DNA from: Sulfurimonadaceae bacterium
GTDB taxonomy: Bacteria > Campylobacterota > Campylobacteria > Campylobacterales > Sulfurimonadaceae
Direction: 5' to 3'
Assembly (NCBI GenBank): GCA_016744575.1
Contig: JADGEC010000016.1
Coordinates: 1 to 42,481, forward strand
Length of the DNA: 42,481 nt
Shown here: positions 1-42,481 of the stretch, one piece after another
How positions within the stretch are numbered: the stretch's first letter is position 1
How the letters are laid out: the number at the start of each line of letters is the position of its first letter
Translations under genes and position numbers: made by a program
The notes under the pieces: model-generated
The model's database searches: none
What the model was told of the DNA's origin: nothing
What the model saw: the letters and a program-made list of their open reading frames with translations, nothing else

Positions 1-110
1 CCCATAGAGTGCTCATACTCCAGCTGCAGTCCCTGATACCGCTCTTCACGCTGGTGAAAAGCTTTGATCTGCTCGCATCTATCTACCAGCGCTCCTTTAA
101 GCATTTCCAT
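1..110 (-). CDS. Unknown protein, N-terminal part only (cut by window edge)
   Basis: The reading frame starts at an ATG whose A is shared with the TGA stop of the upstream ferredoxin gene, so the two are translationally coupled. About 36 codons are visible; they encode a charged, helix-prone stretch beginning MEMLKGALVDRCEQIKAF. The family cannot be recognised. Its place as the last visible gene of the ferredoxin/NifX-like operon suggests a nitrogen-fixation accessory role, but that is inference from context alone. Confidence 0.5.
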   Translation of the reverse strand, partial: MEMLKGALVDRCEQIKAFHQREERYQGLQLEYEHSM

Positions 111-502
111 CAGCCCACCTCTTTATCATCCGGAGCCTCTTCGACCTCTTTTCCAACACCACGACTTTCTGCAGGGATGTCTTTACGGTACTTCTTCTCT
201 CTAAACGACGGTGTCTTGAGTGTTCCGTTCTTAGTCCCAAGCTTATAGAGCTCATCATTCAGGAAATGCTCTTCAAACTCAGTCGTATAAGGCATATCCC
301 AGGTGATGCAGCCGATGCTCGGACAGATGGCCGCACATTGCGGATCATCAAAGATACCGACACACTCGACACACTTCTCCGGTTGGACATAATAACGGCT
401 CTCACCGGTAGGATTGCTCATGTCATCCACGATCGCATCGACCGGACAGTTTTGCAAACAGGCATCACAGGTTATACAGGTATCATCAATGATCACAGAC
501 AT
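110..502 (-). CDS. 4Fe-4S dicluster ferredoxin, nif-cluster type (paralogue 1 of 3)
   Basis: This 130-residue protein is a small electron carrier with two predicted [4Fe-4S] clusters. The first motif is C9-x2-C12-x2-C15-x3-C19-P; the second is C44-x2-C47-x8-C56-x3-C60-P. The long insert between the second and third cysteines of the second motif is typical of the YfhL/Allochromatium-type ferredoxins often found in nif clusters. After about residue 70 comes a charged, unconserved tail of some 60 residues. Two further 130-aa paralogues lie upstream in the same operon (638-1030 and 1449-1841). The likely role is low-potential electron delivery to nitrogenase or to FeMo-cofactor assembly; the redox partner cannot be told from sequence. 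Confidence 0.85.
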   Translation of the reverse strand: MSVIIDDTCITCDACLQNCPVDAIVDDMSNPTGESRYYVQPEKCVECVGIFDDPQCAAICPSIGCITWDMPYTTEFEEHFLNDELYKLGTKNGTLKTPSFREKKYRKDIPAESRGVGKEVEEAPDDKEVG

Positions 503-637
503 ATTCTTTCCTTTTTTTGAACGCTATTTTATTTTTTATCATTCAGACTTGGGTCGACTTTCGGCCATCCATCTGTAGCCTGTCAAAGTCAAGACAAGTG
601 AACACCCTATGAGCTATAGACCAGTCTCTCTTTTCTC

Positions 638-1030
638 TTAGGGATTATAAAGTCTAAGTGTCTCACCGACACTGATGTTCTTTTCACGCTCCGAGAGCGC
701 AACACTTTCTCTATAAGGTCTCGGTGCCACGACTGGGGAGAGGAGACCTTTTTTCTTATGTACACGAAGGACATAATCATTACTTTCTACAAAGTGATGA
801 TTAAAGGGTTCCGTATAGGGCATGTCCCAGATGATGCATCCCTCTGTCGGACAGACATCCGCACATTTTGGGACAGCTGCATCGACACACTCGATGCACT
901 TCTCAGGTTTGACATAGGTGTACTCGCCATTAGCGAGTGGTGAGTCATCTGCGCTGACGATGGCCGTTGCAGGGCACTCCTCTATACATGCATCACAATT
1001 AATACATAGGTCTGTGATCAAGACTGCCAT
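638..1030 (-). CDS. 4Fe-4S dicluster ferredoxin, nif-cluster type (paralogue 2 of 3)
   Basis: This is a 130-residue paralogue of the flanking ferredoxins. Motif one is C9-x2-C12-x2-C15-x3-C19-P and motif two is C45-x2-C48-x7-C56-x3-C60-P, one residue shorter in the loop than its sisters. The segment CPTEGCIIWDMPY after the second motif is shared with paralogue 1, and HKKKGL near residue 90 is shared with paralogue 3, which supports duplication from a common ancestor. A 135-bp gap separates it from the downstream ferredoxin and holds no other gene that I can see. It is predicted to be a cytoplasmic electron carrier. Confidence 0.85.
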   Translation of the reverse strand: MAVLITDLCINCDACIEECPATAIVSADDSPLANGEYTYVKPEKCIECVDAAVPKCADVCPTEGCIIWDMPYTEPFNHHFVESNDYVLRVHKKKGLLSPVVAPRPYRESVALSEREKNISVGETLRLYNP

Positions 1031-1061
1031 CAGCCAGTTCCTCCATCTATTAGATCATCAC

Positions 1062-1439
1062 TCATAAAGGCATACCCCCGGCTTTATAGTAGATGCGTAA
1101 CAACCATGGTGCGGGGTTGTCGTTCAACATCGCCTGGAGCTTGCCTATCGCATCCATGATCTTCTCATCTTCAGCGGCACGCACCGGGTAGATGCCCGCA
1201 GACTGGACCATCTTTGACGCTTTGGGTCCGATCTGTGAACAGTACATGATATCCGCCGCTTCGATACAGCCGATCTTATAGGTTAGTTTCTCGTGCTCCG
1301 CCTCGATCTCCTGCGAACTCCCGATCTCCTCGATCAGGCGGTGACTATCTTTGTCTACATCGTAAAGATAAAAACGCTTGGCCCAGCCAAAATGCTGATC
1401 GATATGTTCACCGTCTTTCGAAGCGAATGCGATATTCAT
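1062..1439 (-). CDS. NifX/NafY-like dinitrogenase cofactor-binding protein
   Basis: The 125-residue protein matches the dinitrogenase iron-molybdenum cofactor biosynthesis family (NifX, NafY and the NifB C-terminal domain). Visible hallmarks are the N-terminal MNIAFASKDGEHIDQHFGWAKRF segment with its conserved HFG, a central beta/alpha core with two cysteines (IGCIEAADIMYCSQIG), and the GIYPVRA strand. Family members bind FeMo-co precursors during nitrogenase cofactor assembly. It sits between two ferredoxin genes in one operon, 9 bp after the upstream ferredoxin. Whether it is NifX itself or a related protein cannot be decided, so no symbol is given. Confidence 0.8.
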   Translation of the reverse strand: MNIAFASKDGEHIDQHFGWAKRFYLYDVDKDSHRLIEEIGSSQEIEAEHEKLTYKIGCIEAADIMYCSQIGPKASKMVQSAGIYPVRAAEDEKIMDAIGKLQAMLNDNPAPWLLRIYYKAGGMPL

Positions 1440-1448
1440 CCGTTTCTC

Positions 1449-1841
1449 CTAGAAAGAGTCTAAGACGTTAGCGCGGGCCTGACGTATATCAAGCGTGATC
1501 TCATCCATAAATGGCTGCGCTTTGACAGTTGGCAGCATCAGCCCTTTTTTCTTATGTTCACGGATCTTATAAGCCCCTGTCTCGTTGCCATCAGCATAAT
1601 AGTCAGTGAAGTCCACTACAAACGGTAAGTCCCAGACGATAGAGCCTTCAGTCGGACAAGCCTCTGCACAACGTGGGGTATCGGCATGACCGACACACTC
1701 CACACATGATTCTGGTTTCACGTAGAAACGCTCTCCCTCATGCGGGTTTCTATCGCTATCATCTGCCAAGATGGCAGCGACCGGGCACTCCGGTGCACAT
1801 GCGTCACAGTTAATACACTCTTCAGTTATCATTACGGCCAT
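1449..1841 (-). CDS. 4Fe-4S dicluster ferredoxin, nif-cluster type (paralogue 3 of 3)
   Basis: This is the third 130-residue ferredoxin of the operon. Motifs are C9-x2-C12-x2-C15-x3-C19-P and C46-x2-C49-x8-C58-x3-C62-P, followed by the family segment CPTEGSIVWDLPF, where the later cysteine of the paralogues has become serine. The C-terminal half carries the HKKKGL element shared with paralogue 2. A predicted low-potential carrier, it directly precedes the NifX-like gene. Exactly equal lengths of all three copies with diverged sequence suggest retained, specialised roles rather than recent redundancy. Confidence 0.85.
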   Translation of the reverse strand: MAVMITEECINCDACAPECPVAAILADDSDRNPHEGERFYVKPESCVECVGHADTPRCAEACPTEGSIVWDLPFVVDFTDYYADGNETGAYKIREHKKKGLMLPTVKAQPFMDEITLDIRQARANVLDSF

Positions 1842-1888
1842 ATTCTCTCTCCTTGATTGTTATAAGTGAGGATTTGCATAAGTCGTTC

Positions 1889-2290
1889 TCAACTTGGTAG
1901 AGCCGGTTCGATATTGATATCGATGCCGCGTAAAAGCATAGTCGCTCGGCATCCAGGCTCCAGTCCCAGGTTCTCATAAGCACTGGAGGTGATCAGTGAG
2001 ACGACACTTCCGACATCACTCTCAAGGGTCAACTCACACAATGAAGCATTTTCACGTACCTCTTTAAGCGTAGCAGGTAAAGCGTTCTCGATGGAGATCT
2101 TTCCCGGGCACTCTTTACTGATGGAGACCGATGCTTCCCTAAAGGTACATGTGATCTTATCTCCTATCTCCAGCCATCCAGGGATCTCCGACTTGATAAG
2201 TCGGATAACAGTATCACCACTGTTCACATATATATAGGAGACTACATCCATTCTTTCGATCACGTCCACCGTTGCGGAGATCTTGTTCAT
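1889..2290 (-). CDS. Two-module molybdate-binding (Mop/TOBE) protein
   Basis: The 133-residue protein consists of two tandem modules of about 65 residues. Each has the beta-rich pattern of molbindin/TOBE domains: N-K-I-S-A-T-V near the start, later SISKECPGKISIENALPATL, then a second module with GSVVSLITSSAYENLGLEPG. ModE C-terminal and Mop proteins with this pattern bind molybdate or tungstate. In this operon it would buffer or sense molybdenum for FeMo-cofactor synthesis. There is no DNA-binding domain, so it is not a full ModE. It lies 12 bp after the NifU-like gene. Confidence 0.65.
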   Translation of the reverse strand: MNKISATVDVIERMDVVSYIYVNSGDTVIRLIKSEIPGWLEIGDKITCTFREASVSISKECPGKISIENALPATLKEVRENASLCELTLESDVGSVVSLITSSAYENLGLEPGCRATMLLRGIDINIEPALPS

Positions 2291-2302
2291 AACGACCCTT
2301 CT

Positions 2303-3196
2303 TTACATCAGATACAAAATGACATTTTTGTCGATCAATGTCTCAAAATGGTCAAGCAACATGTCAGCGGTCGAAGTCGACCCCAGATGACATCCCGAAC
2401 AGGCTCCCAGATAGTTCAGCCACAGCTGCGGTGTCTCGCCAGGAATATAGTTGACCAGTTCAATACCGCCACCATCCACAGCAAGGGTAGGACGGACCTT
2501 CTTCTCTATCATATCCTGTACCAGTGCGATCTGTCGGGCATCGTCAAGCAAACGAAATGGCTCGTTTATCACTGTTTCGACCCCGGCATTCGAGACATAG
2601 GTGATGATCTCCTGTGCCTGAGAGTCATTGTTATGTGCGGCCGTGATGAGATAACGCATAGCATCAGCCATCTTGCCTTCTTGCCTAAATGCCATTCCCG
2701 CTTTTACCTGTGCTTCGACCTGTCCAAGATCAGCTGCACGTTTAAAATAGTCATTTGCCTTCTCAAGGTCGATGTCGCCGCCCATCCCTTTCTCATAATA
2801 GAGTCCAAGACTGTGAAGGGCATGGCTGTTGTCCAGGGCTGCCGCCGCTTCAAACCATGTCAACGCTTCACTATCGTCCTTCTCGCAACCGTTACCCTTC
2901 ATACGCATCAGGGCCAGGTTTACCATTGCCTGAGGGTTGTCAGTCGCATCGTCTTCAAAGAGTCTGTAAGCCTCACTGTATTGCTTAGCCTCATACGCGG
3001 CTATCGCTTTATCGAATGTCGTCATCATCTTCTCTTCTCTCCTTTTATGTTCTTCTAGTCGTTCATAAGCATCGTCTCTGGCTTCCTCAAAAGTGTCACC
3101 GATGCCTTTAATCTCAGGAAAGTCTACGAATACGGCCATACAGCCATCACCATCCTCATTCGAGAACCCATAAAGATCGAGTTCATGATGTGTCAT
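2303..3196 (-). CDS. HicB-like / Sel1-repeat / NifU-like domain fusion protein
   Basis: I place the start at the ATG at 3196, giving 297 residues, because AAGGAG lies 7 bases upstream of it; a GTG at 3214 in the same frame has no comparable site. Three parts are visible. Residues about 1-55 resemble the HicB antitoxin-like fold (AVFVDFPEIKGIGDTFEEA). The middle (about 60-205) has Sel1/TPR-type helical repeats such as ALDNSHALHSLGLYYEKG. The C-terminal 80 residues are a NifU C-terminal-like scaffold (VRPTLAVDGGGIELV, then GACSGCHLGSTSTADML with the CxxC pair). NifU domains of this kind hold transient Fe-S clusters. It heads the ferredoxin/NifX-like operon, so an Fe-S delivery role on a protein-interaction scaffold is plausible. 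The fusion is unusual. Confidence 0.75.
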   Translation of the reverse strand: MTHHELDLYGFSNEDGDGCMAVFVDFPEIKGIGDTFEEARDDAYERLEEHKRREEKMMTTFDKAIAAYEAKQYSEAYRLFEDDATDNPQAMVNLALMRMKGNGCEKDDSEALTWFEAAAALDNSHALHSLGLYYEKGMGGDIDLEKANDYFKRAADLGQVEAQVKAGMAFRQEGKMADAMRYLITAAHNNDSQAQEIITYVSNAGVETVINEPFRLLDDARQIALVQDMIEKKVRPTLAVDGGGIELVNYIPGETPQLWLNYLGACSGCHLGSTSTADMLLDHFETLIDKNVILYLM

Positions 3197-3218
3197 GAGC
3201 AGACTCCTTCTCACCCAG

Positions 3219-3263
3219 GATATGCAAGTGGTGTTCTAGAGCTTAGAACCAATCTTGCATATC
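3219..3263. promoter_or_regulatory. Long inverted repeat between divergent operons
   Basis: Perfect 10-bp arms GATATGCAAG (3219-3228) and CTTGCATATC (3254-3263) enclose inner complementary arms TTCTA (3234-3238) and TAGAA (3244-3248). The element sits between the leftward NifU-like operon and the rightward small gene. It ends 38 bp before the rightward start and begins 23 bp before the leftward start. Position and symmetry fit a shared operator or a hairpin in both leaders. I see no TGGCAC/TTGCA sigma-54 promoter here. Confidence 0.5.
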
Positions 3264-3301
3264 TCCCAGTAGAGATATCTTTATGTAGGAGGGACGCATA
3301 C

Positions 3302-3532
3302 ATGACTGAGACAGTCACCCATGAGATGGAGCAGATCCGGCTGATGATCGCAGATACCGTAGCCAAGCGTAATGTCATCAAGAACGAGATGCAGGAGTGG
3401 TATGACCGTTTTCCAGGTGAACGTTTTGAAAAGACCAGAGAACTTATCGTCATCGACAACGTACTCTCAGAACTTGATTCTCACTATAAACAGCTTTGGG
3501 ATTTTCATAACAGTCCAATAGAAAGCGCTTGA
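3302..3532 (+). CDS. Small helical protein of a nif-type cluster, unknown
   Basis: This encodes 76 residues from the ATG at 3302, preceded by AGGAGGG at suitable spacing; the in-frame upstream extension has no such site. The protein is almost wholly alpha-helical and charged, consistent with a two-helix hairpin (IADTVAKRNVIKNEMQEW, then ELIVIDNVLSELDSHYKQL). Its size, fold and context resemble the small NifX-associated helical proteins (DUF683 type), but similarity is only by pattern and I do not claim the family. It is divergent from the NifU-like operon across a 45-bp inverted repeat. Confidence 0.6.
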   Translation: MTETVTHEMEQIRLMIADTVAKRNVIKNEMQEWYDRFPGERFEKTRELIVIDNVLSELDSHYKQLWDFHNSPIESA

Positions 3533-3807
3533 TGGCAGAGGCGTATCGTACCAAGGGCAGACTCGTAAGTGATGCCAGACACGTCCAACAGTACCGTCCC
3601 TATCCTTGAGAAAGACAATTTCCAAGCAGATGAACCGCACTGGCGTCGTATCAGTAAGAACACGATCAGTCTGTTTCAGGTCCTCATCGACCTGGTCTAC
3701 AGCGTCTAGCGATGACTAAGGAGATGGTGACTATAAAGTTTCAGAAGATATTAAATAATGAAGCAGAGGACCGGGATGCCGTTCTTGACATCCTCTATAT
3801 GAACTAA
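3532..3807 (+). pseudogene. Short overlapping frames, possible remnant of one gene
   Basis: Between two intact genes lie three short frames: 3532-3609 (25 aa, ATG overlapping the previous TGA), 3572-3709 (45 aa, ending FQVLIDLVYSV) and 3712-3807 (31 aa, beginning MTKEMVTIKFQKIL). The first and third are in one frame and the second in another. Together they would make about 90 residues if two frameshifts were repaired. No family is recognised. They could also be independent microproteins; only the first has an obvious coupling to the preceding gene. Confidence 0.35.
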
Positions 3808-3834
3808 GACAAACACATACATAAAGGAGAACAG

Positions 3835-4344
3835 ATGGATACTGATATGATAAGAGCTAAACTGATAAAGCATGCGCGAAACGCATTTGAGACAGCCTGT
3901 ACACTACGAGACGATGAACGCATAGAGGTCTATCTGCATGAAGAAGTCCCAAAGATCTCTGATGTACTCAATGAGAGTGATAATATCGTCTATGGCCCAA
4001 ACCGACAGCTTTGCTACCAGGTCTATGGCCATGACTATCTCGAAGAAGAGATAGTCACGTGGATAGACTACGCCCGAGTCATCAAGCAACCCACTGATGA
4101 GGCTCCGATGCCCGAACCGACCGACATCGAGATCTCCATCCGCGAACTCATCGACGAGATCGCACAGAAGCTTGGCGCTCCTCGTGACGTCATCAACTCC
4201 TATGAGGTCTTCGCAAATCTGCCTATGGACCTGCTAGGGACTATAGAACAGAAGATCATCGAGTACTGGTGGAACGGTGATGCCGAAGAAAATGGAAAGA
4301 TACTTGCCACTGCGCAGATCGATGAGGCACTGGAAGCACTATAG
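3835..4344 (+). CDS. Conserved-looking cytoplasmic protein of unknown function
   Basis: A 169-residue acidic, soluble protein starts at an ATG preceded by AAGGAG. There is no signal peptide or membrane segment. A helical N-terminal part (DMIRAKLIKHARNAFETA) is followed by a tyrosine-rich stretch (NRQLCYQVYGHDYLEEEIVTW) and, after a proline-rich linker near residue 90, a helical C-terminal half. I do not recognise the family. It is the last rightward gene before the decayed region and may belong to the nif-type accessory set by position. The stop codon lies at the start of a perfect 14-bp palindrome (4343-4356). Confidence 0.6.
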   Translation: MDTDMIRAKLIKHARNAFETACTLRDDERIEVYLHEEVPKISDVLNESDNIVYGPNRQLCYQVYGHDYLEEEIVTWIDYARVIKQPTDEAPMPEPTDIEISIRELIDEIAQKLGAPRDVINSYEVFANLPMDLLGTIEQKIIEYWWNGDAEENGKILATAQIDEALEAL

Positions 4345-4730
4345 ACTAGCTAGTCTGGCAATATCCATGATCCTATAAGAACCACTGTTCAGCATTGATG
4401 TGATAACCGTATGCCTTGTGCTATATAGTTTACGAATGAAACTCCAACCGACCCAAGGGTCGGGGAATTACTCCCAAAAAGATTAAAAAACATACTACCC
4501 ACTGCACTATTTGCTGTGTAGAAAAAAATTCAAATGGAAGTGGCTTACAATATAAGTGGTCTTGATGGAATCGATAGTGAAGTTGAGCCAAACAAGTATC
4601 TGCCTTTTCACTATTTGCGAGAAAAGCTGTTCGAATCATTCAAATCGTAGATATATGTAGCACCTTTGAACAAACTCTTTTTCATCACAATAAAAAGAAA
4701 TAGGTAAATAGGTAAAAAACATATTTTTTA
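4345..4730. other. Gene-poor stretch between nif-type cluster and first repeat
   Basis: This segment holds no convincing gene. It contains the palindrome AGACTAGCTAGTCT at 4343-4356 and a GC-rich hairpin (CCGACC, loop CAAG, GGTCGG; about 4448-4463) with no T-run. A 38-codon frame at 4534-4650 begins MEVAYNISGLDGID and has no clear ribosome-binding site. The composition is AT-rich towards 4730. It reads like eroded DNA next to an integration site. Confidence 0.5.
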
Positions 4731-4878
4731 GTGGGCATTTAGCTGGAAAAAGATGCCCGTATTCGGCCCATTTGTTGTCGCTTGTGGGCATATTAAACTC
4801 TCTAAGTCCCTATAAATAGAGCTTATACCTTCGCTGGTAGCGTCGAGGTCAGCGGTTCGATCCCGCTATGCTCCACCA
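4731..4878 (+). repeat. 148-bp direct repeat, copy 1, ending in tRNA-Ala 3' end
   Basis: This copy and 6940-7087 have the same length and differ at about 7 positions by eye; homology stops at the terminal CCA. Within the repeat, GTGGGCAT occurs twice (4731, 4784) with its inverse ATGCCC between (4753). A TATAAATA-centred imperfect hairpin lies near 4806-4823. The last 37 bases match the 3' half of a tRNA-Ala gene. The likely meaning is the conserved end of an integrative element plus its attachment core. Confidence 0.8.
4842..4878 (+). pseudogene. tRNA-Ala 3' fragment (candidate att core)
   Basis: The fragment carries GAGGTC, the T-arm AGCGG-TTCGATC-CCGCT, the 3' acceptor strand ATGCTCC, discriminator A and encoded CCA. 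This is the usual 3' end of bacterial tRNA-Ala. The required 5' acceptor strand GGAGCAT, D-arm and anticodon arm are absent upstream, so it is not a functional tRNA. Fragments of this kind are left where integrases recombine at tRNA 3' ends. Confidence 0.75.
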
Positions 4879-4904
4879 CGTCAAATAGGCACTTTCAAGC
4901 CCTT

Positions 4905-5157
4905 TTAGAAATCCCATTTTTTTCTACTGTCACCATAATCGAATGATGCTGTATCTATTTCCAAGTGCTCTTCACCTATAGAACCACTATATGTAGTCAT
5001 ATCCTGCTCTTTATACTCTTTCAGTAAAGTTGTAATACTGGACTTGGTCAGCAATAGCATTGAAAAACTTTGTACTCCAGATATCCAAAGATAAAGGGTA
5101 TAAGTCTTCTTGACGATCAGGCTCAATAGGTTGTGAGACATTTATCACATTGGTCAT
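4905..5157 (-). pseudogene. Small unknown gene with probable frameshift
   Basis: Two leftward frames appear to continue each other. One begins at the ATG at 5157 (MTNVINVSQPIEPDRQEDL) and ends in a stop after NFTERV. The other supplies KEQDMTTYSGSIGEEHLEID and ends at 4905. Joining them at about 5010-5020 needs a single frameshift and gives some 83 residues of protein-like composition. No good ribosome-binding site precedes the ATG, which lies 21 bp after the ATPase stop. The family is unknown, and it may be the eroded end of a larger gene. Confidence 0.35.
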
Positions 5158-5177
5158 CAAGGATAAAGGCCAACCTA

Positions 5178-6383
5178 TCACTTGACAAACCCAAACAACC
5201 ACAACGGTACTCTGTTCTCAAATCCGACCTCGATGTCATCAGACACGACATAGCTATCAGGTATATCTTTTATCTGCTCAAACCCTTTGTTCTTACCGCC
5301 TATCTCCACCGTATATCTCTCGTCTATCAACATATCACCTTTGTCCACATAGTTCAAAGTGTGTCGACTTCCAAGCATACTGGCAAAATAGGTCTCTCTG
5401 ATAGTCCCTTTATCACTTTGCAAACAGAGTGCTCCAAACAGGTTGGTATTGGCTAAATAGAGCTTATCTGGTTTACGGATCGCTTTGAAACGTTTTGCCT
5501 CATGACTGATATGGCGTATGAGCTCGGCACGTGAGAGATACTCTATGTACTTGTAAAGTGTGGCTTTGGTGATGCCAACTGTTGTCGCCAACTTATCAAT
5601 GGAAAGCTCCAAGGGTTTTGAGACGCAGATGGTCAATAGCAGTTTTTTAAGCGTATCGATCTTATCTGGCTGGATATTGAAGATCTTGCCCAGATCGGTG
5701 TGCAGAATAGTGTTGATGGTCTCATGGATACGATCAGTGTATTTCGTCTTGTCCTCAAAGTAGAACGGGTACACACCGACTCCTATGAACTCATCAAAAT
5801 ACTTTAGGATCGTCTTGTCTTTCAATCCATCAAACACTTCATGGACGATGCTCTCATGATCGTTTAGTATCTCTTCGAGACTATACAGACTCAAAGAGAC
5901 GTCTTGGACCAACTCCAGATACTCTTTGAAAGACAAGATACTGAGATTATACATAGAATAACGTCGAGCAAAGTCGGCATTGGTGATCTCGATGGCACTG
6001 GAGCCTGAGAAGTAGATCTTGATGTCGAGAAAGTCATAGATGGATTTGAGTTGGGCCTGAAAGTCGTTAGCCTCATGTATCTCATCGATGACGATCAGCT
6101 CGCCGCCTCTTTTCCTAAACTCATCGACAAACTCAAAAAGCGACACATCCTGAAACATTGGATGATCACATGATATATAAAGTTTATTGGAGGGTTTGAC
6201 AGTACTGACTTTTAAAAGCTGCAGCAGCAGCGTTGTCTTACCCACACCACGACTACCATAGACACCGACTATCTTACTTGTCGACTTCTGAATGTCATCA
6301 TAAAGATAGCGTTTATACTCCGGCAAGGTCTGAGCCTGCTTTAAAAGATAGAGTCTTTTTGCACTTTCCAATACTTTTTGCAA
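5178..6383 (-). CDS. Orphan AAA+ ATPase (ATP-binding protein, DUF4143-type)
   Basis: A 401-residue protein starts at TTG (6381-6383) behind AAGGA. Walker A is GSRGVGKTT near residue 45 and Walker B is ELIVIDEIH near residue 95, followed by a sensor-like FSGSSAIEI. The C-terminal half carries a winged-helix-like region (LATTVGITKATLYKYIEYLSR) and a DUF4143-style nuclease-like end (YTVEIGGKNKGFEQI). Such ATPases are common, patchily distributed and of unclear function, and are often found on mobile DNA. It is the only intact gene between the two tRNA-Ala-ended repeats. A perfect 22-bp palindrome immediately upstream suggests repression or autoregulation. Confidence 0.8.
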   Translation of the reverse strand: MQKVLESAKRLYLLKQAQTLPEYKRYLYDDIQKSTSKIVGVYGSRGVGKTTLLLQLLKVSTVKPSNKLYISCDHPMFQDVSLFEFVDEFRKRGGELIVIDEIHEANDFQAQLKSIYDFLDIKIYFSGSSAIEITNADFARRYSMYNLSILSFKEYLELVQDVSLSLYSLEEILNDHESIVHEVFDGLKDKTILKYFDEFIGVGVYPFYFEDKTKYTDRIHETINTILHTDLGKIFNIQPDKIDTLKKLLLTICVSKPLELSIDKLATTVGITKATLYKYIEYLSRAELIRHISHEAKRFKAIRKPDKLYLANTNLFGALCLQSDKGTIRETYFASMLGSRHTLNYVDKGDMLIDERYTVEIGGKNKGFEQIKDIPDSYVVSDDIEVGFENRVPLWLFGFVK

Positions 6384-6395
6384 GAGAATATCCTT

Positions 6396-6417
6396 TTAGT
6401 TTAATGCATTAAACTAA
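6396..6417. promoter_or_regulatory. Perfect 22-bp palindrome, probable operator of the ATPase gene
   Basis: The half-site TTAGTTTAATG is followed directly by its exact reverse complement. It ends 13 bp before the TTG start and abuts the ribosome-binding site. A protein bound here would block transcription or translation initiation of the ATPase. The winged-helix-like segment of the ATPase makes autoregulation possible, which is inference. Confidence 0.6.
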
Positions 6418-6939
6418 TATTCTATCAATAAGTATCTTATACTGTACTATATAGCTCATCATCTATATAATAGAAAAGCCGTCAAAGCAATTTTGATGAT
6501 TCCAATAGTACTTTGTTCTTCAAAAGTGAACTCAAGATACTCACTGCTCTACCCCGATCATCACGCCTCTAACATCATCACACTCTCTCTTTGTGATAGT
6601 TCCACCATGACAGGCTTCCTTCCTGACTTTCTTGATGGTGCAGATGGCATTTTTCAACTCAAACTTCAGAAGGTTCAAAAGTGAGGCGTGTTTTCGGTTA
6701 TCATTAAAATGGTATCAATATTTTGTCAGACAAGTATATCTGGGCGTCCTAAACGTTTTTGGGAAACGCCTCTAGTCGACTTTCTAGAATTGGTTCCCCA
6801 TGCTATTTCATTGAAAGCACCTAAAACGACAGATACAAATAGTATTTCTGCAGTTTTATCAAGAATCTACTATCAAAAAATAATTTGAAAAATTAGTTGG
6901 TGCTGTTTACTATGAGAAAAGAAAGAATGTGTTTTTTGA
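6418..6939. other. Gene-poor stretch upstream of the ATPase
   Basis: No intact gene is recognised in these 520 bases. Short leftward frames with basic, glycine/arginine-rich peptides occur (PSRKSGRKPVMVELSQ near 6590-6640; VSQKRLGRPDILV near 6720-6770). They look like fragments of a DNA-binding protein or transposase, but too little remains to name one. The part next to 6420 is AT-rich and probably holds the ATPase promoter. Confidence 0.4.
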
Positions 6940-7087
6940 GTGGGCATTTAGCTGAAAAAAGATGCCCGTATTCGGCCCATTTATTGTCGCTTGTGGGCAT
7001 ATTGATCTCTGTAAGCCCCTATAAATAGGGCTTATACCTTCGCTGGTAGCGTCGAGGTCAGCGGTTCGATCCCGCTATGCTCCACCA
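6940..7087 (+). repeat. 148-bp direct repeat, copy 2, ending in tRNA-Ala 3' end
   Basis: This is the second copy of the repeat at 4731-4878, offset by 2209 bp. It shows the same GTGGGCAT / ATGCCC / GTGGGCAT arrangement and the same tRNA-Ala 3' end. In this copy the internal hairpin around 7013-7033 is stronger (AAGCCC pairs with GGGCTT). Sequences outside the repeat are unrelated to those flanking copy 1. Confidence 0.8.
7051..7087 (+). pseudogene. tRNA-Ala 3' fragment (second candidate att core)
   Basis: It is identical over 37 bases to the fragment at 4842-4878, from GTCGAGGTC to the final CCA. It lacks the 5' half of the tRNA. Beyond it the sequence is unique, which makes this the outer right boundary of the putative integrated DNA. 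Confidence 0.75.
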
Positions 7088-7277
7088 TCCACTCAACAAG
7101 CACCGCGCCTCAACGACTATTGACATTCTCACATCCCACTCAATTCGTTCTATCAAGATATAGTAATACGGATTTTCTCAACATTGTGATCGACCCAACG
7201 ATACTGATCAGAACTAAGTCCTAAAGTAGGTCTATCCCCTATCTCTCCAAAGAGTCCATTGTCCAAAGACTTTTCAG

Positions 7278-7568
7278 CTAAGTCGTGAGGTGCAAGTAGC
7301 TCGAGAAAAATAGCTGTCTTGATCTTTCAGGGCATCATGACACACTCACAAGACAATGCTCTAAATCTGCTTTCCAGATCACTATAGCTTCTTAACTCTC
7401 CCAAAAAGAGAGGAAGAGAAGCTTATGTTCATGTACCAGTGATGAGAATCGCTCTATCAAAACAAAATCCTCCATCTTCACTAATCGATCTTTTGACCTT
7501 GCTGCTATCGCTAATTACTCTTTTTCTCCTGTCTATTCGACTTCTACATCAAAGATCACTGCATACAT
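7278..7568 (-). pseudogene. Antibiotic-biosynthesis-monooxygenase (ABM) family pseudogene
   Basis: From an ATG at 7568 with an upstream AGGGAG, one continuous frame of 96 codons follows the ABM (heme-oxygenase-like ferredoxin fold) pattern. It starts MYAVIFDVEVE, has LAIAARSKDRLVKMEDFVLI in the middle, then RFSSLVHEHKLLFLSFWES, then EAIVIWKADLEH near the end. The frame is broken by four in-frame stops (TAG after EVE, TAA after GEKE, TAA after FWES, TGA after LVSVS) with no frameshift. Intact family members are small dimeric oxidoreductases of about 100 residues, matching the length here. The 125 bases beyond it (7153-7277) hold an open frame of uncertain meaning. Confidence 0.7.
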
Positions 7569-8086
7569 GTCACTCCCTTTTGATCTTATAGCCTCTTTCA
7601 AAAGAGGACCAATACCATCAGGTCATATTTGGTGTAAGTATCTGATCTAAACAGGTCTCAAAGACTTCCGCCTCATCTCATGGAGGAGTACGATCAAGTA
7701 GATATTGACCTTGAGTATCTCCCACTATTGACTCACCTAGCTCTACTTAAGTGAAAATACTAACCGATATTAAGCTAATAAGTCCAAAATAGTCTCTTCT
7801 AATTCTTATATAATAGGTCTGATATCTGACATCAAATGCATAAAAACCCTCTTTTGACTCCAAGAATCATGAAACTTTTCTTAAAATAGAGCGAAAAAAG
7901 CACTTTTATAATTAATACTTATGATAAATTGGACTATACGGGCAGAATCATAAGATAAGCGAATGAATATTCATGCTTTTATGTTTCATAACGAAACAAA
8001 TGGCACTTTTAAGGTTCTATCTTACGTCATTTTTTTTAAAATATGTTAAACTGATTGAAACCAGACTAAGTCAAAAAGGGGTTGTC
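7569..8086. promoter_or_regulatory. Upstream region of the hydrogenase operon
   Basis: This stretch has no recognisable gene. A near-palindrome lies at 7957-7978: AAGC, two unpaired bases, the perfect 12-bp palindrome ATGAATATTCAT (7963-7974), then GCTT. It sits about 110 bp before hydA and is a plausible operator or hairpin in the hyd leader. Poly-A/T runs around 7885-7920 and 8030-8045 fit a promoter zone. The hydA ribosome-binding site is AAGGGG at 8076-8081. Confidence 0.4.
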
Positions 8087-9223
8087 ATGAACGGTTTTGA
8101 TGCGCTCTACAGTAAGGCAGAAGAACGGATACGGATACTATCCGAACTGCCTTCTACAAAAAATAAGACCATTGAAAAGTTGCTGGAGGAAAAAGGCGTC
8201 CAACGGCGAGATTTTATGAAATGGGCTGCAAGTATCACCGCGATGCTTGCTTTACCTTCACAGTTCACACCGCTGTTCGCTGACGTTGCGAAGCTAGCGG
8301 ATCGTCTGCCATTGATATGGCTTCATATGGCTGAATGTACAGGATGTAGCGAATCGCTGATTCGATCAGATGCTCCTACAGTCGATTCTCTCATATTTGA
8401 GCACATCTCCTTGGAGTATCATGAGACATTGATGGCTGCAGCAGGTTGGCAGGCAGAAGAGATACTTGATGGTGCCATGCATAAATACAAAGGCAAATAT
8501 ATCCTTCTTGTAGAAGGTGGTGTCCCGACTGCGATGGACGGACAGTACCTTACATTAGGGCCACAAGCTAAGACAGGACTGAGTGTCGTGACTGAAGCCG
8601 CGAAAGATGCAGCAGCCATATTCTCTATTGGTACCTGCTCAAGTTTTGGTGGTATTCAGGCGGCAGCTCCAAATCCTACCGGTGCGAAGGGTGTGGATAA
8701 AGTCGTCAAACAACCAGTCATCAATGTCCCAGGTTGTCCACCAAGTGCCAAGAACATCGTCGGTACGCTGATGCACTTCTTACTGTTTGGTACTTTACCA
8801 GCGCTAGATCGCTACAGCCGTCCAAAATGGGCATATGGAAATCGTATTCACGATCTTTGTGAACGTCGTGGTCACTTCGATGCTGGAGAATTTGTCGAAT
8901 CTTTTGGAGATGAAGGTGCAAAAGCCGGATGGTGTCTCTATAAGCAAGGGTGTAAAGGTCCTTATACCTTTAACAACTGTTCGATAGAACGCTTTAATCA
9001 GCATACGCACTGGCCAGTCGGTGCCGGACACGGATGTATGGGATGTAGTGAACCGGACTTCTGGGACACTATGGGTCCTCTCGAACAACCACTGGACTCA
9101 CATCTGGTAATGGGATTGAACTCGACTGTGGATAAAGTCGGTACAACACTTGTCACAGCGACTGTGATAGGTATCGGTGCGCATGCTGTCGCTAGTCTAT
9201 TTATGAATAAGAAAGAAGGGTAA
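8087..9223 (+). CDS. hydA: [NiFe] hydrogenase small subunit, Tat-exported
   Basis: The ATG at 8087 with AAGGGG upstream gives 378 residues. A Tat signal (R40-R41-D-F-M-K followed by a hydrophobic stretch to about residue 65) exports the folded enzyme. The Fe-S binding cysteines begin with C84-T-G-C87 (proximal cluster), continue with GTCSSFGG and PGCPP, and end with the medial/distal ligands around LCERRGHF, WCLYKQGCKGP and GCMGCSEPDFWD. A C-terminal hydrophobic helix (TLVTATVIGIGAHAVASLF) anchors it in the membrane. It passes electrons from the NiFe site in HydB to cytochrome b HydC. Order and sequence type match group 1b uptake hydrogenase of Wolinella. The hydB gene starts 3 bp later. Confidence 0.96.
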   Translation: MNGFDALYSKAEERIRILSELPSTKNKTIEKLLEEKGVQRRDFMKWAASITAMLALPSQFTPLFADVAKLADRLPLIWLHMAECTGCSESLIRSDAPTVDSLIFEHISLEYHETLMAAAGWQAEEILDGAMHKYKGKYILLVEGGVPTAMDGQYLTLGPQAKTGLSVVTEAAKDAAAIFSIGTCSSFGGIQAAAPNPTGAKGVDKVVKQPVINVPGCPPSAKNIVGTLMHFLLFGTLPALDRYSRPKWAYGNRIHDLCERRGHFDAGEFVESFGDEGAKAGWCLYKQGCKGPYTFNNCSIERFNQHTHWPVGAGHGCMGCSEPDFWDTMGPLEQPLDSHLVMGLNSTVDKVGTTLVTATVIGIGAHAVASLFMNKKEG

Positions 9224-9226
9224 GTC

Positions 9227-10948
9227 ATGGCCAACAAACGTGTAGTCATCGATCCGATAACACGGATCGAAGGACATCTAAGAGTAGAAGTCGAAGTCGA
9301 TGAGAACAATGTAGTACAAAAAGCCTACTCCTCATCGACACTATGGCGTGGTATAGAACTTATCCTAAAGGGCCGTGACCCTCGTGATGCCGGACTGATG
9401 GCACAGCGTATATGTGGTGTCTGTACTTATTCACACTATAGAGCAGGTGTCGAAGCTGTCGAAGACGCTTTAGGCGTCGAGCCTCCATATAACGCGAAGC
9501 TTGTAAGATCGATCTTGAACGAGTCTCTTTATATGCATGACCATATCGTTCATTTCTATCATCTACATGGTCTAGACTGGGTCGATGTGGTCTCTGCATT
9601 GAGTGCTGACCCTAAGAAAGCTTCAGAGCTGGCATTCAAATATTCTGACCTGCCTATCTCCACCGGTACAGCTGAGCTCATGGCTGTACAACAGCGGGTA
9701 AAAGGCTTTGTCGAAAAAGGTCAACTTGGGCCATTTGCTAATGCTTATTGGGGTAATAAGACCTATAAGTTCTCTCCGGAACAGAACCTTATTGCACTAT
9801 CACACTATCTTAAAGCACTGGAAGTCCAGCGTACGGCAGCACAGATGTTTGCTATCTTTGGTGCGAAACAACCGCACCCACAAAGTCTTGTCGTCGGTGG
9901 TATCACCAGTGTCATGGATGTATTGAGTCCAGCACGTCTGTCTGAGTGGCTGACAAAATATAAAATAGTAAAAGATTTCATCGACCGAGCCTATTATGCT
10001 GATATCGTGATGGCAGCTGAGGCATTTGGTACCGAAGAGAGCGTCCTTGGTGGACTTGGTGTCAAAAACTTCCTCTCTGGTGAGTCTATGATGCTTAACC
10101 GTACTGAGAACCTTTTCGAAAGTGGTTACATCAAAGATGGAGACCTCTCAAAGGTCTATGATATCGATGAGTCCCTGATCGATGAGGACGTGACACACGC
10201 ATGGTATGAAGGTGAGAAGCCGCTTAAACCATATGATGGTGAGACGGTCCCTAACTATACTGGTTTCGTCGATGGTGATACTGTCAATGGAAAAGCCAAG
10301 ATCCTTGATGAGAAAGCCAAGTATAGCTGGGTAAAAGCACCTCGCTACGATAAAGAAGCGTTTGAGGTCGGACCACTTTCAAACCTGCTGGTCAATTACG
10401 CTCGTGGTAATGAGAAAGTCATAAAAGCTGTCGGAGACTTCCTTGAAAGAACAGGACTGCCTGTCGGTGCACTCTTTACCACTTTAGGACGTACGGCGGC
10501 AAGGATGTTGCAGGTCAAGCTTATCTCGGATAATGCGATCATCACATTTAATTCACTGGTCGAGAACATCAAGACAGATCAGAGTACTTATACCAAGTTC
10601 GAGATCGATCCGAACAAAGAGTATAAAGGTAGGTTCATCGGTGAAGTACCACGTGGTACGCTTAGTCACTGGGTACGTATCAAGAACGGTCTGATCGAGA
10701 ACTATCAGGCAGTCGTACCAACGACCTGGAATGCTGGACCGATCGACGCCAATGGTGTCGTTGGGCCATATGAAGCATCACTTGTCGGACTAAAACTGGA
10801 AGATCCAAAGAAACCACTTGAAGTGCTGAGGATCATTCACTCTTTTGACCCTTGTATGGCATGTTCTGTCCACGTGATGGATATGAAAGGTACTGAGATC
10901 AGTGAGTTTAAAGTCAGTGTAGCCGATGGCGGTGCTTGTTCAGTCTGA
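9227..10948 (+). CDS. hydB: [NiFe] hydrogenase large (catalytic) subunit
   Basis: A 573-residue protein binds the NiFe(CN)2CO active site that oxidises H2 in the periplasm. The nickel ligands are visible as R61-I-C63-G-V-C66 near the N-terminus and D541-P-C543-M-A-C546-S-V-H549 near the C-terminus. The 24 residues after H549 form the extension removed by the maturation protease, encoded two genes downstream. There is no signal peptide, as expected, since the subunit is co-exported with HydA. The intergenic region after the stop contains a long stem-loop. Confidence 0.97.
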   Translation: MANKRVVIDPITRIEGHLRVEVEVDENNVVQKAYSSSTLWRGIELILKGRDPRDAGLMAQRICGVCTYSHYRAGVEAVEDALGVEPPYNAKLVRSILNESLYMHDHIVHFYHLHGLDWVDVVSALSADPKKASELAFKYSDLPISTGTAELMAVQQRVKGFVEKGQLGPFANAYWGNKTYKFSPEQNLIALSHYLKALEVQRTAAQMFAIFGAKQPHPQSLVVGGITSVMDVLSPARLSEWLTKYKIVKDFIDRAYYADIVMAAEAFGTEESVLGGLGVKNFLSGESMMLNRTENLFESGYIKDGDLSKVYDIDESLIDEDVTHAWYEGEKPLKPYDGETVPNYTGFVDGDTVNGKAKILDEKAKYSWVKAPRYDKEAFEVGPLSNLLVNYARGNEKVIKAVGDFLERTGLPVGALFTTLGRTAARMLQVKLISDNAIITFNSLVENIKTDQSTYTKFEIDPNKEYKGRFIGEVPRGTLSHWVRIKNGLIENYQAVVPTTWNAGPIDANGVVGPYEASLVGLKLEDPKKPLEVLRIIHSFDPCMACSVHVMDMKGTEISEFKVSVADGGACSV

Positions 10949-10992
10949 TCTTCTGGGACCGGGCCGAGTCTTGGAAGATATAGTCATCAGAC
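10943..10992 (+). promoter_or_regulatory. Stem-loop between hydB and hydC
   Basis: Arms GTCTGAT (10943-10949) and ATCAGAC (10986-10992) enclose a second pair, ATCTTC (10948-10953) and GAAGAT (10974-10979), with a GC-rich loop. The hydB stop codon is inside the left arm. There is no T-run, so it is more likely an RNA-stability or processing element that sets hydAB to hydC ratios than a terminator. Confidence 0.5.
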
Positions 10993-11033
10993 CGTGCCCA
11001 AATAATTAGAATTCAAAAGTAGGAGAATAGACT

Positions 11034-11732
11034 ATGAACAATCCTGATACACAGATCGTTGATCACCCTACGTTTGTCTACAGTAGTATGAATAGGATCT
11101 TGCATTGGCTCAGAGCGGTGGTCATCACCGGACTGACCATAACCGGTTTTTATATCGCAAGCCCGTTCCTTTCACCAGAAGGCTCTACAGACAAATTACT
11201 CTTCGCCGAATGGGCGATGTGGCATTACATCTTTGGTTTTATCTTATTGACAGCCGGTTTACTTCGTATCTACCTTTTCTTTTTTGGAAAAGATAGTAAA
11301 GGTGAACTGGACTCAGTAAAAGACGTGTTGAGTGTAAGATCATGGACCACTCAACTGAAGTCTTACTTCTTTGTAGGTGAGCTTCAAAAGAAAGGTATTT
11401 ATGGACCTCTACAGTTCATCACATACGTGATGATCATGTTACTGGTCATCGTAGCATCCGTGACGGGCTTAGTCCTCTATGTGCATGTCTACCATCTAGG
11501 TATTGGTGGATTATTATATGATCCGATGCGAGCCATCGAGGCATGGATGGGAGGTCTTGCAATGGTACGTTATGTACATCATATAACGATGTGGGGCTTT
11601 TTGATATTTATCCCTATCCATGTCTATCTTGTGATCTGGTCAGCTATCCGCTTTAAACATGGTGCTCTCGATGTCATGTTTACCGGATATGACTACCATC
11701 TTAAAAAAGAGAAAGAGCAGGATCAGGCTTAA
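11034..11732 (+). CDS. hydC: Hydrogenase cytochrome b subunit
   Basis: A 232-residue integral membrane protein of the Ni/Fe-hydrogenase b-type cytochrome family. Four hydrophobic helices are evident (about residues 22-45, 62-85, 128-152, 178-205), with histidines placed as in diheme b cytochromes (ILHWLRAVV, MWHYIFGF, YVHVYHLGIG, YVHHITMWGF). It anchors HydAB and carries electrons to menaquinone. The ribosome-binding site is TAGGAGAAT. The stop codon overlaps the start of hydD by one base (TAATG). Confidence 0.95.
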   Translation: MNNPDTQIVDHPTFVYSSMNRILHWLRAVVITGLTITGFYIASPFLSPEGSTDKLLFAEWAMWHYIFGFILLTAGLLRIYLFFFGKDSKGELDSVKDVLSVRSWTTQLKSYFFVGELQKKGIYGPLQFITYVMIMLLVIVASVTGLVLYVHVYHLGIGGLLYDPMRAIEAWMGGLAMVRYVHHITMWGFLIFIPIHVYLVIWSAIRFKHGALDVMFTGYDYHLKKEKEQDQA

Positions 11733-12280
11733 TGCGAATATTACTATTAGGTATTGGTAACCTTCTTTTTGGTGACGAAGGTATCGGTGTCCATTTTATT
11801 AGCTATCTTGGAAAAAAGTACCGTTTTGATGGTGAGAACGAGTTGAGCATCATCGATGGAGGGACTCTGGCACAACACCTTATCCCTTTGATCGTAGAGT
11901 ATGACCAAATGATCATTATAGATACGATCAATGCCCCTGGTGTCAAAGCCGGAGAAGTCTACTTTTTCGATTTTGAAGCAGTCCCAGATGTCGTAGACTG
12001 GCAGGGAAGTGCTCATGAAGTCGAGATGTTACAGACATTGACCATGATGGACCTCGTTGGAGATCGACCGCCTACCATGATATTAGGTGTAGTGCCTACT
12101 GTGATCGAGGCTACGGAGTTCTCACTCTCCAGTGGTGTGTATGATGCTGTAGACGTTATGGAGAAGACACTCTTAAGACATCTCAGCTCTTTAGGGATCG
12201 AAGCGATCCAACAAAAAGAGTTAGACATCAAAGAGATACTACCTGATACATTCCGGACTGCAGATGCATATAGCCTTTAA
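11732..12280 (+). CDS. hydD: Hydrogenase maturation endopeptidase
   Basis: A 182-residue cytoplasmic protease of the HyaD/HybD/HupD family, which removes the C-terminal peptide of the large subunit after nickel insertion. The N-terminal motif GIGNLLFGDEGIGVHFI carries the conserved metal-contacting acidic residue. A second conserved region, IIIDTINAPG, and the histidine in SAHEVEMLQTL complete the Ni-probing site. It starts at an ATG overlapping the hydC stop, which implies coupling. Its substrate is expected to be HydB (cleavage after H549). Confidence 0.95.
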   Translation: MRILLLGIGNLLFGDEGIGVHFISYLGKKYRFDGENELSIIDGGTLAQHLIPLIVEYDQMIIIDTINAPGVKAGEVYFFDFEAVPDVVDWQGSAHEVEMLQTLTMMDLVGDRPPTMILGVVPTVIEATEFSLSSGVYDAVDVMEKTLLRHLSSLGIEAIQQKELDIKEILPDTFRTADAYSL

Positions 12281-14060
12281 ATTCGAATATGTCCACGATA
12301 ACGGACTGTTCGACAGACTTTTACTGCGTTTGGAAGAACTATCTACTATCGAGATCGCACTTCACAAAGATGATACCCACTATACTATAGAAGCTACAGG
12401 TGAACAAAAAGAGTTAGAGCAGTTGGCTGAGACAGTCTCCTCCACGATACCTAACTCTCTCTTCCTGAAAGGCTATGCCATCGAAGAGCTCGAGACGCGC
12501 ACCACTGATCTATCGAAGCCAATCGATGAGAGTACGTATTTTGAAGTGCCTTATTGTCCTGAATGTCATGTTGAAGTCATCAAGACACTTGACCCATTTG
12601 TGCCGTGTAAGGTGTGTGGGTCCAGTGATACAAATCTCTCTTTTAAATCACTAAACAGCTCTACCGGTCTAGAGGAGGAAGATGCTCCGGCATTGATCAC
12701 ACATCTTGCTGATATATTGATAGAAAAGCGTGAGATCACCATCGAGACCCATAATGGAAAACGGACATTCTCACTGTTAGAGAGTAAGAGTTCTTCAGAA
12801 CAGGGTATCCTTATCTGTGATCCTTCTGATCTCTCCTCTTCATTTGTGATCACAAAAGGTGAACTCGATGCCTTGATGATGATCGAGAGACCAAGCGTCC
12901 GTTTAAGAGCAAAACTGATGTTCAGATCTCAATATGAGATGCATAAAGCCTTCTATCCTGTGTTCTTTGCCGATGATAAGGTCACCTTGGCCTTGAGTGA
13001 GGTCTTAAGACGTAAGGGGATAAAGGCTGTCTATGCTGATGCTATCCCAACACTTCGTGTGGCATCGACCATGGAACAGCATCTCATCATCGATGATGGT
13101 AGGGATATGTTACCATGGAGACATCCTATGTCATTGGATTCACCTTTCCTGTGTAGACTTCAAGGCATAGAGGCTGACGGTGGCGACGATGGTCTTATCG
13201 TTCAGAGACAGAGTTCAAACAGAAAAGGTTCCTATCTTCTTTTTGCAGAAAAAAATGATAGACAAGCTCCAAGTACCGCTATTCGTTTTGAACGAGGTCA
13301 TGCAGCATTACGTTCGATAGTCCTCGAAAACGACCTTGCAGGGAACTCTTTATGCGGTATCTATCTAAGTCGCAGGAATGATTCCCAAATATGTAGTTTT
13401 TCAAAAAAAATAGGCTATACGACTATGGTAGATATCGCGCAGACCATCCCTTTGCGTCCAGAAGAGATACTTGAAGCTATCGCAGAGATGGACGAAAGTG
13501 GTGCACGTCTTATCGAAAACTATAAAAAGACACTTCCTGAACTAGCTGAGAGGATCGAGAAAATGTCTTTTGATGAGGATGAGACTGCCTCAGTCATCGT
13601 TAGGACATGGGCCAATGCTGCGGCTATCATAGGACTTTATGAAGGAAGTGATCTATATGAAGCCTTCTCAAGTCTAGAAGCTACCGCAATAGAGTTCAAC
13701 GGGAAGTCAGGACCAAGGATCGATCATAAGGTGACCAGTACGAAGTATGGTTATGGACTGGATATGTTTTCAGCGATACGATCAGCTATTAGCTTTAAGC
13801 TCGCTGGCGTAGATGAATACCTTATAAGCTTTGGTTTTATTGATTCCCTGGCAGACTTTATAGCCTTACAAGCCGAATCAGCTGATGCGAATATCGGTAT
13901 CGATGGTGTGACACTAAGTGGAGATCTCTTTGAGAACCGACAGTTGATGATGCGTGCATATAATGCTATCAGTGCAAACTTTCCTATCTATAGGAATCAG
14001 CGACTAGGGACAGATGGTCCCAATATCGCAGTCGGAGCGATCACACTCGGCAGCGAGTGA
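12264..14060 (+). CDS. hydE: HypF-related hydrogenase accessory protein HydE
   Basis: A 598-residue protein overlaps hydD by 17 bp. The central and C-terminal parts resemble the carbamoyltransferase (Kae1-like) half of HypF. A zinc-finger-like pair CPEC...CKVC lies near residues 97-118. The N-terminal acylphosphatase domain and complete YrdC region of genuine HypF are not evident. Wolinella succinogenes has such a gene as the fifth gene of hydABCDE, and that name is used here by synteny. HypF makes the thiocarboxamide precursor of the CN ligands; whether HydE retains this activity or assists assembly otherwise is not known from sequence. Confidence 0.8.
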   Translation: MHIAFKFEYVHDNGLFDRLLLRLEELSTIEIALHKDDTHYTIEATGEQKELEQLAETVSSTIPNSLFLKGYAIEELETRTTDLSKPIDESTYFEVPYCPECHVEVIKTLDPFVPCKVCGSSDTNLSFKSLNSSTGLEEEDAPALITHLADILIEKREITIETHNGKRTFSLLESKSSSEQGILICDPSDLSSSFVITKGELDALMMIERPSVRLRAKLMFRSQYEMHKAFYPVFFADDKVTLALSEVLRRKGIKAVYADAIPTLRVASTMEQHLIIDDGRDMLPWRHPMSLDSPFLCRLQGIEADGGDDGLIVQRQSSNRKGSYLLFAEKNDRQAPSTAIRFERGHAALRSIVLENDLAGNSLCGIYLSRRNDSQICSFSKKIGYTTMVDIAQTIPLRPEEILEAIAEMDESGARLIENYKKTLPELAERIEKMSFDEDETASVIVRTWANAAAIIGLYEGSDLYEAFSSLEATAIEFNGKSGPRIDHKVTSTKYGYGLDMFSAIRSAISFKLAGVDEYLISFGFIDSLADFIALQAESADANIGIDGVTLSGDLFENRQLMMRAYNAISANFPIYRNQRLGTDGPNIAVGAITLGSE

Positions 14061-14145
14061 TCCTCTTTAGATGATTACCTCTATTGGAGCATGTTCAGGC
14101 TGCTATGAGTCCTGAATAGCTTCGATGTCACGACTATACAACTAC

Positions 14146-14637
14146 TCAAAACGGCATCTTCCCCATGACTACATCGTCATGATTCACATAACGGTCACAT
14201 CTTGAACCACCCAGATCCTGACAGACTTTTTGCCATTTAGCAGAGTGCCCATCACTTTTTTGCACAAACGATCCTCTCTTAAACATCAGAGCATGGGCAT
14301 ATTCATGAGCGATGACATCATCAAGGATATACTGCAGACTCTCTCTCATCGCTTTTTTATTCAGATATATGCTTATCTGTCCATTATCGTAGGCTGTGAC
14401 TCCATAACTTTTACCAGGAAGCTCATCAGTGATGATCAGGGGGATATTAAGTGCAAAGCCATAATGTCTTTGCATGCGCTGTAGGACTTCTGACTCTTTC
14501 TCTACTATCAACTGTCTGTACTCATCTGGTATCGGACTGGAATCAAATAGATGACTTTGATACCAATTGTATGAGAGAACAGCTACTGATAGTATTGTCA
14601 TCGTAAGAAAGATGATCTCTAGCTTTTTTTTAAACAT
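14146..14637 (-). CDS. Membrane-anchored SprT-like zinc metalloprotein
   Basis: The 163-residue protein has an N-terminal hydrophobic segment (residues about 8-24, IIFLTMTILSVAVLSY), then a SprT-like fold. The zinc-site signature H111-E-Y-A-H115 and a probable third ligand in G-H131-S-A-K-W are visible; E112 would be the catalytic base. SprT-like proteins are usually cytoplasmic DNA-protein-crosslink proteases, so the membrane anchor points to a periplasmic peptidase variant. It is the distal end of a run of small leftward genes. Confidence 0.7.
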   Translation of the reverse strand: MFKKKLEIIFLTMTILSVAVLSYNWYQSHLFDSSPIPDEYRQLIVEKESEVLQRMQRHYGFALNIPLIITDELPGKSYGVTAYDNGQISIYLNKKAMRESLQYILDDVIAHEYAHALMFKRGSFVQKSDGHSAKWQKVCQDLGGSRCDRYVNHDDVVMGKMPF

Positions 14638-14697
14638 ATCACAGTCCCTATCACTCTGCTACTGTAGAGATAATAGTAAAAGGGTATCGTTTGAAGA

Positions 14698-14883
14698 TCA
14701 CCCTTTGATGTCCAGGTTCTGACCAATACCGGTCAACTCTGAGCCATTGGACTTTTGTATCTGTGTAGACAACTCCTGTGCACTCTCGAGCAGTCGTTCA
14801 ACAGCTTTTTGCGGGACCTCAGTCGCTTTATTCATAGCAAAGGACTGAGGTCCGATCTCAGATCGTGAGCCGATAGTTTCCAT
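14698..14883 (-). CDS. Small soluble protein, unknown (weakly like YjfB motility family)
   Basis: A 61-residue protein has a very good ribosome-binding site (AAGGAGG 5 bases before the ATG). It has a helical core (KAVERLLESAQELSTQIQ) and ends GIGQNLDIKG. Length, single helix and this ending recall small proteins annotated as YjfB-like putative motility proteins; I could not confirm this and treat it as a hint only. There is no signal peptide. Confidence 0.6.
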   Translation of the reverse strand: METIGSRSEIGPQSFAMNKATEVPQKAVERLLESAQELSTQIQKSNGSELTGIGQNLDIKG

Positions 14884-14921
14884 AGAGCCTCCTTTTTATG
14901 CTTTATATGACGTATGAGACA

Positions 14922-15023
14922 TCATAGTGTAGATCTATACTCAAACAGCACAACAGCTGCCATCCACATCATACCCAATAGAAATGTACCGAGTGTGATC
15001 ATAATATTGATATCTACTTGCAT
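14922..15023 (-). CDS. 33-residue single-span membrane microprotein
   Basis: A frame of 33 codons starts at the ATG at 15023, 6 bases after a strong AAGGAGG. The peptide is MQVDIN, then a hydrophobic span LGTFLLGMMWMAAVVLFEY, then RSTL. The strong ribosome-binding site and clean topology make it likely to be expressed. It lies between small-protein genes on the same strand. Function is unknown; small membrane subunits of larger complexes look like this. Confidence 0.65.
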   Translation of the reverse strand: MQVDINIMITLGTFLLGMMWMAAVVLFEYRSTL

Positions 15024-15119
15024 AACATCCTCCTTGATGTCTTTTTAAAGTCGCTTTAGGAAAGTGACCTCATCTCCTATGATAGTAATATCGGCATAGA
15101 TAAGTAAACAAAAAAATAT

Positions 15120-15431
15120 CTATCTTCTATCTCTATGTTCTCGTCGGTGGTGACCACGGTCTCGTTGATGTTTTGATTGACGGATATGGGAGTGGGTCTG
15201 TACATGATGATCATGCTTATTATAGGCCCTTCTATGTTGTGGTCGATGGTCATGGTGCTGTGCTCTGCTCTTGATCCGCACATGGCTATTTCCAGATCGA
15301 TGGCTCTGATAGACATTTGATACAGCTATACCACTTATAAAGCCTAACAACAGTCCTCGTTCTCTATCACCCCAGGCGTAAGCCTGAGAGATGCTCAATA
15401 GCAAAACCAGGATAATCACTTTTGTTCTCAT
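15120..15431 (-). CDS. Secreted histidine/arginine-rich protein, unknown
   Basis: The start is taken at the ATG at 15431 behind GGAGGAG (103 residues); an in-frame start 33 bp upstream would bury the signal peptide. Residues 1-19 (MRTKVIILVLLLSISQAYA) form a Sec signal peptide with an AYA cleavage site. A short glycine-rich hydrophobic patch (GLLLGFISGIAVSNVY) follows, then a tail very rich in His and Arg with HDHH, HSH and HH motifs. This suggests periplasmic metal binding or interaction with polyanions. No family is recognised. Confidence 0.65.
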   Translation of the reverse strand: MRTKVIILVLLLSISQAYAWGDRERGLLLGFISGIAVSNVYQSHRSGNSHVRIKSRAQHHDHRPQHRRAYNKHDHHVQTHSHIRQSKHQRDRGHHRREHRDRR

Positions 15432-15499
15432 CGTATCTCCTCCTATTTTTGATAGAAGGTACAATACTTTATATTTGTGAGATCATTGTGTGTTTACTA

Positions 15500-15628
15500 T
15501 CAAGAGAAGACTGATTTTGGCTTATCCGGGTCTTGTAGATGTCCAGCGATCCCTGCGATCACAGCTAGACTGATAAGGAGAAGTGTCATGATAAACACAC
15601 CGGCAGAAAAAAGGAAAAACATCATCAT
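15500..15628 (-). CDS. 42-residue membrane microprotein
   Basis: Three consecutive ATG codons (15628, 15625, 15622) open a frame of up to 42 codons. Most of it is a single hydrophobic helix (FIMTLLLISLAVIAGIAG), with a short polar C-terminus HLQDPDKPKSVFS. The ribosome-binding site is only AGGG, close to the first ATG, so the second or third ATG may be used. The clean transmembrane topology supports it. Function is unknown. Confidence 0.5.
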   Translation of the reverse strand: MMMFFLFSAGVFIMTLLLISLAVIAGIAGHLQDPDKPKSVFS

Positions 15629-15678
15629 CCCTGTTTATATGGGCTACTTGTCTAAACTGTAGTACAAGAGATAAGAGA

Positions 15679-15849
15679 CTATCGCACTACTACCTGTTTG
15701 ATATATAGTGAACTCATATTGTTCACATAGAACGACTTATACTCATCTAGGACTTTACGAGCCTCCTCTTTTGAAGCCAATACCTCCAGGACTCTATTAC
15801 CATATTTTGTCATGGACATTATTAAATATCTTGTATTTATCTTTTTCAT
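15679..15849 (-). CDS. 56-residue cytoplasmic protein, unknown
   Basis: A 56-codon frame starts at an ATG 6 bases after AAAGGAT. The peptide begins MKKINTRYLIMSMTKYGNRV and continues with a helical EVLASKEEARKVLDEYKSF, ending in KQVVVR. It is basic and soluble, with no membrane segment. No family is recognised. It lies at the head of the small-gene run that ends with the SprT-like gene. Confidence 0.55.
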   Translation of the reverse strand: MKKINTRYLIMSMTKYGNRVLEVLASKEEARKVLDEYKSFYVNNMSSLYIKQVVVR

Positions 15850-16096
15850 CTTGGATCCTTTTTTATTTGGCTAACTCTAACAGTGATGCCAAGTCCGGAT
15901 CATTGTACTTACAGCACAATCTATTCCGATCTTGACAGTATCTGAGCTTCTAGCCATGATATATCACACTTTTTGTCATGAGAGCAGTATAGATGAAGAT
16001 AATGTGAAAAACAGGTGTTTATAGAAAAGTGAGCTTAAGAAGATATGAGAGTACTATAGTCTTGTCAGTGACCATCGACAAGTCATATGAGAGCTT

Positions 16097-17290
16097 CTAG
16101 TCCTTCTTCGTCTTCATCAGAGAATAACGTGTTAAGAATGGACCGATGAACTCATGGACGATCGTTGTCGCGATGATGATATTTAAGATCATCGGAGCAA
16201 ATGCCTCAAAACCACTATGGTCTTGGATAGAGAGTGCCAATCCGATAGCGACACCTGCTTGAGGGAAGAGTGCCAGACCAAGGTATTTCTGGGTCTTCCT
16301 GTCACATCCAGAGACTCTCGCACCAAAATAGGCACCACCTATCTTTCCTATCATTCGTAGAAAAAGGTAAGTAATAACAGCTAATGGCAATGTCAGCAGT
16401 GCTGAGAAGTCAAGATGCATAGCAGAGAGTATGAAGAAGAGCATAAAGACGATCTCTATGATATGGTTATCTATCTCTTTCTCGACCAGGTCAAAATCAT
16501 TAGAGAGGTTTGCCAATACCACACCCATGACAAGGGTTACCAGAAGCGGTTCAAGTCCCATCTTTTCTGACATGCTGTATGCTATGAACACCATTCCCAG
16601 TGTTGCAATGGTCTCCATCCCTTTATGATGAGAGAAGAGTCTCTCAAACCAAGTTGTCAGTACTCCTGCGAAGAGACCGATGATAATACTGCCAACGATG
16701 ACATAAATAGCCTGTAACAGACTGGAGTAGTCGATACCGCTTGAACCAAGCAGTGTCGAACTCAAAGTCATCGCAAAAGCAAATAACATCAGAGCCATAG
16801 CATCATCAGCTGCTACTACTGCCAGCAGTGTCTTACTAAACCTTCCATAAGCATGTAGTTCTTGTATGATAGCTAGCGTCGCAGCAGGTGCAGACGCTGA
16901 TGCGATACCTCCCAATAGGAGTGCGATGACCAGTGTCGCTTGAAACTCGGGAAAGACCCAACCTGCCAGCAGAAAAAATCCTCCTGTGACTACCAAAAAA
17001 GCAAAAAGTGATTCAAAAAGAGTGACAAAGAGGATCTGTCTAGTCTTATCAAGAAGCTCAGAGCCCTTAAGACTGGCACCTACCAAGACAGATATCAACG
17101 CAAGAGAGAGATCGATGATGATGTGGACATCGAGTACGAAAGAGTGAGGGAAAAGTCCAAAAGTCCCCGGAGCGATGATCAGTCCGATAATCATGTAACC
17201 TACTACTTTGGAGAGGTGCAGCATCGGGCTCAACCACTCAGTCAATGCACCAAGAATAAAGATGATACCTAGATAGAGTAGCGTGTCCAT
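16097..17290 (-). CDS. CPA2-family cation:proton antiporter
   Basis: A 397-residue inner-membrane protein with about 11-12 helices and the Kef/CPA2 antiporter fold. Helix 5-6 region motifs ASASAPAATLAIIQE and VVAADDAMALMLF contain the paired acidic residues (DD) of the ion-binding site. It has no C-terminal TrkA-N (RCK) domain, unlike KefB/KefC, so it resembles NapA/GerN-type Na+(K+)/H+ exchangers. It is likely used in pH and sodium homeostasis. The gene is 6 bp after the thioredoxin-like gene and probably co-transcribed with it and the diguanylate cyclase. Confidence 0.85.
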   Translation of the reverse strand: MDTLLYLGIIFILGALTEWLSPMLHLSKVVGYMIIGLIIAPGTFGLFPHSFVLDVHIIIDLSLALISVLVGASLKGSELLDKTRQILFVTLFESLFAFLVVTGGFFLLAGWVFPEFQATLVIALLLGGIASASAPAATLAIIQELHAYGRFSKTLLAVVAADDAMALMLFAFAMTLSSTLLGSSGIDYSSLLQAIYVIVGSIIIGLFAGVLTTWFERLFSHHKGMETIATLGMVFIAYSMSEKMGLEPLLVTLVMGVVLANLSNDFDLVEKEIDNHIIEIVFMLFFILSAMHLDFSALLTLPLAVITYLFLRMIGKIGGAYFGARVSGCDRKTQKYLGLALFPQAGVAIGLALSIQDHSGFEAFAPMILNIIIATTIVHEFIGPFLTRYSLMKTKKD

Positions 17291-17296
17291 CTTATC

Positions 17297-17731
17297 TTAC
17301 TCCCGACACTCCGCTACCCGTTCTTTTACCTGATGGGTATAGAAGAAATACCCCTCTTCAAGATACTCAAAGAACGACTCTGGTGTCTTTCCCCCCATCA
17401 AGGTCTCTCCGATCTCTTTACCTTCTGTATTAAGGATATAAAAGGTAGGCGTGGCGTAAGGCTTTAGATGTTTAGGAAGGGCTTTATCACCAAGGTCAAA
17501 CTTGGCTATCTTATAGTGTTTTTTCATATAGACCTGGACGTTCTCATCAGCAAAAGCGTTCTCTTCCATCCATTCACAGACACCACAGCCTGGCTGTGAG
17601 ACGTAGATAAGTAGGGGAAGATCCGCGTCCTGCGCTTTATAAAGCGTTGTCTTGTAGTCATGTGACCATTCCAGTACTGCGGCAGAGAGTGTCGATGCCA
17701 AAAACAGTAACACTATGATGACTTTTCTCAT
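17297..17731 (-). CDS. Periplasmic thioredoxin-fold protein
   Basis: A 144-residue protein has a Sec signal peptide (MRKVIIVLLFLASTLSAAVL). The thioredoxin-like domain has active site C49-G-V-C52 in QPGCGVCEWMEENAF and the cis-proline segment YATPTFYIL. This fits the SoxW/DsbD-gamma-like periplasmic disulfide reductases and thiol:disulfide interchange proteins. Substrate is unknown. It lies between the diguanylate cyclase (12 bp) and the antiporter (6 bp) in one tight operon. Confidence 0.8.
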   Translation of the reverse strand: MRKVIIVLLFLASTLSAAVLEWSHDYKTTLYKAQDADLPLLIYVSQPGCGVCEWMEENAFADENVQVYMKKHYKIAKFDLGDKALPKHLKPYATPTFYILNTEGKEIGETLMGGKTPESFFEYLEEGYFFYTHQVKERVAECRE

Positions 17732-17743
17732 CTGATTTCTCTC

Positions 17744-19108
17744 CTATGAGATAATGATGTTCTTACCGTTTCGTTTGGCTGCATATAGTGCTTTATCCAC
17801 CCTGCCTATCAACGTGGTGATCTCCTCACCTTCAATATAGGTCGCGACTCCAAAACTGGCTGTTATCTGTTGATTATGTAAGAAGCTGTGTGCTTCGATC
17901 GCCTCTCTAAGATGCTCGGCCAGGATATAAGCTTCATCTTTGTTCGTATGTGGGGAGATGACCAGAAACTCCTCTCCACCCCAACGTCCGGCTGAATCAC
18001 TTTTACGAATAGTCTGATCTGTGATCTTTGCAAACTCCTGAAGCACCTGATCGCCTACTTGATGACCGTGCATATCATTGACTGACTTAAAATCATCGAT
18101 ATCAAAAAGTATGACACTTAGAGGAGCTTTATAACGATTTGATTTGTAGTGCTCCTCATCAAGTAGATTATCTATTTTCAGACGTGTATACATCTGTGTA
18201 AGCTTATCTACCTCTGAGATCTTCTTAAGCATCATATTGTAGCGATGCAGTGCATTATGACGGTAGGCAAAAAACGAGAAGATGATGAGTAGTGGCAGAC
18301 CAAGACCCCAAAGTAGAGAGTAGTCGCTCTCTGCTCTATAGGTCGTGATCCAACCCTCAGAGATACTATTATGCTCTTTATCTGAGATAGACTTAAATAC
18401 TTTATTGATGACAGTGACTGCATGAGGGAATTGAGGGTCGATCCCTATGCGGTGTTTAAAGCTAAACTCGGTCTTTCCGGCGATCTTCAAACTGGAGTGA
18501 CCATTATGTTCCAAAGCATAGATCACGGTAGCCAGGTGTCCTACAAAAAAGTCGACTTTACCACGCTCAAGTATCTTTAGTCCAGCATCTACATCATTGA
18601 CCTCGACCAGAGTGATCTCCGGGTAGTGCTGTTGTAAAAAATGTTGACTGGTATACCCTTTTCCTACAGCGACCCGGGAGCCGTTAAGTTCAGAAGTCTC
18701 ACTGATAAAGGTCACTCCTTTATCAGCTACAATGACAAAAGGGAAACTTACATAAGAGTCTGTCATCAAAAATGGACGGTCCATCTTATCGAGATCTGAG
18801 ATGGCAGGCAGAAGGTCGATCTCATCTGCATCATATTTATCTAAAGCTTCTGACCATTGTACGCTGGGGACAAGTTCAAAGGCAAGTCCACTTCTATCTG
18901 TGATCAGTCGCATATAATCCGCGATCATACCACTAAACTCATCATCATCACTTATAAATGTGAGTGGCCGCCAGTCTACCTCACTAAACCGAAGTGTCGG
19001 ACTTTCATCAAGCCATGCCTGCTCTTGAGCAGTAAATACCGGTACCTCACTGTTCTCTGCTTGTAAAGTGATAAGAAGTAATGATAGCAAGATGAGCTTT
19101 TTAAGCAA
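17744..19108 (-). CDS. Diguanylate cyclase with periplasmic solute-binding sensor
   Basis: A 454-residue protein starts at TTG (19106-19108) behind AGGAAG. It consists of a signal/anchor (1-17), a periplasmic type-3 solute-binding domain (about 25-250), one transmembrane helix (LLWGLGLPLLIIFSFFAY) and a cytoplasmic GGDEF domain. The active-site loop is GGEEF (377-381), and an inhibitory I-site RxxD (RKSD) precedes it by five residues. It should therefore be an active, product-inhibited c-di-GMP synthase. The sensor would bind a small amino-acid-like ligand directly. Confidence 0.9.
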   Translation of the reverse strand: MLKKLILLSLLLITLQAENSEVPVFTAQEQAWLDESPTLRFSEVDWRPLTFISDDDEFSGMIADYMRLITDRSGLAFELVPSVQWSEALDKYDADEIDLLPAISDLDKMDRPFLMTDSYVSFPFVIVADKGVTFISETSELNGSRVAVGKGYTSQHFLQQHYPEITLVEVNDVDAGLKILERGKVDFFVGHLATVIYALEHNGHSSLKIAGKTEFSFKHRIGIDPQFPHAVTVINKVFKSISDKEHNSISEGWITTYRAESDYSLLWGLGLPLLIIFSFFAYRHNALHRYNMMLKKISEVDKLTQMYTRLKIDNLLDEEHYKSNRYKAPLSVILFDIDDFKSVNDMHGHQVGDQVLQEFAKITDQTIRKSDSAGRWGGEEFLVISPHTNKDEAYILAEHLREAIEAHSFLHNQQITASFGVATYIEGEEITTLIGRVDKALYAAKRNGKNIIIS

Positions 19109-19230
19109 TGAGCTTCCTGATAATATGAACTATAATAAAAAGGTATTTTAGCAAACATTTTCTTGAAAGCTATTATATTCTCACAAAAAAGACCTAAACA
19201 AGGTATATAATAGATAGATATTCACCATCT

Positions 19231-20121
19231 TTAAACTATGACTGCCTTATTATCATCACGAGCATACTCACACTGAAATGTCGTATGGGTGATCTTAAAT
19301 CTCTCATGAAGCTCTTTTTCAAGTGACTCTATGATTTGCTCGGATGCACTGAGTGTTAGATCATCTTTAAAATCCAGATGAGCCTCAAGGTGGATAGAAT
19401 GATCACTAAGACGCCATAAGTGGATATGATGGACATTGGATATCTCATCATAAGCTATTATTGCCTGCTCAAGAGCATCAAGCTCTACTGATTCTGGAGC
19501 AAACTGCATCAGTACTGATGCCGACTCTTTGATAAGTCCATACGATGCACCTAAAAGGTATACAGCGATCACGATCGAGATGATAGGATCGATCCAGAAG
19601 AGTTCATAATAGTACATCAAGACCCCACCGACGACTACAGCAACAGAGGTCATCACATCGGTGAGTAGGTGCAGGTAGGCTGCTCTGATGTTCATATTAT
19701 GATGGGCATCATCTTTTACCAGCAGTACACTCAGAACGTTTAGTACGATACTAAGCAGTCCCAGACCGATGACCCAGGTAGAGTCGACCGGTTCAGGATG
19801 GTAAAGTTTTTGAAAAGCCTCGATGATCAAAAAGAGTGCGATCCCTATCAGGACAGAGGCATTGAACAGTGTGGCAAGGATCTCTGCACGTTTGTAGCCG
19901 AATGTCCTTGTCTTACTACTCGGGCGTGTCGCAAGTCGGTTCGCACCATAAGCGATGACCAGTGCCATCACATCACTGAAGTTATGCATCGCATCACTCA
20001 GCAGAGCCAGAGAACCAGAGATCAGACCTCCTGCTATCTGTGAGACCGTGATGATGATGTTTAAGATGATCGTTAGCAGCAGGTTCTTCCCACTGACTTC
20101 ATGATGGTGGTGATGGCTCAT
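19231..20121 (-). CDS. Cation diffusion facilitator (Zn/Cd/Co exporter, ZitB-like)
   Basis: A 296-residue CDF transporter with six predicted helices. The metal-site acidic residues lie in SDAMHNFSDV (helix 2) and HLLTDVMTSV (helix 5), both with the HxxxD-type pairs of zinc transporters. The N-terminus carries five consecutive histidines (MSHHHHHEVSG), a likely metal-capture tag. The C-terminal cytoplasmic ferredoxin-like domain ends near residue 290. It exports Zn2+ or related ions in exchange for protons. The ArsB-like gene ends 37 bp upstream of it, which suggests a metal/metalloid resistance operon. Confidence 0.9.
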   Translation of the reverse strand: MSHHHHHEVSGKNLLLTIILNIIITVSQIAGGLISGSLALLSDAMHNFSDVMALVIAYGANRLATRPSSKTRTFGYKRAEILATLFNASVLIGIALFLIIEAFQKLYHPEPVDSTWVIGLGLLSIVLNVLSVLLVKDDAHHNMNIRAAYLHLLTDVMTSVAVVVGGVLMYYYELFWIDPIISIVIAVYLLGASYGLIKESASVLMQFAPESVELDALEQAIIAYDEISNVHHIHLWRLSDHSIHLEAHLDFKDDLTLSASEQIIESLEKELHERFKITHTTFQCEYARDDNKAVIV

Positions 20122-20158
20122 CTATCTGCCTTTAGGTGCTCTCTTACTCGCTCGCACA

Positions 20159-21415
20159 TCAGATAAGTCCCAATAACGCGACTAACAAGACAGGTGGTGT
20201 GATGACAAGTCCGACTTTCATATACTCGAGCCAACCTATCTTCACCCCTTTTTGTGCCAGTACATGCAACCATAGTAGTGTCGCAAGTGAACCGATAGGT
20301 GTCATCTTCGGACCAAGGTTTGAGCCGAGGATATTGGCGTAGGCCAGAGCATCATGTCCTGATTCGGCGATGGCGATATCCATCACCATGATCGTCGGCA
20401 TGTTGTTCATCACAGAACTAAGTATTGCTGAAAGAAAACCGGTACCGATCACAGCGACCGTGTTTCCCATACTCTGCATAGAGGTGATGAGCTCTGCCAG
20501 ATAGGTCGTCAATCCTGCATTCTTTAGACCAAATACCACGATATAGAGGCCTATAGAGAACCAGACTACCTGCCAGGGAGCCGCTTTGATGGTCATGATA
20601 GGCTTTACTGCTTTATAGTAATCTGCGATGAGTAGAAAGAGCAGTCCACCACCAAGTGCAAAGATCGATACTGGCAGGTCATAATGATCGCCGATAAAGT
20701 AACCGACCATCAACAATGCCAGAAAAAACCAGCTTAATCTGAACATCGTCATGTTTTTGATCGCTGAAGCCGGTTCAGGAAGTTCGTCAATATTGATCCG
20801 CATTGGTATAGAGCGGCGAAAGTAGAGCCACAAAACGATGATAGAAGCTACTATACTCAAAAGATTTGGCAGGAACATCGTCTTGGCATACTCCCAAAAG
20901 CCTATGTCAAAATAACCGGCTGTTACGATGTTAGTCAGGTTTGAGATGACCAGTGGACTGGATGCACTGTCACCTATAAAGCCTCCTGCCATCAAAAAAG
21001 CGAAGATAGCGAGTGGGTCCATCTTAAGATGCTTCATCTTTGCCAGTAAGATAGGAGTGAGGATAAGCGCTGCACCATCATTGGCGAAAAGTGCTGCCAC
21101 AACGGCACCAAGCAGGAGGATGTAGACAAACATAAGATGCCCATTTCCCTTACTCAGCCGCGCCATCTTCAGCGCTGCCCACTCAAAGAAACCTATCTCA
21201 TCAAGTACCATTGAAAGTAGAATAATACCGATGAATGCCAGTGTCGCATCCCAGACTATGTCCGTCACAGCGAAGACATCATCAACGTCCACGACACCCA
21301 GAGCCAGCGCAGCTAAAGCACCTATTACCGCAGATGTACCTATCTGCAAGCCTTTTGGCTGCCAGATAACAAACAGAAGTGTTACTAAAAAAAGTGATAC
21401 GGCCAAGACCATCAT
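20159..21415 (-). CDS. arsB: ArsB/NhaD-superfamily permease, probable arsenite exporter
   Basis: A 418-residue membrane protein with about 11 helices. Start ATGATG follows AGGAG. Ion-transporter superfamily motifs are present: FANDGAALILTPILL, GGFIGDSASSPLVISNLTN and SSVMNNMPTIMVM, with the repeated half-channel arrangement of ArsB. Size and motifs fit the arsenite/antimonite efflux permease. No arsR, arsC or arsA is visible nearby, so another anion substrate remains possible. It is upstream of the CDF gene on the same strand. Confidence 0.8.
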   Translation of the reverse strand: MMVLAVSLFLVTLLFVIWQPKGLQIGTSAVIGALAALALGVVDVDDVFAVTDIVWDATLAFIGIILLSMVLDEIGFFEWAALKMARLSKGNGHLMFVYILLLGAVVAALFANDGAALILTPILLAKMKHLKMDPLAIFAFLMAGGFIGDSASSPLVISNLTNIVTAGYFDIGFWEYAKTMFLPNLLSIVASIIVLWLYFRRSIPMRINIDELPEPASAIKNMTMFRLSWFFLALLMVGYFIGDHYDLPVSIFALGGGLLFLLIADYYKAVKPIMTIKAAPWQVVWFSIGLYIVVFGLKNAGLTTYLAELITSMQSMGNTVAVIGTGFLSAILSSVMNNMPTIMVMDIAIAESGHDALAYANILGSNLGPKMTPIGSLATLLWLHVLAQKGVKIGWLEYMKVGLVITPPVLLVALLGLI

Positions 21416-21522
21416 GCATCTCCTGAAAAAATTGTAAAGACTATATCAGAGTGTTCCTATCAGATCTCTTCTTCTCTGACTTTGATAAATGACTTCAGCC
21501 CTCTTTTACGAGCCGCAATATG

Positions 21523-22233
21523 CTATTTTACTATGAAGTCAAAGTACTGTTTAGGAAAAGGCTCATCTTCGAGTGTGAAGTGCCACCACTCCTCTTTAAG
21601 TGCTCTGAAACCGTGCTTTTGCATCAGCTTCTGTAAGAGCATCCGGTTGGCGCGTTGCTGCGCTGTCACTGAGAGATCTTTTCCCCATGATGCTTTACCA
21701 AACAGGTCCCAGGCTGTTCCCATATCTAGCTCTTTAGATGTTCCCTCAGCAGACGTGATGATAGTCAGGTCGACTGAACTACCTCTGGAATGTCCTGATC
21801 TCGCAGCAATATAACCCTGAGAAAAGAGATCTTTTTTTGCCACATCAGGATAGTAACGAGACTTCATCTTTATGTCGTCCACATCTTTTGCCCAAGCCAC
21901 AAAATCATCTACCGCACGCTGAGGACGGTAAGCATCAAAGACTTTTAGACCAAGACCAAAGACATCTAGCTCTTCTTGCACTTTTTTAAGCGCTTCCGCC
22001 GCCTCTTTTGTCATAAGACAACTAACATTCTTATAACCCTCTACCGGCCTACCCAAAAAATTATCATCAGATGCATATCGAAGTTCGATCTCTATACCCG
22101 ATATCTCTTTTTTCAGATCGACAAAACCTTTAGGAAGAGGGTCAGCTAAAACAGATGAAAACAAGACAAACATAGATAACAAGAGACTCTTTATAATAAG
22201 ATGAGGCAGGAACGTTCTTCTTTCTAAGTACAC
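21523..22233 (-). CDS. VanX-like D-Ala-D-Ala dipeptidase (M15D), exported
   Basis: A 236-residue protein starts at GTG (22231-22233) with AAGGAT upstream. A signal peptide spans about residues 1-30 (LLLSMFVLFSSVLAD). The zinc-site motifs of the M15 family are visible: SGHSRGSSVDLT (first His and Asp ligands) and EEWWHF (catalytic Glu and third His ligand). The conserved arginine lies in FDAYRPQRAV. It would cleave D-Ala-D-Ala in the periplasm, probably for peptidoglycan peptide recycling rather than vancomycin resistance; no vanHA partners are present. Confidence 0.9.
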   Translation of the reverse strand: MYLERRTFLPHLIIKSLLLSMFVLFSSVLADPLPKGFVDLKKEISGIEIELRYASDDNFLGRPVEGYKNVSCLMTKEAAEALKKVQEELDVFGLGLKVFDAYRPQRAVDDFVAWAKDVDDIKMKSRYYPDVAKKDLFSQGYIAARSGHSRGSSVDLTIITSAEGTSKELDMGTAWDLFGKASWGKDLSVTAQQRANRMLLQKLMQKHGFRALKEEWWHFTLEDEPFPKQYFDFIVK

Positions 22234-22332
22234 ACTAGATCCTTATTTCAAGTAGGAGAGATTGTAGCATACTCTTCACGCGGTTATTAGAGATGCCCTA
22301 AAAGCAGTCTAAACTTTAGCATAGATCTAAAA

Positions 22333-22481
22333 ATAGAGTGAAAAGATGTACTTCTCTTCCGCTACAATCACTCTATGGGAGCAGCAATGCCATTAAGTCA
22401 AGCATCTTCAGTCTCTTCGGAAACGGAGGGTTCACTCTCGAACTGCGGAGGCAAAGCCTTCCGATTCCAAACCTTATAGAG
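22333..22481 (+). promoter_or_regulatory. Potentially structured leader of the methyltransferase gene
   Basis: CTCTAT at 22371-22376 can pair with ATAGAG at 22476-22481 to close a multi-stem domain. Alternatively it can pair, as part of TCACTCTAT, with the exact complement at 22333-22341. Inside the domain are a stem capped by a GAAA tetraloop (CTCTTCG / CGGAGGG, about 22415-22432) and a GC-rich hairpin with an AAA loop (GGAGGC / GCCTTCC, about 22446-22461). A small hairpin (AATCA / TGATT, 22483-22499) precedes the ribosome-binding site. Mutually exclusive pairings suggest a riboswitch or attenuator. A TACAAT at 22363-22368 could be a -10 box, which would exclude the upstream partner from the RNA. 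Confidence 0.4.
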
Positions 22482-22523
22482 CAATCATGACTCTTGATTA
22501 AATGACATTGAAGGAGAGCAGCG

Positions 22524-23174
22524 ATGAGTAATAAGACCCTACAGATGGATGATGCCCTACTCGGATACATTCGCCAGACAAGTGTTCATGAAAGTAGTAT
22601 TGCCAAACGTCTACGCGAAGAGACCATGGCCCTTGAGTGGGCCAGGATGCAGATCGCTCCGGAACAGGGGGCATTTATGGCCTTTATAGCAAGACTCACA
22701 CACTCAAAGATGTATCTTGAGATAGGTACTTTTACCGGTTATAGTATGCTCTGGGTCACGCAGGCGATGGGAGAAGAGTCCCATTCAGTGAGTTGTGATC
22801 TTTCCAAAGAGTGGACTGATATCGCCCAAAGGTACTGGAGAGAAGCAGGTATCTCTGAACAGATAGACCTTCACCTTGGCAAAGCAGAACAGAGTCTTAA
22901 GACAATGAGAATATCCACTTTCGATCTCGCTTTTATCGATGCTGATAAAGAGAACTATGATACCTATTATGAGCAGTGCCTGCGCCTGCTTAGACCAGGT
23001 GGACTTCTGATGATAGACAATATCTTCTGGGGTGGCGCGGTAGCAGATCTTAAAAAAGATGATGATGAGACCTTAGCTATTCGTGCTTTGAACAGTAAGA
23101 TAATGAAAGATAAACGGGTCGATGCCTCTATGGTAAGTATAGGTGATGGTCTGATGATGGTCTATAAAAAATAA
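22524..23174 (+). CDS. SAM-dependent O-methyltransferase (class I, caffeoyl-CoA type)
   Basis: A 216-residue soluble enzyme starts at an ATG behind AAGGAGAG. The Rossmann-fold SAM-binding motif is MYLEIGTFTGYSMLWVTQ (motif I, about residue 69). The metal/substrate region AFIDADKENYDTYY and the LLRPGGLLMIDNIFWGG segment define the Methyltransf_3 family, Mg2+-dependent catechol-type O-methyltransferases. The natural substrate is unknown. The gene has an unusually long, hairpin-rich leader and is followed 27 bp later by an unknown gene on the same strand. Confidence 0.9.
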   Translation: MSNKTLQMDDALLGYIRQTSVHESSIAKRLREETMALEWARMQIAPEQGAFMAFIARLTHSKMYLEIGTFTGYSMLWVTQAMGEESHSVSCDLSKEWTDIAQRYWREAGISEQIDLHLGKAEQSLKTMRISTFDLAFIDADKENYDTYYEQCLRLLRPGGLLMIDNIFWGGAVADLKKDDDETLAIRALNSKIMKDKRVDASMVSIGDGLMMVYKK

Positions 23175-23201
23175 ATAATAGAAATATAGCTGGAGAAGTC
23201 T

Positions 23202-23750
23202 ATGAAAGATGCCAAATGGGCCTCAATACACTTTTTACATCTTAAAGAGCCAGGTATTGATATAGACAGCTGTCATCTTGAGCTTACTGAGATCTCTATC
23301 AACTGTAGCAATATCACCCGTTATAGAAAAGCGTTTCGTGTAAAGATCCGTACTTTGATCAAAGAGTCTGACAGTGACTCCTTAAAAGAGTGTTTTGATA
23401 AGTTTTACTCTCTGGCAGAGTTCACACACGCACTATATGGTCATCATAGCTGCGATGAAGAGGTAGGATACTGGCAGAAGAAAGTAGCCCTCTCTCTACA
23501 AAAAGAGTATAAGCAAGTATCTTCGAGTCATGTGTTAGGAAAAAGAGTCGAATATAAGGATGTCGACCTATATGAGGAGTACTTTAAAAGAAGATATAAG
23601 ATCCTCTATCCTCTTGCTAAAGAGCCTATCACATTTATTCAGGATAAAAGACCCTTTTTGACCCTGAAAGACTATGCCCACCTCGAACGCTGGTACAAAT
23701 ATGACGCTCTCTATGACGCAAATAGAACAGGTTCAGGTTCACTAATATAA
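23202..23750 (+). CDS. Unknown soluble protein, 182 residues
   Basis: The ATG follows GGAGAAG. The protein is soluble, charged and rich in aromatic residues (YWQKKVALSLQKEY; HLERWYKYDALYD), with no signal peptide or recognised motif. Its last 40 bp overlap the 3' end of the convergent EAL gene, so both proteins' C-termini are encoded by the same DNA. It is probably co-transcribed with the methyltransferase. No function can be offered. Confidence 0.65.
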   Translation: MKDAKWASIHFLHLKEPGIDIDSCHLELTEISINCSNITRYRKAFRVKIRTLIKESDSDSLKECFDKFYSLAEFTHALYGHHSCDEEVGYWQKKVALSLQKEYKQVSSSHVLGKRVEYKDVDLYEEYFKRRYKILYPLAKEPITFIQDKRPFLTLKDYAHLERWYKYDALYDANRTGSGSLI

Positions 23751-25012
23751 AAGCCCTGGGAGTAGTCGATCCCCATCGCTATGACCTTAGCCTGGACATC
23801 ATTAGAGTGGACATACTCCGCTACCGTCTTAATTCCCAGCTTTTTGGCAAAATCTATGATAGTCTCGACGACGATCTCAGACTGTATATCATTGGTGATA
23901 TCTCTTATGAGTGAACCATCTATCTTTACATAATCCATGTTGATCTTTGTAAGATAGGAGAAGTTGGAAAAACCACTTCCAAAGTCATCAATAGCTATCT
24001 TTGCCCCAAATGCTCTCACTGCGACAATAAACTCTGAGATCTTCCGGTAGTTTTGGATATCTTCGGATTCTACTATCTCAAAGATCACCTGTTTACCCAT
24101 CTTTGATGTCTCCAGTGTCTTTAGGATAAACCGGTAAGTCTCACCATCCATGATATCGTCTGATGAGAGGTTTATGGAAAACTTGTAGGGCAGCCCTTTA
24201 AAGGTCGCAAAACTTTTTTCTACGATGCTTTTTGTGACCTGCGGATAGACCTTTATCGTTTTGGAGATACTCAAAAACTGACCGGGAGTCAAGACTTTTC
24301 CATCATCATCGATCAGTCGCGCAAGACACTCATATTTATCTATTTTTCCTGTCTCATTTGACATGATAGGTTGAAAATAGGGAACGATACCAGAACTTTC
24401 AATAGCACAGCGTATCTTTTTTGAGATCAGTAGATTGTTCTCATACTCCCGTTTAAAATGCATACGGTCCTCGTAGATCCAAAAGTCAAGCCGCATCTTC
24501 TGTGCATAACGCAGCGCCATACTGACCTTTGAGAACGTACTGTCAAGCTCATTACTTACCGATGAAGCAAGCGTGATATCAAGGTAGATATCATTGTTTT
24601 TATAGTTATATTTTATATTTTTTAAAGTCTCAGATAGCTCTCTAAGATACTCTTTAAGAGTCATAAACTCTTTTTTTGGTTCAAGGACCAGTGCGAAATC
24701 GGCTCCATTCATCTTATAGAGTTTCTCATCTTTTAAAAGCTTTTGAAGTGTCAATCCCAACTGCTCAAGTAGATAATCCCCGACTATACATCCATAAAAG
24801 TCATTGAGCATCTTAAAATTATCGATATGGATGACTATAAAGGTGAAGTCAGCATTGTTCTCAAGCTCGTCACGAAGACTGTAATGATTTGGAAGCTGCG
24901 TCGAATGATCAGTAAAATATCGTTTTAGCAGTTCACTTCTTGAGTTGGCAAGTTCATCTTTTATCTGTTGATAATCTTCTTCAATATCACTTTCTTTTTT
25001 TTCCCTCTTCAT
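23711..25012 (-). CDS. c-di-GMP phosphodiesterase (degenerate GGDEF + EAL)
   Basis: I take the ATG at 25012 (433 residues) because AAGGAG lies 6 bases upstream; a GTG at 25015 is too close. A coiled N-terminus leads to a GGDEF domain whose signature is NGADF, so cyclase activity is lost. The EAL domain keeps the key residues: ECLARL (E), NLSSDD (N), FEIVES (E), AIDDFGSG (DD), VKIDGS (K), VAEYV (E) and YSQG (Q). It should hydrolyse c-di-GMP, with the GGDEF part perhaps sensing GTP. It has no transmembrane segment or obvious sensor. Confidence 0.88.
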   Translation of the reverse strand: MKREKKESDIEEDYQQIKDELANSRSELLKRYFTDHSTQLPNHYSLRDELENNADFTFIVIHIDNFKMLNDFYGCIVGDYLLEQLGLTLQKLLKDEKLYKMNGADFALVLEPKKEFMTLKEYLRELSETLKNIKYNYKNNDIYLDITLASSVSNELDSTFSKVSMALRYAQKMRLDFWIYEDRMHFKREYENNLLISKKIRCAIESSGIVPYFQPIMSNETGKIDKYECLARLIDDDGKVLTPGQFLSISKTIKVYPQVTKSIVEKSFATFKGLPYKFSINLSSDDIMDGETYRFILKTLETSKMGKQVIFEIVESEDIQNYRKISEFIVAVRAFGAKIAIDDFGSGFSNFSYLTKINMDYVKIDGSLIRDITNDIQSEIVVETIIDFAKKLGIKTVAEYVHSNDVQAKVIAMGIDYSQGFYISEPEPVLFAS

Positions 25013-25373
25013 CACATACTCCTTTCAGAGGAGCGAATAGATCTAAGTCAGACTCTCTTCACTGCACTCTTCTATATTTGGAGTATAAAAAGTAAAAGTG
25101 TTGATAAGATGTCTGTGATGATGAAAAGCCAAAAGAGAGGATCTACTCATAGGATCACAAAGAAGTCTAGTAAACCATTGACTTAAGCAATCAAATTCTA
25201 GATGACAAAAGTTTGAGACTAGCGACCCAGTATCATGTGTGTCCTATGCCATCTCAAAGCATAGGATAAAGAGCAAGAGGGATACTTATTCGTTTGGCAT
25301 CTTGATTCAATGGAATTGTATGGCTCCTTTAGATAAAATCACATCATTCAGACAAGCAATAAAAAGGAAACAG
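25013..25373. other. Intergenic region between divergent genes
   Basis: The region separates the leftward EAL gene from the rightward gene at 25374 and must hold both promoters. Only short frames occur. One at about 25110-25187 would encode a basic 25-residue peptide beginning MSVMMKSQKRGS, but no ribosome-binding site supports it. I see no clear repeat or terminator. Confidence 0.4.
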
Positions 25374-25778
25374 ATGTCACTAAGTGTCTTTACAAACAGT
25401 CAGATCATCTCACTTGATGATTCCAATCAGGATATTTTTATGAACTTTATCCTTACTCCTGATGAGAACAACCAGATACAGGGAGTGCAGACTTATGCTG
25501 AGATCATGATGACAAGAGCAATAGCCCTGCCTCTGCAACCTGGGATCGATGAAGTTACAAAGAAGATGATCCTTGCTGCACTGGCTGACCTTGAAACCGG
25601 TGACAGGTTTCTCTGTAATCGTGCAGTGATCGACGATGTCGAAGGAGCAGAAGCAAAATATTATCTAAGGATCGTCGGTCTGATGAACGATGGAAAAGGT
25701 CGAACAGCGGAACAGGCACAGTATGAGGCACGAAATGTAGAGAAAGAGTTTGATATTGTCACTATGCCAGGTACTTAA
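25374..25778 (+). CDS. Unknown soluble protein, 134 residues
   Basis: The start chosen is the ATG at 25374, preceded by AAAAGGA; a longer in-frame start at 25239 lacks support. The protein is acidic and soluble, with FTNSQIISLDDSNQDIFMNF near its start and a helical GIDEVTKKMILAALADLE segment in the middle. No domain is recognised. It precedes the flavin-reductase-like gene by 31 bp and is probably in the same transcript. Confidence 0.65.
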   Translation: MSLSVFTNSQIISLDDSNQDIFMNFILTPDENNQIQGVQTYAEIMMTRAIALPLQPGIDEVTKKMILAALADLETGDRFLCNRAVIDDVEGAEAKYYLRIVGLMNDGKGRTAEQAQYEARNVEKEFDIVTMPGT

Positions 25779-25809
25779 AAAGTCATGATCATATTGACAA
25801 AGGAGACAG

Positions 25810-26403
25810 ATGTTATTTGATTACAGTGATGCGACATCGATAGAGATATATAAACTGATGAGCCAAAGTATCATTCCCCGACCTATTGCCTGGGTAGTGA
25901 CAGAAGATGATGGCATCATCAATGTAGCCCCCTTTAGTTACTTCACAGGACTCTCTTCAAATCCACCCACTATGATATTATCTGTCGGTCATAAAAGTGA
26001 CGGTACTCCTAAAGACACTCTGAAAAATCTTAGAAACAGTAAAAGATGTACTGTCTGTATGGTAACAACACCCCATTTCGAGACTATGCACTTTAGTTCT
26101 AAAGAACTTGACAGTTCTCAAAGTGAAGCCGAAACATTCAATATCAAGACAACAAGTATCTTCAATGGTTTTCCTCCAATGATAGAAGAAGCTCCTATAG
26201 CCTTTTTTTGTGAACTTTATCAAGAGATCTCACTAGGAGAGAGTAAGACTATCCCCATAATAGTCGAGATAAGACATCAATATATAGATGATAAACACAT
26301 CACAGACAAAGAACGACTCAGCATCGATTTTGAGCCTGTTGCCCGTGTAGGAAACAGTTATACTCTTTTAGGTGAAAGGATAGACCCACCGAAGATTCCC
26401 TAG
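25810..26403 (+). CDS. Flavin-reductase-like FMN-binding protein
   Basis: A 197-residue protein starts at an ATG behind AAAGGAG. It has the split-barrel FMN-binding fold of the flavin reductase/DIM6-NTAB family: SQSIIPRPIAWV near residue 20, NVAPFSYFTGLSSNPP at 40-55 and SVGHKSDGTPKDTLKNL around 65-80. Members bind FMN and act as NAD(P)H:flavin oxidoreductases or esterase-like flavoproteins. The substrate cannot be assigned. Confidence 0.85.
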   Translation: MLFDYSDATSIEIYKLMSQSIIPRPIAWVVTEDDGIINVAPFSYFTGLSSNPPTMILSVGHKSDGTPKDTLKNLRNSKRCTVCMVTTPHFETMHFSSKELDSSQSEAETFNIKTTSIFNGFPPMIEEAPIAFFCELYQEISLGESKTIPIIVEIRHQYIDDKHITDKERLSIDFEPVARVGNSYTLLGERIDPPKIP

Positions 26404-26631
26404 GAGTTAAGCTGGGTGTTTTATTATCTAAACTATGTTTTTTATTATGATAATTCACTTTCTTTGTTACAAACAAGAATAAATTATAAAATAACATAAT
26501 ATAATAGTATTAAACTTATGTTAAGTTATTTACAATATAATTTCTAGATAATTAATTATATTATCGATTACCACATCTGTTCCTAGTTAGATCCATAAAT
26601 AACTGACAGTAAAAAAGAGAGGTCATCTACC
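26404..26631. other. Very AT-rich intergenic segment
   Basis: This stretch is markedly richer in A and T than its surroundings (long runs of A, T and TAAT motifs, 26440-26570) and carries no gene. It contains small palindromes such as TTTGTTACAAA (about 26465-26475) and ATAATTAATTAT. It probably holds the promoter of the small NUMOD1-like gene, and it may be recently acquired DNA. Confidence 0.45.
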
Positions 26632-26835
26632 ATGCAAAACCAAAAAATAGTAATGTACCGCGGAAAAAACTTTATCGCTGCATTTGACAATTCAGAAGAG
26701 GCAAGCGACATCATGAACATCGATCAAAACAGTATTCACGAAGCCTGTTCAAGCGAATCAAAGACAGTAGGCGGTTATCAATGGGATTATGAGAGAAGAG
26801 ACAGTAAACGTAAAGGCCATCACCACCACTCATAG
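26632..26835 (+). CDS. Stand-alone NUMOD1-like small protein
   Basis: A 67-residue protein starts at an ATG behind GAGAGG. Its body (FIAAFDNSEEASDIMNIDQN, then SIHEACSSESKTVGGYQWDY) follows the NUMOD1 pattern: an EA pair, a helix, I-x-x-A/C-C, K-x-x-GGY-x-W-x-Y. NUMOD1 is a helix-turn-helix-like DNA-binding module usually fused to GIY-YIG or HNH homing endonucleases; here there is no nuclease. The C-terminus ends in a basic tract and HHHH. A DNA-binding regulator or a relic of a homing endonuclease are both possible. Confidence 0.6.
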   Translation: MQNQKIVMYRGKNFIAAFDNSEEASDIMNIDQNSIHEACSSESKTVGGYQWDYERRDSKRKGHHHHS

Positions 26836-27034
26836 ACCCTGGTCCAAAGTATTAGGTCACTCTTATATCAAGGTGACCAAGAACTCCAATAGTCAGTAGT
26901 ACCTCCTCCTCTGTACGTCCCTCAAACTAAGTTAAAAAAACAGTATCAGTTATTTACCCCTGTAAATAGTTCCTATTATCCTTATATCATTTTTAGAAAA
27001 AAAAGCTATAATCATCTCAACCGGAGGAGAGAAG

Positions 27035-27385
27035 ATGAAGCATCTTTTATATGTAGCACTATTGTTAACAGGTAGTTTTTATGACGTAGTCGCTGAAGAT
27101 GTCCAAAATAGCGGGCTTCAATGTGAAGTCCTTCTTAATGGTCATAAAAGAATACAATGTACCTACACAGCAGATAGATACAACTATGATAGAAATATCA
27201 CCTTTATGTGGCATTCTCAAGAGACTCCTCAAGATGATCGTGAACGCACTATCCTCATCAAAGAAAATCACGCCTCTATCTACGATTATCGCTATTTTTT
27301 CGGTCGTGCCCAGGGAATCTGGGAAATATCTGTCAAAGATGATGATGAGGAACTGCTCGCTTCTACCACTTTTGAGATGAAATGA
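27035..27385 (+). CDS. Periplasmic protein of unknown function
   Basis: A 116-residue protein starts at an ATG behind CGGAGGAG. Residues 1-20 form a Sec signal peptide (MKHLLYVALLLTGSFYDVVA). The mature part has two cysteines (LQCEVLLNG...IQCTYTA), probably a disulfide, and a beta-rich pattern ending GIWEISVKDDDEELLASTTF, suggesting an immunoglobulin-like beta-sandwich. No family is recognised. Its stop codon abuts the stop codon of the convergent ruvC gene with no gap. Confidence 0.65.
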   Translation: MKHLLYVALLLTGSFYDVVAEDVQNSGLQCEVLLNGHKRIQCTYTADRYNYDRNITFMWHSQETPQDDRERTILIKENHASIYDYRYFFGRAQGIWEISVKDDDEELLASTTFEMK

Positions 27386-27874
27386 TCAATTTTTCTCTTT
27401 CACTAGCAATCTCACACGTTGAGAATGGGTTATCGCAACTGCCATTGCATCAGTGATATCGAGTGGCTTTATCTCTTTTTTTATTCCCAGTAATCTTTTT
27501 ACCATAAAAGCTACTTGTTCTTTGGCTGCTTTTGCTTTTCCTGTCAATGCTTTTTTTACCTGTAAAGGTGTGTATTCAGCAAATTGTCCAAACTCCTGGA
27601 TGAGTTTTAGCATGATGGCCCCACGAAATTGAGCCAGTTTGATGACAGTCTTCGGATTATGTGCATAAAAGATATCTTCCATAGCTACCTCATGGATAGT
27701 ATGTGCAGAGAATATCTGCTCAAGTCCTTCGACCATCTGAGGGATCTGTAATTGCAGATTCTCTTGCTTTATCTTTATCATCCCTGCTTCGATCAATCGT
27801 AACTTACCTTTTTCAAGTTCGATCACTGCATATCCACAGTTACGTGTCCCCGGATCGATTCCCAATATATTCAC
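27386..27874 (-). CDS. ruvC: Holliday junction endodeoxyribonuclease RuvC
   Basis: I choose the GTG at 27874 (162 residues, [13 protein letters not shown] start), preceded by AGAGAGA; a GTG at 27892 would add six residues. The RNase H-like nuclease fold shows its four acidic catalytic residues in GIDPG, AMEDIF and LDITDA. RuvC resolves four-way junctions with RuvAB during recombination. The gene runs away from oriC. Both possible start regions overlap DnaA boxes (27867-27875 and 27885-27893), so ruvC transcription may be affected by DnaA. Confidence 0.95.
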
Positions 27875-28064
27875 ATCTCTCTCTTTATTCACAGTTTTTA
27901 TCGACTAAATAAAAAATATTCACACTACTTGATAGATGACTAGTTCTATCCATGTGATAAAAAAGATATTCACAATGTGAATATTTTATATTCACCTGCG
28001 ATTTTATCATATAATAGGCACTTTTGCTGTATTATTCACATCTCTATTCATCCCTGCTTTCACA
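27867..28064. other. oriC, upstream DnaA-box cluster (oriC1)
   Basis: Between ruvC and dnaA lie many DnaA boxes of the Campylobacterota TTATTCACA type. Perfect copies are at 27885-27893 and 28032-28040. One-mismatch ATATTCACA copies are at 27867-27875, 27916-27924 and 27966-27974, with an inverted copy at 27976-27984 one base after the last. Weaker ones lie at 27988-27996 (ATATTCACC) and 28056-28064 (GCTTTCACA). An AT-rich stretch follows (28068-28095). The inverted pair at 27966-27984 could also serve dnaA autoregulation. Confidence 0.88.
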
Positions 28065-28132
28065 GGTGATAAATTAATTTTACTCTATTAAAGACTTGCC
28101 CTTTTTAGAGTCATTGTGACCAAAGGAAACCG

Positions 28133-29461
28133 ATGAACATAGGTGATTCTATACTTGCCATGCTAAAAAGTGAGATCAGTGAGAACGAATATAAACGCTA
28201 TATAAAACAACTCCATTTCTCTACAGCCGAATCACGAAGTAACAGTGCTGTCTTTATTGCACCAAACCCACTTATAGCCAACTGGATCAAGACAAAATAT
28301 GCTGATAAGATAGCTCATCTTTATGAGGTAAAGACTGGGACAAAACCTTCTGTCTATATCAAAGTAAAGGGTACAGAGAAAGAAGAGCGACGAAAAAGTG
28401 TCGTTCCCGTCATATCTTCTACTGAAAAAGCTGCCTCTTCGCTTTTAAATCCATCTCACACCTTTGAGAACTTCGTCGTAGGCGGTTCTAACCAGTTTGC
28501 TTTCGCTTCAGCAAAAAGTGTAAGTGAGAAACAGGGAGAGATCTATAATCCTCTCTTTATCTACGGTGGTGTCGGCCTTGGAAAGACACACCTTATGCAA
28601 GCTGTGGGAAATGTCCTTCAACAACATGGAAAAAGTGTCATCTATACCTCTATAGAACAGTTTGTTAATGATTTTACCCGCCATCTTCGTAATCAGACTA
28701 TGGATCGTTTTAAAGACAAGTACCGAAAATGTGATGCCTTATTGATCGATGATGTACAATTTCTAAGCAATAAGAACCAGACACAAGAGGAGTTCTTCCA
28801 CACCTTTGAGACCCTTCGTAATGAAGGTAAACAGATAATCCTTACTGCAGATAAACACCCCAAACAGATAGCTGGTCTTGAAGAGCGCCTAAAAAGCCGC
28901 TTTGAATGGGGTCTTGTCGCCGATATCCAACCTCCGGAACTTGAGACAAAGATCGCTATTATAAAGAAAAAGTGTGAGATAAACCGCGTACTACTCGATA
29001 ATGAAGTGATCAATTACATCGCTACCATCATCAGTAATAATGCTCGAGAGATCGAAGGTATTCTCTCAAAACTGCATGCCTACTCCCAACTTATGCATGT
29101 AGATATCACTATAGAGTTCGTCAAAAATGTCTTGAAAGAGCAGCTTACAGAACAGCGTGAAAACATCAACATCGAGCAAATAATGACGACTGTTGCCAAA
29201 GACCTGAATGTCAAACCAAGTGAGATACGTTCCAAAAACCGTAGCCGAAATATAGTATATTCACGCCGTATAGCCATCTTTCTTGCTCGTGAACATACTC
29301 CAATGTCCATGCCTCAACTAGCACAGTACTTCGGTATGAAGGACCACACTGCTATCAGCCACACTATGAAAAAGATCCATCAACTACTCAAAGATGATGA
29401 GGATTTCAAAGTGAAAATAGAAGAATTAAGTAATAAAATAACCGCTTCTCCGGTAAGTTAG
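28133..29461 (+). CDS. dnaA: Chromosomal replication initiator DnaA
   Basis: A 442-residue protein starts at an ATG behind AAAGGA. Domain I (about 1-85) handles protein contacts, a short linker follows, and domain III is the AAA+ core with Walker A GGVGLGKTH (about 145) and Walker B LLIDDVQF. The C-terminal DNA-binding domain IV carries the family signature MKDHTAISHTMKKI. It binds the TTATTCACA boxes on both sides of its own gene and opens the origin. Confidence 0.99.
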   Translation: MNIGDSILAMLKSEISENEYKRYIKQLHFSTAESRSNSAVFIAPNPLIANWIKTKYADKIAHLYEVKTGTKPSVYIKVKGTEKEERRKSVVPVISSTEKAASSLLNPSHTFENFVVGGSNQFAFASAKSVSEKQGEIYNPLFIYGGVGLGKTHLMQAVGNVLQQHGKSVIYTSIEQFVNDFTRHLRNQTMDRFKDKYRKCDALLIDDVQFLSNKNQTQEEFFHTFETLRNEGKQIILTADKHPKQIAGLEERLKSRFEWGLVADIQPPELETKIAIIKKKCEINRVLLDNEVINYIATIISNNAREIEGILSKLHAYSQLMHVDITIEFVKNVLKEQLTEQRENINIEQIMTTVAKDLNVKPSEIRSKNRSRNIVYSRRIAIFLAREHTPMSMPQLAQYFGMKDHTAISHTMKKIHQLLKDDEDFKVKIEELSNKITASPVS

Positions 29462-29525
29462 TACGATGCTCTCAAAAAAAAGATATAATTTGAAAAGTGA
29501 CAAGATGTGAAAAAGCAAGCGAGGG

Positions 29526-29611
29526 TTATTCACGCTTGGAAAGCTCCTGTATAAGGTCCTTTCTCTCTTTATTCACATAAACACAGGGACCTACTACTAC
29601 TACTATTAATA
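29526..29611 (+). other. oriC, downstream part (oriC2) with DnaA-trio-like repeat
   Basis: Between dnaA and dnaN are boxes TTATTCACG (29526-29534) and TTATTCACA (29569-29577). After a short GC-richer spacer (CACAGGGAC) come five CTA triplets in a row (29591-29605), then TTA ATA and AT-rich DNA to about 29620. Read 3' to 5' on the other strand the triplets are GAT, the known DnaA-trio motif that guides DnaA onto single-stranded DNA. This is the probable site of unwinding; bipartite origins of this type are known in Helicobacter and Campylobacter. Confidence 0.8.
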
Positions 29612-29633
29612 TTTAAACAAAATAGGGATTCAA

Positions 29634-30701
29634 ATGAAGATCGCCATTAGCAAATCGGTTCTGGAAAATATCCTCATTCACGCACAACCTTTTCTTGAGA
29701 AAAAAGATACATCACAGATCACTTCTCATATCTATTTTGAAGTCACTTCAAATAGACTGATCGTAAAATCCACTGATCATGAAGTCGGTCTTATCATTGA
29801 GAACGAAGATATCTCTGTCACAGAAAGTGGAAAGATAACAGCCAATGGTAAAAAGATGCTGGACATTGTCCGTATTCTTAAAGAAGGTGATGTCATCCTT
29901 AAAAGTGAACGTGATACTATTCATATCCAACAAGCTCACTCGAACTTCAGACTTCCAGCCTTCAATAGTGATGAGTTTCCAGCTTTTCCTACTTCTGATG
30001 ATAAACCTAATATAAAAATTGATTCACACCTGTTGATAGACTCCCTGAAAAAGATCACCTCTGCTACCGATACAAACAATCCCAAGTTTGAACTTAATGG
30101 TGCTTTGATAGATATCAGATCTGATAGTATCAATTTTGTATCGACTGATACGAGACGTCTTGCACTAGTACATATAGCCAATATCAATGATACGGAACTT
30201 GCACTTATTGTCCCTAAAAAAGCGATAGTAGAGATACAAAAACTTTTTTTTGATAATATTGAGATCTCTTATGACAACACCTATCTCATAATAAGATCAG
30301 ATCAATTTACCTTCTATACCAAACTAATAAATGGAAAATTCCCTGACTACACACGTATAATCCCAAAAGAGATAACCCATACTCTGATCCTTCCTAAAGA
30401 GAAGATGATCGATGCTATCAAACAGATCACGACTATCTCAAATGATATGAAACTGACTTTTAAAGATCAAAAGATCCTGTTTGAAAGTCTTAGTGATGAT
30501 AATATTGAAGCCAAGACAGAGATAGATCACAATACAGGAATATCCTCATCTTTCACACTTGCAGTAAACAGTCGATACCTTCTGGATTTTCTTGCCCAAA
30601 TAAAGGGAATAGAGTTTACTATGGGACTAAATGAACCAAATCTACCATTTACACTCGAAGAGAATGATTTCAAGACTATTGTCATGCCTATTGTCATCTA
30701 A
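29634..30701 (+). CDS. dnaN: DNA polymerase III beta sliding clamp
   Basis: A 355-residue protein with the three-domain clamp pattern starts at an ATG behind TAGGGA. Recognisable parts are MKIAISKSVLENIL at the start, FRLPAFNSDEFPAFP in domain one, the FVSTDTRRLALVHI region in domain two and KFPDYTRIIP, and the C-terminal end IVMPIVI where polymerase-binding motifs dock. It tethers DNA polymerase III to DNA. Position after dnaA is standard. Confidence 0.98.
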   Translation: MKIAISKSVLENILIHAQPFLEKKDTSQITSHIYFEVTSNRLIVKSTDHEVGLIIENEDISVTESGKITANGKKMLDIVRILKEGDVILKSERDTIHIQQAHSNFRLPAFNSDEFPAFPTSDDKPNIKIDSHLLIDSLKKITSATDTNNPKFELNGALIDIRSDSINFVSTDTRRLALVHIANINDTELALIVPKKAIVEIQKLFFDNIEISYDNTYLIIRSDQFTFYTKLINGKFPDYTRIIPKEITHTLILPKEKMIDAIKQITTISNDMKLTFKDQKILFESLSDDNIEAKTEIDHNTGISSSFTLAVNSRYLLDFLAQIKGIEFTMGLNEPNLPFTLEENDFKTIVMPIVI

Positions 30702-30757
30702 ATCTTTTTTAGATGATACTCTCTGTTACTTTTTGAATAAATATCCCACATATTTCT

Positions 30758-30782
30758 TTTGCTTTTTTAAGCAAACATTTTT
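30758..30782 (+). terminator. Probable intrinsic terminator after dnaN
   Basis: Stem TTTGCTT (30758-30764) and AAGCAAA (30769-30775) with a TTTT loop is followed by ATTTTT. It lies 57 bp after the dnaN stop and before gyrB. The stem is AT-rich, so termination may be partial. A further hairpin (ATCTAAA / TTTAGAT) overlaps the dnaN stop at about 30698-30715. Confidence 0.55.
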
Positions 30783-30811
30783 AGTTGATTAAGATTAAAC
30801 AGATCTTTTAG

Positions 30812-33174
<2,363 letters not shown>

Positions 33175-33175
<1 letters not shown>

Positions 33176-34599
33176 TGCTGTATTCTAAAGAGAAAGAGAG
33201 AGTAGAACGTTTTAAGCTGGCCCTTCGTATGGGTCTGCCTATCTTCTCACTGACCCTGTTAATAGCATTTATAGGTCTTTCGAGATATTTTGAGACTATT
33301 CCTATCTCTTTCTTTGTCACCTCCATCATAATCCTTACTATCATGATATATTTTATCTTTTATCTGATATCCAAAGGATTTGATGAACGCATTACTGATC
33401 CTATCAGTCACGCCTTTACCAGAGAGTATCTACTCTCTATCTTTAAAAAAGAGGTCACTAAAGGTCCTTATACACTTATTCTTGTAAGTATTGACAATCT
33501 GCACGATATCAATAAGCGGTATAGTACGATAAATGGTGATAAAGTCCTTAAAAAATTTGCTGAATGGACCAGTGACTTCTTACAGGAAAAAGGCTTCGAT
33601 AAAGTCCCTATTGGCCACTTTAAAGGCGGCGATCTCATCATTGGACTCAGTGGGAAAAAAGCAGATCATGCTACTTTGCTTGATCTTCTCTGTATAAAAG
33701 CAGAGAACAAGATGATCGATGATATAGAGATCAATATCAGCGGGGCTATCATCGATACGACATTGACAGATGATATAGATCAGCTTATTGTCCGTCTATT
33801 TGAGCTAAATCAGGAACTGAAAGCGCAGAAACAAGAGTCACTCGAAGACGAAGAGATAGACCCAAGTGAACTGGAACTCTCTGTCATGAACGCTATAAGA
33901 GAAAAACGTTTCTCAATGCATTTTCAAATGGCTAAAATAGATGATGGTCTTGATATAGCAGAATCTTCTATCAAACTTTTTGGAAAACAGGGAAAACTGA
34001 TCCATCAAAAGAGTTATATCCCTGTTATCAACCGTCTTGGACTCTCTAGGGAATTTGATACTTTGATGCTCGAATATCTCGTCGATCTTAGTGCAAGACA
34101 TGATCATCCTACTATCTTTGCCCTGACTCTTTTTCCATCTACAGTAAGAAATCAGCTCTTTATTGAAAAAGCACAGATATTACTCTCTAACAATGCTTCA
34201 GCCAAAGGCAGAATAATGTTCATCCTTGGTGAACAGGAGTATTACAGTCGGACGAGACACTATAATGACTTACTACAGTCATATAGACGAATGGGCGCAC
34301 TCATAACACTTGACCGTCTTGGTATCTATCAGACCACCCTACTCTATCTAAAAGAGCTTGAGGTGGATGTCATTCGTTTTGACCAGCACTATGGTAAGAA
34401 GATAATGGATAACGGTTATCAGTCACTTCTTCGTGGTCTGAACATAAGTGTACACCATCTGGGGATGAAGACCTGGATAAAGATGATACAAAATCATGAT
34501 GCAGAGATATTGGCTCAATCTATTGGAGTCGATTATATACAAGGTAACAGTATCGCAAAGATAGTACCTATTGAGGAGTTATACAATGAAGTACGGTGA
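33175..34599 (+). CDS. Membrane protein with degenerate GGDEF and EAL domains
   Basis: A 474-residue protein is translationally coupled to gyrB. Two transmembrane helices (about 16-35 and 45-67) precede a GGDEF-like domain with the signature GGDLI and an EAL-like domain. The latter has lost most catalytic residues: ESSIKL replaces EAL, T replaces the Asn in ALTLFPS, LDRLG replaces DDFG, and FDQHYG replaces the Lys motif. It is unlikely to make or cleave c-di-GMP and may instead bind it or act through protein contacts. Position between gyrB and queF suggests constitutive expression. Confidence 0.8.
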
Positions 34600-34975
34600 G
34601 AAGATCGTAAACGAGTTTGATGTAGACAAAGACTTGGAGATATGGCCTAATGAACATAAAAGGGATTATCTTATCAAGATGACTCTACCCGAGTTTAGTT
34701 GTCTCTGTCCCCGAAGTGGTTATCCTGACTATGCGACGATCTACCTGGAGTATACACCTGATGAATGGGTGGTAGAGTTAAAGGCTATCAAACTTTATAT
34801 AAACAGTTTTAGAGAGCGTCATGTCTCACACGAGAACAGTGCCAATGAGATATATGAGGTACTCGAGAGAAAGCTGAGCCCAAAATATCTGAAAGTCATA
34901 GCCGATTATAATCCCAGAGGCAATGTACATACGGTCATCGAGATAGATAGTGAGCATGTGAACAGGGAAAAATAG
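34586..34975 (+). CDS. queF: NADPH-dependent preQ0 reductase QueF (short type)
   Basis: The ATG at 34586 behind GAGGAG gives 129 residues and overlaps the upstream gene by 14 bp. It is a unimodular T-fold enzyme that reduces 7-cyano-7-deazaguanine to 7-aminomethyl-7-deazaguanine in queuosine biosynthesis. The nucleophilic cysteine lies in EFSCLCPRSGYPDYA, and the NADPH motif region is ELKAIKLYINSFRERHVSHE. It ends 13 bp before the stop of the convergent kinase gene; a small hairpin TCTTAA-TATC-TTAAGA (34979-34994) lies between. Confidence 0.97.
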   Translation: MKYGEKIVNEFDVDKDLEIWPNEHKRDYLIKMTLPEFSCLCPRSGYPDYATIYLEYTPDEWVVELKAIKLYINSFRERHVSHENSANEIYEVLERKLSPKYLKVIADYNPRGNVHTVIEIDSEHVNREK

Positions 34976-34988
34976 GACTCTTAATATC

Positions 34989-36500
34989 TTAAGATGATAT
35001 CGGTAGTAATACCTTAAACAGTGCTCCATCCTCGTAGTTCTCTACGGTCAACTTTCCCTGACAGTGTTCTTCGATGATAGTCTTACTCATATATAGTCCA
35101 AGTCCTGTACCTTCACGCTTCTCTTTTGTCGTAAAATAGGGTTCAAAGACTCTATTTATGATCTTTTCATCGATACCACCCCCATTATCCTGAACACTTA
35201 TAAGGATGCTATCAGCAATTGGTCTATGTGCAATGATCTTGATCTTTGAGTCATCTGTCTGATTCTCTTTAAAGATATCTTCAGCGTTCTTTATTAGATT
35301 TAATAGTACCTGTCTGACCTCATTAGAGAAAGTATGGATGGTACCACAATATTGAAAATCGGTAGAAAGTTCTATATTATTGTCTTTTAAACTGCTCTCT
35401 GTAATGGTGAGAACACCTTCTATCAATGATTCAATATCTATTGTGTTCATCTCTTTATTTGCTTTGAAAAAATTTTTGAAATCATCAATGGTATTTGAGA
35501 GATGTTGTGTATATTCGGAAATGTTCTGAAGCTTTTTTTGATAAAGCTCTTGATCATAGCGATCTAAAGTCGTTTTTATCAACAGATGATTAGTCGTTGC
35601 TGAGATAGCGGATAGAGGCTGGCGCCACTGATGGGCTATCATGCTAAGCATCTCGCCCATCTGGGCAAGTCGTGACTGATAAAGCATATGTTTCTCCTGC
35701 TCACGATTCTTATCTATCTCCTCTTTTACGCGTTCCTCAAGACCTTCGTTAAGCACCTGTAACTCTTTAGTCTTTTTATTGACCTCTTTTTCAAGATGAG
35801 TATTGAGTCTGTTTAGTTGATTGTGTGATCTTTCGATATTTTTTGAAAGAAATCCAAATTCATCGCTACGTTCAAGTCTGAGGTCAAGTGTCTCATGATG
35901 TTTGATGTTTTTTAAGGTCTTGACGATTTTCTCTATTGGACGTGTGAAGAGCAATGAGACAAAATAGGAGACTATGACACTAAATAGTAGAAGTAAAGAG
36001 GATTGGATCATCATAGAGTCTCTTTTCTCCTGTATTGTAGTTTGAAGTGTCTCAAGATCATTGGAGATGACAAGATAGGCCATTGGAATATCCAGCAGAT
36101 AGAAAGTAGTGATATAGAAACTGCTATCGGCAGTATTGACAAGTCCATCTTTATGTTTTTTGAGCGTACTGTTTATGATTTCAAGATCGTAGGGTAGCAC
36201 TCTTTTCTGTGATGTCAACATCTCATTATCACTGTTGAGAAGATAGATGTTTTGAATGTTCTGATTATGGATAGACTTCATCATGACTTCCGCCCGAACG
36301 ATATCATCATTGTAGATATGTTCTCTAATAGTGGCACTTAGGAAGTCATGGATAGTCTGATTAGTCTGGGAAAAAGTACTATATGTCTGTTCTTTGATAC
36401 TACTCAGGTTCTGAAAATAGTTTATTGACTGTAGCGTCAGCATCAACAGACTCAGGTAAAGAAATAGTTTAGATCGAATAGTAGGAAAGAGTGCTTTCAT
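34989..36500 (-). CDS. Membrane sensor histidine kinase
   Basis: A 503-residue kinase has a first helix at about 10-27, a periplasmic sensor of about 130 residues, a second helix at about 165-185, a HAMP-like region (to about 235) and a coiled coil (235-275). The phosphoacceptor is H290 in IAHQWRQPLSAI. ATP-binding motifs are NLIKNAEDIF (N box), VQDNGGGID (G1) and GTGLGLYMSKTIIE (G2). Its ATG overlaps the stop of the periplasmic-protein gene (ATGA). The only response regulator nearby is the REC-GGDEF-EAL protein at the start of this operon, a likely partner by inference. Confidence 0.93.
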   Translation of the reverse strand: MKALFPTIRSKLFLYLSLLMLTLQSINYFQNLSSIKEQTYSTFSQTNQTIHDFLSATIREHIYNDDIVRAEVMMKSIHNQNIQNIYLLNSDNEMLTSQKRVLPYDLEIINSTLKKHKDGLVNTADSSFYITTFYLLDIPMAYLVISNDLETLQTTIQEKRDSMMIQSSLLLLFSVIVSYFVSLLFTRPIEKIVKTLKNIKHHETLDLRLERSDEFGFLSKNIERSHNQLNRLNTHLEKEVNKKTKELQVLNEGLEERVKEEIDKNREQEKHMLYQSRLAQMGEMLSMIAHQWRQPLSAISATTNHLLIKTTLDRYDQELYQKKLQNISEYTQHLSNTIDDFKNFFKANKEMNTIDIESLIEGVLTITESSLKDNNIELSTDFQYCGTIHTFSNEVRQVLLNLIKNAEDIFKENQTDDSKIKIIAHRPIADSILISVQDNGGGIDEKIINRVFEPYFTTKEKREGTGLGLYMSKTIIEEHCQGKLTVENYEDGALFKVLLPISS

Positions 36501-36922
36501 AGTTCACCGTCACTTTTTACATACTTTGACCACTGTTCATGGAGAGTTATATTGAATGCTCTCAGACGCTCTTTGGAAAAGATTATCTTCGGGCGACCAT
36601 GGTCCCAGTAGAAGATCCCTATGGTTGATAGGTGCTCTTCATATATCCTGATATCTGTTGTAAAAATCAGGGGATAAGTAGTCGATGGGAGGTCCTCTTT
36701 ATGGTTGACAAGTGCAATATCTGCTTGTTCAGGTCCTTCGACCAGATAAAGGTCTGGTGCCTGTTCTATCACTTCAAAATAGGCTTTATCTACGGTATAG
36801 ACAGCTACGCGCTCTTTTTGGATGACAGCCAGAAAAAGTTTGTCATAGATCTTCGCAGCCATACTGGTATCGAATGCATAGGACATCGTGACCGATATGA
36901 TGAGAAGCCATAAAGTTTTCAA
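36497..36922 (-). CDS. Periplasmic protein coupled to the kinase, unknown ligand
   Basis: A 141-residue protein starts at TTG within the stop of the receptor gene (4-base overlap TTGA) and ends in ATGA shared with the kinase start. Signal peptide MKTLWLLIISVTMSYA. The mature part has alpha/beta segments like a single lobe of a solute-binding protein (VAVYTVDKAYFEVIEQA, ADIALVNHKEDLP, YPLIFTTDIRIYEE) and ends GIFYWDHGRPKIIFSKERL. It probably relays receptor occupancy or binds a ligand for the kinase; that is inference from coupling. A truncated second copy exists at 38805-38885. Confidence 0.7.
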   Translation of the reverse strand: MKTLWLLIISVTMSYAFDTSMAAKIYDKLFLAVIQKERVAVYTVDKAYFEVIEQAPDLYLVEGPEQADIALVNHKEDLPSTTYPLIFTTDIRIYEEHLSTIGIFYWDHGRPKIIFSKERLRAFNITLHEQWSKYVKSDGEL

Positions 36923-38802
36923 AAGAGATACTTTACCTGTAATAAAAAGGTCTGTTGAATTGTCTGATAAGGCCTTGTTTCTACTTTAGACGTAACAGGG
37001 TCCACACCATATGTTGTAGTGTTCAGACGGCTGCTATTGAAGATGTTTTCACCTTTGAACGCGATATTGAGTGTGTCATTTACATGATAGTCTATTCCTG
37101 CACTGTAATCCAGACTTAGGTCTTTATGATAGTCTGCGTAGTTATTATGCATAAACAACTCATTGAAGAGTCGTATCTTTCCCCAAGTGTCAAAGACGCG
37201 TATATAACCGTTTAAGATAGCAAAGTCTCCCACTGGGGAATCATCAATATGGCTGTAATCAATACCAAACTGTAGTTCATGATCGGTTTTGAACCTATAT
37301 TTTGAGAAGAGATTTATCTCATACACTTTTTGTGTCTCTTGAAAACTCTCTACTGTAGAGTCCGGTCGTATATAGTTGAAGTTCTTGAGCCTCATATACC
37401 TTAATATAAATGTGTTCTCAAGAGACTCTTTTTTCCGGCTAAAAGCATAGGTAGTACTAAGCATCGTCTGATCTTTCAGATCACCGGTATCAAGCAAAGG
37501 GTCTATTCGTATAGAAGGTGCAATAGGTATCACTTCATAATTGACAAAGAACTTTGATGTTCCTATTGATATGTCGTGGAGAAGACCAAGATGTCCTGAA
37601 AGATGATCATTATCATCAACATTGCCGTTGTTATGAAAGTTGGCATATTTGATACCGGTAGTCAGAAGAATATTTTCAGTGATGTCATATTCATCTTCCA
37701 GAAAGAGTGTCAAGATATGCTGTTCATCGAAAGGATCCTGAGGTAGTGTTACACCACCAATAGTCTCATCTATCTTAAACTGGTTGTTCCTATATTTCAT
37801 ACCACTCAATAACCTATGGTCATCAAACCTAAAAAGATGTTGTACTTTAGCCGTGATCACTTGATCATCCACTCTACTATTGAGATTATATAGATTCGAT
37901 ATGTCTGTCGATGAACCTGTTAAGGGAAGAATATCTTTATGATCAAATGTAGATTCATGTTGGTCGTAGGTCACAGTAAGTGATAGGTCGTCTGTGAATG
38001 CTTTTTTATATCCGACATGAAAGTAATCGGACTCGATATTGTTATTATTGGGTGTCAATGTCGGGCTGATCCCTGCAAAGGCATCCTGCACTCTTTTTAG
38101 ATAGTGAAACTGTAGACTATCAGTATCACTTTTCAGTGTGGCAAAGAGATGCAGGTCTTTTTTGTCTTGTTCAAGATCGGCACCCAGGTTACCATCGACA
38201 GAATCTCGGTTCTCTTGGACATGTGCCCCATAGGCATAGTAGGAGAAGGTCTCATACTTTTGAGCATAAGAGAGGTTCTCTTGATTGCTTCCGCGGCTGC
38301 CATATCGAAGGGAGAGTGAGCCGCCCTCATCGCGCTCAGCATTTTTTGAGTAGAGTTTAAGGACCACGTAGGAGGGTTCAGCTGTGAGACTATAACTTGG
38401 TTCATTCATATATATCTCAATATGGTCTACAAAATCTAACTCGATGTTACCCAAGATAGAATACCCTGATCCTTGTATACCTGATGCGACTTCCTGATCG
38501 TCGATATAGACAGTCATCTGGCTGGAGTTACTTGACATCAGACCAGTCGAAAACATATCTGCGTTAGCATAACGATTCTCGGTATAACCAAAAAAAGAGT
38601 ACTGTTTTATGACATCTTTGAGGTTTCGTGCCTGCATCCTATCAAGGTCATTGCGGGTATAGACGTTGATATGCCCGATGTTCTCCTTCTTTGTCTCTTC
38701 GGAGAGATCACTTTTATGTGCATACTCTTTAAGCATCATATCCATTTCATCGCCCATGAGTAGTGAAGTCAGTAGCAGTGTATAGAGTGCATTTTTGTGC
38801 AT
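36919..38802 (-). CDS. TonB-dependent outer-membrane receptor (copy 2, intact)
   Basis: A 627-residue protein has a signal peptide (MHKNALYTLLLTSLLMGDEM), a plug-like domain (about 45-160, with the short conserved DLDRMQARNLKDVIKQYSF and VYIDDQEVASG) and a beta-barrel ending in QTFLLQVKYLF, the aromatic C-terminus needed for outer-membrane assembly. The TonB box and transported ligand are not evident. It is the sister of the frameshifted copy upstream; both share DLSEETKKE and GNIELDFVDHIEIY. The operon context suggests a role in sensing as much as uptake. Confidence 0.85.
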   Translation of the reverse strand: MHKNALYTLLLTSLLMGDEMDMMLKEYAHKSDLSEETKKENIGHINVYTRNDLDRMQARNLKDVIKQYSFFGYTENRYANADMFSTGLMSSNSSQMTVYIDDQEVASGIQGSGYSILGNIELDFVDHIEIYMNEPSYSLTAEPSYVVLKLYSKNAERDEGGSLSLRYGSRGSNQENLSYAQKYETFSYYAYGAHVQENRDSVDGNLGADLEQDKKDLHLFATLKSDTDSLQFHYLKRVQDAFAGISPTLTPNNNNIESDYFHVGYKKAFTDDLSLTVTYDQHESTFDHKDILPLTGSSTDISNLYNLNSRVDDQVITAKVQHLFRFDDHRLLSGMKYRNNQFKIDETIGGVTLPQDPFDEQHILTLFLEDEYDITENILLTTGIKYANFHNNGNVDDNDHLSGHLGLLHDISIGTSKFFVNYEVIPIAPSIRIDPLLDTGDLKDQTMLSTTYAFSRKKESLENTFILRYMRLKNFNYIRPDSTVESFQETQKVYEINLFSKYRFKTDHELQFGIDYSHIDDSPVGDFAILNGYIRVFDTWGKIRLFNELFMHNNYADYHKDLSLDYSAGIDYHVNDTLNIAFKGENIFNSSRLNTTTYGVDPVTSKVETRPYQTIQQTFLLQVKYLF

Positions 38803-38804
38803 TT

Positions 38805-38885
38805 TTATCGACTTTCTGATTGTCTGTGTTCTGGACTTGCATAAAGCAAGACGACCGGTATGAGTAAAAGCCAGATCTTTTTCAA
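38805..38885 (-). pseudogene. 26-codon stub of a duplicated periplasmic-protein gene
   Basis: After the stop of receptor copy 1, a frame opens at TTG with the same 4-base TTGA overlap as the intact gene at 36922. It encodes MKKIWLLLIPVVLLYAS and then stops after PEHRQSESR, two bases before the ATG of receptor copy 2. The first 16 residues match the signal peptide of the intact periplasmic protein (MKTLWLLIISVTMSYA). It is best explained as the remnant of a duplicated receptor/periplasmic-protein unit. It may still carry ribosomes from one receptor gene to the next. Confidence 0.65.
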
Positions 38886-40766
38886 AAGAGATACTTTACC
38901 TGTAATATAAAGGTCTGTTGAATAGTCTGATAGGTCTTTCTTTGAACATCATCTGTCAGAGGGTCTGTCCCGACCAAAAAAGTGTTCAAGCGACTTTTAT
39001 TGAAGATGTTCTCGCCTTTAAAAGAGATATCAAATGTATCACTGGCATGATAGGTTATTCCGGCGCTGTAATCTAGAGACAGATAGTCAAAAGCATTCTT
39101 GAGATTATCTCGTATATAAAGTTCATTGAAGAGCTGTATCTTTCCCCAGCTGTCAAAGAGTCGTAAATAAGTGTTGATGACAGAATGGTCACTTTTTATT
39201 GCATTATCTATGTAAGCATAATTTACATTGAACTGTATCTCATGGTCGGCATCGAACCTGTAATTTGATGTCATGTCAGCAAAATAACCTTTTATCGTCT
39301 CATCAAAGCTCTCAATGACAGTATCTGATCTCATATAGGTGAAATCTTTTAATCTTACATGTCTAAGCATCCAAGAGGTATTATGGTCTTTAGCATGAAT
39401 ATCAAACGAATACATCGCAGTAAATATTTTTTGATCATCGAGATGACCGATATCAAATAGGGGATTTACCTGTACCCAAGGAGTTGTAGGTATGGTGTCA
39501 TAGTTGATAAAGAACTTTGATGTCCCGATCGGCATACGATAGATCATGGAAAGGTGTCCTGAAATAAAGTCGCTATTAGGGACAGCTCCATTGTTTTTAT
39601 AGTATGAGTACTTTATTCCTGCCGTCAATAGCGAGTCTTCGGAGGCCTGATACTGATCTTCCAGGAACAAGGTAGTGATATGTTGCTCATCAAAAGGACT
39701 CTCTGGAAGAGTGACTACTCCCATACTCATCTTTGAGTCGAACTGATTGTTCCGGTATTTTATCCCGCTTAACAAGGTATGGTCATTGTATTTGATTTGA
39801 TGTTGTAGTTTGGTAGTGATCACCTGGTCATCAAACGCGTTGTTGGCATCATACAATACCGTAGGTGGGTCTGTCGACAATATCTTCAATGGCAACAGGT
39901 CGTTATGCTCGAATGTGTGTTCACTGTGATCATAGGTCACCATAAGTGAGAGAGTGTCAGTAAAGGCTTTCTTATAACCAACATGGAGATAATCGGTCTC
40001 GCTTTCGTTACTCAGTGGTGTCAATGTAGGACTGAGCCCGGCAAATGCATCCTGCTCTCTTTTCAGATAGTGAAACTGAAGACTATCAGTATCACTTTGT
40101 AAGGTAGCAAACAGATGCACATCTTTTTTGTCTTGTTTGAGTTCAGTACCCATATTACCATCGACACTATCTCGGTTCTCCTGGACATGGGCTCCATAGG
40201 CGAAATAGGAGAAGCTCTCAAGTCTTTGTGCATAAGCGAGGTTCTCTTGATTGCTTCCGCGACTGCCGTAACGAAGAGAGAGAGCCTCCCTCATCACGTT
40301 CGGCACTTTTTGAATAGAGTCTGATGAGGATAAGGATCGGTTCTACGGTAAAACTGTAGCTTGGTGCTGCTTTATAGATCTCGATATGGTCCACAAAATC
40401 TAATTCGATGTTTCCCAACAGTGAATATCCTGATGAGGTGAGACCAGAGGCGACTTCCTGATCATCGATATAGACACGCATCATACTTGAATTGCTTGGC
40501 ATCAAAGCTGTTGGGTTCATATCAGTGTTTGCATAACGATTTTCGTAATAACCAAAGTAATGATATTGCTTCACGACATCTTTGAGATTACGTGCCTGCA
40601 TCCTATCAAGGTCACTGCGTGTGTAGAGGATAAGCTCTCCGCTGTCCTCTTTCTTCGTCTCTTCAGAGAGATCACTTTTTTGTGCATACTCTTTAAGCAT
40701 CACATCTATCTCATCAGCCATGAGTAGTGAAGTCAGTAGCAACAGAAAGGGTATTTTATTTCGCAT
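38882..40766 (-). pseudogene. TonB-dependent receptor (copy 1), frameshifted at an (AG)5 tract
   Basis: The first part (from ATG 40766) encodes a signal peptide and plug domain closely similar to copy 2 and goes out of frame after ERDEGGSLS. The second frame resumes with LRYGSRGSNQENLAYAQ and runs through a full barrel to QTFILQVKYLF. The shift lies in the dinucleotide tract at 40275-40284. Adding one AG unit restores one frame of about 628 residues, against 627 for copy 2. It is therefore either a recent pseudogene, a phase-variable gene seen OFF, or a sequencing error. Its ATG is two bases after the response-regulator stop. Confidence 0.8.
40275..40284. repeat. (AG)5 dinucleotide tract at the receptor frameshift
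   Basis: The plus-strand tract AGAGAGAGAG reads as (CT)5 in the gene. Six units would keep the frame; five break it. In the intact paralogue the same place reads GGAGAGTG, with no pure repeat. Short dinucleotide tracts can change length by slipped-strand mispairing. Confidence 0.7.
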
Positions 40767-40768
40767 TA

Positions 40769-42469
40769 TTATTGTCTTTCTAATAACCTATGATCTGGTC
40801 TACCTATATGATAGCCTTGTGCATAATCGATACCGCACTCTTTTACTAGGTCATAGACCTCTTTTGATTCTACATATTCGGCAACTGTCTTGATACCCAT
40901 CTCCTGTGCCAGAGAGACGATCGCCTTGGCAATCTTTCTGCCTTTATCATCATGGATGATATTTTTGATGAACACACCATCGATCTTGATGATATCGATA
41001 TTGAGATCGAGCAGTCGTCTGAAGCCTGAGTTCTCCACACCAAAATCATCTACAGCTATTTTAAAACCCATTGTCTGAAGCTCGTTTAACTGATAAATGA
41101 TCACTTTACTGTTCTTTGTAGTAGTGATGTCCTCAAGTATTTCAAATGTGATTCGCTTAGGGTCGATATGGTACTCATCGAGCTTCTTTTTCATAAGCTC
41201 TACGAGATACTCCTCATAGAGATCACGTTCGCTGATATTGATAGAGAAGTCAAACTCATTTTTCTGAAAGAAGAGAAAGCTTTTATCGACCATGATCTTT
41301 GTGATACTGCTCATCAGACCTAATCTCTTAGCCGAGCTTAAAAAACGCTCAGGCCTGATTACCTTATCATCCAAGATACCTCTGGCGAGTACTTCATATT
41401 TGAGTATGTCACCGGTCTGTAGCTCTTTGATAGGTTGAAAATAGGGTTCGATCTTATTATCTTCGATCAAAGTCTTGGTGATCTTCAACCATTTGATCGT
41501 CTCAAGTTCATCTGCTGCATGCTGTTTTACAATATCATAGATGGAATATTGATATTGTCCAACCGATTTACAATCCTCAAGAGCATATTCAGCATCGATG
41601 AGTGGGTTGGACTCTTTAGTTATTTTGGCAATACCCATGTAGAAGTCGATGATTATCTCACTGTCTCGGACTTCGATGTTTATATGTCTAAAATACCTGT
41701 TTATCCGATCACAAAACTTATATACCTCTTTCTCATCATCTTCAGAGAGTAAAAAGACAAACCAGTCTGATTCGACTTTAAAAAGAGGAGTATGGCTATT
41801 TGCATGGTGTTTTAGGTTCTGGGCAACAGCGTAAAGGGTCTCATTTGAGAAGGATCGGCCGTACTCTTTTCTGATCAAGTTGAAATCATTGATATCAAGT
41901 AGGAGTAGATAAGTGTATTTTTTGGATCGTACCGCTTCATCAAGTCTTATACTATTTTCAAGTCTTGTCAAAGGGTCGTGCGAATAGGCATGTTGAAGTT
42001 CTCTCGTTTTTTCGATGACTTTTTGTTCGAGGTTTTTTTTATAGTCATTGTTCTCATGCCTATTTTTGATGTGTTTGACGACACGTATCAAGACATCTAC
42101 AAACTGCTCTAGTTCAATGGGTTTAAGAAGATAACCTTCAACACCCAATTTGATGCCTTCTCTAAAATATCCTGATTCATTGTATGCTGAAAGGACCAAT
42201 ATTGGTATCTCTCTATTGGTCTCACGAATCTTAGCTATCATCTCAAGCCCACTCATCACAGGCATATTGATATCGGTGATGATCAGATCGAAATCATCTT
42301 TATTGTAGGTATCGAGCCCTATTTGTCCATCTTCTGCCACAATGATCTTAGGAAAGAACTCTTCAAGCACCTGCATGGTGCTTTCTCTGGCATTTGCATT
42401 GTCTTCGACATAGAGCAGTCTTAGTTGGCTGGAAGTGGCCATCAATGTTTCCAAAGTCTGTGCCGTCAT
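40769..42469 (-). CDS. Response regulator with REC, degenerate GGDEF and active EAL domains
   Basis: A 566-residue protein. The receiver domain (about 15-135) has the acidic pair E22-D23 in YVEDN, phosphoacceptor D66 in ITDINMP and the conserved K in LLKPIE. After a coiled linker, the GGDEF domain carries ESDWF at the signature, so it is inactive. The EAL domain keeps its catalytic set: YEVLARG (E), INISERD (N), FEILEDI (E), AVDDFGVEN (DD), IKIDGV (K), VAEYVE (E) and YAQG (Q). Predicted output is c-di-GMP hydrolysis under phosphorylation control. It opens the operon that ends with a histidine kinase. Confidence 0.93.
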   Translation of the reverse strand: MTAQTLETLMATSSQLRLLYVEDNANARESTMQVLEEFFPKIIVAEDGQIGLDTYNKDDFDLIITDINMPVMSGLEMIAKIRETNREIPILVLSAYNESGYFREGIKLGVEGYLLKPIELEQFVDVLIRVVKHIKNRHENNDYKKNLEQKVIEKTRELQHAYSHDPLTRLENSIRLDEAVRSKKYTYLLLLDINDFNLIRKEYGRSFSNETLYAVAQNLKHHANSHTPLFKVESDWFVFLLSEDDEKEVYKFCDRINRYFRHINIEVRDSEIIIDFYMGIAKITKESNPLIDAEYALEDCKSVGQYQYSIYDIVKQHAADELETIKWLKITKTLIEDNKIEPYFQPIKELQTGDILKYEVLARGILDDKVIRPERFLSSAKRLGLMSSITKIMVDKSFLFFQKNEFDFSINISERDLYEEYLVELMKKKLDEYHIDPKRITFEILEDITTTKNSKVIIYQLNELQTMGFKIAVDDFGVENSGFRRLLDLNIDIIKIDGVFIKNIIHDDKGRKIAKAIVSLAQEMGIKTVAEYVESKEVYDLVKECGIDYAQGYHIGRPDHRLLERQ

Positions 42470-42481
42470 CTCTATATGTCC

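Follow-up and report, generated by a model that had tools for sequence, protein, structure and literature searches.

Tandem repeats beside a nif cluster in a Sulfurimonadaceae genome are probably serial attachment scars of tyrosine-integrase elements at tRNA-Ala(GGC)

The stretch of DNA analyzed here (the window; 42,481 nucleotides) is contig C202 of a Sulfurimonadaceae genome (G000), whose 3.59-Mb assembly consists of 228 contigs. Positions 1 to 4344 of the window held the right end of a nif cluster, with ferredoxins, Nitro_FeMo-Co, TOBE, and Sel1-NifU genes and a last conserved ORF at 3835 to 4344. This last conserved nif gene stopped at 4344, a tyrosine integrase remnant started within a few bases of it, and the sequence that followed it was different in each genome compared. 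Farther right lay two direct repeats, here called scars A and B, with an ATPase gene between them.

The direct repeats (4724 to 4878 and 6933 to 7087) were 95% identical over 155 bp when a T-run was included and measured 148 bp without it (scar A, 4731 to 4878; scar B, 6940 to 7087; both on the plus strand), with a spacing of 2,209 bp. The copies differed at 8 of the 155 positions, 7 of them inside the 148 bp, and all mismatches fell in the upstream part. In contrast, the last 47 nt (4832 to 4878 in scar A and 7041 to 7087 in scar B, plus strand) were 100% the same; they corresponded to the 3' part of tRNA-Ala(GGC) from the anticodon loop to the CCA, at which both repeats terminated. The sequences beyond the CCA had no significant similarity to each other. 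The preliminary description, made from the letters of the window, had reported two equal repeats of about 95% identity that ended at a tRNA-Ala CCA with unrelated sequence past them, and the alignment confirmed each of these points. It had also proposed looking for further copies of the element end; the upstream part of the repeat occurred at only two places in the whole 3.59-Mb genome, scars A and B, and was absent from 40 relatives. There were zero exact 22-mer matches to the repeat in IMG/VR and GTDB contigs, and the matches found in IMG/VR, GTDB contigs, and plasmids were to tRNA 3' halves only.

ARAGORN called no complete tRNA in the window. The intact tRNA-Ala gene that the preliminary description had suggested searching for was found on another contig: the single intact tRNA-Ala(GGC) of the genome was located at G000:C217:15498-15573(-), and the third genomic copy of the 47-nt part lay inside it, with 46 of 47 nt (98%) matching the scars. 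The only base that differed over the 47 nt changed the anticodon from GGC in the intact tRNA to GGT in the scars. A chance origin of the repeats is excluded, because the BLAST E value was 2e-65 between the two copies and 1.6e-16 between scar and intact tRNA. The anticodon stem-loop of the intact tRNA was CGACG-CTGGCAG-CGTCG and that of the scars was CTTCG-CTGGTAG-CGTCG, in which the left stem was foreign and the right stem host-like. The left half of the scar stem was probably derived from the element, because the tRNA-Ala stem-loop of some relatives was CTTCG-CTGGCAG-CGAAG. The hybrid stem would place the crossover in the anticodon loop, and we infer that strand exchange occurred there between the resident gene and an attP derived from a different tRNA-Ala allele. 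Anticodon-loop sites are a recognized class, and tandem islands have been catalogued (Islander, PMC4383910).

As to integrases, the preliminary description was wrong in stating that none was visible, since a profile search revealed remnants at two positions. The sequence at 4348 to 4425 (minus strand) reads RKLYSTRHTVITSMLNSGSYRIMDIARL (...YSTRHTVITSMLNSGSYRIMDIARL..., with the conserved TRH) and was a tyrosine integrase remnant truncated at the end of the nif cluster. It matched a profile of 24 family integrases with an E value of 7e-11 and scored highest among 4,722 translated tiles, which covered about 120 kb of the window and three other contigs. The second-best place in the tile scan was 4905 to 5000 (minus strand; MTTYSGSIGEEHLEIDTASF...WDF*), which scored 8.6 bits, a value that is weak alone. 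This sequence was on the expected strand and at the place predicted for the element's integrase end, with its stop codon 27 bp beyond scar A, and only 2 of 200 shuffles were as good a match as its DNA to the corresponding integrase end of genome G086. Thus, 4905 to 5000 is probably a second integrase remnant. No integrase remnant was found to the right of scar B. Together with a few-codon stub by the intact tRNA, described below, the strong match at 4348 to 4425 and the weakly scoring one at 4905 to 5000 made up the integrase remains of the elements.

Every element here was incomplete. The left unit had shrunk to about 4348 to 4878, and the right unit (4879 to 7087) was a 2.2-kb remnant that coincided with the ATPase segment proposed in the preliminary description as the right element. 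Its only good ORF (5178 to 6383, minus strand) encoded a 401-aa ATPase of the AAA_14/DUF4143 type, which matched candidate-defense models (PDC-S01) in PADLOC; near the end of contig C172 was a similar ATPase sequence (77% over 149 bp), indicating at least one paralog of this family. No relaxase or conjugation genes were found among the ORFs scanned. In the left unit, 41 bp (4449 to 4489) matched the closest genome at 85 to 88%, close to where two of its small contigs end, and may be an insertion-sequence end inside the element remnant.

The closest genome, the sister MAG G001 of the same genus (its contig is that of the Sulfurimonadaceae MAG CSMAG_2541), also had this tRNA-Ala(GGC); an integrase ORF (YNTRHSFITEML..., YNTRHSFITEMLNRGAMPVLDLAKFVG...) pointed at it and stopped 37 bp beyond its CCA. 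In the genome of the window, the sequence that follows the intact tRNA aligned with that of the sister for about 70 bp, including the last integrase codons, and then diverged toward a molybdopterin oxidoreductase gene. Because this stub remains by the intact tRNA, an element with such an integrase probably once stood there and has since had its integrase deleted. A 71-aa integrase query had relatives in 61 of 399 genomes of the order. A tRNA or tmRNA was close to the C-terminal end of the integrase at 24 of the 30 best integrase loci, and 4 of these RNA genes were tRNA-Ala(GGC); the integrase family is tied to tRNA 3' ends. The preliminary description had raised the possibility of a non-autonomous element family, which is not supported: one integrase remnant lay left of scar A and another probably inside the ATPase unit, and other genomes had intact integrases adjacent to this tRNA. 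The elements are decayed and retain integrase remnants, and therefore the term "non-autonomous" is unneeded. Another integrase of this genome (L042 on contig C72, about 2519 to 3958) was close to tRNA-Leu(CAA) and marks a probable further tRNA-targeted element.

We also looked for an empty site and compared the right flank of the window with the tRNA-Ala neighborhoods of relatives. No empty site was found: the sister contigs broke off at both relevant places, one at the tRNA side (8701) and the other at the ortholog of position 15282 of the window, and other genera had different neighbors around the tRNA-Ala site. Only in G027 were genes of the 27.4- to 34.9-kb part of the window located about 6 to 12 kb from tRNA-Ala, in inverted order, and this synteny was left out of the evidence.

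The upstream parts of the scars also contained short motifs. The sequence ATGCCCGTATTCGGCCCA, in which GCCC is repeated at 11 bp, was present at 4753 to 4770 in scar A and at 6962 to 6979 in scar B (plus strand), and we regard it as a pair of candidate arm-type sites. Of its 18 positions, 15 agreed with a pair of sites next to the integrase of the sister, a similarity that about 2% of shuffles equaled, and the arm-type reading of the GCCC motifs is no more than suggestive. The inverted repeat AAGCCCCTATAAATAGGGCTT lay just upstream of the crossover in scar B (7013 to 7033, plus strand) and was degraded in its scar A counterpart (4804 to 4824). Comparable inverted repeats were found at the same place in the scars of G086 and G372.

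A parallel array was identified in G086, a complete genome from another family. An intact 359-aa integrase stood beside its tRNA-Ala(GGC) (C1:2010849-2010924), and a 45-nt tRNA 3' fragment 5.5 kb farther on was directly followed by a second integrase remnant. The G086 array resembled the scars in its integrase family, tRNA, and crossover region, as well as in having an inverted repeat upstream of the crossover, paired arm-like motifs, and an integrase remnant after the fragment. In particular, the inverted repeat upstream of its fragment (CCCTATTTTAGGG) was similar to that of scar B (GCCCCTATAAATAGGGC). The G086 array differed from the window in that the first integrase was intact, the cargo (as read from ORFs) consisted of IS21-like and other transposase genes, and the motifs near both element ends were TGTACCC pairs 12 bp apart rather than GCCC.

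The array also had counterparts among known systems. The Islander catalog includes 3,760 islands that have 3' fragments, 2,083 anticodon-centered sites, and 125 tandems of at least two islands (PMC4383910). Like those islands, the array in the window involved a regenerated tRNA, same-orientation displaced 3' fragments, a tyrosine integrase, a crossover of the anticodon-loop class, and a tandem arrangement; unlike them, its integrases were decayed and it was split over several contigs. A filter that needs an integrase gene and a fragment for each array member would likely miss it. The nif islands of Pseudomonas stutzeri likewise have flanking repeats and no features of mobilizable islands, but they lie between cobS and gshP, whereas the border repeats here were tRNA-Ala 3' fragments (PMC4174501). 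Partial tRNA copies have also been described as tRNA gene fragments left behind by integrated mobile elements (PMC9897764); in contrast to those, the fragments in the window were not called as tRNAs by ARAGORN.

The intact tRNA and the scars were connected by a chain of contigs (C217-C74-C94-window). The nifU gene was broken in two, with one part at the end of C74 and the other at the start of C217 (positions 3 to 139 and 149 to 288 of the 290-position profile), C94 and C74 shared an exact 99-bp overlap, and C94 and the window were joined by an 82-bp dovetail that was 94% identical and not exact. The complete genomes G177 and G415 had the same nif gene order, with the ortholog of window 3835 to 4344 as the last gene. 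The contig overlaps, the split nifU, and this synteny therefore placed the intact tRNA and scar A on either side of the nif cluster, about 59 kb apart (15.5 + 20.8 + 18.2 + 4.7 kb). By the same chain, the 47 nt displaced in the scars were intact elsewhere on the same chromosome, and the scars were downstream of the tRNA on the same strand, with the 94% overlap as one of the joins. The 59 kb held nifA, nifU, rpoN, nifEN, modA, modB, an ABC ATPase gene, nifKDH, nifB, a homocitrate-synthase-like gene, nifS, and others. At L052 on C94 (2861 to 6297), clpX, clpP, and a SIR2_2-domain gene were located inside the nif cluster, in a place that was kept in three genera; the SIR2_2-domain gene had a weak LmuA match in PADLOC.

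Taken together, these results led us to conclude, with a probability of about 0.9, that the repeats are right-hand attachment (attR) sites of tyrosine-integrase elements that integrated serially into tRNA-Ala(GGC) by means of an integrase family widespread in Campylobacterales. The tRNA match, the integrase remnants, the sister integrase, and the G086 parallel all upheld the earlier proposal of serial attachment scars at a tRNA-Ala 3' end. The tyrosine integrase of these related elements would target the single tRNA-Ala(GGC), with strand exchange in the anticodon loop. With every insertion, the tRNA would be rebuilt and its former 3' half (47 nt) pushed to the distal end of the element, where it would come to lie beside the element's own end of about 100 bp. 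Read in the direction of the tRNA, the array would begin with the intact tRNA-Ala and its integrase stub and continue through the stretch of about 59 kb with the nif cluster. The left element (an integrase fragment, about 300 bp, and scar A) would follow, and then the 2.2-kb right element, with its decayed integrase and ATPase gene, closing in scar B. Integrase decay and deletions would have come after the serial integrations, and the junction between the nif cluster end and the left integrase remnant would have arisen by a deletion or rearrangement; we infer this order of events from the layout. The locus adds a case to a known class of events, one for which the tRNA gene, the integrase remains, and an intact parallel have been identified. 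It explains the repeats and provides examples from Campylobacterales of elements accreting at tRNA-Ala(GGC). Arrays of tRNA fragments with decayed integrases are easily overlooked, yet they are readable in fragmented genomes.

A very different explanation is that the repeats are not attachment scars and instead encode a tRNA-like noncoding RNA, either tmRNA-like or an interrupted tRNA-Ala. The 5' end of the repeat (GTGGGCATTTAGCTG) was similar to that of the tRNA and could form base pairs with the 3' acceptor strand, copy B folded with an acceptor-like closing helix (z, -2.5), and copy A had a weak tmRNA match. However, that match scored 13.4 bits against an Rfam gathering threshold of 47 bits, ARAGORN called no such gene, and the fold of copy A was barely above shuffles (z, -1.2); on these grounds, a tmRNA or tRNA-like RNA gene was rejected. 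Moreover, the differences between the copies disrupted the copy B helices, and the layout was explained by the integrase remnants and the parallel array, which leaves the RNA reading very improbable. The likeness of the first 20 bp of the repeat (GTGGGCATTTAGCT) to the tRNA 5' end (GTGGGGCATTAGCT) may be read as an overlap with a GGGCAT arm-like motif.

The attachment-scar reading of the repeats leaves two accounts of how the nif cluster came to its position. The stretch of about 59 kb may be an island, in which the nif genes were the cargo of a tRNA-Ala-targeting element whose integrase survives only as the stub and whose right att site was lost in the deletion at 4345. Consistent with this account, the cluster lay between the intact tRNA with its stub and scar A, nif had a patchy distribution (above the cut-off in 23 of 80 relatives), and tRNA-Ala was not adjacent to nif in complete genome G010 or in the examined nif regions of G177 and G415. 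The sister MAG, with its integrase directly at the tRNA, had no nifD, but this absence rests on a MAG that is only 83% complete. Against an island, the gene order was kept across the family at other locations, NifD was 88 to 94% identical within the family versus 79 to 82% outside it, the GC content (47 to 49%) equaled that of the core side of C217 (47.4%), and no mobility genes were seen. Because the order was conserved, NifD was typical of the family, and the GC content was core-like, there was no sign of a distant donor, and a distant foreign origin of nif was not supported by the last two of these observations. The island account is somewhat less likely than not. Alternatively, the nif genes were native elsewhere and were moved beside the tRNA-Ala array by a chromosomal rearrangement at 4345, with the scars unrelated to them. 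The family-conserved cluster and its native composition fit this account, as does the position of the breakpoint, which coincides precisely with where the last conserved nif gene stops and falls within an integrase remnant. On the other hand, chance breakpoints between the tRNA stub and the array are needed, whereas insertion at the tRNA explains the position. We give the rearrangement account nearly even odds. The integrase remnant at the nif boundary itself suggests either a deletion that joined the nif end to the left element or a rearrangement. As for the earlier suggestion that the left element may include the nif genes, their location between the tRNA and scar A stood, given the contig chain. 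That they are element content is less certain: the gene order was common to family members without an adjacent tRNA-Ala, the GC content was core-like, and the remnant at 4348 to 4425 stood between the nif cluster and scar A. It seems unlikely that a complete nif superoperon of about 50 kb, including a NifA, an RpoN, and a molybdate transporter of its own, moves among Sulfurimonadaceae as cargo of tRNA-Ala(GGC) elements; if it did, such a mobile superoperon would account for the patchy nitrogen fixation in this family. The array provides a concrete site for tracing gain and loss of the whole nif cluster in close strains.

Several features of the surrounding window were also observed. The region from 7088 to 15282 contained NiFe hydrogenase genes and maturation protease, HypF-like, and SprT-like genes; it had no DNA match in the sister MAG, and synteny with the sister began at 15282. 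The GC content fell from 47.8% (1 to 4344) to 40.2% (15283 to 42481) across the scar region, although much of the latter stretch was 87 to 89% identical to the sister MAG. Sequences at about 22382 to 22511 and at 25174 to 25332 matched many sister contigs at 74 to 94% and probably represent dispersed repeat families of the genus. Finally, tandemly duplicated genes were found at 36875 to 40766, where three repeat families recurred with a period of about 1.96 kb and were about 75% identical.
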